A program made the translations under genes and the position numbers. From positions 62,001 to 126,000 of the forward strand of contig JAIVFJ010000171.1 of NCBI GenBank assembly GCA_025765615.1: a stretch of DNA of 64,000 nucleotides. The letters are read 5' to 3'. Each line of letters begins with the position of its first letter. Positions within the stretch are counted from its first letter, which is position 1. The notes under the pieces are model-generated. The model did not search any database and was not told the origin of the DNA. It saw only the letters and a list, made by a program, of their open reading frames with translations. Shown here piece by piece: positions 1-64,000 of the stretch. The stretch is from Zopfochytrium polystomum. Taxonomy: Eukaryota > Chytridiomycota > Chytridiomycetes > Chytridiales > Chytridiaceae.

Positions 1-99
1 CTGAGCATGAGTGAATCATGGTCTCCTTGACAATCGTGTAAAGCTCTGGATCCTCCTGAGGGTCAGGCAGCTCTGCGCTTACAAATTGATCATAGTTGT

Positions 100-440
100 C
101 TTGGGGTCTGGGGCAGTCTCCAGGTTCGCCCCATAGGATGCATCAGTGTAAGCAGCTGGCCGAATCCCATTCGAATATTACCAAGGCCGAAAAACCAACC
201 TACGCCACCCTGGAAACAATGAGTACACAGAACCTGCAAACTCACACAAGACCAAGTTCTCTCCTCAGGCCTCACTTGGACTCTTCTTGGGTTTCAACAC
301 AGACAGCAAGTCTATTGCTCTCAGCTACGACTTTGCTACTTGGACCATTCTTCAGACACGCCACTACAACTTGCATGAGCACGTCTTTCCTGGCCTTGTC
401 TGCAGCAATACTAAGCTTCAATCTTCTCTTAATTCTGATT
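100..440 (+). mobile_element. Copia integrase/RT-junction fragment
   Basis: Short relic of a Ty1/Copia polyprotein. Around 150-245 the bases match the copy at 17255-17390, which reads as the end of a Copia integrase core (the TPFE-like block IPFEYYQG and FGCL). From 287 on, another frame gives GFNTDSKSIALSYD and then HEHVFPG, the usual 'FLG(Y/F) ... FHE-VFP' block that lies between integrase and reverse transcriptase in Copia elements. The frame changes between the two parts and no complete domain remains, so this is a dead fragment. It abuts minus-strand Copia LTR-C sequence on its right, so at least two insertions are superimposed here. Confidence 0.6.
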
Positions 441-559
441 TCTTAACTTCTCTTTCTGATGATTTTACTGATTTTTCTGAAACTGACAACTCTCCTTCTC
501 TCGATCTGAAATAATTCGTTGGGTTGGATTGTCTATGGGTTGGTTGTGCTGCTGTGGAG

Positions 560-900
560 ATGGAGGGTAGTACACTACTGAAGGTGGTGGTGGTGGGAGG
601 TTGATCTTGGCTTCTGTCAGTCTTGTGTTTGTCTTTATACAAAACTGTTACAAAGACCATCACTTGCAAAATGCTGCAAGTCATCCTTGCATTGCAGTAT
701 CAGGTCAAAGCTCCTGCACACTGCTTACACCAAAAGACCCAAAACTAACACTCCCCCCTAAGCTGTGGGCAGGAGCAAAGGCCGGCACGGAGGAAAACCT
801 TAAGCCATAGTCAACTTAAGGAAACTGTACACTGGAAAAAGAAGAATCACAAACACGTATGACTGGCCATCGGATGGCAGAACAGAGAGGACAGACTACA
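560..900 (-). repeat. LTR-C terminal copy plus adjoining element 3' end
   Basis: Bases 630-900 match 37915-38240 in order, with small indels. Shared landmarks on the plus strand are a ctttatacaaaa block (TATAAAG on the minus strand), CTCCTGCACACTGCTTAC, then CTAACACTCCCCCCTAAGC. Read on the minus strand the last block is a purine-rich tract followed by TGTTAG, the expected junction between a polypurine tract and the start of a 3' LTR. The LTR boundary is therefore at about 751/752; 752-900 is internal 3' sequence of a minus-oriented Copia element. The far end of the LTR was not located; 560 is approximate. Confidence 0.65.
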
Positions 901-999
901 CTAACAAGAAATGGATGGGGGCACATATTGAACTTCAGAGGTAAAAGAAAATGAGTCAATGCAATGAAGGAACAAAGAAGAAAACAACTCACAGATAAG

Positions 1000-2917
1000 A
1001 CCGCTCAAATCTGCACTAGTTTCTGCTATCGGACACGTTCTCGGAATGGGACAGTCTTTTACATCGCCATACTGGCCCCGCGCCAATGGTACTGCTGAAC
1101 GTTTCATTAAAACTTTGAAAAACTATGATTCGTGCCTACATCAACCAACACACCCATGAGGACTGGCCCCAAATCCTTCCTTATGTGCTTTTTGCATATC
1201 GTACTCATCCTCATCCACTCCTCGGTGATACACCCTTCTTCTTATTACATGGACGTGACTGCCGTTTACCCCCTGACCTCTTCCTTGGAGTCACCCCTGA
1301 GGATTATGAGGACATGCCTCAAATTACTAAAGTGTCTGACGTCGCTGGCATCCCTGACAGCAATGACAATGAACCAGAAACTCTTCTTTCTCACGCTGTA
1401 GTAAGGGGAAAAGCTATCCCGCTTACCTTAAACCCTAAGCTTGAACCAGCACCATTCCTCCGCATTGCATATATCAAAACATTTGACCTTCGAATGACGC
1501 TGCACCAGCATATCCCACAGAAGCTGCGTCCTTACCCAACAGAACCATCTGCCTCACGCATCTTGACTGATCTCGTTGAGATTCATAACCTTGATATTGT
1601 ATACATTGTATTCACACGTACTCGACAGACCCGATCCATAAAGAAGGTAGATCTCCCTTTTTTCCTCTGTACCAACCATAGAGTGCTTGTTTGGTCAGTC
1701 GTATTCTACAATCCGCAGAAAAAAGAGATTTGCTACATCTATTCCCTACGTGGGACCCTGTTCCAAGAGACTGATGGGCCTTGCCCTTCCTTCCCACGAG
1801 GATATTGCACATCAGATGAAATTGCGAACCTCCGCTTTTGGCATAGTATGCTTGCGCCCACCCAGTATAAACCTGATTGACGTGAATAGCTCTGAACCTC
1901 CCCAAGGCTTATTACTTTGGGAAGGCACATCATCGCCTCTGCTTCTCCATCTTCCTTCGCCACAAGGTGAAGAAGATCTCACTGTCACCTACCTTACTGA
2001 AAACAAAGATTTAAATCATTTTCTCCAACCCTCTGAGCAAGAGAGTTGTATTTATGTTAAAATATAATTCGACATTATGTCGTGCGTACTCTTGATAAAT
2101 TAACGCATGCCCACTTGGTCGCACAACAAAAACAATTGAAGAAAAAATCAAAGAAACAGACTCCAACCCACATAAACTTTTTCCTGGCGATAGAGCCTGG
2201 ATGGCTGTTATCCTCAGACCGACATGCTCTGACATGCCGGAGAACGAAAGTTTCCTTTACCGATGGGCTGGGCCTGTCCGCATAATCCGCATTGACAAAA
2301 AAGACTCCAATCCTAAATGCACCGTCATTGAAACCTTTCCTGGCAAAGAGATTGCTGCACGCACTGTTCATATCTCCCGACTACGCCCCTTCACTCCTCG
2401 AGTCCCCATTGATCCTGCTGAGGACGCACTTAAAAGCAATGCTGAAGAGCTCGCCACTGCAATAAAAGAATGGGAGAAAGCAGTAATTCTGAAAAGAAGG
2501 CCTGCCACATCTCAACGTACCGCACTCGGAATGAGTATTGAACTTATGCGTCGCTTTGATCCTCACTTTACTGAAGCCGACATCTACAATCCTTTGTATG
2601 AGGTCGACAAGATCTTAGCCTTCCACCATAACAATGACAACACTTATTCATACCGCCTCAAATGGAAAAATTATTCCAATCGCTTTAACAGTTGGAATGA
2701 GGAAGTTGATATGGACCCTGAATTTGTCAAAGAATATTGGGATAATGTCCGCCAGACCAATCCCTCTGCTTATAAAGAAAGACAAGAAGCCCTACGAAAG
2801 CTTAAACAATCCAAAGCAACTGGCACTCCCTCAACACCTGCAACTACGCCTCCAGACCCGCCTCCGATGGCCCGATCTTCGCGATTGCAGCAGCTCCCTC
2901 CAGTTAAGTATAAGTAG
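1000..2917 (+). pseudogene. Ty3/gypsy chromovirus integrase with chromodomain (degenerate)
   Basis: C-terminal part of a Ty3/gypsy polyprotein. From about 1030 one frame reads TSPYWPRANGTAER, the integrase core block with the catalytic glutamate (NG.AER). A one-base shift near 1125 leads into an open frame with EDWPQILPYVLFAYRT and FFLLHGRDCRLPPDLFL, typical of the end of the core. This frame stays open to 1880 and carries about 180-200 residues more than usual before the C-terminal module resumes near 2085 (LTHAHLVAQQKQ, then PGDRAWM). The frame 2201-2917 holds a GPY/F-like module (YRWAGPVRIIRI...VHISRLRPF, residues 20-64) and a chromodomain at about 132-182 with YEVDKIL, YRLKWKNY and NSW aromatic positions. 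Chromodomains of this kind direct integration to particular chromatin. Frameshifts and stops show it is not functional. Protease and reverse transcriptase are absent. Confidence 0.85.
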
Positions 2918-3004
2918 TGGATCCATAGGGCGTCCATCCGGTGATGAACGCTCTCGACTCCCTACCACTGCCGTACTGATCCTGCGAACGGGGCGCTAGG
3001 ATAT

Positions 3005-3018
3005 TGAAAAAGAGGTAC
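3005..3018 (+). other. Polypurine tract of the Ty3/gypsy element
   Basis: TGAAAAAGAGGTAC lies directly before the TGTGAGATT start of LTR-B and about 90 bp after the chromodomain stop codon. A purine run at the 3' LTR edge is the plus-strand primer site of LTR retrotransposons. Position and composition fit; the exact primer boundary is inferred. Confidence 0.65.
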
Positions 3019-3750
3019 TGTGAGATTCCTAATCTCACTGATCATGGTCTTAGCTGGGGTCTCCCTGAAAGCTCTTCCCCAGTTGTGACTATGTCATTAT
3101 ATTGGCCCCCCATATTTATTTTTTATTACCATTCATCACATCCCTCACGGGCTCTAGTGTTTATCACTATAAAAGAGCATCCTGTGTTCCTTGTGCTTAA
3201 TGGGCCTAAGCACAAGGGGCACACCCCTTATTCATCCTATTCATTCTTATTTTTACTCATTTTTCTTTTTCTCTCATTTTCCCACCTTTCAATCCACTGT
3301 CCCTGCACTGATGTGGCCTCAAAGCCTCAAATATGTTCACCCCAAATTTGGAGGCAGGGGAGACACTGGGTGGGGGGGGGGGGGGGGGGGGTGTGGCTGG
3401 AAGAGTGATTCATCCTTCCAAATTGTTCCTTCTTTCATTTTCTCTTTTCTCCCTTTCTTCCTTTTCTTCTTTCTCTCTTCCCCTTTCCTATAAATACTCC
3501 CTCTCTCTCCTCCTTTGCTCTATATATATCTACTCTCAATAAATCCTACTTAGGCAACAACCAATCCTTTTCTTTCCTCATTGGTGTATCTCCCCAGGCC
3601 AGTGCTACCAGACCAAGCTGGGGATGGAGTCCTCTTAGGCCAGTGCTACCAGACCAAGCTAGTAGAGGTATGATTCCCCCATGCCAGTGTGTGTATGCCA
3701 AGCTGGGGGCAAGGTTTCTATCCCCTATTGCTAACTTTAGCAGCTGTCTC
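3019..3750 (+). repeat. LTR-B, 3' LTR of the Ty3/gypsy element
   Basis: Begins TGTGAGATTCC next to a polypurine tract and opens with a perfect inverted repeat, GTGAGATT-CCT-AATCTCAC (3020-3038). It resembles 17917-18690 throughout: ATAAAAGAGC.TCCT.TGTTC, a 'CACACCCCTT' block, pyrimidine-rich stretches, CTATAAA, CTCAATAAA and a GGCCAGTG..ACCAAGC motif repeated two or three times. CTATAAATAC (about 3489) and CTCAATAAATCC (about 3536) are candidate promoter and polyadenylation signals. A run of about 20 G lies at 3372-3391. The 3' end is uncertain because the second copy diverges after the GGCCAGTG repeats. Confidence 0.7.
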
Positions 3751-3865
3751 ATGCCCTCAGCATGAAATCCCGCTTAGCGGCTCTCACTGTGTAGACTTGC
3801 CATCCACTAGTGATTCCATCAGGCTGAGGGCTTATTAGCCCAGGACCTCACCTTGATCACCAATT

Positions 3866-3938
3866 TGGACAGTCAGGGCTTGAACCTGGGGCCTTTGGGG
3901 TACTCTTCATTGAGCAACTCCACTTGGTCTAGCTGTCC
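3866..3938 (-). pseudogene. tRNA-like relic
   Basis: The minus strand reads GGACAGC ... CCAGGTTCAAGCCCTGA ... ACTGTCCA. The acceptor stem pairs at six of seven positions, the T stem at four of five, and a TTCAAGC T loop is present. The anticodon arm has only a six-base loop (AATGAA), so no anticodon can be read with confidence. It is most likely an old tRNA pseudogene. Confidence 0.4.
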
Positions 3939-4089
3939 TTGAGTAAAGACAGAATTGAATCACATGATCCATCTTTGTTGAGTTTGAGCTGAATCCAGGG
4001 TACTGGCTCTGCTAATAACCAGGAGCTTCCCATCTTAAAGACTTGTCTTATCCCGTTTTGCCACTAGACTATAGATGAGCCCCTGAAGA

Positions 4090-7000
4090 TGAAGAGGAGA
4101 TCTCATAGGGCTTTTGAACGCAACGTGGATTGCGCCGTTTCCTCATTGGACAAATTGCTACCGCCTCCGCCGCTCCTGTCTGCTACTTGCTGCTGTAGCT
4201 TTCAGCGGAGGCAATTCTTGAATGCAGCGGAGCTCCAGCTGTTGCTGCAGACGCTGCAGCTGTCGTGGTGGGTGTACTGCTGCTGTGGACCTGTGGCTGC
4301 TCGCGCCATGGCCGCTGCGGCTGCCAGTGGCGATGACCCCGCAGTCAGGCGGCTCCGGCGTCGCCCGCAGATTGCGCCAAGGCTGGCGCAGCAGCGGATG
4401 GCGATGAAGCGAGCTCGTACTCGGCCTCCTCACCGTGATCAATACACACATCGGACCTCGGATGTGGCAGCGGTAGAGAATCGGTAAGTTGTGACGCTCG
4501 AATTTGCAGGTGAGCTCAAACCCTAAGTCCTTCCGCCACGGCAGGTTTGTGGGGGAGGGAGTCAAGGTGGTTTTATTTGGAGGTAGGAGCCAGAGGGTGG
4601 TGAGGCCTGAGGGACGGAGTGAGGGAGGAGGAGGAGGAGGAGGAGGAGGCGTCCTTGCTGTTGGCGGGTGGCGACAGTAGTTGGATGCGGCGGAAGCCGC
4701 GCAGGAAGCTGTGTGGCAAGCGGCTGCAGCGGTAAATGGGTTTGCCTGAAAGACGTGGTTGTTTGACCAATTGCGGTTGGTGCTCGTGTGGGTGCTGGTG
4801 CTGCGTCCATCGGGGCTGGTGGTGGTCGTGTAGGCGTCGTTACGGGCTCTGTGCGCTTTGCTTCTCAGTGGCTCAACGATGGGGCGTGGTGGTGTGCGGA
4901 AGGTGGGACTGCAGTGGCAGACGTTACTGGCGTGAGGGGCGGCGGTTGTTTGTGTGGAGGTAACCCACACCAACTAAGAAGTACAAGTCAGCGTTCAGCG
5001 TTGTGCAGCCTTCGTTGATGACACAGACACTTCGACAGCACGATGCACGTAGCTTGCGCTCTTGGGAACGGGTGGCAAACAGGCGGACATAAAAGAAGAG
5101 CAAAAGAGCTGGACCAGGCAGCCCCGTACCATTACATCGTCAACGTCAAGTAGCTGTGATCTCGAAAACACTCCCGAGCTTCGTACAATTTGCAGGCAAT
5201 TGAAAAAGAAGAGAGAGGCAATCAGTGGTTGATTTGGTGGGATGATTAAACACAGAAAAGGTGTCAAACAAGCAGGGAAAAGCCAGCAGCAGCAGCACGC
5301 AGCCCCCAGGTGTGGAGGGGCGATAAGAGTTGTCCACCTTTGATTCAGGTCTTCTCTGAGCAAGGCCTGGCCTTGTACAAAGACCCTGTCTCTCTGTCTG
5401 TCTGGCTCTCCGTCATTGGCGTCGCAACCTGGACAGCTGCAAATATGCGGTTCATGGCCTCACGACCGTGCAAAGATCCTGTCACTTCTCGTATTACACT
5501 GCGAGATGAATGAGCCGCAGCAGAGCAACGGCGCCTCCACGACCAGTGCTGCTGCATCATCAGCAGCAAAGAGGAGCACCACTTGCAGCAGCGGCGCCAG
5601 GACCTCAACGACTGCAACAGCCCTGTTGATCACCACCTGGACTGCCAGCCAGGAGTGTCCTCTACAGGAAGTGAACGAGATCAAACTTGGCACAAGGAAG
5701 CACACCAAGTATGTAGTACTTAGACCGCGTTGTTCTGGAGGCGGAAAGGCAAGGGACTTGCTGCTTCGCCCACGGAAAACCATTCTGAAACCATCAGTTG
5801 TTGGTTTTTTCACAGGTTTCAAAAGCAATCGACGTATTTTTGCGGTGTTTTTCACCGAAGTCGTCAGCTGGATTGGCGAGTTTGGGCTTCCCAGCGGCGG
5901 CCTCCTCTCAGACGCCTCAGCTGACCCCTTGGTGTGCAAGAAGCTCCTCACCGACAGTGACCGTGAAATATTTCAACCAATGTCTGACCCTGCTGGCGTG
6001 GCCCCCACCACAGGAATGTGGTGGTGTGCGCCGGCGGCTTCACGTGTGTGCCATCGCTGCCACAGCCGCATTCAGAACCTCCAGAGGAAGTTGTGGGAAT
6101 GTACGTCAACGAGGACGGCATGGCATTATCGAGCCGTGCAGGGAGCCGCCACAGCAATTATTTCGACAAGACAGATGTGGGAGTGGCCCAGCAGCTTCAC
6201 ATCTACCAGAGTCTCCTGGGTCCTGGCGGTCCTTTGCAGTGACATCAGCCGACAACGTTGAAGGTGATCACAACAGCTGGGACTGCAACAATGGCGACGA
6301 TGAGGTTGGAGACAAGGACAACGACAAACCGCAATTCTTGGTATTCGTGGCGACAGAAGCAGCAACGGCAGCGGTTGCAACAACATCAACGACGGCAGCG
6401 AATAATCCAGGTGTTCGTGTCAAACAACGGCGTGATATCGACAGCCCCGCGCCGTTTCCGTCGCCGGCGATGCACGTGGACGACAGCGAACCACTGCGAA
6501 CGAAGGTAGCCGCTCGCGGGACGCTGATTCTGGAACCAGTGCGGCAACTTGTGTAACTGACGGAATGGCGGGGACGGCGGCGACGATGCAACGCCGGAAG
6601 TCTCTATTGCTGAAGACTGTACTGGCATCTGCGTCAAACGCAGCGGGGCAGCAGCGAGATCTCAGCGTTTCGGCTGCCAGCGGACTTGCAGGCCCCAGCT
6701 GATCCTGCCGCTCTTGCCGCCGTCCCGCCTGATATTGCTGGGGTTGCCTGTTTAACTGCATGGACGAAGACTCGGTGGACCCTTCATCATCGACTGCAAC
6801 GAGCTTGCCCCGGAAGCGCTCCTAATGCCGCCGCCACCGCTGACGCGACTGCCGGCGTTTGCCCCAACGCTGACACTGCAGCGCCTGCAGCACCGTGGCC
6901 GTCGTTGCCGTTCGCTGGCAACAGCCCCATTTTTGGCGGACGTACACAGGTCATGCAGCGGTGGCAGCCGCATCAGCTGCAGAAGCGGGCGACCGTGAGG

Positions 7001-8160
7001 GATGGGAGAACGAATACAAGTGCCAGCAGATTCCCTCGGGCAGTTTTTTGGCGGCGAGTGTGAGGCGGTGGCAGAGGCAAAAGGTGATGGGTCTCGGCGT
7101 GGGGCTTGCCTGGGACGTTTTTTGGTGGTGAGCAAGGCAAACAATCTAGGGGGCAGCAACACAGTGCCAGCCACAGAAATAATGGCAGACGGGCCCGCTG
7201 CGTCTGGTGCGCAGCCGCCGCTCTCCATGGCGGTTGGAGCCCCAGGCAAGTGGGCATCCGTTCAAAGCAAGGTCCGTTGAAAGGGCGGAGCCAAGTGCAA
7301 ATCATGACAGCGCCATGAGCGACCATGTCTGGTCCACTGCAGCTACGGTCATGGCGGAATCCGTCGCAGCCGCAACCAATCCTGCCTTTGTGGACGCAGT
7401 TAAGGTTTTGGCTTTGCTCCTCTCGTGGGCCATTTGAGTCTCCTTTCGCATTATTTCCTGCTGTCAAGTTTGGCAAGGAAATCGCTTCCATAATTAATAT
7501 ATGTATTTGAAGAATGCACCATCCCGTGACGTCCTCATCCGCCAGCCCACGCAAACACACCCAGCGAGATGGATAATCGTACAAAACCGCCACCCACAGC
7601 TGAATCTCCTGCCGAAACCACCCCTGCAGAAGCCGCTTCACCCAATATTCCCACTGGTTTCCGCAGACCTAACGCAACCCACACGCACCTTTGCAACTAT
7701 TAAAAACGGAGAGCGGATTGGCTGAGATCAAGCAGCGGTTTCCTACGCAGCAGATCTGGCATGCTCCCTGTGGGTTATCGTGTTTGCCCACAAACAGGGG
7801 CGACCACAGTCAAAGGAAGGATTGAGGCCAACAGAATTCTGCGGCCCGCAGTGGCTGTGGAGATGACAGGGAAGGCGGAGCAGCGAGCGACTTTGTGTTG
7901 AGGTGCGATGGCCCCTGCAGTCACTGCTGCTGTCAACAACAACAACGATGGCGAGGCAGTTGTGGCGGACGTGGCGATCAACAATTTGGAAGCAGAGATG
8001 GCTTCATTGATGTCGATCTGGCGGAGGACTCTTCTAGTTGACCTTCGACTGTTCCCTCCTGCACCCCCTCCCACCCCAAACGGCCGTCCGTTTAGTTGAA
8101 TACAATGAATCAATGATATAAGGTTCTGTTGGTTTCGCTGATATACGAGTCCAACCGTTA
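4090..8160. other. GC-rich low-complexity region, no gene supported
   Basis: Trinucleotide-biased DNA (GCN, GAC and CAA-rich) that leaves open frames on both strands at once. None has a recognisable domain, a convincing start or consistent codon structure; the long frames at 4158-4973 (minus), 5416-6261 (plus) and 5798-6556 (plus) overlap and look compositional. A short block at 5190-5350 recurs at 35165-35310. Confidence 0.5.
5190..5350 (+). repeat. Interspersed repeat D, copy 1
   Basis: Shares ordered blocks with 35165-35310: GGCAATCAGTGGTTGATTT, then AAAAGGnGTCnAACAAGC, GCAGCCCCCAG, TGGAGGGGCGAT and TTGATTCAGGTCT. The blocks are separated by similar spacing and small differences. Both copies lie inside GC-rich low-complexity DNA, which suggests that a larger unit was duplicated and has diverged. 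Confidence 0.65.
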
Positions 8161-9830
8161 TATGTAATGCCTCTGGAGAGCCTCAAGGAGGTCAAACTTG
8201 ATTTGGGGATTAAAACGATCGTCCCACTCTGCGCTCAGCTCAGCTGCAATGGCAATTACCCGCCGGCGGCGAGCGCGCTGAAAGCGTGCTGTGGCCGGCC
8301 GAAGGGTTTACCTCGGTGGAAAACTTCTGCAGCAGTTTCTTTCTACGAAGAGGAAAATTAGCGCTCGCTTGCGTGATTTATGTGCACAAACAAGTGGTAT
8401 TGAATGTAGTGGGCTTTCTGGCGCTTGTCTCGATTGCGCTCCCTTGAGGCAGCTTGACTGTGCATACGATAGTAGGCTCTATCCTCCGGTCAGTGGCGAA
8501 ACACCCTTAGTCTCTGGAGGGTGTTCGCAAACGGGTGGTTTCTTGCAATATGGCGGTTTGTATTGAAGCGCTTCGTACTTGCGTATGTGCACCCCCAACA
8601 CCGTACAAAATGAGGTCGACTTCATGTGGAGACTAAGCTCTGCCTGCAGGTATACTGTCAGCTTCGCTGCACGCGCAAAAGCTTCGAAATGGTAGGTTTG
8701 AGGAGTCCGTTGTCAGCAGAACAGTCTGCCATGGGTCGGGTTGATGCAGCGTTGGTCGATTCTGCAGCCGACGAATTAGAGGATTTCTTTCAGACTTATT
8801 AATTTGAGGGTCGCTATTTGATTGTGTGGGCCAAATTAAGTCGAGGATTTTTGTCGATTTTCCTCAGCTTGCCAGGGCAGTTGGTTACATTTGGTCATAT
8901 TTTGGGAGACTCTACGGTTTTTCCCCAACTTTTCCAGACAGTTCAAGGCCATCTTTATTAATTGCAGAAACATCACTACTTTGACGAGTATGTCAGTTTT
9001 CGACCTATTCTCTTGATTTTTGGTACACACACTCTTTATATCTATTCAAGAAACGCCTGTGAGTTTCGCATCTGTGGCTATCGCCTACCGATCTCGGCGA
9101 ATTTTCAAAGTTTCCTATCTCTCCTAAGAGCTGGGTCACGTGACCTACAAAGGAGTCGTATGATTCAGGCTTTCATCGTAGACTGCTCATATTTGGTGCA
9201 CTCAATATCAGCCACTACTCAAGTTTGCACTCCAATTTTGGTGTGGTTTTGTTGATTTTCATGGACTTAGATCAGCACACTTGCAGCAGCGACAAAATTC
9301 GGGGTATTCGTTTTTTCGGGGTGCCCTTTTGAGGGTCGGTCCTTCTTATCATCATCCACCTGCATACAAGATTTCAGCTGGCTAGCTCTGCGCGTTCAGG
9401 TGTGACGAGGTCGTGAACAGGGGCCAAAATCGACGTTTTTGGGGCCACACTTGACACCTTCAAATTAGTGGCGATTTTTCCCCACTTAGTGTGCCAGTCC
9501 CTGACCGAATTCTGAACGGATTTGCTTGATTTTTTGCTCGTTGGAAAGGTCTATCATTCTTCTACCTCCTCTCAAAGTTTCAGGGTGGGGGCAATTTGTT
9601 TTCGTGTTTCTCCCTCTGGTCTGTGCGTGTCTCTGGGGCTTAACACACCCGAAGACGCACACCAAGTCCATTACGTCTGCCGATTTCATCGAGCCCCCAC
9701 CTCTGTCTGTGAGCGGAGGACAACCTTGCGAAGCCTGCTGTACGCGTGCCCAACCGCTGAGGCAGGGCGTTCACCTCACAGTGGCGCTACCGTTGGTCTT
9801 TCGGCGGACACATACACTAAGGCCTTAATT
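8160..9830. other. No recognised feature
   Basis: No open frame with family signatures and no clear repeat was seen. A 12-bp palindrome, GGTCACGTGACC, lies near 9135 and contains a CACGTG E-box core; its significance is unknown. Confidence 0.4.
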
Positions 9831-9834
9831 TTCC

Positions 9835-9975
9835 ATGCACCGATCAGTCACCACCTCCATTGAGGAGAGGCCAGAGCCTTTTACTGGGTCGAACCTCACA
9901 GAGTGGCTTGAAGATGCAGAACGATACCTTAACCTTCAAGGCATAACTTCATCAACTGAGCGTGGACGGGTCATT
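9835..9975 (+). mobile_element. Ty3/gypsy-type Gag N-terminal fragment
   Basis: The frame starting at 9835 reads ERPEPFTGSNLTEWLEDAER and continues as YLNLQGITSSTERGRVILA. This is the pattern of the Retrotrans_gag domain (F.G...EWL......yf...gI....rv.lA). After about residue 45 the frame runs into unrelated sequence rich in CTTTCC and TTTCCC, so only the first part of a capsid gene remains. Confidence 0.6.
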
Positions 9976-11173
9976 CTCGCTTTCCCGCACTTTCCTTCGC
10001 TTTCCCGTCAATTCTTAATTTTTCCTGTCAATTTTCAATGTGTATTGAGAACGCATGGTTCAAGTCCACCTGGTAGTGCTTCAGGACCTCCTGATCCCAC
10101 TTTGAAATGCTTTTCAGTGCCAGCTTGAAAGCTCTGGGCGACCACCTGACAAACAAGTAAAAATAAATCAACTGTTGGTGGACTGGACAAGAGACAGCAG
10201 ACCTGCTGAAACGAAAAAAGAAGCTTGCATGTGGGTATTTGGCTGTCAGTCTACAGTCATGATTTCCTTTCATTTTCACTTGGTCACCCAAAGTTTTCAG
10301 GCCACCAGTGGATTTGATTGCTTCACGCAGTAGGACTGCAGCTTTCCCACCATTTATTCCACTGTTTATTTTTGTGCAACTTGGATACCTCTCACAGCAG
10401 TAGTGTCATTTTGCTTTCACCACAAAATGAAGTGCATGTTGTTTCTGATTTTTCGTTGTTTTGACTCTTGAGCAGATTTCACTTTCTTCCAGCTCTTTTT
10501 CTTTCTTGTTTTGTAATGATGGTTGGTCCCTTGACATGGCAAGCCTTGCTCTGTTTCAGGTTAGTTGAGGCTATTTGCACCAAAAGAGCTTTGAGGAAAC
10601 GTGCAAACAACTTAATAAACCAAAGTTTTTGGGCTAGAGCTGTAATATCAACACTCCACAATATCTTTCCAAAAATTGCCCTGACTCAATAGCCTTAATG
10701 CTGGAGAAACAATCAGTGAAACAGCTTGTGCATATAAAACTATTTTTGTAAGGGCTTGGGGCTGTCATCCAAGAAGAGCACCAGAATGGAAGATAAATAG
10801 GAAAAGAAAAAATTTGTTTGTGCTGGAAAGGAAAAAGAAGAAAATTAAGGTAGTGCCCAAAACAACTTTACAGATACAGATGACAGCCGTTGTTGGAGGG
10901 TAATGCTCAGTTTGGTGATGCAACAGGAAATTTTGCAAAACCTCTCTGACAGCCAGCAATATTTAAAAATAAAAAAAAAAATAAAAAAAAGGCCTTGCCT
11001 CTGTGTGGTGTGTGCAACCACCATATGGAGAAGGCAGAAGGTCAATGTGTACATGTGGAAAGCATAGACTCTGTTTGTTCTGGAGGCAGGTCTTTGCAGT
11101 AGTTACCACCCCAACCCATCTCCCAGCCCTGCAACATTTTACACAGGAAGCAACATATTAAAGCCTTGTTGGG

Positions 11174-11255
11174 GGGCAGATGGCCAAGTTGGTCTAAGGC
11201 GCCAGATTAGGGCTCTGGTCTCTCCGGAGGCATGGGTTTGAATCCACTCTGCTCA
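11174..11255 (+). pseudogene. tRNA-Leu-like sequence with AGG anticodon loop
   Basis: Resembles the tRNA-Leu at 16645-16727 along its length. The acceptor GGGCAGA/TCTGCTC pairs fully with one G-T, the D arm is tRNA-Leu-like (GGCCAAGTTGGTCTAAGGC) and a long variable arm is present. The anticodon stem CCAGA/TCTGG encloses TTAGGGC, giving AGG (a Pro-type anticodon) where a Leu AAG would need only one base change. One base is missing from the 3' side of the T stem (AATCC-AC instead of AATCCCAC), which breaks it. It is probably a pseudogene. Confidence 0.6.
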
Positions 11256-11616
11256 ATCCTCCCATTATCTCAGCCATCCTCTGTTTGTAGTTTAACCTAT
11301 CCGCTGCAGCGGAGGTGGCTTAAAAGTAACAGAACTGTCACTGCAAACTAAGAAGTTTAAATAGTCAACCAAGCAGGATCAACCCTCTATCCTTGTGTTT
11401 ACTGCACAAAGGACTCAACCATACAGATCCCCCTTCACAGAATGAGCATTTCAAAACTGTACCCTGACCATATTCCAACCGCACACCGGTTGTCAGAGTT
11501 TTCCTTATCTGGCATGAACGAAATTACTAATTAAGGGAAAAAGGCAAATTGGTGAAGCCAACCTCTGGCTTTTTTCCTTCTGCCTGATTAAGGCAGCGAG
11601 CTTGTTCCAAGCAGAG

Positions 11617-11712
11617 GCTCTGTTAACTCAGTTGGTTAGAGTGTAGTGCTAATAAGCCCTCTTGTGGGCTTGAGTGACGCTAAAGTCACAGGTTCGATCC
11701 CTGTACAGAGCA
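11617..11712 (+). tRNA. tRNA-Ile (AAT) with a 22-bp intron
   Basis: The acceptor GCTCTGT pairs perfectly with ACAGAGC and A is the discriminator. The D arm is ACTC..GAGT, the anticodon stem TAGTG/CGCTA, the T arm ACAGG-TTCGATC-CCTGT. The loop CTAATA-A gives anticodon AAT. A 22-base insert at about 11655-11676 follows the base 3' of the anticodon, the canonical eukaryotic tRNA intron position. All arms are intact, so it is likely functional. Confidence 0.9.
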
Positions 11713-12234
11713 CTCTGAGGAACGCATGGACGTGCTTACAGTTTGCATTTTAAGCTAGCTCAATTCCTCAGATCAAAGTGACAGTGGCATTCTGACTTCT
11801 ACAACAGGTTAGTTCTGGTCTGAATGTGAGCCTGCCTTCAAGGACAATCAGTTTGTCTGTCTTTCTGCAATAGCAAAGTCCTGAGACCCAGTACAAGTGC
11901 AGTCATGCCCTAAGCACCAGAACAAAGGCTTGATTTGGCACATTCATCAGCTTTGTCCATGTAACTGTGTTGGAATAAGCTCAGACAAACGCACTCCTCA
12001 AGTCCCCTGTAACAACTTCCCTGAAACCACCATCCCATTGAGTGAAAACAAGCAAGCGTGAAGGAAAAACCATCCAGTGGCAAGGTAATAACTGTGGCTT
12101 GCTGCTCTGCGCTTTGTTCCATTGCAGTAGTCTTGCAGCAGAGACACTCTTCTTAACTGGGCGAAATGGGCTCCTCCTTGGCCTGACTGGGTTCCTCCCC
12201 TTTCCTCCTGCACCTCAACTCAAGGAGAAGAAAC

Positions 12235-12302
12235 GGGGCTTGCTGGCGATTGAACCCAGGACTCCACCCAAAGGAGGAATCATACCACTAGACCACAAAC
12301 CC
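12235..12302 (-). tRNA. tRNA-Pro (TGG)-like, shortened
   Basis: The minus strand starts GGGTTTG, which pairs with CAAGCCC at the 3' end, with C as discriminator. The D arm GTCTAGTGGTATGATTC is Pro-like and the loop TTTGGGT gives TGG. The anticodon stem has only four good pairs, the T stem has a G-G mismatch and the whole is 68 nt, about four shorter than usual. The 5' half is repeated at about 12393-12427. It is perhaps a decayed gene. Confidence 0.5.
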
Positions 12303-12505
12303 AATTATGATCTTTGGTGGAATATGCACCGGTGCACACACGTCATAATCAATAGAAAGAAGAAGAAAATTTGTCTTTGATTCCAACAGTCTCCTCTGGA
12401 ATCATACCACTGGACCACAATCCCAAGCATAGTCCCTGTTGGAATATGCCCCTGCATGCATGATAATCGATAAAAACTTGCCTTTGATTCCATCCATCTC
12501 CTCTG
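12279..12505. repeat. Tandem duplication containing the 5' half of the tRNA-Pro
   Basis: Two adjacent, diverged units share GGAATCATACCACT.GACCACAA, then GGAATATGC, TGATAATC.ATA and CTTTGATTCCA.C..TCTCCTCT. The second unit starts near 12391 and is about 20-25 bp shorter. Each unit begins with the first part of the minus-strand tRNA-Pro and continues into the same flank, so a segment spanning the gene's 5' end was duplicated without its 3' half. Confidence 0.65.
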
Positions 12506-14165
12506 TCACCATTGCCACCCCCACTGTCACAGACACACACTCCACACCCCCACCTTCACTAGCCCCAATTATCATTGATTTATATAGTTGTGCATTACAT
12601 TTTCAATGTTCTTCACAGATTTGCCTCAGGTGCACCAACTTCCACCAGACTGTAACATACAATCTCTGGATTAACTACACACAGAACAACAACACCAATC
12701 CGCTGAGAGCATTTTGCATTTTTCATTATCAGAGAGAAATGACATGAACTTGAAATGAACTTGATCTCAACTTGAACAAAACCTGAATTTGGACTTTGAC
12801 CTCAGAGATTGGCAACAGGGGATTAAATTTGCAGCAAGTCCCCCATCAACACATAGAAAAAAAAGCAAAAAACAATCCTTTTCAATTTGACATAAAGTAT
12901 CTTACAAATTGATCAAAAGTCCAGTTCAATTTGAAAAATGCAATGTTGTCAGGGTGGTTTGCTGTAATACATCTGCTTTGCGTGTCTATGAGTGTCCAAC
13001 ATCGTTGGGTTTTTTCCTTTGTATGTATGTACCGTTGTCACCCTTCTACTGCACAGTACAGTTGCTAAGAGTCAGGATTTGCAACCTGAAACCTGCAACT
13101 GACAGACTCCTCAGCACAGAGGTGTCAGAGCTGTGACACTGTGGTGAGCAGAGTGGGATTCGAACCCTAATTCCGACATTGGCTCGCCCATTCTTGTGTT
13201 TTTTCCTTCTTTTTTCGTTATTTATCTTCCGTGCCACCCGCGGAAAACTGGCAGTCAAAGGTTCAGAGTACTAATACAAAAATAAATTCTTAGAGATGGC
13301 ATTCATTGAAGGTTGAGGTTACATTTTTAAAGATAGTTGAGAATAATGAGGCTGCTTCTCCAAGGGCAGCTATTTATAGGGAGAGTGCCATTAGGAAAGA
13401 GGAAAAAGGAAGGCGAAAGAAAAGAAGAATGAAAAATTACTGACAAGGAAGAAAAGATAAGTGATTAGAAGCATTTACATGATTATGTACACCTATTATC
13501 AATAGGGGCTCCCAGGCTGCATAGACCTGTTTTTAACCAAGGAGCCAGAAAGCTCTATTTCATTATCACAAAAGATGATGCTTCTAATTGCACTAAGAAT
13601 TGGCAAACCTTGTTCTAGGACATATTGGAAAAAAAAATTATGAAAATTAGAGAAACAACCGAAATCGATTCCTCTTTCTGATGGGGTCATATTTTCATGT
13701 AAAACTATAAAATGTGCTGTACTGAATCAGCGTAGAGTGAGAGCTGAAGAACCTAAAGTATGACTGACAATTTGTGGGAGATACTCAAAAATCTCATACT
13801 GAGATGCGGGGGGGGTTGTATAGCAGGAAAAAAGATTTGATGGGCAAACGAGAAAATCCAAATTTGCTTGATTTCAATGTCCTGCACTGTATCTGCTGCT
13901 TTTTTGTGCAGATGCTGCTGTTCTTGGTGTGAAAGTGGGTTTTTGTTTGTGTGCTTGCTGGTTATTTTGGTGTGGCTGCAGCCAAGTGGCCCTTGTCACT
14001 CCTTTTTTGAAATTCTTAGCAGTTTTCTAGGATGTGCATCTTCCAGTCGGGGAGACTGTTTGGAAGACAGGCTTTGTGAGCACATCACCCAACCGCTCCT
14101 CTTGCCAGAATGGTCAGCCAGAGTGGCAGTGACACCAATAACTCCAATGCATTCTAACAACACTG

Positions 14166-14237
14166 TGGAGGCACAGGGGATCGAACCCTGGGCATCTCGC
14201 ATGCGAAGCGAGCTATCTACCACTGATAAGTACCCCC
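14166..14237 (-). tRNA. tRNA-Ala (CGC)
   Basis: The minus strand folds completely in 72 nt: acceptor GGGGGTA/TGCCTCC with two wobble pairs and A discriminator, D stem TATC/GATA, anticodon stem CTCGC/GCGAG with loop TTCGCAT (anticodon CGC), five-base variable loop, and T arm CAGGG-TTCGATC-CCCTG. The D arm differs from the usual Ala form (GTGTAGCTCAG) but still pairs. Confidence 0.85.
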
Positions 14238-14620
14238 AATAGCGGTGCAGGGATCCCCTGGTACTAACAACAAAACTTGCTGACATTCCATCTAGTCTCA
14301 CCTGGCAGGAGCTGGGTGCGTCCTATTCGTAACCATTACGCAGATAAAGAGGCTGAGTGCCAGAACCGCACCTCTTGGCAAAATGGGGGGCAAGGGGAGA
14401 GGGGAAGGTGAGAAATGACTTGAAAATGTTCTGCACACAAATTGCTATGGAAAACTCCCTTTTCAATGAAGTGCAAAGAGTGTGGCTGTTGCACAGTTTC
14501 AAACTTCATACAGAATTGCTTGGCAAATTTCCTGGAACAGGCACAGCAGGACACACAGTTTCCATAAGAAGTCAGTTTGTGCTGAGGAATTGCATGCTGT
14601 CTTTCCACACAAACACACAT

Positions 14621-14622
<2 letters not shown>

Positions 14623-14659
<37 letters not shown>
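14623..14659. repeat. (CA)n microsatellite
   Basis: About 18 uninterrupted CA units. A second, shorter CA tract lies at about 35789-35815. Confidence 0.95.
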
Positions 14660-14660
<1 letters not shown>

Positions 14661-14906
14661 GCAAGAGCCTCCAAATGTTGCACGGGCAAGGAATCACAAG
14701 TGGCAGGACAACAAAGTTTTTGTCAGGTGGAAAAACCCCTCAACAGCTAGGAATTGTCATGTACAAAGACTGCACATGAAAAGTCAAACCACCCAATCAA
14801 GAAGTGGGTTTCAACAACCCTTAAAGTGGATCATTGGTATCAGTATCTTCAACTGTTAGGAACTCTAGAGACCTGATGGTAAGTATTTGTGCCCATAGAG
14901 CAGCAT

Positions 14907-14978
14907 TCCCAGTTAGTATAGTGGCAAGTTTCACCCCCTGTCACGGGGTAGACCCAGGTTCAATTCCCGGACTGTGAG
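14907..14978 (+). tRNA. tRNA-Asp (GTC), somewhat degenerate
   Basis: The 72-nt cloverleaf starts TCCCAGTTAGTATAGTGG, a tRNA-Asp-like 5' half. The anticodon stem ACCCC/GGGGT encloses CTGTCAC, anticodon GTC. The acceptor has one C-T mismatch (TCCCAGT/ACTGTGA) and the T stem one A-C mismatch (CCAGG/CCCGG); the T loop is TTCAATT. Two stem mismatches make it a borderline gene or young pseudogene. Confidence 0.65.
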
Positions 14979-16388
14979 GAGCATCACTTTCAAAGTGGGC
15001 TTTTTGACAGCAGTCAGTCTTATGAGTTGCCTAGATTCTCATCTGGTGGGGCAGGTGCCAAGCGCAACCACCTCCAGATGCAGTGGGGTGAGTTCAGCCT
15101 CAAGCACTGTGCTGGTACAGTAGGCGCATGAGCTTCAAACATATTCCACAACGTGCCAGTGCTGGAACAGGACGATTGCGTATGCAGGGGCTATTAAAAG
15201 CTGCCAAACAACCACAAAGCACAAGCAGGCACAAAGTGAAGAGGTTGGTGCTGAGCATACTCCCCTTCCCAATTAGAGGACGGTACACCCTTTCTTGTCC
15301 ACACCATAGCCTTTTTTGGCTCCTTTCTGTTTTTCAAACAATTGTTTTCTTTTATCGAAACAAAAATTAGAAAAAGGCAAATCTCGTGCTGCAAAAGGGA
15401 CCTAACCCTAGCGCCACAAAGACAGCTTTTTTGACGTGATCAAAAACATCCAATCAACCTTTCGCTGCTGGCACTACCAAAAAACACCTCCCAATGAACA
15501 GCTCTTCTTGTGCTAGCACCTGATCAACACTGCTGGAGTTGGAGATTGTGATCACAATGTGAGTGAGGACGCCTGGGCTGTTGACTTCCAGGCTTTTAAC
15601 AATCAGTTTGAGATTTTCTCCTCCATTTACAACTTTAGACAGCACAAATCACCCAAGTTGATTATACAGGGTCGCAGTCTGAGTGGCACTTGGCTTTATC
15701 GCCCTCCCCCACCGACACCCACAAAAGTGCCCACCAATGGCTGTATGGGATTGGAACTTTTGAAGGGATGGTCAGACTTTCTGCTTGCCCTTGAGCACCT
15801 CAGACTACGTGCGTCCATCCCATCCACAACAAAATTCAACAAATACTGCCACTAATCTCACCATTGCAACTTTCTCAACACTTCCTGTCGTTGTTGCGGC
15901 TGTGATCAGGTTGGACCTTGGAGGTTAATGTTTTGTTTCTGCATTTTCTTTTTTTTTTTAATTTGCGTATTTTTTTAAAATTTTTTTGGATTGGATCAAA
16001 GTTTGAATTTTCATCCAGCTGGTGGCAGACGCCACTTTCCAATCAAAACCTCTGCCCTAAACAGCCTGAGCCTTCAATGCCAACATACTTGGCTTCACTG
16101 AAACAGCTTGTCCATAAGCCATTCATCTCACCTCATGCTGGCAGCCCAGCCCACACCAAAGAAGAGCATCTCTGTCACTAATGACTGGAACCTAATTGAG
16201 AAGATGAAGGTGGTTGACGTTGATTGCTGGCCGTGGCATGGCGCATTGGGGGTGGCCTGACTCTACTGGCAGTCACCTATTCCTCATGGTTCTGCTAGCT
16301 TCCCTTGATCCCATCAAAACCTGCGCTTGGTAACAAACTTGTGTTTCCACCACAACAAGTCTGCAGCAAAGTACCGCACAAAGCTGAT

Positions 16389-16460
16389 TGGTACATGGTG
16401 GAATCGAACCACCGTTTCCTCGGCCACAACGAGGCGTACTAGCCACTATACGAATGTAGC
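16389..16460 (-). tRNA. tRNA-His (GTG)
   Basis: The minus strand reads GCTACAT T C GTAT AGTGGCTAGTAC, anticodon stem CCTCG/CGAGG with loop TTGTGGC (anticodon GTG), T arm GGTGG-TTCGATT-CCACC and 3' acceptor ATGTACC plus A. One C-C mismatch sits at the second acceptor pair. The other arms are intact. Confidence 0.85.
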
Positions 16461-16644
16461 ATTGGGGTTTCTCACTTGTGTTTGGAAAATACAAAATGCA
16501 TATGTCTGCTGATCTGAGAGCAGCAGAGCACAGCAGCTGCAGGGGTTTGCTCAGAACTCCAGTTGATGGATTTGCACACTCGCTGGCAGGTGACCACTGC
16601 CTAGCGGTCCAGACGGGGGCCCTTGCCACACATAATATGGCTGT

Positions 16645-16727
16645 GGTCAGGTGGCCGAGCTGGTCTAAGGCGCCGCATTCAAGTTGCGGTCTCTCACGAG
16701 GCGTGGGTTCGAATCCCACTCTGACCA
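16645..16727 (+). tRNA. tRNA-Leu (CAA)
   Basis: The 83-nt type II tRNA has acceptor GGTCAGG/TCTGACC, Leu D arm GGCCGAGCTGGTCTAAGGC, anticodon stem CCGCA/TGCGG with loop TTCAAGT (anticodon CAA), a long variable arm, and a perfect T arm GTGGG-TTCGAAT-CCCAC. There is no intron, although CAA Leu genes in many eukaryotes have one. It is intact and likely functional. Confidence 0.93.
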
Positions 16728-17149
16728 TTTTCCCCTGCAGTTGGGAGATCCCCTGCATAGGAAACTTTTGTGGCACTAATTGCAGAAAGCCAGGGTGGCA
16801 GAATCCCCAGAATCCACAAGGCACCACCCGAATTTGTCAGTCCTGTTGCCTGGAGCAAGCCATGGTGGGTAAATGGCCATGGCTTGTGGCAAACTGTGGT
16901 GGGTGGCTTGCTGTGGCAGTGGGCGTTCTGGTGGCCAAGACCATCCAGGTTCCACGGCAATCCAGCATTCCATGCTTATTAAAGAGCAAGCAGTCACAGC
17001 AGCCTAATCACCCACTCCTGCCAAAAGAAACACCATATTGTCCAATGTTTTTCTTTTTCAGCTGTTAGGTGGAGCTGACTGGTTAGCAGCAAGAGGCACA
17101 AGACGGACCCAAACCTATTGTGACTGTCAGTTATCGTTCTCACGATGGC

Positions 17150-17410
17150 CATGGGGAGAGCAAGCCACCGCCAGTGCAGACCTGGGAGCTGGCTTGCGCT
17201 GTTGACAAACTACGCAATACGCCACACTTCTTTCCTGTGCAATTGTGTGCAACACACTCGCACTGGTCAAATTCCATTTGAATATTACCAAGGCCAAAAA
17301 ACCCAACCTACGCCACCTTGGAATTTTGGCTGCCTCATTGTCACACTCAACAATGAGTACACAGAACCTGCAAACTCAAGGAAGAGGAGATTTAGAGAGC
17401 ACAGTCTCAC
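17150..17410 (+). mobile_element. Copia integrase fragment
   Basis: One frame reads LLTNYAIRHTSF...HTRTGQIPFEYYQG...PWNFGCLIVTLNNEY. This is the Copia integrase block 'A...A.Y..N...TPFE...G..P....FGC'. The second half nearly matches 150-245, so both relics come from the same or a close family. Flanking frames are closed. Confidence 0.6.
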
Positions 17411-17916
17411 AGTTACCTCCATTGCCATTAGGGGTCCTGAATTTTGCCACAGGTGCATGGTCGTTCTCCAATAATTGGAGGCTGCTGGAAGTAACTAAGG
17501 ATTGAAATTGATGTCCTGATACCCAAGAAATATTGCATAGATCACATCACAAAAAAAATCCTTATGTGAAAAAACTGCAGAGACTCTCCCAGGTGACAAT
17601 AGCAATACTCTGATATTTATTGGCATCAAGTCTACTTTCATTTGTTCTGGAGGAAATCAAATCTACAACCTGATATCAATATAGATAGCCAGGTAAATAG
17701 CCAGGTAAATAGCCACTGGACCAAGCCATACAACACTGGGTCCAAATGTCACTATATTCCATTGATTTAGATCCTTAGAAATGACTGCAATACAACCAGC
17801 AAACAAAACCTGTGGTTTGCCAGTTGCTGGCTGCCAGTGTAAGGATCTGCATTGCGGCAGTGGCGTTTGGTGCCTGCTAGGGTTGTAGATGCAACCCAAA
17901 AGCTTTGGGTGGCCTA

Positions 17917-18690
17917 TGACATTTCTAATCTCATGGGTCAGTAGTTCGCTGGGGTTTTACAAGCGCTCCCTGAGATAATTATTGACAATTACCAACATAG
18001 TAGGCCCACCACCATTAAAATTCTAATTTTAAACTTTCCCATAATTTATCCTGCATAACAGCAAACCTTTGTCCTGTCCTCTGCATCATAAAAGAGCTCC
18101 TTGTGTTCTTTATGCTGACTGGGCCACAGCATAGAGGACACACCCCTTTTCTTTCCTGTTTACTTTTTGTTGCTTTGGTTGATGTCGCTCCCTTTTACCA
18201 TTCTTCAATCCCCTTTCTGTGCAATGACATGAGGCCTCCCAGAGCTTCAAATTTCATCCATCGTCAATTTTGAGGAAAACTCTTCAAATTTGACAGAGGT
18301 GTGGCTGAATGTGTGGCTGTTGCCTTACAAATTGTTCTTTTCTTTCCTTTTCTCCTTTTTTAATTCTTTTGTGTTGTTTCATTTTCTTGCTTTCCTTCTT
18401 TCTTTCTTATTGTCTTTTCTTTTTCTCCTTGACTGCTATAAACACTGCCACCCCTTCCACTATCCCTTTCTCTTTATCTATGTTCTATCTTACTTTCCTC
18501 AATAAAACTCTCTCTCTCAGGGCCATCATATTGTTCTTTGTTTGTTGAGGTGGTTCTCCCTGGCCAGTGCGTTGTTGACCAAGGAGGGAGAAGATGATTC
18601 CTCTTAGGCCAGAGCCACCAGATCAAGCTGAAGAGGCAAGAACAACATTCCCCTTGGGCCAGTGTGTGAAGACCAAGCCTTGTGTGATGG
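17917..18690 (+). repeat. LTR-B copy 2 (solo or truncated)
   Basis: Starts TGACATTTCTAATCTCATG, a diverged version of the LTR-B opening at 3019. It then follows LTR-B in order: CATAAAAGAGCTCCTTGTG, ACACACCCCTTTT, a pyrimidine-rich body, CTATAAACAC, CTCAATAAAAC, and the repeated GGCCAGTG/GACCAAG motif. No element body was found on either side, so it is best read as an old solo LTR. The 3' limit is approximate. Confidence 0.65.
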
Positions 18691-19615
18691 CTGGTTCTGG
18701 GACAGTACTGGGACAAAAACAGGAAAAGCCAGATTTTATCTAGGCCAGGTTTCAGGTGGTATCTCAAGGATTCCTCAACAGCTTGAAACCTTACCTGTGT
18801 GTACCCAAGCCTGGACTTGGCACAGACACAAACTTCTTGGTATGTTTCACCTCTCGATAGCAGCCTCAATGTACAACCAAATAACAGCTTTGTTGTGTAG
18901 CTGCTTGGATTGCACTTGAACTCCCTCTGCCGCCACCATCAGCGGCTCATGGTCCATCCTGAAGTAAGGGCTCAGCGGTTTGACCAAACTGGTGCTTTAT
19001 CTGACTGGTTTAAGGCCAGCACAGTGCATAAAACAATGTAAAATTTCACCCAGTGGCATATATTGCTTGAAAGTTTCATGTGCTTTGCTTTCACTGGAAT
19101 ATTTCAGGGCAGAACAATGCAAGTCAGAACTCTGGTTAAGCAAACCGCCGAGTCTTATCCTGAAGCAACTATGGGTATCAGCAAGACACTGTGCCAGACG
19201 CTGTGCCTGTGCAAGCACCATGGAGGTGCTTGCCCATACAGCTACACTTAAGCCCACACACATAGCTGCACCTGCGCCTACATGTACTCCCTCGAAGGAT
19301 CTGTCAACTTGATCAAGTTCTGTGACTTGACCCACCTTGTTGACAGAGGCCACAAATGTTTGACTCTGATGACGAGAGCTTGGGCTGGCATGCCTGTGCT
19401 TCTGTTATGGTTGACGCTACTTTGGGCCCAATGGCATCCACACCTACCGCCAGTGCTGGGTCCAGCACCTGGGAAAAACAACTCACAGAATGCCTGGCTC
19501 TTTGGACCATTCAGGTCCCCATTGGTTCCCTGGCTCCACAAACACTGCTATGGCAATCATGCATGGGACCAGCCAGCACTTTGGGGACCGTTCATGCCTG
19601 AGACAGTGGGATATT

Positions 19616-19686
19616 GGGGGATTCTGGGGATTTAACCCAGGACCTCCTGCACCAAAGCAGAAATCATACCACTAGACTAAATCCCC
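19616..19686 (-). tRNA. tRNA-Pro (TGG)-like with a six-base anticodon loop
   Basis: The minus strand has a perfect acceptor GGGGATT/AATCCCC with C discriminator, Pro-type D arm AGTCTAGTGGTATGATT and a perfect T stem CTGGG/CCCAG with loop TTAAATC. The anticodon stem CTGC/GCAG encloses only TTTGGT, one base short. TGG is still readable. The missing loop base suggests a recent pseudogene or a one-base sequence error. Confidence 0.6.
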
Positions 19687-20047
19687 TGCCAGTGTTTTCT
19701 GCAAAACAGAGAGTTGACATCACGCCACCACTGACATTTTTGTCGGACCGTATGGCTCAAGTCGATACAGCATTGGTCAGCTTGTGCCCCAGGGTGCCAA
19801 AGGTCTCACTGGCACCCCCTTTAACTGTGCTGTCAGGCAGACTTGGACTTGTCATCCCTTCAGTGAAACTTAGCTGCACTCAAACTTTTGCAGCAAGTCT
19901 CAGAAGTGGGCAAGGTCAGCTTGCACACCTGCAAGATTGTTATTCAGACGTCGAACCCAGTTTGGCCCTGACTCCCAAACCCCAGAGGCTCACAAAATCT
20001 GAAAACAAATAAATGAAAATTAAAATAAAGTGAAGTAACACCCCTTT

Positions 20048-20129
20048 CGTCCTGCACAGGATTCGAACCTGCGCTCCCAAAGGGAAATGCCTTAGCAGGG
20101 CACCGCGTTAACCACTCTGCCAACAGGAC
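20048..20129 (-). tRNA. tRNA-Ser (GCT)
   Basis: The minus-strand 82-nt type II tRNA has acceptor GTCCTGT/GCAGGAC with G discriminator, D arm GGCAGAGTGGTTAACGC, anticodon stem GTGCC/GGCAT with loop CTGCTAA (anticodon GCT), variable arm CCC..GGG, and T arm GCAGG-TTCGAAT-CCTGT. All arms are supported, with a few wobble pairs. Confidence 0.9.
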
Positions 20130-20354
20130 CCTCCACAAGTCCCTTTAGGCAAATAAGCGTGGTGCAACTGGGCCTACCTGAAGCCTTTTTTCATACACTA
20201 CCCAACAGCAAGACAGCAAGATCCTCTGCAACTGCAGTATTCAAGCATGAGCTTGGCTGGAAGTGTGCTTACTTAAAGCTGCTTTGACTTGGCGCTTGCA
20301 AAACCCTGGTGCTATTGCTACAAGTGAAGACATCCAAGTATCTCCAGCAGTTCA

Positions 20355-20427
20355 CGAGCATAGCAGGACTCGAACCTGCAATCTTTCGATCCGAAGTCGA
20401 ACGCGGTAACCATTTCGCCATATGCCC
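20355..20427 (-). tRNA. tRNA-Arg (TCG)
   Basis: The minus strand has acceptor GGGCATA/TATGCTC with G discriminator, D arm GGCGAAATGGTTACC, anticodon stem TTCGA/TCGAA with loop CTTCGGA (anticodon TCG), and T arm GCAGG-TTCGAGT-CCTGC. It is complete at 73 nt. Confidence 0.9.
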
Positions 20428-20685
20428 ACCCCAAACCTCTAAAATCAACTTTTGCCCCCTGCTTGTTTCCTGTTTTTTTTTTTTTTTGGTTGGTGTGTTC
20501 TGTCTTTTCATTTCACTCCCTCCCCCCTTACTGTTCTCCAGGTGGCTAGTGTTCAAGAGTGTCAGGAACAGGGCAGGACAGGACAAGGCAGACAAGGGAC
20601 TGAGAGGAGTGATGATTGTATTGGAAACAATAATTCACTTGAGGGATGGGACAGGTCCCCCATCCCCCTTTTATACCTTTTGAGA

Positions 20686-20860
20686 GTGTTCCTTGTCAAG
20701 ACTCAAAGAAAGTTCCAGAAAGAGCAATTAGTAATACAATGATACCAATGATACCAATGACAACAAGACAAGTCAGGAAAGCAAAGAAGGTTCCAGAAGG
20801 TTCCACAAGGTTCCATGAAGGAATGTTCTAGAAGGTTCCAGAAGGTTCCAGAGGGTGATT
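20686..20860. repeat. Minisatellite of about 10 bp (AGAAGGTTCC) resembling arrayed heat-shock elements
   Basis: Units of GAAGGTTCCA repeat imperfectly, densest at 20786-20855. They produce the alternating nGAAnnTTCn pentamers of a heat-shock factor binding site several times (for example AAGAAGGTTCCAGAAGGTTC). A similar GAAAGTTCCAGAA occurs at 20706. CCAATGATA repeats lie between the two parts. Whether this is regulatory or just a satellite cannot be told from sequence. Confidence 0.7.
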
Positions 20861-21573
20861 CATAACAAAGAGGACCAATAACAAGGGGATTAACAGCATG
20901 AAGTTGCAACAATCAGGATCCTGCCAATCAAACTGGACTCGATCAAGAGACTTTGCCCACCGATGCTGTCGTAACTTGTGCTTGCTGTCAGTTTGGCATT
21001 TAGATAGCTAAAGGAAGGATAATGGTCAGTTGGAATTGGCAGGCCAAGTATCCCACCCCAGCAACCCAAGTGATTGCATTGCAAGTTTGCACCTTTTTTT
21101 GCACACGGAGAAACTTTTTTAATCAATGTTGCAAAAGTTGCACATGCTGCACAGCGCAACTTTGCATGGGGTAAAGTGCCTGTCTTGGTCAGGCTTCCAC
21201 AGTCCAACCCCCCACATCATGCTGGATTCGCAAAACCTGACTTAAGTTTTTTGTTTATCTCTTTTTTTTTCTGCTCAGTCTGTCAGCCAGGAACCAGACA
21301 TTAGAATAAAGAAATTTGCAATCTTTCAGCTGAACAAGCCTAAAGCAAACACTCACAGAAAGTTGAAGCTTTTTTCCAGCTTGTTCAAACAAATGCAAAT
21401 TGCTGGTTTTGGCAAAGAACCCATTGGCTTGTTGGTTTGGCCACTTGGACCATCAAATGACACCAGTCAGCCGATGAAATTTGACAAGGTCCAACACACA
21501 CAAACACTGTTCAACTGCGCTGCACCACAGGTGGTGCAGCACAAGTCATCAGGAGTTGCGCTCCCTTCCTGCA

Positions 21574-21648
21574 TGGTTTCACCGAGGTTCGAAACTCAGG
21601 ACCTCCTGTGTGTGAGACAGATGTGATAACCAACTACACCATGAAACC
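21574..21648 (-). tRNA. tRNA-Val (CAC)
   Basis: The minus strand has a perfect acceptor GGTTTCA/TGAAACC with A discriminator, D arm GGTGTAGTTGGTTATCAC, anticodon stem TCTGT/ACAGG with loop CTCACAC (anticodon CAC), and T stem CTGAG/CTCGG. The T loop is eight bases (TTTCGAAC), one more than normal, so function is likely but not certain. Confidence 0.8.
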
Positions 21649-22334
21649 ACATGACTGGACTTGTCAAAAATATGACAGCAATATGCACTTGCTTGCCAGG
21701 AATCATTTGGAAGTTTATTGAAAAAATGAATGAAATGTAGGCTGGAGTTGGCCTGGGTTGAGCCACCATGATGCATGCAGCCACTCAGCTGCTGCCACAC
21801 CACAGTTCAGTCAACCAAACCATCTCCTTCTTAAAGCAGAAAGCGGTATTGTAGGCAGTTCCTGCTTCTAATAGCAGCAACAATTCAACAAAGGAACAGC
21901 CAGCTGCTCAGACAGTTAAGTTTTAAAATATTGTGTTTTTGTCTCCCTGATTTTTTGATCTGTGTTTTGACTTTCTGACAAACCAGCATTTCATGCAGAC
22001 GGACTGTGGGTTGGGTGTGCTGATTGGGTTTTTTTTCTTTTTTTTTTCTGTGTTTTTGTTTACAATTTGTCTGATATCTTGTGGCAAGGGCAACGACCTT
22101 TGTACAAACATTTGGAGCAAAACATTAGGCTGCAAAAACTGTGTCCACGGTCCAACATCCAGTTACATCCTTCATGGCTGACTCAGGCTGTTTGCGTTTG
22201 TAGAGATTTTGTTGCTCTTGGTTGGTGCAAGAGACAACCCCCCAGGCCAGTGGCAGTAGCCTGTAGGTAAACAAAGGAAGGTGGTGGACTCCAGGCTGTA
22301 CCTTTTCCTCCTGAATAGGGTCTGCCACAGACTG

Positions 22335-22580
22335 AACCGGGTCAAATCTGAAATAAATTTGAGTTTGATTTGAATTCGAATCAGACTTGAATCAAATGAA
22401 TTCTCCAGTATAGAGTGATTTGAATTCGATTTGATTCAGGTTTTATAAGTAAAAAATCGAAATTCCATTTGATTTGGCGCAATTTGAGTGCAAAAACAGC
22501 CATTTGTCAGATTCAAATGTCTGGGAAATACATTTTTTTCTTGTCATTTGGGTCTGGAAAGCAGAATCAAATCAAATCAA
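22335..22580. repeat. Degenerate AT-rich repeat of TTTGAATTCGAATC type
   Basis: Imperfect repeats of GATTTGAATTCGA, TGAATCAAATGAATTC and AAATCAAATCAAA on both strands give many overlapping short palindromes around GAATTC and TTCGAA. There is no coding signal. Confidence 0.6.
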
Positions 22581-22957
22581 ACCCAAATGGGGATCTGGTC
22601 TGTGGCAGACAGTACTTGTAAAGTGCTTTGCAGCTGTCCATCACTGCTAGAAATCATTGTCAGCTCTGCTGCTGGCAAGCTTGTGGCATCAGGGAGATCA
22701 TTGCCCTCATTGCAGCATATGATGGCAAAATCAGAAAGAAAAGACCACACCTGGCGCTTATGGCCCTGCTTTCGCAAGTGATGGTTTTGGTTTCCTGAAA
22801 CTTTGTCATGAGCATCTTCAGGTGGTGTTTTTCCCCTTGTCTGTCTGGGGATCCAACTTCCATGCTCTGCAGGAGACTTGCACAATGGAATGCCGACCAA
22901 CACCCCAGGGAGTCAGCAGCCAGGCAACAACAGTCCACACAAATCTACAGCCCTTAT

Positions 22958-23048
22958 CGCTACCAGGAGGACTTGAACCACCAACCTTGCAGTGTGCTGC
23001 TGACCATGTCTAACAGACGCACGCGCTAACCAGTTGCGCCACGGCAGC
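22958..23048 (-). tRNA. tRNA-Asn (GTT) with a 17-bp intron
   Basis: The minus strand has acceptor GCTGCCG/TGGTAGC (two G-T pairs), D arm GGCGCAACTGGTTAGCGC, and an anticodon loop CTGTTA followed by a 17-base insert before the 3' side of the stem, the standard intron position. The anticodon is GTT. The stem has one mismatch next to the loop. The T arm GGTGG-TTCAAGT-CCTCC has one T-T mismatch. Confidence 0.75.
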
Positions 23049-23528
23049 ATATTACAGTTTGAAGATGGTTGCCAATTGATCCAATTCTTTTCACACTTTC
23101 CCATTCAAGGAAGCGTTCAAAATGTGTGGCAGAGATTGCATATGACCATAGGATTGTTGGGTTTTGTGTTGACTCTCCATTCTCAAAATGGCATGCCACT
23201 TTCCCCGACCCTTCCACCTTCTTGTGACGCAGCCTCCACTCTCGACGTCACCTTCAACACTGCAACTTCAACATTAAGGAAAGCAGCAGTTTCCCGGATT
23301 CCAATGTCTGGGAAAGGCTGAAGTCCTGCTGGTCATTGAGTCTGGAAAGTTAAACTAAGCCTGAATCTTCATTATAGCATTATTAGCACCCTGGCAGTCT
23401 CTAATTTCCATCAGAAACTGTTCAAGCAGTCCCAAACTGCCTGGCATGGGCATTTAGGTAGGCTCTTGTGCAAAAATTTTTTGGTCAAACACTGTTGCTT
23501 GGTCCATCTGCCCTTTGCCAATGACGTC

Positions 23529-25545
23529 TGTTGAGATTCGACCCACAGGGTACACGACGCCCGTTACTGATGATCCCTTTGAGAACTCCATCCAATCACA
23601 TTGGATGGGGTGCTTGAAGGGCTCAGTAGATTCAATACTTGAATGGGGCGCTCGGAAGGGCTAATCTGTTCTCAATAAAAAGAGATAGGCAAAGGCGGCT
23701 GTTGTTCTAGCTTTGTTCATCCTATACCGGTAGGAACAATGCAATTAGAACATGCACAAAAACGCTCAAACTACGCACTCTGCACATGTAACACAGCACA
23801 GCAAGCATGCAGAAGCAGTGTACCACTGCCCAATGCTCCGGAATTCCGCTCTCTGCACCGGAATTCCGCACTCTGCATCGGAATTCCGCTTCCTGATCTG
23901 GAATTCCTCTCTCTGCACCGGAATTCCGCTTCCTGATCTGGAATTCCAGCTTTCCTGCTGTGCTGTGCAATCTGAGCAATGCAACAGGCATTTAGGAATC
24001 AGGGATTGCACCAATCACTGCATTTCTAAAAGTGAGATAAAAACTGAGCTCACCAGAGATTGCACCAATCATTGGATTTCTAAAAACAAGGAAAAAAAGC
24101 GGCTTGTTTCCCAAACAAGCTTCCTGATTTGGAAACAACCAAACCAATTTACAAGCAACTGTTTCTCAAACAAGCTGTAAATTGGTTCCTGGTGGTACTC
24201 AGCCCAGACAAAGTGCTCAGCCCAAGGTGGTACTCAGCCCTGGCTGGTACTTAGCCCTGGGTGGTGCTCAGCCCAGGCTGGTACTCAGCCCTGGCTGGTA
24301 TTCAGCCCTGAGTGATGCCCAGCACTGGGTGGTACTCAGCCCTGAATGGGTACTTAGCCCAGGCTGGGGATTGGTGCTCAGCCTGTTTTATCTCATTTCT
24401 GTGGCCTGCTTTGTGCAGCCCACTGCTCCCTCTGTTTTCTGATGGCTCCAACCTGCAGGAGTATAAAAGCAGCAACCTCTCACAGAGATCAAACAAGGAA
24501 AAAAAAAACCCCCTCCTTGCTGCTTTGACAGAATCCAGTGCAAAACAAGCCAATCTCTCTTCCTCCATTTGCTCTCTCTTCCATCTCTGCCCACTGAGAT
24601 AAAACAGGCTGAGCACCAATCCCCAGCCTGGGCTAAGTACCCATTCAGGGCTGAGTACCACCCAGTGCTGGGCATCACTCAGGGCTGAATACCAGCCAGG
24701 GCTGAGTACCAGCCTGGGCTGAGCACCACCCAGGGCTAAGTACCAGCCAGGGCTGAGTACCACCTTGGGCTGAGCACTTTGTCTGGGCTGAGTACCACCA
24801 GGAACCAATTTACAGCTTGTTTGAGAAACAGTTGCTTGTAAATTGGTTTGGTTGTTTCCAAATCAGGAAGCTTGTTTGGGAAACAAGCCGCTTTTTTTCC
24901 TTGTTTTTAGAAATCCAATGATTGGTGCAATCTCTGGTGAGCTCAGTTTTTATCTCACTTTTAGAAATGCAGTGATTGGTGCAATCCCTGATTCCTAAAT
25001 GCCTGTTGCATTGCTCAGATTGCACAGCACAGCAGGAAAGCTGGAATTCCAGATCAGGAAGCGGAATTCCGGTGCAGAGAGCGGAATTCCGATGCAGAGA
25101 GCTGAATTCCGGAGCATTGGGCAGTGGTACACTGCTTCTGCATGCTTGCTGTGCTGTGTTACATGTGCAGAGTGCGTGGTTTGAGCGTTTTTGTGCATGT
25201 TCTAATTGCATTGTTCCTACCGGTAGGATGAACAAAGCTAGAACAACAGCCGCCTTTGCCTATCTCTTTTTATTGAGAACAGATTAGCCCTTCCAAGCGC
25301 CCCATTCAAGTATTGAATCTACTGAGCCCTTCAAACACCCCATCCAATGTGATTGGATGGAGTTCTCAAAGGGATCATCAGTAACGGGCGTCGTGTACCC
25401 CGTGGGTCGAATCTCAACACACTCCTCTCTCCTCTCTCCATCCTCTCACTCCTCTCCCTTTTCCATCATCACTGCTCTCTCTCTCTCTCTCTCTCTTCAT
25501 CCCCACACACACCAAGTCCCTCCAGTCCTGGGTGGGATTTCATCA
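23529..25545 (+). repeat. Solo LTR-A carrying an internal inverted LTR segment
   Basis: Starts TGTTGAGATTCGACC and ends GGGATTTCATCA, flanked on both sides by ACGTC (23524-23528 and 25546-25550), a 5-bp target duplication. Compared with the intact copies at 28159 and 45590, it follows the LTR to ...CTGCCCACT at 24595, then runs through the reverse complement of the first ~867 bp of an LTR (24595-25419, ending ATCTCAACA), and resumes at CACTCCTCTCTCC to the normal end. The arms 23529-24395 and 24595-25419 are inverted copies about a 199-bp spacer. They differ in the number of GGAATTCC units and at CCTATACCGG versus CCTACCGG. A TATA box (TATAAAAG) lies at 24462. Confidence 0.9.
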
Positions 25546-26585
25546 ACGTCAGCTGGCGTCGTACAAGCCCTTCAACCACAACTGCATCAGCAAGTGTCAT
25601 AGCAACACTTGCCGCTGTTGGCTGTTTGTTTGCTGTTTGCACACCTGTGTCAACAGCCAGATGGCTGCGCTCACCAATGTTGTCGAGGGCAAAAAGGCAT
25701 GGTCATCCAGCAGATGGACCTATGATTTTGCATCTTGCTCAGTACTGTGATTGACTTTTGATTTACGTTTCTGGATTCTCAGATATTTGTGTTGCTTAGG
25801 CAGATTGGCCAATACGCTCACTAAAACTATTGCGATACTTTTTGGCATACTTTCTGCTTTGGACTCTCAGCGGCAATAGAAAGGGCAACAACATTGGGGT
25901 AGGCATGATCCTTGTGGAGCACTGGAGGTGGAGGTGATTGCGAGGCAGCTGCTGCATGTGTTGGTGCAGGGTTGGCAAGCAATGAAGGCATTGGGGTCTC
26001 AGTGGCCACCACAGAGCCCCAGCACATGACCACAGCAAAAAAGTGTTGGTGTACAGTGACGGCACTGGAGTAGTTAACTGAGGTAAAGCAATTTGGGCGG
26101 GCCAGCTAGCGATGCAGGCTTTCTGCTTTGGACACCAGGGACACCCTGGGACCCAATTCATTTGGTAGCGTAACAGCAGTACCAGCTACGTCTGTGACTG
26201 GAGATCCTGTGGCAGTCACGTGACTTATGGGAGACAAGTAGTGTGGGAAACAAAAAATAAAAAATAGAAAACAAACCACCACTCTTGTCAACCCTTGCAA
26301 ACAACAAAGCTGCGGGTCAAGTGCCAACAAAAGGAGAATTGCTGCACAGAGTGCAAAGAACGCAAAACACCAAACTTCCTTCCATCCCAGACCAGATTGC
26401 AGATAGCTTTTGGCCCCAACGTTTGACTGATTCTGTGCAAGAAAATCTGGTCAACTTTGTTCAAATTCGACCCCAATTTGCTGTGGCCTCGCCTCAGGTG
26501 AGCCGAACCAGTAACAGTGCACCAGTCTCTGGCAAAAGGCAAACTGCCATCTTCATATACGAGCTCATTGTGCTAGTTGTTATCT

Positions 26586-26642
26586 GGCTGCGTAGTGTAG
26601 GGGTTATCACATCAGATTCTGATTCTGGGGACCCCCAGTTCT
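26586..26642 (+). pseudogene. tRNA-Gln (CTG) relic, 3' end lost
   Basis: GGCTGCGTAGTGTAGGGGTT resembles a tRNA-Gln 5' half. The anticodon stem TCAGA/TCTGG encloses TTCTGAT, anticodon CTG. The T arm begins CCCCAGTTC but the T stem and acceptor cannot be completed, so the gene is truncated. Confidence 0.5.
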
Positions 26643-26659
26643 TTTCCACATTCAATTAG

Positions 26660-27865
26660 TGGCACTGCCCAATAGCGGGCGGCGGGAAAAAGGGAAAATC
26701 AATTGACGAGAAAATGCCAGAAAACAGATTCCACTAATTGGGCCCCCCACCCCTGTCATGTCAAACCACACCCACCAGAGCATGGTTCTCGCTCAACCTT
26801 CCACCACCGCTTTCTCGTCCCGCAGTCTCAGCCCACTCGTGCCGCTGGCTCGCCGTTTTGCCTCGCCCTCGTCTGGCACAACGCCGCGTCCTCGCGCATA
26901 CACCAGCACCGCGGCGATGGCGGCGCTCTCGCTTGTCACACGCCGACCACCGAATGGTCCGATCATCTTCCTCTCCTGCGTCTGGTCTGTCCGCACTGTC
27001 CTCCACGCTCACCCTTCACGCGAGACCAGCACCTTCTTTGCAACAACTGAAACAAAGATGAGCGCGACACCATCCTTCTCTCAGCGATCAACTCAAGCTC
27101 TGGCAGGTGTCGAGGCAGGCTGTGCAATGGCGAATACCATCCTGAATCTGTTTCAGCACAATTAACTTCTTCCTCTTCGCCGTCGACCCCTAATCAGATC
27201 CGTCGACAAGGACAACCTCCACCACTACCTCCGTCGATTGCAACCATCACGCACATTCTGCTTAAATCAAGTTTCCTCCTGTCACATCATGCGCTCGACA
27301 CACCTCACCCTCGCCCAAGTGGGTGATGCGCATTGTCCTGCCGCAGCCATCCTTTGAGCCGCACCACCTACCCTCGTGTTGGTTCCCAATTGCCCAAAGA
27401 TTGGTTTGCCACTGTCATTGCCAGGGCATGCAATAAATGCTTCACTGCATCGGAAGGGGTTTGCAGCAAGACTCATAGCATCGCACCATGTCACCAGCAC
27501 CATTGATGCCGTTCTCCGTGTATTGGTGATGGTGACTCTCTGTCGCCCTCAGCGGCTTTTGGAGCGGAATTGCGATGTGAATGCTGCGGCATGATGGGGT
27601 ACAACGCTTCGAGGAAATCAAGCTGCAGAATTGCTGTCTTTGCTTTCTTCTCATTTTTAACTCCATCACTCCGGGTTATCACAGCCATAATGTTGCAGGA
27701 AGATTACCATTGTACGCGCTGTCATGCTCTTCTTTAGCGTGACACTGCCTGTAATGGCTTCTTCTTCACACGCACAATTGTTTCAATTATTTCTATTTCC
27801 TTGCTGTTTTGTTTGACTTCACCTAAGTTGACAAAGGATATCCTTCTAGGTTGACGTCCCACACT
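26660..27865. other. No gene supported
   Basis: A frame at 26758-27165 (plus) is rich in Ser, Thr, Pro and Arg and could be read as a mitochondrial-type leader, but the same DNA is open in the other frames too and no domain is visible. The remainder holds no recognised feature. Confidence 0.4.
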
Positions 27866-27869
27866 CTTA

Positions 27870-28158
27870 TCAAAAATAGAGCCTTGCTCGTTCCTTTTCC
27901 TGTTGGCACCACGCAATTGATAGTAGGACTGAATCACACCAATCGTGCTTCAATCCGACCGAAAGGTCCAGTCCCTGAAGTACCCTTTCTTGAACGAGGA
28001 TTGGCAGCACCTTCTTGGTTACTTTTTTTTTGGCCGCTCGTCGAGCATTGTCCAATTGCAAACTTTTGCTAGAAGAAGCTGTATCTGCGTTTTTGTTGGA
28101 CCTCTGTCAAGAAGTTGGCCGTTTCTGTGTCTGAAGCATGGGATTTGCACAAGCACTG
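27870..28158 (-). pseudogene. C-terminal part of a CCE1/YDC2-like Holliday-junction resolvase
   Basis: The minus strand reads NARRAAKKKVTKKVLPILVQ, then VGLKHDWCDSVLLSIAWCQQ and ends KERARLYF with a TGA at 27872-27870. The K-[KH]D-D/W-x-D-S-[FL]-L pattern near the C-terminus is what I expect from mitochondrial RuvC-fold resolvases, where the last acidic residues complete the active site. Upstream the frame meets a stop and then the LTR at 28159. The matching N-terminal half lies on the same strand at 30697-31139, across the LTR-gag insertion. The middle of the protein is missing or unreadable. Confidence 0.6.
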
Positions 28159-29379
28159 TGTTGAGATTCGACCCACGGGGTACACTACGTCCGTTACTGA
28201 TGATCCCTTTTGAGAACTCCATCCAATCACATTGGATGGGGTGCTTGAAGGGCTCAGTAGATTCAATACTTGAATGGGGCGCTCGGAAGGGCTAATCTGT
28301 TCTCAATAAAAAGAGATAGGCAAAGGCGGCTGTTGTTCTAGCTTTGTTCATCCTACCGGTAGGAACAATGCAATTAGAACATGCACAAAAACGCGCAAAC
28401 TACGCACTCTGCACATGTAACACAGCACAGCAAGCATGCAGAAGCAGTGTACCACTGCCCCAGGCTCCGGAATTCCGCTCTCTGCACCGGAATTCCGCCC
28501 TTTTGCATCGGAATTCCGCTTCCTGATCTGGAATTCCTCTCTCTGCACCGGAATTCCGCTTCCTGATCTGGAATTCCAGCTTTCCTGCTGTGCTGTGCAA
28601 TCTGAGCAATGCAACAGGCATTTAGGAATCAGGGATTGCACCAATCACTGCATTTCTAAAAATGAGATAAAAACTGAGCTCACCAGAGATTGCACCAATC
28701 ATTGGATTTCTAAAAACAAGGAAAAAAGCGGCTTGTTTCCCAAACAAGCTTCCTGATTTGGAAACAACCAAACCAATTTACAAGCAACTGTTTCTCAAAC
28801 AAGCTGTAAATTGGTTCCTGGTGGTACTCAGCCCAGACAAAGTGCTCAGCCCAAGGTGGTACTCAGCCCTGGCTGGTCCTTAGCCCTAGGTGGTGCACAG
28901 CCCAGGCTGGTACTCAGCCCTGGGTGGTGCTCAGCCCAGGCTGGTACTTAGCCCTGGCTGGTGCTCAGCCCTGAGTGATGCCCAGCCCTGGGTGGTACTC
29001 AGCCCTGAATGGGTACTTAGCCCAGGCTGGGGGTTGGTGCTCAGCCTGTTTTATCTCATTTCTGTGGCCTGCTCTGTGCAGCCCACTTCTCCCTCTGTTT
29101 TCTGATGGCTCCAACCTGCAGGAGTATAAAAGCAGCAACCTCTCACAGAGATCAAACAAGGAATCCAACCCCCTCCTTGCTGCTTTGACAGAATCCAGTG
29201 CAAAACAAGCCACTCTCTCTTCCTCCATTTGCTCTCTCTTCCATCTCTGCCCACTCACTCCTCTCTCCTCTCTACATCCTCTCACTCCTCTCCCTTTTCC
29301 ATCATCACTGCTCTCTCTCTCTCTCTCTCTTCATCCCCACACACACCAAGTCCCTCCAGTCCTGGGTGGGATTTCATCA
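28159..29379 (+). repeat. LTR-A (5' LTR of a gag-bearing element)
   Basis: 1221 bp, TGTTGAGATTC...GGGATTTCATCA, collinear with the copies at 23529 and 45590. It contains GGAATTCC-centred tandem units (28470-28575), a perfect 12-bp inverted repeat AACCAATTTACA/TGTAAATTGGTT with a 22-nt loop (28771-28816), a tandem array of ~18-bp TGGTACTCAGCCCTGGC units (28855-29040), a TATA box (TATAAAAG, 29125) and a CT-rich tail. The bases before (CACTG) and after (CAAAG) do not match, consistent with a 5' LTR whose partner LTR is missing. Confidence 0.9.
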
Positions 29380-29591
29380 CAAAGCTACCTACAAGCCGTC
29401 GGCCACACTCGTACGCTCGAACAGGGCCCTGCTGCTCTTACAAGAAAAGGGTTTCTGACTCTAAACAAGACCAACCTGTCTGTGAGCACCGGCTCACCAG
29501 CTACTTTAAGGCAACAAAGGGCTCTTGGCTCTCTACAAGAAAGGGCTACCGCTCTAAACAAGTCCACTGGTCCACCAAGCCGCTACCTAGC

Positions 29592-30691
29592 ATGTCTTCT
29601 TCGACCCCCAAGGCTGTCCGCTTCTCTTCTTACGGCTACCAGGCTTGGGAACTGCATGTGGAAGAAGTCATCAAGCCGGTCATGGCATACAATCTTGTTG
29701 CCAGCTTCCTCAAGCCTGATTACTTCGGTACGTTCAACGAGCACTGCACCAAGGTCGGCATCGGCGCTGCTCCTCCCAGTATTGGTTCTCCCCCTGAATC
29801 CTCTGCAACGGCGGAGGCCAAGGCTGCGTACAGTGAGATGTACCGTCTGCACCACGCTGCCCTTGACAAGTACCACACTGGTATACGCCAAGAACACAAG
29901 ACCTACAGGGAGCTTGAGGCCCAACACGACAAGGCGGTTGCTACCCTCGACTCCTGCTCGCGCATCGAGGATGTGCGCTCCATGAATGCAGCAAACATCA
30001 CCAACTGCGCTGATCGGTACAAGTGGCTCAATGACAAGTACGCCCTGCAGGACCACACTGGTTCACAGCAGGACAAGTGGCTTGCGACTTACAGTCGTTT
30101 GGCAAAACCCAGAGACTCTGGTCCGGCAGTCCAGGAGTGGTACACCACTCTGACCACACTGGTCACGGATTGGCCAAAGCATTTCAAATGTACTGCCACC
30201 ACTTGCAGGGGTGTGACAAACATCCTGCGTCTGCCATCATCCACAAAGCAAGGGAAACGCTGCCTGGACATGAAATCTTCTCTGGCGTTCGTCAAAATCT
30301 TCTCAAGGGGCTGTCAGGCTACGCCAACACCAGCGACCTCGTCAAGGAGTTGACAAACTGCCACACGCTGTACCAGCAAAGCAAAGAGAAGAACAGCAGA
30401 CACTCTGCTCACCACGGCACTTCTGAGATGGAAACAGCTGCTTCAGCAAAGGCCTCAGTGGCAACCAAGAAGCGCAAGATCGGTGAGGCACTCAACGGCA
30501 AGCCTACTTGTGACCTTCATGGAATCTGGGTCTCACACTCTCGCGAGGAATGCCTCAAGTTCCCTCACGGGAAGTCAGAGCCAGCTCGCCCTGCAAAGAA
30601 GGCCAAGGGCAAGCAGCCTGCACACGCCAAAGAAGCCAAGGCCACGCCAGCTGATTCCAAGAAAGCTACTGAGACAGCCATCACTCCGTAA
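29592..30691 (+). pseudogene. Copia-like Gag of the LTR-A element (frameshifted)
   Basis: Begins MSSSTPKAVRFSSYGYQAW 213 bp after the LTR-A end. The first frame (to about 30.2 kb) contains W..W-type helices and ALDKYHTGIRQEHKTYRELE; the second frame (from about 30.15 kb to the stop at 30691) contains KARETLPGHEIFSGVRQNLL and a C-terminal CDLHGIWVSHSREEC motif, a C-x2-H...H-x4-C zinc knuckle-like pattern, followed by a Lys/Ala-rich basic tail. One frameshift separates them. Capsid proteins of this sort package element RNA. No protease, integrase, RT or 3' LTR follows; sequence of another gene begins within ten bases of the stop codon. The element is thus a 5' LTR-gag remnant or was joined to this site by deletion. 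Confidence 0.65.
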
Positions 30692-30696
30692 TGCAC

Positions 30697-31139
30697 GAAT
30701 TCAAAAGAGCCTAGCTTATCAACCAATGTCGTCAACAGGCCCTCCTTCGGTGTTGACGGATTGGATTTTAAAACAGAATACCCAAGGTTCTTTGTCCCAA
30801 CGTCGATACCAACAATGATTGTTGCTTTCGCCAGTTGGGGCTGAAAATCTGCGCTACCCTTCAAAGCAGCCTTAATAGCTTCGAAATACGCCGCTTTCGT
30901 GGTGCCGGAGGTTGGGGTTGCTCCAATTTTTGAAGAAATGCTCTTGAGAATTGCGTGAGTCTGATGGAGTGAAACATCTGAAGCATTTGTTTAGTATCTG
31001 TTGCATTATGAAACCACGCACACTTACAGAAGTCTGAGAACTTCGTAGGCTTAAGCTGCCGCCGTTGTTAATTTGGGACTCTCGAAGGCTTACGCTGCCA
31101 CCCTTGTTGCTTTGGGGCTCTCGCTATCGTTGGTTTCAT
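30697..31139 (-). pseudogene. N-terminal part of a CCE1/YDC2-like Holliday-junction resolvase
   Basis: Two exons on the minus strand. Exon 1 (31028-31139) starts MKPTIARAPKQQGWQRK; exon 2 (30977 down to about 30697) joins in frame across a 50-bp intron (GTAAGT...TTCAG, 30978-31027). The spliced frame reads VSLHQTHAILKSISSKIGAT then PTSGTTKAAYFEAIKAAL, a SAP-like helix pair, and TIIVGIDVGTKNLGYSVLKS, the D-x-G-x-[KR]-N first active-site strand of this family. CCE1/YDC2 resolve four-way junctions in mitochondrial DNA and carry an N-terminal SAP-like motif before the RuvC fold. Exon 1 holds a 39-bp in-frame tandem duplication whose second copy contains a TAA stop. The gene then breaks off at the gag end near 30691-30697. 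Confidence 0.65.
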
Positions 31140-31289
31140 CTTCAAAACAATTCAGATAATTTTTTTTTTCTCTATTCCATCACAACTCATTTCTTTATTC
31201 AACAGCGACTGCATAATTTGAAGTCCCTTCGGTGCTTGGGAGTGGGCGCGACAAATCTGCACTGGTTGTGTGCTTGTGTATGTCGACAA

Positions 31290-31890
31290 TTACGTTCATG
31301 AAGTCCTCTGAAAACTCCCTTTACTTCCTATTCGGTCGAGCTTTTTTCTGCAAGCGGTCATCTGCCTTTGCCTTCGACTTTCTCTTTGAAGACAGCTCTG
31401 TCTCCAGCAAACTTCCAGGCTTCTCTGCAGACTTTCGTTCTCGGAGTTTTCGTTTCGCATCAGGGGTATCTGGTGCTTGTGCTCGAACGTTTGAAAATTC
31501 CTTAGCAAACTGTAAAGCGTCAAATATTTTGCTGCAGTTCGGCCCAGATTGGTCCAAAATAGCTGCTGCTTGCTGAGGGGATATCGTTCGCTGAATTTGA
31601 ACTTGTTGTATTTGCCTTGCATTGTGCCAAGTTTCGAGATAAATGTTTGAACAGCGGCTGTTGTTCCAACTTCTTTTATCTTTCCACCTTCCCATCGCCA
31701 AACCTTGATGAACTCAATCCAATTTGGCTGGCTTGTAATATCGTATAGCGAGGGTTTCGCTTCAAAGTAGATTTGATAGACTGGGTAGCACTGCCGCATG
31801 GATCCAAGCGAACCCGGAAATAGGACATTTGTTAGCTGTTCATCAGACTCCTTTGAAATATAAAAACTTCGCGAATGAAGCAATCAAAGC
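31290..31890 (-). CDS. Unrecognised protein, basic C-terminus (possibly frameshifted)
   Basis: One frame (31296-31883) reads GSMRQCYPVYQIYFEAKPSL and PNWIEFIKVWRWEGGKIKEV; a second frame overlapping its 3' half (31321-31701) reads PQQAAAILDQSGPNCSKIFD then KRKLRERKSAEKPG and ends in KKARPNRK. The first part and the second part each look protein-like, with a switch near 31600, so either a frameshift or a short intron lies there. The Lys/Arg-rich tail could be a nuclear signal. No start codon is obvious at 31883 (the frame stays open upstream). I do not recognise the family. Confidence 0.4.
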
Positions 31891-31899
31891 GCGCTGCGT

Positions 31900-34800
31900 C
31901 GTCCGCTGCACCCTCTGCACCTCGCCGCAGGTTGACGCCTACCACATCGACTGCATTCTTGGCTACAGCACCAACTGCGCATCTACCGCGACGCTGAGCT
32001 CCGCAAAACCGAGGGCCGCGACAACGAACCAAGCCGCCGCGGCTGCAGACGCAACGGAGAAGCCATGCAGCTGCTGCGCGCACTCGTGACAGGAACTCAC
32101 GCAGCCGGACTTGATTCACGCCCTTGACGCGTGGCGGGATAAGGAAAACTACTACGTCGTCGGTAGCGACTGGCTCTTGCTTCCGACAACCGCCTGCCGA
32201 CAAGGACTCGCTCAGCTTTGTACACCACGCGCTGTCAAAGTCCACGTCCACCGGCTCCACGTCTTCCCCGGTGGGCCTGGGCTGTCGCACGCCGCCATGA
32301 GGCTGTCCCAGACCCGCACCACTTGTGGCAGATATTTGCTCAGGTCAAAGAAAGGGAAAACAACGAAAAAGAAAACGAGAAAGCCACTGCAGCATGGTAC
32401 CACCTGCAACCCTCTATGCGCTACACGGCTGAAGGGCCGGAACTGAGAAAAATAAAAAAAGGGAGAATGGGGAAAGTGGGAAAAGGATCAAGGAAATGGG
32501 AGGTTAGGGTCAAGAAGGAATAACAAATGCCCACCACCGTCATCACAACACGTCCGCCATATCATCACTGCACGCGCCCACCTTGGGGGAAGAGGGAGCT
32601 GCGTGCGCATCTCTCAGCCACTGTTGAGTTACGTGACATCGCTCCCTTCACGCACCCGAGGAAATACCAATGCAGGAGAATGCTATCCCTGACTGACCGA
32701 GACTGCGACAACTGTGTATCAGCAATAGTGGCAGCACAGTCAGCAGGATGGAAAAAAAATAAAAATAGGACAACTGGAAAGCGGCAGCTTACTTCACGAG
32801 GCTGACAGCCAGTACCCCTGACTAACCGATTGGTGGACAAAAGCATGAGAAAGACGATGACAGCAACAGCCACGCCACTGCAGGGTCTCCAATGGTTGGT
32901 GGACTTTCATCTTGAGTGAAGAGAGAAAGTGAGTGGGTGGCGTGTACGTGTCCAATCAACGAGAAGGGACCCCTCCCTCTCCCCTAGCCCAACTAGTCAC
33001 AGCATGAGAATTGCAGATGGGGAAGCAGGCAGACAAAGGAGATGCACGCTGCAACTTTCAAGTCGTCCCACAGGCCCTTAACGTATCACACTGAAAAGCC
33101 TGCGAGTGTCCCGTCTACAGCTGCGTCGCACCTCCTCTATCTAACAACCTTCCCAAGAGCAAACTCATATGTGTTTTGTGGGTTTCGTGGAGAATCCAGA
33201 AGAGCTCAAACTGGGAAGAAAAAAAAAAAAAAAAAAAGAAAAAAAAAGGCGAACTTTGCCAGACGAGCAGCAGCCTGACCCAGTGTTCTGGATCACTGCA
33301 TTCCATGCGCAGAATGGTGCTGGAAATCGGCTTGCTGTACAAGGCTGTGTGGCAGGCACGCTTTGCAAGCACGGCGTCGAGGCAGAGGCGGAAGCATTCG
33401 CACGCTCTGGAAAGGCAGGATGACACAACGAACTGGATATGAGGGGGGGTGAAAAAAGGAATTAGTCCCAGTTAGTTCTTTGTGTGGGTTGGGAGTGTTG
33501 TCCTCCGGAATCTATCAGAAAGGGGGCACGAATGGGGATCGGGGAGGGATGTGGAGGAGGAGGGACATACAGGGACATCTGCAGAGCACGGGGGCATTGA
33601 GAATGCCCAATTGGGATGGGGGGTGGCGGTTTTCAGGGGAAGGAAAGGGCAACCTTGCGTTGGGAAGCACGCGATGTGGGCTGGCCAAGCAAAGAGGGTG
33701 TGTTGTGTTGTGATTTGGCGCGCCACGATCCCGAGCCCGCCCGGTGTTGGGGCGGCCCACCATCACCGTACCACTGCACATCGCCTTCAGCAGCACACAA
33801 ATGGGGCGGCTCGTTATCCACTGAACTCACGCATGCGACGCAGGAATGATTGGGCGGGGTAGAAGGAGAGGGATAACTTGGGTGGGTCGCTGCGTCATCA
33901 GGTCATCAGCAGGCAGGCGGATGAGAGTGTTGGTAACCCCGACACAGGGATGATACGTCGCGTCATCAGGTCATCATCAGCGGCTTCCCTTTACTTCTCA
34001 CGGTATTTGCCGGAGGGCGGTTCCTCTGCACGCACCAGCCCCCGTCGCCTGGCTTGTTCACCCAGCTAGCGATAAGAGTGAACCGACGCCAAGACGAGTT
34101 GTCGTTGTTGGCAAGGTCTTTACGGAGAGCGCGGGGCGTCCGCCGGGACCTCGTTTTGGATGGAGAGCGGGGGATGATAATACGACAGCGACAATGGCAG
34201 CGGCAACAAGGGGAGTAGCCAATTGTGGGGTCCGAGAGATCGGGGAAGGGGCTGGGGCGTGGCGCAGTTGGGGGCGGACCCAAGATCACCAACCAGTGTT
34301 GAAGTAAAGACCACCTGAGAGCAGCGCGGGTGGCGGAGTCAGCGGTTGCGAGGGTGGGCGGCCATCGTTGAGAAACAGGGCGGCGGCTGCATTGAACACT
34401 GTTGTTGCCCAAGTTGCTGCTGCTGCTGCAGCTTCCGCTGCACGTGTTGCCGTTCGACGGCAGTGTTGCAGAGGCGGCTCCGGACGCAGCGGTGCAGTCT
34501 CGCAACTGCTCGCGTCGCTGCTGTCGGGTAGGCAGGCGGGGCGCTTGGGAAGCTGCAGTAAGCTGAATGCAACTCGCAATTATGGGGTGGAGGCGAATGG
34601 CGTCGTTCTGGACAGGGAGGTCGCCATTTGAACTTGAGAATACAGTTCGTTTGCAGGCAAGTTCAGCTGTTGTTCTTGGCCAGTTCTGGAGGACCATCAA
34701 GATCATCGCCGTGGCTTCGCTGTTGCCCATCATTGTCATTATTGTTGGATCCTAGGCAGCGGCAATCGTTTTCCAACAGGGAGGGAGTGTACATCCGTGT

Positions 34801-35783
34801 GCCAGCTCCCAACAGTCGTCCAGGCAGAACTGGCAGATAACCATGCGTTCTAAGCAGAGCTTGTGGTGTAAATGATGGTTGATTGAGCACGTAGCTCTTT
34901 GTGGGTCTGGGTTGGTTGGAGATCGTCAGTTGTTGTGGGATGGCGAGTGTGGCAGTCGCAGTAGTTGAGGGTGGTTGTGGCAGGTGGCGGTTGGGGGCGT
35001 AGCAGGCTACACTTGTGTGGACGTGGGTGAGGCCTAGTCGGCGGATGTTTTTGTTGAACGGGAGATGGCTGCGGTCGTTGTTGTGGTTGGACACAAAACC
35101 TTCTCAACAGCACCCACTCAACAGGCCCTGGTAGGACAACGATCACTTCTCTGCAGCAAGATGGAATGTAAAGAGCGGCAATCAGTGGTTGATTTCACGG
35201 GGTAATTGAACAGCAAAAAGGAGTCGAACAAGCTGGAAAAGGCCCGCAGAAGCAGCCTGCAGCCCCCAGAACTGGAGGGGCGATCGTAGTTGTGAACCAT
35301 TGATTCAGGTCTGGGCAACGAAAAGAGACTGCAGCCAATGAGCACCAACCCACAAGAGCGTCCTGCAAAACGCCAATACAACCGCTACATTGGGAGTGCA
35401 ACAACTGGTGCGGAAAGAAGGAGATCGGGTACCTGTTTCCCAAGTCAAGAAGCGGCCGTGACTGCTGTATGGAGGCGGCGACGGCGCCAGGAGTGGGACG
35501 GTGGTGGTGGTGTGTGACGTTTCCATTTTTCTGAAGTGGAAGTCTGAGCGTCAATTCGTCTGTCTGTCTGCCAATCAGTTTTGGCTTACTTTTATTCTGC
35601 CCAAGACAATCAAGCTCCCAGTGCGGTCGTGGAAACCTGATGAACAGCCCTCATCTATTTCCCCACGAACGGTCGGTTCGTCAGCACCGTTGTGATCAGC
35701 TGGTGGTCATTTTGCTGGACTACAGAAAGCCTGATTAAGCCGGGAAGGTCACAGATAGAGGGGTTCCTCCGCCGTTCCAACGC

Positions 35784-35819
<36 letters not shown>

Positions 35820-37400
35820 CCCTAACCTTTTCCTTCTCACCAGACACTCTTGCAACTAATCCAATCCCAGCCATCGGTACCACTCGGCAATTGAGCATAG
35901 CAACAAGTCAACACCGATACGCACCCCCTGCTCGTTCTTTGCGCAAGCCCGTGCGATCGCTTTGCACCAACCTCCCGGGCAGCCCAGCTGGCGAAGCGGA
36001 CGGCTTCGACGCCCCCAAAGGAGCCGACGAGCCGTCGACAACAACAAAAACAGCGACGACGATAGCGACGACGGCCGCCGCCGCGGTCGACAACGCTCCG
36101 ATGACCAAGCGAAAGGTGCCACCACCTCCGCCGGGGGTGCCCACCGCCGCTGCCGCTGTTGCCAACGAGCCGGTGGTGGTGGGGGGGGCGGAGGTGGAGC
36201 CGTTGCGCAGGACGCGGTGAAGTTGACGATGACGATGGAGATGATGAGGACGAGGCAAGGCGGTGGCGGTGGCAGTGGCAGAACAGCGGTCGCTGTTGGC
36301 ACCGATGGTCGCTCGGTGCAGATGTACCACAGGAGTCCTGACGAGCGGAGGGCGCCGTCGTTACTATCATCCGGGAGGGAATGGAAACTGGTGCGCTGGC
36401 AGCGGCGGCGGTGGCGGCGAGGAGGAGGTGGATGATGAGAAGGACTGGCGCCGCTGCACCTCCCTCTCCTCAACCACCACCATCTCCACCGCACCGTCCC
36501 CATCGCTGTTCTGATTCTCCCCCCGCCTCCTTCGGCGCTCTGCTCCCCATCCTTCACCTCTCCCTCTCATGACGCCTTCTGGTGCTGGTGGATCTACAAC
36601 TTGTGCGCACCACACGCGCTTGTGCCAGAACACTGATCGATGGGGGTGGGCGAAAGAGGGGGGGGGGGGAGGTAACGAGGACTACCAGCCGGTGGGTTGA
36701 ACGCGCCCTCGACGAGGTGTCGTCTGTGTGTGAGAGTGGGAGCATGCGTGCTTGAGAGGCGGAACTTCTCTGTGTTGATGAAGCTGCAAGGTTTGGACGA
36801 GTTGCTCGCCACTGCCGCCGCTGCGTCAATAAAATGGAGGAAAAAGTCGTCATATCAGTCTGTCCAGATTTACCTGCAGACCTGAACTCCTCTTCTGGCC
36901 CCGTCGGACTGACTGGCAGCCGCATCTCCACCATCATCGACCTACTTGCCAACCACATGCAGTAGGCAACGTCATAATCACACGATCGCTCTGATCTACT
37001 GCGCGCGGCCCACGATAGATGTCATCGCACAGCCAGCGCCGTCTCCCCCGCCCGGCGTTCACCACTTGCAGCTGCTTCATATGATTTGTTCTTCACCATT
37101 CCACCACCGTGCATTGCAGTTGTTGGAAGAAAATTGGACCATGCTCTTGGAGATCTGTACTCTGTCCCGCCTTTGCAGAAAATCTAACCCTTTCTGGTAG
37201 TCTCCCACCATTTCACTTCACCTGTAGCAAGTTGTTCTTCTAGCTGGAGGGAATGCCTTTTTGGCTGTCACATTCAAAAGTTTGCTGAGACACCTTGTTT
37301 GCCTGATGAGTGCCTCTGTGTGAGACATGTTTGAGCGAAAAGCGCATTGATTTAAGAAGCTTTCCTCCTCATGAACGGCCATGTTCCTAGCAGGTGGCTG
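31900..37400. other. GC-rich low-complexity region, no gene supported
   Basis: Long overlapping frames on both strands (for example 33966-34739 minus, 35856-36557 minus, 35962-36435 plus) follow from CNG-type composition; they encode Arg/Pro/Ser/Gly-rich shadows of one another. Landmarks are a poly(A) tract near 33219-33247, a (CA)n tract at 35789-35815, a G run at 36660-36670 and repeat D copy 2 at 35165-35310. Confidence 0.5.
35165..35310 (+). repeat. Interspersed repeat D, copy 2
   Basis: Collinear with 5190-5350 in the same orientation (GGCAATCAGTGGTTGATTT ... TTGATTCAGGTCT). Confidence 0.65.
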
Positions 37401-37439
37401 ATTATCATGCCACATTTCTGACGCAGTCTTGTCCTAAAA

Positions 37440-38050
37440 TAAACCTGCAGAGCCACAGTTGTGTGCTGGTTGCGCAAACAGTGCTTGCAATCGTGGAGTG
37501 GTGGAGTTGCAGAGTTGTAATAACAGAGTAGCCGACAAGCAGAGTGGAGCTGCAGAATTGCAGGGTTGCAGAGTTGCGGCAGAGTAGCAGGGCTGACAAG
37601 TTGTGGCCAAGTGGCGTAGCAGCAGAGAGGCAGAGTCCCAGAGTCAGGGGGTTGCAGAGTTGCAGCAGAGCAGTGGAGTTGCAGAGTAGCAAAGAAAATC
37701 AGAGTTGCAGATTAGCAGTGCAGAGTGGATTTGCAGAGTTGCAGAGTCACAGAGTTGTGGAGACAGGGAGTTGCAGAGCTGCAGAGTAACAGAAGCGAGG
37801 AGTAACTGAAAGAATCGGCTGCTGCTGTTTGTGGATGGTGGTGAACTACTCTGGTGGACTACTCTCTTGTGATGGTGAAGCTGAGATGGGAGACTGTTGT
37901 ACAATGTATGCTGTTTGGCTTTATACAAAATGGTGACAAAGACCAGGTGACAAAAAATGCACCAAATCCTCATCACAGTTGGTGCTCTCATGCACCACAG
38001 TGTGAGGTGTTGCTCCTGCACACTGCTTACTGCAAAAACCAAAATCTAAC
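37440..38050 (-). repeat. LTR-C, 3' LTR of Copia-1, with a GTTGCAGAG minisatellite
   Basis: On the minus strand it begins TGTTAGATTTTGG directly after a purine tract and contains TTTTGTATAAAG, a good TATA box, around 37920. The part at 37490-37800 is a degenerate ~9-10 bp repeat, GTTGCAGAGT and variants. Bases 37915-38050 match 630-751. The outer (plus-strand left) end is not resolved; 37440 is approximate. Confidence 0.65.
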
Positions 38051-38062
38051 ACTCCCCCCTAA
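38051..38062 (-). other. Polypurine tract of Copia-1
   Basis: The minus strand reads CTTAGGGGGGAG and is followed at once by the TGTTAG start of LTR-C. The same junction occurs at 751/752. This is the expected plus-strand primer site. Confidence 0.65.
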
Positions 38063-38335
38063 GCTGTGGGCAGGAGCAAAAGGGCCAGCACGGAGGAAAA
38101 CCTTACGCCATAGGCAACGTAAGGAAACCGTACACTGGTTAAGGAAAAGCAATAAACAGGTATGACTGGCCACCAGGTGGCAGAACAATAAGAAAAGAAT
38201 GCCCATATGAAATATGTAGATGGAGAGCAAAGAAACTTGAATGCAGGAATATAAGAAGCAATGCAGAAGAAGACGAAGGGAAAGAAGGAGAAAGGAGAAG
38301 GAGAATGCAATACAAATAAAGAAAGGGGACAGAAA

Positions 38336-39508
38336 CTAAGGCACACAACAAAGACCAATATGACTAAGATGATAAGCACCTAAAGCAGCTGGTAATGATT
38401 TTGTAAGATAATCTGCTGGTTGCTTGCCACCAGGAATCCATTCCAGTTGAATCACTTGTCGATCAACCAGTTCCCGGATATAGTGATACTTAACCAGAAT
38501 ATGTTTTGACCTATTAGTGTAGAGATCGTTTGAGCTCAAATTGATAACGCCTTGGTTGTCAGTATAAATTGGAATAGGAGTTGGGGATGGGAGCATAAGT
38601 GCTGTGTGCTGTTGTGAGATGGCCTCCAGTTCTCGTCCTAGTTCTGAGACTGCAATGTATCCTGCTTGCTGAGGTGACAGCATAACTGTAGGACTGCGAG
38701 TTGATGCCCAGCTGATAGCAGTATTTCCAAACAAAACAAAGTAGCCAAGTTGTGATTTCCCATCAGCATGAACTCCATGAGCAGCATCCAAGTTGCCAAA
38801 AATTCCAGACCCTGTGTTGGAATAAAGCAAACCATACTCACGTGTACCAATGATGTATTGAAGGACTCGAATGAGGATCTGCAAGTGGTGTTTGCTTGGG
38901 TCCTTGCTGAAGGCGCCAAGATATGAGACTGCTGATGCCAAGTCTGGTCATGTGTGTGTTGCCAAATAGTTGATGCCACCAAGGATTGCTTGGTAGAGCT
39001 GTTGATTTGCTGTGGCTTCATCATTTTCTCGAGGTTGAAGAGTGAGAGGACTGGGGAGAGCAGTTACTGCTGTCTTCTTTCCATTGACTAGGTCTGCATG
39101 GCGTTGGAGTAACTCTTCGGTGTAAGCTCGTTGATGCAAGTAGATGCCAGTTGGTGTTCGATGAACTTCCATATTCAGTACGGTCTTGATATGACCTAGT
39201 TCGCAGAGCTTATAGAAGGATTTTAGCAAATTGATGGCAGAGGTGATTTCCTCTGTGTGCCCAAAGAAACAAATATCATCGACATAGATAGCAATGAAAT
39301 AATACGTTCCTCTGTGAGCTTGAAGAGGATGCACAGATCGGCTGCGCTTTGTTGGTAGCGGGCAGACTTGAGACGACCAATGAGGTCCTGTTACCAACAA
39401 CGCCCCGCTTGCTTGATACCGTTGACAGCTTTGTGCAAAAGCCAGACCTTGCCATCCGAACGGTAGCTCTTCCTCTCTCCACAGTCCGCCTTCCGCACTT
39501 TCCCCCAT
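38336..39508 (-). pseudogene. Copia-1 reverse transcriptase C-terminus and RNase H
   Basis: The minus frame from 39508 includes FIAIYVDDICFFG, the YVDD polymerase active site, then MEVHRTPTGIYLHQRAYTEE, the usual Copia 'L.iev.....gi.l.Q..Y....L' block. The frame ending at 38336 covers RNase H, with YSNTGSGIFGNLDAAHG-type strand, ISWASTRSPTVMLSPQQAGY and the terminal YTDNQGVINLSSND...RSKHI...WIPGGKQPADYLTKSL block. A GKVWLLHKAVNGIKQAGR stretch just upstream in another frame is the RT 'K..Y..KQ..R.W' motif. At least two frameshifts separate the pieces. The RT N-terminal half is missing: 39510-39910 does not read as RT in any frame. Confidence 0.85.
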
Positions 39509-40012
39509 GCGTAACGTCAGGCGCCAAGGGACCTATCTCCCTTGGTGGTGTTCCTTACGGAATGGGCTCCCCAAACAGGCATCCATCCCTTCTGACTTGG
39601 GTCCACGCCACACTAGCTCCCGCAGGGTCGGTATGGCCAGGGGCCTTCGGTTGCGCCACCCACGTCACTCCCAGCTGAGAGTGCGCCTGCAGTCACAGAG
39701 CCAGTCGCCGCCCCCACTCATCCAATTGGCCCCCCGGCTTTAGTGCTCATAGGTAAGGCCCACTGGAGATGGCGTTAATTGCAGTAACACGGAGTCCAAC
39801 CCGTCGTGCTGCCACCTCCAACACTTCGTGCTGTACATTGTTATCCGATTCACTTTCGCTGCTGTACCTGGATCACTACATGTTCAATTGGTGCTAGTTC
39901 TGTGGAAGGTTGTCATTCAGCTACCGCTACTGGTCCTGGTTCTGGGAATTGATCCACACGAACATTGGCTTCACGAAGGAGGTTGGTGATGTTTTGTTCA
40001 GTTGATGTAAGT

Positions 40013-40978
40013 TCATCTTTGCTGAGGAGTGGTGTTAGCTGATGAACGAGGTCCTGAGCAATATCCTCCCTCTGCTGCTGAGGTGCTGAGGCGAGGGAAG
40101 CTGTCTTCTGCAACCACAAGGTCATCCAATCGATGAGTGATTACTCTACCCGTGCTGATGTCAATCAAACGAGCAATGGAACGACCAATGTTTCCAATGT
40201 AAATTGCTGGTCGAGCACGTTCTGTAAGCTTTTTAAACTGATGTGTTTGTCCACGTTCCTTTGCTGTGATGTGATACAAACATCCTGAGCCAAAAACTCT
40301 GAATTGACTGATGCATGGAGGGAATCCAAGAAGCGTTTCAACTGGAGATAGTAATCCACAGCTGAGGACAGGAAGTGTATTGATGATATCTACTGCATGT
40401 CGAATCGCATATCCCCACCATGACCATGGTGAACCAGCATGTCTTAGAATAGATCGTGTGACATCCATGACTGTTTGAACTGCTTGCTCTGCTTTCCCAT
40501 TCAGCTCAGGTGTATGAGGTGGACTGACTTCAACGCAGATGCCACGTGATGCACAGAAACGGTTAAAAGCGAGTGAATTCAGTTCCCCACCATCAAAGCG
40601 GACGCCCTTTACACGAACATCCCTAACTGTCTCAAATTGTTGGATGATCTTAATGGCCTCTGGTAGTGCTTCTGACTTTCTCCGAAGGTTTGTCGACCAG
40701 AGATAATTACTCGCATAGTCAATGGCAATGAGAGCAAAGCCATATTGTCCTCGAAACTTTGGTTTGACTTCCACTAGATCAAAGGCTAAATGTTCGCCTG
40801 GTAGTTTATCTGGAGGATCTGTATGTGGAATAGCAGCACGAGTCTGTTTGGCAATAATGCAGGCCTTACACGGTTCTTCAAGCAAGTCCAGCTTAATGTC
40901 AGGAAAGTCAGCACATGTACGGCGCTCCTTCATTGCTCGTAGTCTTGCATAAGGGATATGGCCGAGGCGTTCATGCAT
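40013..40978 (-). pseudogene. Copia-1 integrase
   Basis: A 321-residue open frame with the zinc-binding region (MHERLGHIPYARLRAM ... CKACIIAK, HHCC type) and an integrase core. The DDE triad is visible as FDLVEV, VRFDGGE and LNGKAEQAV. TPVETLLGFPP-like sequence (SPVETLLGFPP) and FGSGC mark the end of the core, followed by the linker to RT (YIGNIGRSIARLID, HRLDDLVV). This is the best preserved domain of the element. The enzyme inserts element cDNA into the host genome. Confidence 0.85.
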
Positions 40979-41553
40979 GCGCTGAGTGTTTGGAGCTTGC
41001 TGTTGAGAAAGGCTGTGCGTATACTGAGTATATCAACTGGTTCTGCAGAGCTGAAGAGGTTGTAAAATTTACTGGCGCAATGTGCAATAAATTGTTTGCT
41101 GTAGTTGAAGTTGGGGTTTGCTGCTGTTGGGAACCATTTGAGACCATGTCTAAGAATCATTTGAAGAACGGCTGGATCTCCTTCCTCAGGACTGCTACAA
41201 TAAATAGTACCAGGTTGAAGGTCTTGTGCAAGATGGAAGAAGCCACATAGTTGTGGGTCCCGATCAGCGACCAAGTTGACAGGACATTCTGGAGCATATT
41301 GGGCACCTTCAATTATAAGTGTGATACTGTTGGCGAGTGGTAAGAGGGCTGTGCAGAATCCTTCACAAGTAAGAATTGGTCCTTCTTTGGCAATAAGCAT
41401 GCTAGATTTCTGCTGAGTATAACTATAGGGAATGAAGAGAGAGAAATCTCGAAGCGTTGTGACATTGCAACTGTTGTCGATGAGTACAGGAAAAGAAATA
41501 GGAAGGGAAGGGACGTTAACTGCAAATGCCCGGATTACTCCTGGGCCATCCAA
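40930..41553 (-). pseudogene. Copia-1 protease region
   Basis: This frame overlaps the integrase frame by a few dozen bases in another phase. FPVLIDNSCNVTTLRDFSLF takes the place of the catalytic 'DSGA..H' block of Copia proteases; Asp-Asn-Ser replaces Asp-Ser-Gly, so the catalytic loop is altered. GFCTALLPLANSITLIIEGA and QYAPECPVNLV follow as the usual 'v..Vl..P....NL.S' block. Confidence 0.6.
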
Positions 41554-42951
41554 AAATCCTGTTGACTTTCATCTTGTTCAGTCTCTGATTGGAGTTGCGT
41601 TTCCATCCACAATTGCTGTTCTGCAGCGTACTGCTCACTTTGCTGGTCATCCCAATCACCGTTCTGTAGCAGAAGTGCTTGGTTTTCAGGTATCTGCTGT
41701 TGTGGAGGGTTTGGTTGCCGGAGTAAGAGCGCATTTGGATTTGCTGGTGGTCGATGCTGTTGCTGTTGCTGCAATTGCTGAAGAAATGTGTTGGCACACT
41801 GTCGCGCAACATGACCATAGCCTCCACATGCATGACATTGGACTCCAAAGGACTGTTGCTGTGCAGGGTACCAACTTCCCCCCAGAGCCACGCCCATTGC
41901 GGCACCACCAGTTGCTGTTCCACGTGAACTTTGTCCTCGCCATGTTCCTCTGACTCGGCCAAAACCACCATATGGGTGCAGTGTGTACTGTTGGGACTGA
42001 GGGTTTTGGTACCGCAAGGTTGTTGGGCGGATATTAGGATACGGCTGGTACTGCTGAGGTTTATGGTAACTGCCACAACCACAGAGTTGACTATAGTGTA
42101 CTTTTGGCCGAATAATTACATTTGCTGTTGGTGTAGTGACTTCTGGGACGGCTGTGGTCAGGTCCCGCTCCTGTTGTGCTGCAAGTCGATCCCGCCTCTC
42201 ATCATATGTGTTTTGGCGGGCAGTAGATTCAAATAAGGTGATTAGTTTAGTCAATGATGAAACAGAAAGGATTCCCTGAAAAAACATGAATGTATTGGCA
42301 ACACCCATATCGATTAGCGTGTTGTTCAGGGCAGATACGAAGACTTGCACAAATTTGGAAAATGGTGTGATGTGACTGCGGATTTCCACTGATGAACTTT
42401 CTGCAAAACTTTCTACTTTGTGGTAAGCTGTAATGAAGCGCATTGCAAATGACTCGGATGCTTCTGCAGGTTCCATTTTTATACGTTCGAAATCATCAAT
42501 AATTTCCTTTGCTAATCCTTGATCTGTTATTCGACATGCAATCGCGATTTCTCCAAGCAGTGTGTAGGCAAAAATCTGCCCTCGTTGGGGGAACTGTGGT
42601 AGGAGCTCTGGTTCAACGTGTCGTCAAATGAGAAGGATACAGTATGCGTTCTGGTCTTCTGTCCCTGGGAACCATTTGACTGGCTCACGCCTGTCTCGTG
42701 CAAATGCATAATGCTCGCCGTGGTTGGGTCCCCTGCGTACTCTGCATGTTGGCCGACATTAGGGTCATTGGGGTCCACTTGATCGTTGCGTAATACGTTA
42801 ATTTGGTCTGGGTCGACACAGTGGCGGAGACCATTGCTTTTGTTGGATAGTTCTGAAATTAGGTTGTCCAACCAATCTCCAAAATTTGCTGCGCCTTTGA
42901 GAATGGGGAATGCATGGGAGGCATACTTGATTTGATCACACTAGCTCATGC
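41535..42951 (-). pseudogene. Copia-1 Gag with CCHC zinc knuckle
   Basis: The region reads SHAFPILKGAANFGDWLDNL near 42930 (a Copia-type capsid start, with a stop two codons after the first Met), then a long frame 41535-42476 with helical capsid sequence, Gln/Tyr/Gly-rich repeats and CHACGGYGHVARQC, a perfect C-x2-C-x4-H-x4-C knuckle that binds element RNA. The tail is Gln-rich. The frames 42527-42871 and 41535-42476 are out of phase, so the gene is broken. Confidence 0.75.
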
Positions 42952-43599
42952 TTGGGAGGAAAAATGTGTGAGAGCTTTGCAGTAGAATAGAAAATTTGAA
43001 AGGCAGTGATTTCCCTAATTTGGTGGCAGATTCTGGGACTTCTTGAGCAGGTAATATTAGAATAAGCTGTAAGTAAATGCAGTACAACGCTTGTGGGTGG
43101 AGTTGTAAGTGTGAGTAGATTATTTTCTCAACGGGGTACGCTGGTGATGAGTTGGTGTTGAAAATAGCAGACTTGTCACGATTGTGGAGCGAAAATGAGT
43201 GGGCCAAAATGCAGCTGCAGCTTGCAACTCAATATCCCACGAGGCCAAGGGCGAATTTGGAGAATCACTGAGTTGCCCCATATAGATCCGAAGCTTTAGA
43301 TTGCAGGAAAATTGGTTTGAAGTGAATTGGTGGAGTTTTGGCTGAGTTGTGTTGGTGGGAAGCTCCAAGTAAAGAATTTTTCACGAATTTGGCGCTAATG
43401 GGACAGCAAAAACGCGGACAGCTGTTATTCTGCAAGGAACCAGTCGAGGATCACGACGTTTGGTGGATAGATAGAGTGGAAGTAGCTCTTTCCTGTGGTG
43501 GTAAGCGATTCCTAAAGCAATTGAAAGAAGTTGCAAACGTAAACTCTCGAAATTCAGCATTATCAGGTGGCTGATGTTGTGGATGAGTGCTGTTACACG

Positions 43600-45589
43600 C
43601 TCTGCGACGCTGCTGCAGCGAAAAATGATCGTCAAAACGTCTTCCTCAGTGTTAAAAGTGGTGTAGACGTGGTGGAATGGTGGGGGTATAAAGGAGGAGC
43701 TGCAGACGACAGGGGAGAAGGTCTCATTGTAGTCCTGACCAAAGATCTGAGTGTAACCCTGACCAACCAGGCGGGCCTTGAAGCGTTCAAGGTACCCTTC
43801 ACTGTCAAACTTGTAGGCAAAAACCCATTTGGGCTTGAGTATCTTACGCCCTTTAGGTCAAGCCACTAAGTCCCAGACATGCTTTGATGTGATCGAATTG
43901 ATCTCTGAGAGTTGAGCTGCCTTCCAATACTTTGCAAAAGGAGAACGCATGGCCTCTTTATGCGAAGCAAGGAGTGGCGGTAAGTCCCGCTGGTGGATCC
44001 TTTCTGTTGGATATGCTGTGACTTCCTCCGGCTCAAGCACAGTGTATGCTTTGAGCGTTTGGTAGAGTTCACGAAATTGTCCCCGTGCTATTCGTAGTTT
44101 ACGAATTCTTGCAGTTAAAGCGCGGAGTGTTTTCCAACTGTAAGTGGAAGGACTTGTGGCAATTGATGGTTTTGTTCGTAGTTTACAAAGGTTTGCCTTC
44201 AATGCCAGGTAGTCACGTAAACCTGATGGCTCTCGTGGTATGATTGGGGGATTTGTTGCCTCCCCTGTTGACTCTGGCAAAGCTAGAATGTCAGGGGAAG
44301 TTGAGCGCTCCCTAGGAGGGATTTCCTGTTCATCAGGTATTGACTCTGGTTCAGAATCAGATGCGTCGTATAGCATACCCGGCTGTAGATCTCCCCCCTG
44401 TGATTCTGCAGGTGGTACATCGTCTTCTTGTGAGTCAAACAGAGTGTCAGGATGTGCCACATCTGGATCAGTGGACATAGCGGGGGTATGCAACGAGGAG
44501 GAAAGATATTGGAAATCCTGAGCTGTGGGTTGGACTGGTCCCCATTCCTTCAAGCGGGAGTCATGAAGGAACTGTCTCCAGTTCCGCACAATGCCAGGAA
44601 AAACATTTTCGTGAAAGGAGACATGGAAGTGTTCTGATATTCTCTGGGTTTTCAAGTCGTAGACTACTAGAAGAGTGTTTCCTTCATACCCTAAGAATAT
44701 GCCTGGCGCCCCTTTGTCAGGAGGTTTAAGCGTTCGCTTTTCCTTTGGGATACGGTGGATAACCAAACAGCCAAAGGTGTGGATGTGATCCACATTTGGC
44801 TTTCACCATACCAAGCCTTGCAAGGTGTTTTCTTAGTGTAAGAGTGGTAAACCCTGTTATTGATGTATGCTGCGTAGCGGACGCATACACAAAGAAAGAG
44901 TGGGGCAATCGTGACTCTAAGAGCATGCAGTGTGCCATGTCTTTGAGAGTGTTGACCTGACGTTCTACCAGCCCATTGAATTCCTTGGTGAATGCAGGAC
45001 AAGGTTCTAAAACAATAGGAGGATGCCGAGTATTGGCCCAAGTTTTGAATTCTCCATCTTTGAAGATTTCCCCCCTGTCACAGTGTACAGATGTGATATG
45101 TTTGCCATGTTGTTGTTCAAACCTTTTGATCATAAACCGGAATCTTGTGGGCGCGTCAGACAAAGAGTTGAGGAACTCAATGTCAAGCCAACGGGTTGAC
45201 TCTTCCACAACCAGTTGCCAATGTTTTTCACCATGGTGTCCACGTGCGGGCAGTGGGACAGCATCAGTGTGTAAACGACCAAGCAGTGTGGTGTTTGGTC
45301 TGGAAGTGGGGTGGATAGGTGAAGCTTTCAATTTCCCAACATCACATGTCACGCAAGGAATGTCATGAATGAGGAAAAATTAATGACCAACTTTATTCAG
45401 ATTTGACCAAGTACGCTTCAAAGAAGATAAAGACAGGTGACCAAATTTCTTGTGAAGAGCTCAGACTGCTTCAATGTTCTGAGGGTTTGGTAAAGGGTCT
45501 GGGTCAGTTTGACTTAAAGTTGGGGTTGCAGTTTGCAAAGGAGCAGTTTGCTGTTGCAACTCACCTGGGGCGTCCCCCGAAGGAGTCAG
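43600..45589 (-). pseudogene. Copia-2 polyprotein fragment (integrase to start of RT)
   Basis: A second Copia element on the minus strand, different from Copia-1. From the LTR-A3 edge inward it reads LHKKFGHLSLSSLKRTW and CVTCDVGK (HHCC finger, 45470-45350), then the integrase core 44726-45352 with HTDAVPL, VHCDRGEIF and EFNGLVERQVN as the DDE blocks (CDRG in place of the common SDNG). Next, frame 43858-44793 has FGCLVIHRIPKEKR, GIFLGYEGN and HENVFP, a proline/acidic linker and LSEINSITSKHVWDLV. RT starts with KPKWVFAYKFDSEGY and FKARLVGQGYTQ at about 43840-43740, after a stop codon, and is lost at about 43650. Several stops and frame changes show it is inactive. Confidence 0.8.
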
Positions 45590-46763
45590 TGTTGAGATTC
45601 GACCCACGGGGTACACTACGCCCGTTACTGATGATCCCTTTGAGAACTCCATCCAATCACATTGGATGGGGTGTTTGAAGGGCTCAGTAGGTTCAATACT
45701 TGAATGGGGCGCTCGGAAGGGCTAATCTGTTCTCAATAAAAAGAGATAGGCAAAGGCGGCTGTTGTTCTAGCTTTGTTCATCCTATACCGGTAGGAACAA
45801 TGCAATTAGAACATGCACAAAAACGCTCAAACTACGCACTCTGCACATGTAACACAGCACAGCAAGCATGCAGAAGCAGTGTACCACTGCCCAATGCTCC
45901 GGAATTCCGCTCTCTGCACCGGAATTCCGCACTCTGCATCGGAATTCCGCTTCCTGATCTGGAATTCCTCTCTCTGCACCGGAATTCCGCTTCCTGATCT
46001 GGAATTCCAGCTTTCCTGCTGTGCTGTGCAATCTGAGCAATGCAACAGGCATTTAGGAATCAGGGATTGCACCAATCACTGCATTTCTAAAAGTGAGATA
46101 AAAACTGAGCTCACCAGAGATTGCACCAATCATTGGATTTCTAAAAACAAGGAAAAAAAGCGGCTTGTTTCCCAAACAAGCTTCCTGATTTGGAAACAAC
46201 CAAACCAATTTACAAGCAACTGTTTCTCAAACAAGCTGTAAATTGGTTCCTGGTGGTACTCAGCCCAGACAAAGTGCTCAGCCCAAGGTGGTACTCAGCC
46301 CTGGCTGGTACTTAGCCCTGGGTGGTGCTCAGCCCAGGCTGGTACTCAGCCCTGGCTGGTATTCAGCCCTGAGTGATGCCCAGCACTGGGTGGTACTCAG
46401 CCCTGAATGGGTACTTAGCCCAGGCTGGGGATTGGTGCTCAGCCTGTTTTATCTCATTTCTGTGGCCTGCTTTGTGCAGCCCACTGCTCCCTCTGTTTTC
46501 TGATGGCTCCAACCTGCAGGAGTATAAAAGCAGCAACCTCTCACAGAGATCAAACAAGGAAAAAAAAAACCCCCTCCTTGCTGCTTTGACAGAATCCAGT
46601 GCAAAACAAGCCAATCTCTCTTCCTCCATTTGATCTCTCTTCCATCGCTGCCCACTCACTCCTCTCTCCTCTCTCCATCCTCTCCCTTCTCCATCACTAC
46701 TGCTCTCTCTTTCTTCCTCTCCACACACACCAAGTCCCTCCAGTCCTGGGTGGGATTTCATCA
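45590..46763 (+). repeat. LTR-A copy 3
   Basis: 1174 bp, TGTTGAGATTC...GGGATTTCATCA, closest to the forward arm at 23529 (it shares CCTATACCGG and the GGAATTCC unit count). The TATA box is at 46523. The left flank is the Copia-2 protease/integrase border, the right flank a Copia RNase H relic in the opposite orientation. The flanking pentamers GTCAG and GTGGT do not match, so one flank was rearranged after insertion or this is one LTR of a lost element. Confidence 0.9.
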
Positions 46764-46769
46764 GTGGTC

Positions 46770-46985
46770 CTATTCAACTCTGCACTGATAACGAAGGCAT
46801 TGTCAGACTTGCAACCAATAAAATCTTTTCCCAACAGTCAAAACATATTCCACACAACTATCACTGCCACAGCCTCGTTCAACAAATTCACGCTCATTGT
46901 GACTGGCTTTGTACAGACAAGCAGCCAGCTGATGTTCTCACAAAGTCTCTCAATCGGCACCATTCCACATTATTGCTTTGATTCC
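46770..46985 (+). pseudogene. Copia RNase H relic
   Basis: Directly to the right of LTR-A3, one plus frame reads CTDNEGIVRLATNKIFSQQS then KHIPHNYHCHSLVQQ and DKQPADVLTKSLNRHH. This is the terminal Copia RNase H block 'D..G.v.L..N......SKHI...H..R......AD.LTK.L'. No other part of that element is visible on this strand. If it belongs with LTR-A3, the two would be in an unexpected order, so it is probably a separate relic. Confidence 0.65.
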
Positions 46986-47153
46986 TTTTTTTCTTTCTGC
47001 CCAAAGCTATCTTATGGGGCGTGTTGAATTATGGGCTAACTTCGCGTGAAAGCAATCTGAGGATTTGTGGTAGAGAGTGTAGAGCAGAAGGGATGGAGGT
47101 AGCTCAGAGCAGTTTGGAGGGAAACGTAAGAACGGAGAATGCTCAGCAAACTA

Positions 47154-47600
47154 TTATTGTGTAGAGTCTTCTAGCACAGAGTTACAGGCGCAGTTGGATG
47201 AGAGCCGTTGTCGCTGGTGGGTGGGCCAAGGAGTCACATCCTGGGTGCGAAAGTTGGAGAAGACGACTTTGACGAGGAGCTTGCGGTCCACGCCTGGGCG
47301 GATTAGGTGCTTGTAGGACCAGAGGAAGGCGGTTTTTGAGTGGTCTGAGGGGAATTCGAGGGAGATTTCGAACCGAAGGGCTCTCAGCATGTTTTCTTCC
47401 TCACAATGAAATAGAAACTAACCTTGCGCGTCCACCGCAATGACAGCGACCTTCTGCTGGCCGACCAGTGGCGTCGTGTCACAGCATTCGCTGCAGACGC
47501 CGACGCCGACTTCGACACATTGATAATGGTGATTGTTGTCGGCGACCTCGCTGAAGGGCGGCGGGCATCGTCGTTTTCGTTGTCATCGTGGTCGTAGTTG
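47154..47600 (-). CDS. Possible small spliced gene, unrecognised
   Basis: A minus-strand stretch reads VADNNHHYQCVEVGVGVCSE, then CCDTTPLVGQQKVAVIAVDA, ending at a GTTAGT donor near 47419. After about 40 bp, ALRFEISLEFPSDHSKTAFL and KHLIRPGVDRKLLVKVVFSN continue to a stop at 47154. The two segments have clean protein-like composition and a plausible intron, but no start was found and I do not recognise a domain. It may be a fragment. Confidence 0.3.
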
Positions 47601-47609
47601 TTTCGGCGA

Positions 47610-49630
47610 TCTCGCTGGAAGGCGGCGGTGGGCTGCGAGGCTCGTTCTGATGAGAGAAGGCGTGGGGAGTACTTTGACGAGGCGGTGTTGGCGGCGGCGG
47701 CGGCAGCTGCGGCGCTGACATTCTTCGTTCCTTTCTCAAGGTTGATCGGGGGACAAGGGTTTAGCCTTGTGCGCTGGTGGCGCAGGCACGCCCCGAAGTC
47801 CCCAAAATGTGGATGGCTTGTTGGCGTCGTTCGAAGATTTAAAACCTGTACACCCCCAAATGAGGCGATGTCTGGCGGGTTTCAGGCTGGTGAAGTGACA
47901 AGAAGCACGAGGAAAATTCCTGGATGGAACTGTGGTACAGCAACAACATGACGTGGGACGGATTCCAGTCCATTTTTCCCAGTGACAAGGCCAAGGTGTG
48001 ACGGTGGTTTTCCAGCGACACTTGCAGTGATCCGGGGAGGTTTCTGGCGGGAATCCTCGATGGTTTCCCAAGGTGGTTGGTTCACCTGTGAGAACCGCAC
48101 AAGTTCACAACATGTTTCAAAAAAATAGCTGTCAAGATCTCTTTATTTGTTTGATCCCCACCATCCCATCGGTCAATGAAGTCGCGAGACCTCCACAATC
48201 AACCCAACTGGCCATGTTCCCCGTCCCCATCTCCACTGAAGTCCCTGTCAATTGACGCTGCACATACGTCCGCCCCCGTGCCACTGCTTTCACTAGGCTG
48301 AGGGTTACCTTGTGTTCCCTCTCTTCTCAATCCTGACCTCTGCAGCTGTTTCGCTTGGTACTCCGAAAATTTTCCCACCTGCGGGAAAGGATTGGTTTGT
48401 GAGAGGTACTGGAGAACATAGGGGCGAATATTTCGCTGAAGGTCAGTTAGCAGGTGCCTTGAAGCGGTGATGGTTAAGTAAATAATACCAATGTGCCAGG
48501 ATCGAGTGTTTTCGACTTCTCTGTCCCATGTAGCTGCAATGAAATGGATAGAAGAAGGATGTCTCTAAAGGGAAGGCGCTGGGGTTCAATGTTGTTCGGT
48601 TGTTATCAGTATGAGCGTTTCCCAGCGCAATGCCATACTGCCAGTTCGCGCATTTGCCCTAAACAATCCCCACTTAATTTGTTCTCAGTGATCCATCTCA
48701 TGGCAATCCGCTCCCATGGTTCAAGTACTTGGCCATTTGCACGGTTTTGCGCGGCTGGCACAGCGTTTCCCTGCGCTGATTGCCATCACTGTGTGTCTGT
48801 ATGTGAGTCTGACGTCCCAACAGAATGGACACAAGCGGATTAAGTGGGCCATTCAATGCGTTTGATGACTGACCATTCCGAGTTGGAGAAAGGTATCTCT
48901 CTCTAGGTCCAATTTGCGGCGAAGGGGTATTTCCCAATGGAGTGGGCGCTGCGATGGAGCTCCACTATTGCGGCCAGAGATCGTACCTGATGTCTCGTTT
49001 GCTGCAGGAGTTGTGCATGACCTTGTCGGAGAGACTGACCGCAGCTGTGGCGTAGGAGCGACCTGTTGGTTCTGCCAGTCACTTGGTCGCAACAGCCTTG
49101 AAGGCAACTGCCTCGACCCTGCCTCAGAGAGGTGCTGCATTCCTGTGTGCTGGTTGCTGAGGGTGGGTTTGGAAGCAAAAGGAATGATCCACTGCACTCA
49201 CTCAATTTCCTTTTTAACGCCAAAAGGCAAAACAAACTGACATGTGAGAATAATTTAAGCTGGTTAGATGGTGCCTGCACAGCAGATGTAATAATAACGA
49301 TGTATTGTCAGTTATTGCTCAGGAGAGTCTTCAATTTTGAAATAGGTTGTCTGACCCCTTCTCACATTGAGAAGAAACATGAGGCAATTACCTTTTAAAA
49401 CGTTTTATTATTCCAAAAGTATGTAGTAACTTCTTTCTTATTCCATACCCTTTCGCTCACTTTGGACAACTAATTGATAGTCCTTTCAACAGCAGTAATC
49501 CGAGATGGTTTGGGTGATTTGAAGAACAACAGGATGTTTTCCCTTAAAATAACCTTTTCAGCATCCAATGTTTTTCTTCATGCCACTTTCCGAGTTTTTT
49601 GCTGCATAGAGTTGCTTCCTGACACAGGGC
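47610..49630. other. No gene supported
   Basis: Short open frames on both strands (for example 48853-49280 minus, 48493-48843 plus) show no family signature and no consistent splice structure. Confidence 0.4.
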
Positions 49631-49639
49631 GGTTATCAA

Positions 49640-52600
49640 TCACAGCTTCTTGGGGTGGAACAGGTGGAAGCTCATCATTCTCAGCGTGGGTAAGTTGGAT
49701 CTGGTGCAATTGAGGGGAGAATGGAGACAGTACCAATGGATTCTGCGTTTGTTCTCTTGCAGCCCTGTTTTTTTTGGCTCAGGCATACTTGCAACAGCAG
49801 CAGACAATCTTGCTTGAAGTTCAGCTTCAGTAACATGCCTCACAGCCCTCGAGGAAATATCAGGTGCATGGTCTCGAAGTATTTTGGAAGTAGAGAAGCA
49901 GTAGATACTGAGAAGTCGTTTTTTACTTGCAGTGTCATGCACCACATGAAGTCTCGCCCGCTGTGTCTCATATTGAATAGGTCTCTCATGAATAGCGCAA
50001 TTTGAGGTGCACAAGTGAGGTGCGTTCACTTCAAAAATTTCCACACCACAGCCTTGCCTCCAATGGGCAGCTGATCCAGTTGTTTCAAGAATAGGACAGC
50101 CAAGATGATCTTTGTCTGTTATGTTGTAGACAATCACCTCCAATGTCAAATCAGAGTTTTTGCTTGGTTTTCTGATTTCGCCAAAAGAAAGCACCAGTCC
50201 ACATTTTCGAAGCAAGAGCGTTCCTGGCTTCAGTCTTCGCTGGGCAACGTCTTCTTCCTCACAACCTTCCAGCTCTTGTATGAAGAGTTAGATTTGCAAG
50301 CTTCATTACAGTGACTGAGTACCTTTGAGAAAAGGAGGTTCAGGCTGTTCCCAGCCTCTCTTTGTCTGCACAAAACCACTTGTGAGAAGGTGCTGTGCTG
50401 CTAACTTTGTTGCAAAATTTCTTGCAACATCCCTTGATGTGTTTTTCCTATTTGTGCTGATAATTTCTGAGCGAATCACCTTATTATGACTTTCAGGCGT
50501 TTCAGCACCAGAACATTTGAGAGGACCAAAGCGGCGCACATAGAAAGGACATTCTCGCAGCATGTGCAGCTTAGGTTTGACAATATCCCAGCAGAACTTA
50601 CACCCAAAAATTGCGCAGATCATCCTATCTAGCTGGCAGTCCAAATCATTGATGTACTCTTCAATATCTTCTGTGCTGCCAGCATAAACTGAGGCTGAAA
50701 ATGATGATATCTCAATCCACATTTCGACAACTTCAGGGTCTGCAACATCCTGCAGAGCAAAAGGGGCAATCTGACAGAAGGCATGTATATCTTTGCCATT
50801 CAAGGACTTAACATGATGAACCTGTTAAACTGTTGTAAATCATAGCATTTGCCAAATGACATACCAGCTGGTGGCCACTAAAAGGTTTTGGAAATGTTGA
50901 GCTGTCAAGTCCATTTATAATCGCTTTCAATTGTTCACGTTTTGCAATGGAGAGACTTGCAATCGTAGCCCGCATTGCATATTTCACCAAACCCAAATTC
51001 ACACAGTGGAGAAGCTCTATGGGACAGTCATTTCCTGCATCAAAGAATGGGACTTCATTTTCTCTTCCTGGTGTTTGATCAGTTTCCATTGAGGGTCTGA
51101 GCAACTTACCAAGAAGCGGATTTATGGTAGCGTTTTTAAATGAATCAATTCGTGATAGACAATACTCAAAATGGAAACCCTTGATGCCATTTTCCAAGGC
51201 AATAGATGCATTGAAGTCATTCCAGGGTGAGAGGAAAGAGTGGCATGCATTGGATTGTCAGCCACAATTTGAAGGATGGATGCAGTGAATATTACAGCTT
51301 CATTGTTTATAGGATCATATCCATCAATGCCATCTCGCATCTCACGAAAGTTTTCTGCAATGACCTCAGCAGTCTCTATTCCTGATGCTGTCTTTGATGA
51401 TAGAATAAAAAATGTGAAACAAAGAAGATATCTCAATCGTGCGGGAAGGCCAGCAAAAGTCATGATCCAGGACTCATACTTGTTCCATTGAAGTGACTCA
51501 TTTCCACTGGTGTCATCACACGATAAGACAAGAGGCAGCATTAATACTCTCTTGCCATTTGCCTTCCTTCGCAAAGTGCGGAGGATTGCTTGAGTGAGAT
51601 TTCCTGTAAGGTACTCGATCACCCAGGTGCAGAGGAACTAATTTACTGCCACTGACTAGCTTTTGCTGCACAGCATGCTCCGTCTCAACAATAATTCGCC
51701 TGCCTGTGGCCTGGCAAAGAAACCCAACCCGGACTATGTCGCCATTATAAACACCGAATCCAGTTACAAACACAATGCAAGAGCCTTCTGACGATGACTC
51801 ATGATACTCATAGAATTCATCCACAAAAATGTCACTGCCATCACCATCTCTTGCCATCGGCGAACGAATTTCCCCAACCCATTTTCCGCAACTCGCAAGA
51901 TCATTTATCGGTCCAGTAAGATTTGGATAGAAGGATAAGTGTTCCCAGGTCTTGGGATGTGCAAGCTGAAGTCTAATTGTGTCAGCTATTGAATTGTAAA
52001 AGACCTGCTTCCCAGTTCAAGGTCTTGAAAGATCAAGTGCTGTTGCAGCATAGCTCCACTGCTTGCTTCATAATCTTCTTGATGCGATACAGGGATGGCA
52101 CGTTTGCGACGCCGATCCATCCCAGCATTTGTAAAATTATCCTTTTCACACGGTCAGAGAGCCGGAGGGAAGGTAAGTTCAAGAAGAGTGCCAGTTTAAT
52201 GTGCAGAACGTTCATTCCCTCGTAAAAGGGTTTGTCTGGTACGCTGCCAGACCCATCAGGTTGATGTTTGGGAGGTACACCTGGGCCATGATCGCTTGAG
52301 ACCCATCACTCTCAATCCACGCAGTGTCATCATCAGTTTCATCTATGCTGTGTTCCGATACATCAAGGCTTGACCTCGCCAAAGAGCTCTCAAAATCACT
52401 GACTTGATTGTCCTCAATCAGGGAACGATCAAAAACGTTCTCTTGTCGACAGGTAAGCAATTAGTCATGGCTGGCCCAAATGACAGCATACCAAATTCGG
52501 TTGGCTTGGAATCAGTGAGGGTGGAACTTTCCAGAGGTGTACCAACGCTATTGAGAGCAACTTTGTTTGGGTCGAGTCGTGGTAGTGTGATTCCATACAT

Positions 52601-52761
52601 TCGAGTTCGACTGGGCCAGGGGCTAGAAGGCAATGAATCCTCTCTCCCATCATGTGCCTGGAGGAGCGCTCGTGTCGTTCCAGCTCGGATTGATCTCTGA
52701 AGTGTAACTCTCGATGGCACAGGCGGCACCAATGTTGGATGGTGCGATTCATGTTGGGCAC
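49640..52761 (-). mobile_element. Decayed DNA transposon, DDTSGN-type fungal transposase
   Basis: A chain of minus-strand frames reads in order as one transposase-like protein. The first frame (from 52761) has WCRLCHRELHFRDQSELERH...H, a C2H2 finger. Next is an acidic linker (52460-52212) and a frame with GDGSDIFVDEFYEYHES (51857). The signature block is LPLVLSCDDTSGNESLQWNK followed by NPMHATLSSHPG (51622-51122). Then CPIELLHCVNLGLVKY, FCQIAPFAL, KPKLHMLRECP...FGP and TNRKNTSRDVARNFATK (51197-50306), and finally NAPHLCTSNCAIHER...HVVHDT (50215-49640). I know this pattern from uncharacterised fungal proteins related to Plavaka/CACTA-like elements. Frames change at least five times. Terminal inverted repeats were not found. 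Confidence 0.65.
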
Positions 52762-53748
52762 GAGCAGAAGTGTCGTTGAATTGATTGAAATGTATTGAAG
52801 GGATGGCTATATTCTTTCCACCACTTCCGCATATTCCCCCTCAAACATACGCCCCACATGCTATTGGTCTCTTTGATCGCCACAGAAAGGGGGTCCAGCC
52901 AGCACTGAAGTCATGCAAGTCTTAGAAAGGTTGCATCGACTGTTGGAAAGTGATCGAGGCAGCCACCATTGGCAGCTGCATAGAAAGGGAGTGGGGAGTT
53001 AAAACAAACGTGCCAAGATCGCCCGACAAAGAGGCTTGGTGGTGGGTGCGACGAAAAGCATATCAAAGAGGCAACCTGCAAGGGAACGGTGTCGCTCGAG
53101 CGAAGGAGGCTGAAGGAGGAGGGAAGCGAGCACGAACAGGTAAGAGCAGTCCACGAGGGTATCACATGCGGCTAATCGCAGCCAATCCACATCGACTTGA
53201 CAGAGAGCTCAGCTGGGTTAGGGTTTGGCTGCCATTCAATGGAAGAGAGCGAAAGGGTCTGCCAAATAGAGGTAAGTGCAGTTTATTGCGGTAATGGGGA
53301 GTCTCTCGCGCCCTTTGTGGTGTGTCCTACTGCTTTGTGCAAGGGGGAGGGGGGGGGAGGGTGAACGCGATCCTGCGAAGTCTGACATGACGAAGCGAAC
53401 TTTCAGGGAAGCTGTCGGACAGGGACAGGACAGGAGCTGATCGAGTTCAGTATGGCACAGGGCTGTCAGAGAGAAACCCAGGAACTTGCCCTCCTGATTC
53501 TGTGAGGAGCGTTCCTCCTCAGGTTCGCCACAGAATCCTTCACGAAACATGGGAGGGGGCGATGGAGCGGAATCTGTAATGGAACTCCACCAACCTCGGC
53601 CTTGTCATGGAATCGCCTGGTTTGGGGGTGTAACAGAATGCAGTCCAAAAATGGACAGCCTCGTTCAAGCGAGAGCGACGCGTCTACTTTTCGATTCTTG
53701 CTTATTCGTTTCAAGCCACAGCAACTATCCCAAACTCACCCTCCTCCG

Positions 53749-55073
53749 TCATGGTCGCTCCCCAGTTTCAAACCAAGAATACAATCCCATCAATCGTCCA
53801 GACCTCTTGTTAACTGTAAGGACGTACGCGTGGTAGGGGAAATTCTCAAAAATGGGAACGCTGTCCGCGTAGAAAAGCGCCGTCGGCCGAGGTGGAGGAG
53901 ATGCCGAGCCGTGTCGAGAACCGTTCAGCCCTTCAAACCGTCGCAGCAGCGTCGTGACAACCCATCGGGCGTCGAACTGGTGGAAGCGGCGTGCGTCCTC
54001 GTCACGATCCGACGAGTTGCTACTGTTCCAGTTGAAGTAGAGTCCTCCAATGGAAGAGGCGCAGGACGAGCAGTTGAGAGCACAAGTAGACGAAGCCTCT
54101 TCGTGCCACGGCGACGGACCAAGATGGCCGACGAACCTGCGCGAAATTCATTTTCGTGCAACTTCGCAGTTCCCGAACTCGGTCGACGCAAAGGGGAAAT
54201 GATGGTAAGTAGGCCTTGGCCGTAGCGAGATCAAATATCACTCTGTTCACGAGCGAGCGGGCGTTTGAAGACCGAACGCGGGTTGTTTCGGTGGAACGGT
54301 GCGGTGGGGTCCATTTTTTTGAGCTTTTCCAAAATGGCGGCGCACTGGTTGGAAAACATGACGGGGACGGATGCCCGATAGTCCTCGTATCCCCCGATAT
54401 TGTCATCAAAGAGGGCTCCCCCCATCTTGGCGCGGAACCACGAAATCATTGTAAAGTCGACCAGGAGGTCAAACCATCCTCCGGGGGTAGTGCAATCGCC
54501 GTCGTGTTTCAGACTCGGCTTGCCATCCCGCATTGTCACGGTTGTGTCGCTGTCGATGGCGGAGACGCGACCGCACCGCCAGTGACGCACGCCAGGCTCT
54601 CGGTAAATCTGGCGCGGCCACTCTGGATCTCGGCCCCAATGGTCCACAAAGGAGTGAGGGTCGACGAGGCTGTGCCACGCGCCTACCCGCTCGTCGGCGC
54701 CCAGTATGCCCGTCGCATTGTACTTTCGCGACCGGGGCCTTGCGTCCACGCCGGCGGACTTCACCATCGCCTCCTCGCCCAGCGGGCAGCAGTCCCCAAA
54801 CGCGTGCCGCGCCACGGCATCCGACTCGACGGCTTCGCGCCAGGCCCTGCAGACGAGACGCACGCGCACGATCAGAAAGAGGCTGCACTCGATCCGGCAA
54901 GTCGTGTGCCAGCCGTCCCCACGGACGTCGTCGAAGAGGGCCTTGAGGATGTCCACGAGCACCTCTTGTGGGAAGGCCAGCAACGACTCGGTGGCGCCTG
55001 CTGCTTTGCCGCATGCCTTTGCTTGTCGACTTTGCCGCCCACACGTGCTCAGATTTGTCCTGCCCACCTGCAC
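53749..55073 (-). CDS. F-box protein
   Basis: Exon 1 (about 55073 to about 54240) reads LLAFPQEVLVDILKALFDDV and IVRVRLVCRAWREAVESDAV, an F-box whose helices recruit Skp1 in SCF ubiquitin ligases; residues are about 31-85. A Trp/Asp-rich region follows (HSFVDHWGRDPEWPRQIYRE, VSAIDSDTTVTMRDG) with no repeat I can name. The frame stops at 54231, just after a GTGATA donor candidate. A second exon from about 54136 to a TGA at 53749 reads LGPSPWHEEASSTCALNCSS, GGLYFNWNSSNSSDRDEDAR and NKRSGRLMGLYSWFETGERP, consistent with a C-terminal substrate-binding part. The phase across the ~100-bp intron did not fit with the donors I tried, so that junction is open. The frame has no ATG at 55073; a short upstream exon is likely. 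Confidence 0.65.
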
Positions 55074-55079
55074 GTGTCC

Positions 55080-56005
55080 ACCAACTAAGTCGTCTTTCGC
55101 TTATGCCAATTGAGCGAGAAAGCGATGAAGAGAAAGCGCGTAGCGTCAAAGTGAAAGGGAATCGAAGCGGAATATGTGAATGGCTGGGTCGGAAGCGAGG
55201 GGACGTGCCCGGCGCTTCTACTGTGTTTACCCTTGCAGCCCAAGGTGCTGCACCAGCGCGTTACTGACATCATTCAGTCGCTGGGTGAATATTTACTAGA
55301 GAGTGAAGGACGTATAAGCATCCCACAGCTTTTGAGAAACGCACCATTACACGACGACAACAGTGGCAGTATGATTGGAGAGAAATATATTATCCATAAG
55401 CATATGAATGGTAGCAACAAAGATCCCTCTGCACTTCAGCTCCCCCCAAAACGATGCTGGTGCAAAAAAGATCAGGTAACGTTCGAGGAAGAGCAGCGGA
55501 AGCCAAGAGGAGGGCGTCAGTGATAGGTAGGGGTTGGTGTCGTGAGGGTGGTGGCGGGTCGAGCGATCAAAGCGCGACCGTGGTGAGAATAGAATCTGCC
55601 AGGACTTATTCGAAAGCGGGGGACAAGGAGTGGAAAAGAGACGGACGAAAAAAATAGGGGAAGCAAAGTAAGAGACCAACGAAAAACGAGGCGCACGAAG
55701 GAAAAAAAATTGGCCAGGAAAAGTACAAAAGCGGTGAGACCGTGAGAGCAACAAATGAGAAAGAAAAAGTAGAAGAAGAGGAGGTGAAATTCCCGCAAGC
55801 CACGACGGATTCGGGCCAGCTCTGCAATACTCGTACCCAAAAGCGGAGGTGAGATAGAGAGGAGGATAAACAAAAGGCGGAAGGACAGCGAACCAGTCTA
55901 AGGCAAGAAGAACAGAAAGAGAAAGCCGAGCAACGCGGAAAACAATCCACCACGCTCAACTCCAAGCAGCATCCGAGAGACTGCACACGCAACCATCCGG
56001 TTCAT
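55080..56005. other. Intergenic, purine/pyrimidine-skewed
   Basis: A plus frame at 55220-55500 after a CTTGCAG acceptor reads PKVLHQRVTDIIQSLGEYLL and SEGRISIPQLLRNAPLHDDN and ends at a GTAACG donor candidate; it could be an exon of an unseen gene, at low confidence. 55500-56000 is strongly GA-rich on the plus strand and gives only CT-rich shadow frames on the other strand. Confidence 0.35.
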
Positions 56006-56011
56006 CCAAAC

Positions 56012-59000
56012 TCATCGCTTCTTTGGCGTTCCAGCCGCCTCCCAATTCAGACTCGTCGACCTAAACGACATGGATCCATCGTTTCCCACATCGTTGATAC
56101 CCATGCCACCAATGGCACCCCTCAACGACACCAACGTTCACCGACGGGGAGCTCGCTGCCCCATACATAGGGCTCATCATGGCATTTCCGCCGGCGCCGT
56201 AGGCGTACGGAACGAGGTTTTGCTTTTGCAGCGAGGGCGAAGAGTTTATGTTGTGGTTACCCGCTGGGTTGGGGCTGAAATCGAGAGAACCCTCCAGAGG
56301 CGAATTTGAAAACGATGGAAGTTGCGGGAGCTGCGGTGGCTGCGGGGGAAGAGGGGTGGGAAGAAGGGCGCTGCCTGGTCTGGGAAGGCCGCTGAGTGAG
56401 GATATTTTGCGAATTCCCTTTGGATTGGTGGACGACGAAGAAGAGAAATTCGCTTCGTCTCCGGAATCCGGGTTTGAAATTTGAGGCGACGGGAATGTAC
56501 CGGCACCAGGCGCGGCCATCGCAGGGTGTAAGGCTGTCGGAAGAATGCCACCCGTGCCTTGCGGGAGGGGTTGAGCGAACGGACTTGGTCCGGGCAGTTG
56601 CTGGGGATACATCTGGGGCGAAAAGTGGTATTGCTGTTGCTGCTGTTGCTGCTGCTGCTGGACTTGCTGATGGTAGGGGTGAATGTTCTGGGGAATGTAA
56701 CCAGGGGAAAAAGCAGTAACATTCATCGACGACGGCTGTAGCCCGCTGCTGGAGATCCCACCGCTCATAACACCACCAGCCCCATCGCTCAGGCCAAAAG
56801 TGTTCAAGGTCCTAGGCGATGGCATCTCACGTATGGATCCACGAGACGGAGCACGCGGAGAACTTCCAGGAGTAACATTTCGAGAGTGAGACGGGCCTCC
56901 AGGACCGAAAAACGTCTGGCCGCCCGACTGATACTGATGGGACTGCTGGGATTGCTGTGGCGCGTTCACATTGTAGGGCTGCGCTGGAATGAAAACGGCG
57001 GAGTTGACGGGTGCCCTAGCGCCATTGACGTTTTGCGGGGCCATCATCGTGCTCGGTGTACCGCTCAGGTAACCCTGAACCATCTGGTGATGGGTAAGGG
57101 CCTGAACGTGCGCGCTGTGAGCGGTCAGCGGGTACGCCGACGTGGGATTTTTGGGATCGTAGTAGGGGTAAGCCGATGGTGCCGCAGTTGTAGGTGCAGC
57201 GGGCGTTTTGGCAGAAAAAGGGTTGCGGAAGAACGGGAACGGCGTCTTGGGAGTGCGCGGGGTTCCGCGCTCGTCGTGAATCGAAGGAACCGGAGTTCGC
57301 GCACCACCTCCTGGCGTTTTAGGGCCGGGTGTCCTCGGGCCGCGGCCCCTCCTTCCGAGCGTGGGAATGTTCAAAAATCCATATGTCGCGGGATTGCTAC
57401 CCTCCGCTGCGTGCGGATTCGTTTTCTCCTTGTCTTGCGATCTCAACGCAGTGAGAATTCGAACGAACGATTTTCTGCGATCCATGCTTCCCTGGTTTCG
57501 GTCCCGCGCGGTAGAATCCATGCTATCGGCCCGGCCTTGCTGGTCCAAGTGGTCATGATGCGTTTTCTTTCGCCAGTGCGAAGAGGCACTTGTTGGCGGG
57601 GCAAAAGAGCTGACCGACATTCTGTCGCTATTGTCCCAGCTGGCTAGAAGCCGCTCCGGGGCAGGGGCCGAGGTGCCAGATTGCTTCGACGCTGCGCCCG
57701 ATCTTGGCATGGGGCTTTTGGGTAGAGGAGGATGGGCAGGTGGGAAGGGGATCTGCGATGGATTGGAAAGAGACCTGCTTCGATTTGACGCTTGCTGTTG
57801 TGCTTGATACGCGTCCTGCGCTGCAGCGATGGAATCTTGGTGCGGCGAAGTTGCCCGAGAGGACGACTTATTCTTCCCGAAGCCCCACCGCCACCCTGTT
57901 CGCTCCTTTTCGACAGGCTGCTGCGGCTGCACGAGCCGCTGAGAGGTTGGGTCCGAATACTCCTGCTGAGTCCCCTCGGTTGTGCGAGCTTCTTGGAAGC
58001 TGCGCGTGCGAATCCGGCAGCGGAGTTGAGCGATCAGAGCTCTTTTTGAATGACCACAACACGTCGCGGCTTCTTGACCGCAGAAGGTCCAAGGACTGTT
58101 TGCCTTGCATGTCGGAATTTGACGGAAAGGACGATGACACCTTCAATGTCGCCTCGGAATCAGAAGGAGCTTCCACAAGGCGGCCGTACGGCGCGGGGCT
58201 GGGGTTCACAGGAATATAGGGACGCCCTTGCTGGTTCTGCGGTTGCCATCCAATACTGTTTTCCGACTGGCTTCGTGTTTGAAGCTGCGATTGCTTCGCC
58301 GGTGTCGCATTCGACGTCGGTCCAACGCTTTGCGCCTTGACTGGAGTGATTTGAGTCTGCAGATTTTCCGAGGGCTTGGGGGCGGATGTCGATGACGACG
58401 TGGAGGTGGAGGCAGCGGCGCCGGCAGGCTTTGTCGACTTTGAGGATTTGGATGCCTTCTTTGTGGCGGGCTCTGGACTGTTGAGATCGACTACTTCAAA
58501 GTACTTGCGTGGTACAAAACCATTAACAGACGTTCGCGAGAATGGCGTGGCGTACTGCATGTATTGGAAGCTCAAGAGTGAGAAGATCGTAGGCAGGAGA
58601 AGTAGATCGCAGGAAAGGGTTGAAGTTCTGTACCTGTGTGCTCACAAAGAAGCATTTTCTTTCAGGAATGTAAGCGAGAGCGCTGTAGTTTTTGAAGATC
58701 GTCAGCCACAGGATTAAAAGAGTGAAAGCGATCGCAAACTCACTAAAACGCCTGTCCCTTTCGGAATGACAGGTGGTCTGGGCAGTCGGCTGGAGCGAGA
58801 TAGGCATCGATCGATCGGATCTTAAAGATCAAGTCGTTCTTGAATTGTTTTGCATCCTCATCCTCCTCTTCGATCGGTATCGCCGACGGGGATACCCGCG
58901 TTGGGGTGGGTGGAATGGATCTGGGCGATGAAGTTGGTTTCGAGAAGTTGTTGAACTGCTGCTGAGGACTGCTACGTTGGGCCATCGATTGCGGTTGCCG

Positions 59001-59581
59001 TGGCTGTTGAAGCTGTTGCTGTTGCTGCTGGTGGTGCTGCGGTTGCTGCTGTGGCTGCGGCTGCGGCTGCGGCTGAGACTGATGCTGCATTTGAGGCGGG
59101 AAGTGTGCTGACGAGGAAGCTTGGTAGTCGTTCTGTCGATTGGGGGATGCCGAAGTGGCCGACGGGCCGGCAGCCCCTCCGCTGATCAAAGACGGCACGG
59201 ACCCCGCGGTTGATAGGACGCCGGGAAGATTGATGCCGGCATTCGGGTTGATCGTCGAAGATGCCGCCATGTATGAGGGCTGTTGGTCGGGCGGCTGCCT
59301 CCCATCTGCCCCATCTGCCCCATCTGTGGCGGGCCAGACGCAACTGCGGGTTGAGTAGTGCCGGAGGCGGCGGCTGCCACCTTAGCCAGCTGCTGGTGCT
59401 GCAACAGCTGCTGCTGGTAGAGAATGTGCTGCTGCAACAGCTGCTGGTTCTGGAGGTAGGCGGACGTGGAGGCAGGCAGGGTCTTGCCCTCGGCAGCCAG
59501 GAGCTGCATCTGCCGCTGCTGCTGCTGTGCGAGATGCAGCAGCATCTGCTGCTGCTGCGTCTGCTGGCTCATTCCTCCCAA
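56012..59581 (-). CDS. Glutamine-rich SH3-domain protein (Bem1/scaffold-like SH3)
   Basis: N-terminal Gln-rich region (59581-59186: SQQTQQQQMLLHLAQQQQRQ) continues in a second frame at about 59270 (SSTINPNAGINLPGV, then poly-Q/P). An acidic block IPIEEEDEDAKQFKNDLIFK leads into an SH3 domain split by a 173-bp intron (58571-58743, GTGAGT donor): CPDHLSFRKGQAFY joins FQYMQYATPFSRTSVNGFVP and RKYFEVVDLN. The G-x-VP..YFEV ending resembles the SH3 domains of fungal polarity scaffolds such as Bem1; SH3 domains bind proline-rich peptides. A long Ser/Pro/Gln-rich tail follows (TGWRWGFGKNKSSSR at 57880, then disordered sequence). Frame changes at about 59300, 57973 and 56119 all fall in or beside G runs. 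PX and PB1 domains of Bem1 were not seen, so orthology is not claimed. Confidence 0.6.
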
Positions 59582-59589
59582 TCTACTAC

Positions 59590-60060
59590 CACCACCGCCG
59601 CCACCTGGTTATAGACTTTTCCTTCCTTCCTTCCTTCGTTCCTTCCTTCGTTCCGTCTCCTTAGAAGAAGAGCAAGAAGGGGCGGCGGCGGGCCGAGGGG
59701 GGGAAGGGAGGGGGCGGGTTTGGGATGCAAGGGGTTCGTGGAGAGGGTTTCTCGACCCAGTCGGTTGGTTGGTGATGATGATGCGTTTTCTTGTTGCTGT
59801 TGAGTTGGGGGCCGCGCGATGCCAACGGCTGAGGCGGTGAGGTCGTTCCAAAACGAGAGACAGACAAACATACTCTTCTGCTTGTTGGATGTGAGTTTCA
59901 ATGGGGAGCCGACAGGGCGAGAAAGAATAGACAGACAGATAGACAAGACACACTGACAGGAAGGTCCCACTCAAGCTCGGCTGCCAAACCCAGAAAACCA
60001 CTAACGTGAGCATTTATTCACCCAACCAGCTCGGGCTCAACCGAAGTAGACCATCGCTTC
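59590..60060. repeat. Upstream region with (TTCC)n tract
   Basis: TTCCTTCCTTCCTTCGTTCC and related units at 59621-59660 lie just upstream of the SH3 gene start on the minus strand and could be in its 5' UTR or promoter. The rest has no recognised feature. Confidence 0.6.
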
Positions 60061-60419
60061 ATCGGCGATGTGGCTGGTGCACTTGACTTCAAAGACTCTT
60101 TGTGTTGAGTGTCTGGCCACGCCCATGTTGTGTGCTAAAAGACAAGAAACCCACTCAAGGAAGAAGGCTGCGGATTCGCTCCAGCTCCTGCAGGCAAGCT
60201 CCCAGACATCGATTCATCCACGACGTTTAACAGAGGAAAAGGGGAATAAAAACAAGGGAGTATATATATCGAAAGGCCAAGCGGGAGGCCAGGAGGTGAG
60301 AGAGAAGAAGCGGTTTCTATTTTCCTAGTTATAAGTCATCAGATGAAGTGGAAGTAGTTTGTCGGCTTTACGAAGTGCAACACAAAGAGGAAATAAAAGA
60401 AAAGGGCAAAACCACTCAC

Positions 60420-60831
60420 GTCCTTCGACGGCCGGTACGCCAGCTTCTTCGGCTTGATGAGGGTCCACTTGAATCGCTTCCACCAGATGGCGTGGCGACG
60501 ACCTTCATCCCCATCTTCTTGCGCTCGTCATGCTGAGGGTAGCTAGCCCACGCGAGGAACGTGGACACGTCCTTTGCGGTCTGCGACGCGTTGTTTGGCG
60601 TGCCGTCCTCGTAGTCGACAACCTCGTCGTACACCGCGCGGGTCATGGCGATGGCGCCACCGGGGAGCAGCATTTGAAGTGGAGGCCGCCGCGAATAGGA
60701 AACCGGCGGGAGGGTCCGAGTAGCGAGAAGCGGGCGCGGGCGATGCACGACAAGTCGGGCGGGAGAGCACCGCCGTTTGCAACACGCGCCGATTCGTCGT
60801 TGGGATATGGAACCGGCATTCGGTCCGTCAA
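60420..60831 (-). pseudogene. Cytochrome c1 (complex III heme subunit) pseudogene, 3' part
   Basis: After a CTTTTTCAG acceptor, one minus frame reads [20 protein letters not shown] then [12 protein letters not shown]. Other frames continue [70 protein letters not shown] and [20 protein letters not shown] before a GTGAGT. These are consecutive blocks of cytochrome c1, which passes electrons from the Rieske protein to cytochrome c in the inner mitochondrial membrane. The reading frame breaks at least four times through small deletions; the residues around GEDY, the TGY turn and most of the C-terminal membrane helix are missing. The CxxCH heme exon is not found upstream, where a plus-strand frame lies instead. 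This is a truncated, decayed copy; an intact gene should exist elsewhere. Confidence 0.8.
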
Positions 60832-60840
60832 CTGAAAAAG

Positions 60841-61359
60841 ATGTTTTCAGTTGCTCCGTTACCCGACGCGTGGGGAGGTCGGCTCGGAGAACTGTTCCGA
60901 AAGGCGATGACGATGAAATCAAGCTGGTTTTTCAGTCGTTCGCCGTCACTCAGGGCTGCGCCGACGACGGTCCCTATTCGACCACGGGCGGACGAGAGCG
61001 AGCAGGACAATTTCGTGGACCTGTTCTTCCGAAGGCGCGTCACCGTTGTTCAAGTTGTCCACAAATTGTCGAACCAAAGGGACAAGTACAAGGCGTTTTT
61101 GCCGAAACTTTTTCCGTTCGCCTTAGAATGCCCTTTTCTCACCACTGACGGTGTATTCACGCAAACCATCCATCATCTCATCGATAGGGCCGCTATTTGT
61201 GCAATGGGAGCGAGCGACGAGGCGGTGAAAAATCTTCTGCAAGATGTCATGATGTGCTACTACGAATTCGCGCGGTCGCATGCCATGCAGTGGCTCGACG
61301 CGCCATCGCTGGAGAGCCTCCAGGCTCTACTTATCCTCGCCGACGTTTCCCTTCGTTGA
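60841..61359 (+). CDS. Possible fungal-specific transcription factor domain fragment
   Basis: A 172-residue frame. [19 protein letters not shown], a middle segment, and [20 protein letters not shown] followed by [15 protein letters not shown] fit the pattern of the fungal Zn2Cys6 regulator middle-homology region (a 'l.d.fF....~.~~h' start and an 'A......p.l..lQaLlllA' helix). No zinc cluster is seen in the first 60 residues, and the usual continuation after the last helix is absent, so the gene is partial or split by introns. The start may be a splice acceptor (TTTTCAG at 60844-60850) rather than the ATG. It begins where the cytochrome c1 relic ends. Confidence 0.35.
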
Positions 61360-61478
61360 GTTTATACTGTGCATTGAAATTGAAAAGAGGCATTCGCTTA
61401 TCTACAGGTAACCTCTTTCTTGGTCGGAAAAATAAGCGACCGGCCACGGAGAGGCCCGCGAGGCCCTAGCGCACGGCG

Positions 61479-61790
61479 ATGCCAACGCCAGGTCGGCTTG
61501 AGAGAGGAAACGCAATGGAGACTATCTTGGCGACGGCCGTATTAGCGGTGCCGACCACGACGGACAGAACAGCATTTCCCGCCTTCGAGATTGACAATTT
61601 TCGAGCAACGCGCACAGTGGCCTTGGTCAGTTTTGGCTGGAAACGAAGTGAGAATCGAGAGAAGTTGGAGGAAGTCCGTAGGGGCTCAGTTGCCAACGAG
61701 TACGATTATGTAGCCGAGCGTATTATCCCAGCGGATGGATGGGCGTGGCACGGATTCAGTTTGTTGCCAACAATTACAGCTAATTCCCGA
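61479..61790 (+). CDS. Unrecognised open frame
   Basis: A frame from ATG 61479 reads GRLERGNAMETILATAVLAV and ALVSFGWKRSENREKLEEVR. Beyond about 61800 it overlaps the terminal exon of the minus-strand SEM1 gene and is therefore unlikely to be coding there. There is no domain and support is weak. Confidence 0.2.
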
Positions 61791-61809
61791 TTTTTACGCC
61801 AGCTTTTAT

Positions 61810-62378
61810 TCATGCTTTCATTGGTGCTACTCCGGCGGTTTTCTTTTTGTGCTCTTCCCTGTGCAAACATTTGTTATCCCCAGCCGAAAAAGAGGCAAAC
61901 ATGAAGCATAGGGGATGGGACAAACCTCAGCAGCTCAGCAAAGTCAGTGGACTCGTCATCGTCTTCCCAGGCGTCCTCCCACGCGTTCAGCGGCTCGACG
62001 CCCGCATCGTCTTCCCAACCTAAAACGTGATGGGGGGCCGGAAAAAGGCAGGTGCAGAGAGTTGAAGTGCAGCAGTCAGATCTGGCTTGCGCGAGAGGCC
62101 CCAGCAATCAATCCCAAGGTTCAATGTGCAGGCGTCCCTCTCGATCGCGTCCGCTTCCATCCGCTCCAATCCGCAGATCCATCCAATCTCTAGTGTCCAA
62201 CCACTCGCTCACCTTCCACGGCAGGGAAGTCCTCGAATTCATCGTCCTCTTCAAGGGCGGCTTTGGGCTTTGACGGCCCTGGCGGCTCTGTGGCTGCTGA
62301 TTCTGCAGCCGCCGCCGCCGCTGGGGTGGCGGATGAGACCTGGTCTGCTTTCTTCTTTTCGTCGTCGTTCTTGGCCAT
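61810..62378 (-). CDS. SEM1: SEM1/DSS1 26S proteasome lid subunit
   Basis: Three exons, 62213-62378, 61926-62019 and 61810-61858, total 309 nt (102 residues plus stop) with introns of 193 and 67 bp (GTGAGC...TTTTAG, GTTTGT...CACAG). All three join in frame. The Lys/Ala-rich N-terminus (MAKNDDEKKKADQVS) is longer than in animals. The family core follows: ALEEDDEFEDFPAVEGWEDD, then NAWEDAWEDDDESTDFAELL, the two acidic/aromatic segments, and a basic helix end REEHKKKTAGVAPMKA. SEM1 is a small disordered acidic protein that binds Rpn3/Rpn7 in the proteasome lid and also TREX-2 and BRCA2-type recombination complexes in various species. The start at 62378 was chosen because the upstream in-frame residues (to 62507) look non-conserved and overlap intergenic DNA. 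Confidence 0.9.
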
Positions 62379-62675
62379 CCTCCCGCTGCGTTGATCGAAG
62401 GCCTCACGATGTGCAATGTGCCGCTCCCCGAGAGTTGTGATCCAATGCGACGACGCGTGGCCAGAAGATGCCGTTTGTGACAAGGTCAGTAAGATTGGTG
62501 CCACCACCAGAATCAGTGGTTTGCGTCCTCAATGATTAATGATCTGCCTGGAAACTCTCGCCAACCCCCTGATCCCATGAATTTGACTTCAACTTTGTTC
62601 GTGATAAAGAATGTGCAAGGCAGTAAACAGATCAGAGAAACTGGCCCGTCCAAGCTACCAGAAATCACAAGGATT

Positions 62676-63194
62676 TCATCTTCCCTCGTAAAACTTGCCC
62701 AGAAAGTCCCGCGGCTTTGGCTCGGCGTACGGGTTCTGCTCAAAGTATCGCATGACGTGCGTCTTTTGCTTCCAGAAGTTCAGCGTTTCTTCGAGTTCTT
62801 GGCGGCTCTTGAGAAGCATGACGTCGATGACACCAAGGTCCGAGACGTGGCGGGACTCCTCGTAGGCCTGGCGAACGCGACGTTTGAGGGCGGATGTGGT
62901 GATGTCGAGCTGGTAGAGCTCGACGATGTGCGGGCTCTAGATGGAGGAGCGAAAAAATGTTGGGGTCAGTAACTGTTTTGTGAGGGTTGGATCTGCGATC
63001 AGATCACAAAGTGCAGCGTGACTGATCGATCCGCGACCCACAGGGATCGCATCATCCGCATCGCCGAGGACCTCCAAACAAAAAATACTCACAGCTCTGA
63101 TCCAGTCCCTGTACGCGAGGAGGGCGCGACGCCGGGCCTGGGTGAGTGAAGCGGACTGAGCCGTCACGATCGAGGGGACGAACTTTAACTGCAT
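62676..63194 (-). CDS. NDUFA6: NADH dehydrogenase (complex I) LYR-motif subunit NDUFA6/B14
   Basis: Two exons, 63093-63194 (34 codons) and 62676-62936 (86 codons plus stop), joined across a 156-bp intron (GTGAGT...TCTAG) to give 120 residues, the usual size for fungal homologues. Exon 1 ends RRRALLAYRDWIRA, the LYR-type motif (here L-A-Y-R). Exon 2 continues SPHIVELYQLDITTSALKRR, VRQAYEESRHVSDLGVIDVM, ETLNFWKQKTHVMRYF and ends KPRDFLGKFYEGR; the WKQ.THVM..F block is diagnostic. The subunit sits on the matrix arm of complex I and recruits the mitochondrial acyl carrier protein. The start is the only ATG before the conserved region. SEM1 is about 300 bp downstream on the same strand, with separate transcription likely. 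Confidence 0.9.
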
Positions 63195-63423
63195 TATCGC
63201 TCGTCGAGCAACGCAAGGGCAATCGAAGATTTGACAAGTCCATTTGCAATGGAGATAATGATTGCAGCATAGCCAGGGCGATATTTTCCAGCGTCCACGA
63301 GAAAGGCAACGTCTCAATATATTTTGAATTTAAGTCGGTGACTTAATGGAAGGAGCGGTTAGTTTGAGAAGCGGTCAGTTTGAGAAGGCTGTTTGACAGA
63401 TTTGAAATGATTAAAATCTATGA

Positions 63424-63870
63424 TCAGTAAATCTCTTTGAGAATGCGCCGCTCCCACTCGACATCGTAACTCTCCATTCGTGCCAATATAGTAGCTACTT
63501 CCGACAGCACCTCTCGCTTCCCAGTTATCCACAACGCTCGAAGCCGCCGTGCACTGATTATCAAGACTTGATAATCATGCAGCAAGCCTGCAAACTCCTT
63601 GACAATGCGGTGGCAATCACTCGCAAACCGATCAAGAACTTTTTTCTTGGATAACTCCTTTTTGCTAAATAGACAGGCTGTTGCATCGGTAAGTGCACGG
63701 GCGCATTTTACAAGTGGAGATACAGGTCTTGAACGGCGTACTGCGGATTGAATCGTCGATATAAGTTGATTGCTGAAGTCCTGAATGCTGTCCATGTCGA
63801 TGGGCTCTGCCGGTGATACGTCCAGACTAAGAAGGCCAACATTCGAAAGAGCGAAAAGAGAAAGCAAAAT
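63424..63870 (-). CDS. Unrecognised alpha-helical protein, probably partial
   Basis: The minus frame reads MDSIQDFSNQLISTIQSAVR (Met at 63795), KKELSKKKVLDRFASDCHRI, VKEFAGLLHDYQVLIISARR and ends MESYDVEWERRILKEIY. It is helical and charged, with no low complexity. The frame is open upstream of the Met, where a CTTCTTAG acceptor at about 63830 suggests an internal exon; the gene would then begin outside the window. I do not recognise the family. Confidence 0.4.
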   Translation of the reverse strand: MLLSLFALSNVGLLSLDVSPAEPIDMDSIQDFSNQLISTIQSAVRRSRPVSPLVKCARALTDATACLFSKKELSKKKVLDRFASDCHRIVKEFAGLLHDYQVLIISARRLRALWITGKREVLSEVATILARMESYDVEWERRILKEIY

Positions 63871-64000
63871 AGCATGACATAGCGCGGGTATCTACGAGGA
63901 GCGTTAATGGACTATTGCATTGGTCAGGCTCAGCATACCAGCAAGGGCGAAACAGGCGATAGAAATAATTCACAACTGTTCCACCGCACCACCATAACTC

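Follow-up and report, generated by a model that had tools for sequence, protein, structure and literature searches.

How a solo long terminal repeat (LTR) can come to hold an inverted partial copy of itself, and whether the resulting palindrome silences its own family, are the questions raised by a locus of the LTR-A family in the chytrid Zopfochytrium polystomum. The locus lies in the window, the whole stretch of 64 000 nucleotides analysed here, which is C171:62001-126000 (contig JAIVFJ010000171.1) of the host assembly that we searched (80.2 Mb, 761 contigs).

The palindrome is composed of LTR positions 1-1067, followed by reversed LTR positions 867-1 and by positions 1068-1174 (Table 1). 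Its inverted arms of 867 and 825 nt differ by six substitutions at 825 aligned sites, by 40 bp in the length of an array of 20-bp tandem units and by a TA dinucleotide, and 683 of the 847 21-mers of arm 1 are also present in arm 2, which is far beyond chance. The 199-nt spacer is not added sequence; it represents positions 868-1066 of the outer copy, because the stretch from the left terminus to the left inner junction aligns without gaps over 1067 bp to the LTR at 45590-46763. The target duplication ACGTC was found on both sides, so that the LTR proper ends at 25545. The termini are TGTTGAG...TTTCATCA (TG..CA type) and the internal region is absent, as in a solo LTR. The near-identical inverted arms, the 199-nt spacer and the single ACGTC duplication bounding the whole, all given in the preliminary description, were thus recovered, and the palindrome is confirmed as real in the assembled sequence.

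Table 1. Positions of the parts of the LTR-A palindrome and its flanks in the window
Feature	Position	Strand	Remark
Left target-site duplication ACGTC of the outer solo LTR	23524..23528	.	
Outer LTR-A, positions 1-1067 (arm 1 = 23529-24395, remainder spacer)	23529..24595	+	gap-free, 99.4% to the 45590 LTR
20-bp GGAATTCC array of arm 1, order AGCDEDF	about 23865..23960	+	limits approximate
TATAAAAG, LTR position 934, in spacer	24462..24469	+	sole exact one on both strands of 23529-25545
Arm 2, inverted LTR-A 867 to 1, array ATGDF, without TA insertion	24595..25419	-	right end is an exact LTR terminus
Truncated junction, LTR 1067/867	24595..24596	.	single match in the assembly, <=3 mismatches
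CACTC (LTR 1068-1072), inferred remaining copy of the inner 5-bp target	25420..25424	.	same target at C57/C159
Remainder of outer LTR, positions 1068-1174	25420..25545	+	
Right target-site duplication ACGTC	25546..25550	.	

As annotated here, LTR-A is a Ty1/copia-type element. In a related copy (locus L055), two LTRs (1017-2222 and 7859-9064) enclose one open frame of 1888 amino acids, which was searched as three pieces; the middle piece matched SH3_retrovirus and Pol_BBD and the last matched RVT_2 (E 1.9e-57), the first piece gave no match over the cut-off, and an integrase core (rve) was detected in none of the pieces searched. Two other LTR-A copies are present in the window. The one at 28159-30680 comprises a 5' LTR and the first part of the element, and ends abruptly at 30680. 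The other, at 45590-46763, is flanked on its left (43693-45587 region) by minus-strand LTR-A internal sequence and on its right by a copia-like RNase H reading (motif recognized by eye), and shows no visible target duplication. Its internal left flank and the absent duplication rule out a plain solo LTR that had entered one copia gene and whose target duplication had slipped; ectopic recombination possibly accounts for its state. ARAGORN, run with bacterial settings, called 12 tRNA genes at 11173-26670 and none elsewhere in the window, two of the 12 being of ambiguous identity; the tRNA-Asn call at 22957-23049 has the outer LTR about 480 bp upstream. Elsewhere in the assembly, LTR-A copies recur every ~4.46 kb (150763, 155224 and 159687) in loci L057 and L058 (C4:149500-162500), perhaps as a tandem array, and a 418-bp repeat adjoining an LTR in L057 has an identical counterpart in L045.

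The origin of arm 2 was examined by comparing positions 1-867 of 55 distinct LTR copies, namely the two arms, the two other copies in the window and 51 copies from fetched loci. In the substitution tree both arms fall in an unresolved fan, and among the 55 copies arm 2 stands at the same distance, six substitutions, from arm 1, the 45590 copy and L032. The 20-bp array, which could be decoded in 50 of the 55 rows (the other five were left out of the array comparison), separates the arms. The order AGCDEDF occurs in arm 1 and also in L031, in the 45590 copy and in two copies of L060. Arm 2 has ATGDF, where T stands for a B unit altered by one change; the ABGDF array of L064 and L065 is the order of arm 2 but for one base, and no single deletion cuts B-G-D-F out of the G-C-D-E-D-F of arm 1. 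The TA at LTR positions 195-196 occurs in the 45590 copy as well as in arm 1 and is missing from arm 2 and the 52 other rows. The exact 32-base pattern containing it matches the assembly at two places, in the outer LTR and at 45590, although exact-pattern searches of this kind miss copies with another change nearby. These two LTRs, which alone share the 2-bp insertion, lie 22 kb apart. Because array order and TA both differ from those of arm 1, arm 2 is most simply read as a separate family member from another LTR-A sublineage. Tandem-array haplotypes can thus tell a nested copy from an in-place copy where substitutions cannot.

One base links the arms. LTR base 28 is G in both, T in the 45590 copy, and T in 51 and C in one of the other 52 rows, and the exact 33-base context of this G matches both arms and nothing else in the assembly. 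It hints at gene conversion between the arms or at a parallel change; the differences between the arms at LTR bases 19 and 85 would limit any converted tract to less than about 65 bp. The shared G is likewise expected if arm 2 was copied from arm 1.

The two inner junctions are of different kinds. At the right one (CAACA/CACTC) an exact LTR terminus is joined to LTR positions 1068-1072, as in an integrase-type end. The left one, which joins positions 1067 and 867, has neither an LTR terminus nor a left CACTC: CCCACT remains to the left of the inner copy and the full left CACTC is absent, with the right CACTC present. In most fetched copies (overlapping loci counted separately) the LTR stretch at this 1068-1072 target reads CCCACTCACTCC. 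The preliminary description had suggested that a mobilized rearranged form would reveal itself by the same junctions at other places. When the left and right junction patterns were searched through the 80-Mb assembly with up to three mismatches, each gave one match, the window itself, and there is thus no sign that the rearranged LTR has spread.

Taken together, these features lead us to propose, with a probability of about 0.8, that a solo LTR-A was hit by a reversed LTR-A of another sublineage, and that the far side of the incoming copy was then deleted. The recipient would have been the solo LTR-A with its ACGTC duplication, into which a second LTR-A would have inserted in reverse orientation at recipient positions 1068-1072 (CACTC). 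A later deletion would have taken the left target copy together with positions 868-1174 of the inner LTR (312 bp by the coordinates of the 45590 copy, or a longer stretch if the incoming copy was a full element), and the product would be LTR[1-1067]/reversed LTR[867-1]/LTR[1068-1174]. We infer the second integration, the deletion and the order of events from this arrangement; the second integration would have made an inner 5-bp target duplication, of which the left copy is not intact. The preliminary description took the outer ACGTC as evidence on the origin of the palindrome. However, this duplication is fully explained by the integration of the outer LTR itself and is uninformative on the inner arm, and a target duplication around a palindrome is no proof of integration as a unit. 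The locus would then be an ordinary nested insertion with truncation, and a well-dated example of an LTR family building long palindromes by self-insertion.

Other nests in the assembly bear on this reading. LTR ends at the CACTC target were searched with up to one mismatch and, besides the right junction in the window, a left junction was found in C57 and a right junction in C159. In C57, gag-like LTR-A sequence is followed by CAAGG, LTR positions 1-1072, a second LTR and then 5'-LTR-inner sequence; in C159, 3'-LTR-inner sequence precedes a complete LTR, after which come CACTC, the tail of the LTR, CAAGG and a continuation of the gag region of C57. The two look like the two sides of one direct-orientation nest. 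With the junction in the window, this nest indicates that the same CACTC target has been used at least twice, apparently in opposite orientations. The chance that any pair of six nests shares a target among about 1170 positions is ~1.3% by hand arithmetic on a small, unplanned sample, the six being C20/C89 (counted as one), C122, C183, C52, C57/C159 and C171. The halves in C57 (L063/L072/L073) and C159 (L071) sit mid-contig in different contigs, which may reflect translocation or rearrangement through the repeat, or misassembly.

An LTR adjoining a reversed LTR piece was found in C20, C89, C122, C183 and the window among 40 loci scored of 593 candidates, and in C52 a CTTTG-bounded solo LTR encloses a reversed LTR together with 418 bp that belong to another repeat. 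In L041 (C20:202300-206700) and L042 (C89:254200-258600) two LTR-A elements lie tail to tail, with a complete 3' LTR abutting a reversed LTR that is truncated at 1023. These two loci differ by 13 mismatches and 32 gap openings in 4383 columns, and both of their LTR pairs are placed as sisters in the tree. This near-identity and the sister pairs rule out independent insertions at one site; the two loci are a single nest that occurs in two copies, either through segmental duplication or as haplotigs. The nest in C122 (L043) cuts its LTR at 870, and the closeness of this position to the end of arm 2 at 867 is probably due to chance.

Neither of the two origins offered in the preliminary description, integration of a rearranged LTR as a unit and inversion in place, fits the data best, since arm 2 has the markers of another sublineage and an integrase-type end lies inside the outer LTR. 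A composite made by cDNA-into-cDNA integration in the particle or by template switching, and then integrated with ACGTC, would agree with the single target duplication around the whole, with the exact LTR terminus at the inner end and with a base 28 G confined to the arms, and two co-packaged RNAs could be of different haplotype. Such a history is nevertheless unlikely, as each junction occurs once in the assembly, the solo state of the LTR and the truncation of the inner end would take extra steps, and other LTR-A nests arise without it. We regard an inversion or inverted duplication in place, with arm 1 as the template of arm 2, as highly improbable: the arms are indeed highly identical and have the G at base 28 in common, but their array order and TA differ, the array of each matches other loci, the right junction coincides exactly with an LTR terminus, and the array would have had to change repeatedly and the TA to be lost. 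The explanation to which we give the least credence is an assembly artefact, through collapsed repeats or a fold-back read. An assembly of 761 contigs in which LTR-A abounds is open to such errors, but a fold-back read would give identical arms, and those observed here differ by haplotype markers.

Whatever its origin, the palindrome could act as a silencer if read-through hairpin RNA were diced into siRNAs against LTR-A. The RNA of 23529-25419, folded as native sequence alone, forms 820 arm-to-arm pairs (-1763 kcal/mol). The host has domains of the Argonaute and Dicer types: Piwi domains exceed the cut-off in five matches at about four loci, three loci have two RNase III domains each and a further locus has a single one, which makes a silencing machinery of the usual kind plausible. 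However, TATAAAAG, a TATA box that presumably marks the LTR promoter and is kept in 81 of 83 matches of the fetched loci (overlapping loci counted separately), occurs in exact form within the palindrome only between the arms; it points into arm 2, which is cut before its own copy. Our best guess is that LTR RNA, if this box is active, would start between the arms and cross arm 2 alone, giving an antisense U3 RNA predicted to be complementary to the 3' end of LTR-A mRNA. The position of the box argues against a hairpin from the LTR's own promoter, and hairpin RNA would need read-through from an outside promoter. The locus is, moreover, one among many LTR-A copies (593 candidates). An active silencer is therefore very unlikely, and a silencing role of the palindrome appears unlikely on present evidence. 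Equally doubtful is a broader scheme, in which reverse nesting at a recurrent target would let the LTR promoter read an inverted U3, antisense or hairpin RNA would act in trans against LTR-A, and gene conversion would keep the arms homogeneous, so that the family would have made its own brake. If RNA from the locus does act on LTR-A, a natural hairpin or antisense regulator would have arisen from one nested insertion.

Autointegration products of retroelement cDNA join an LTR terminus to an internal site of the same family. The right inner junction resembles them in this respect, but our two arms belong to separate sublineages and neither junction recurs at any other place in the assembly. Among the titles and abstracts surveyed for solo-LTR hairpins, autointegration-inverted LTRs, nested inverted solo LTRs and long hairpin RNAs, no matching case was recognized.

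In 12 plant genomes, LTR retrotransposons are outlined as often nesting in their own family, with the LTRs as the least-hit part (PMC6911290). By that yardstick nesting in LTRs, as proposed here, is mildly unusual, and the plant pattern, as outlined there, counts against a nested insertion at our locus. The 'autoinsertion' sketched in the same work likewise places a young element in an older family copy; the element ends at an exact LTR terminus and is flanked by a short target duplication (the inner duplication being putative in our case). In contrast, the inner copy here is truncated, reversed and inside an LTR, and its 5-bp target recurs in a second nest of the same genome. In Mu killer of maize, as summarized in PMC3440606, silencing is genetically proven and a flanking promoter has been proposed. 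Our palindrome differs from that summary in that its arms are LTR sequence alone and the locus is known from its sequence alone, but like Mu killer it is an inverted, partly deleted transposon duplication that could in principle give rise to a long hairpin RNA.
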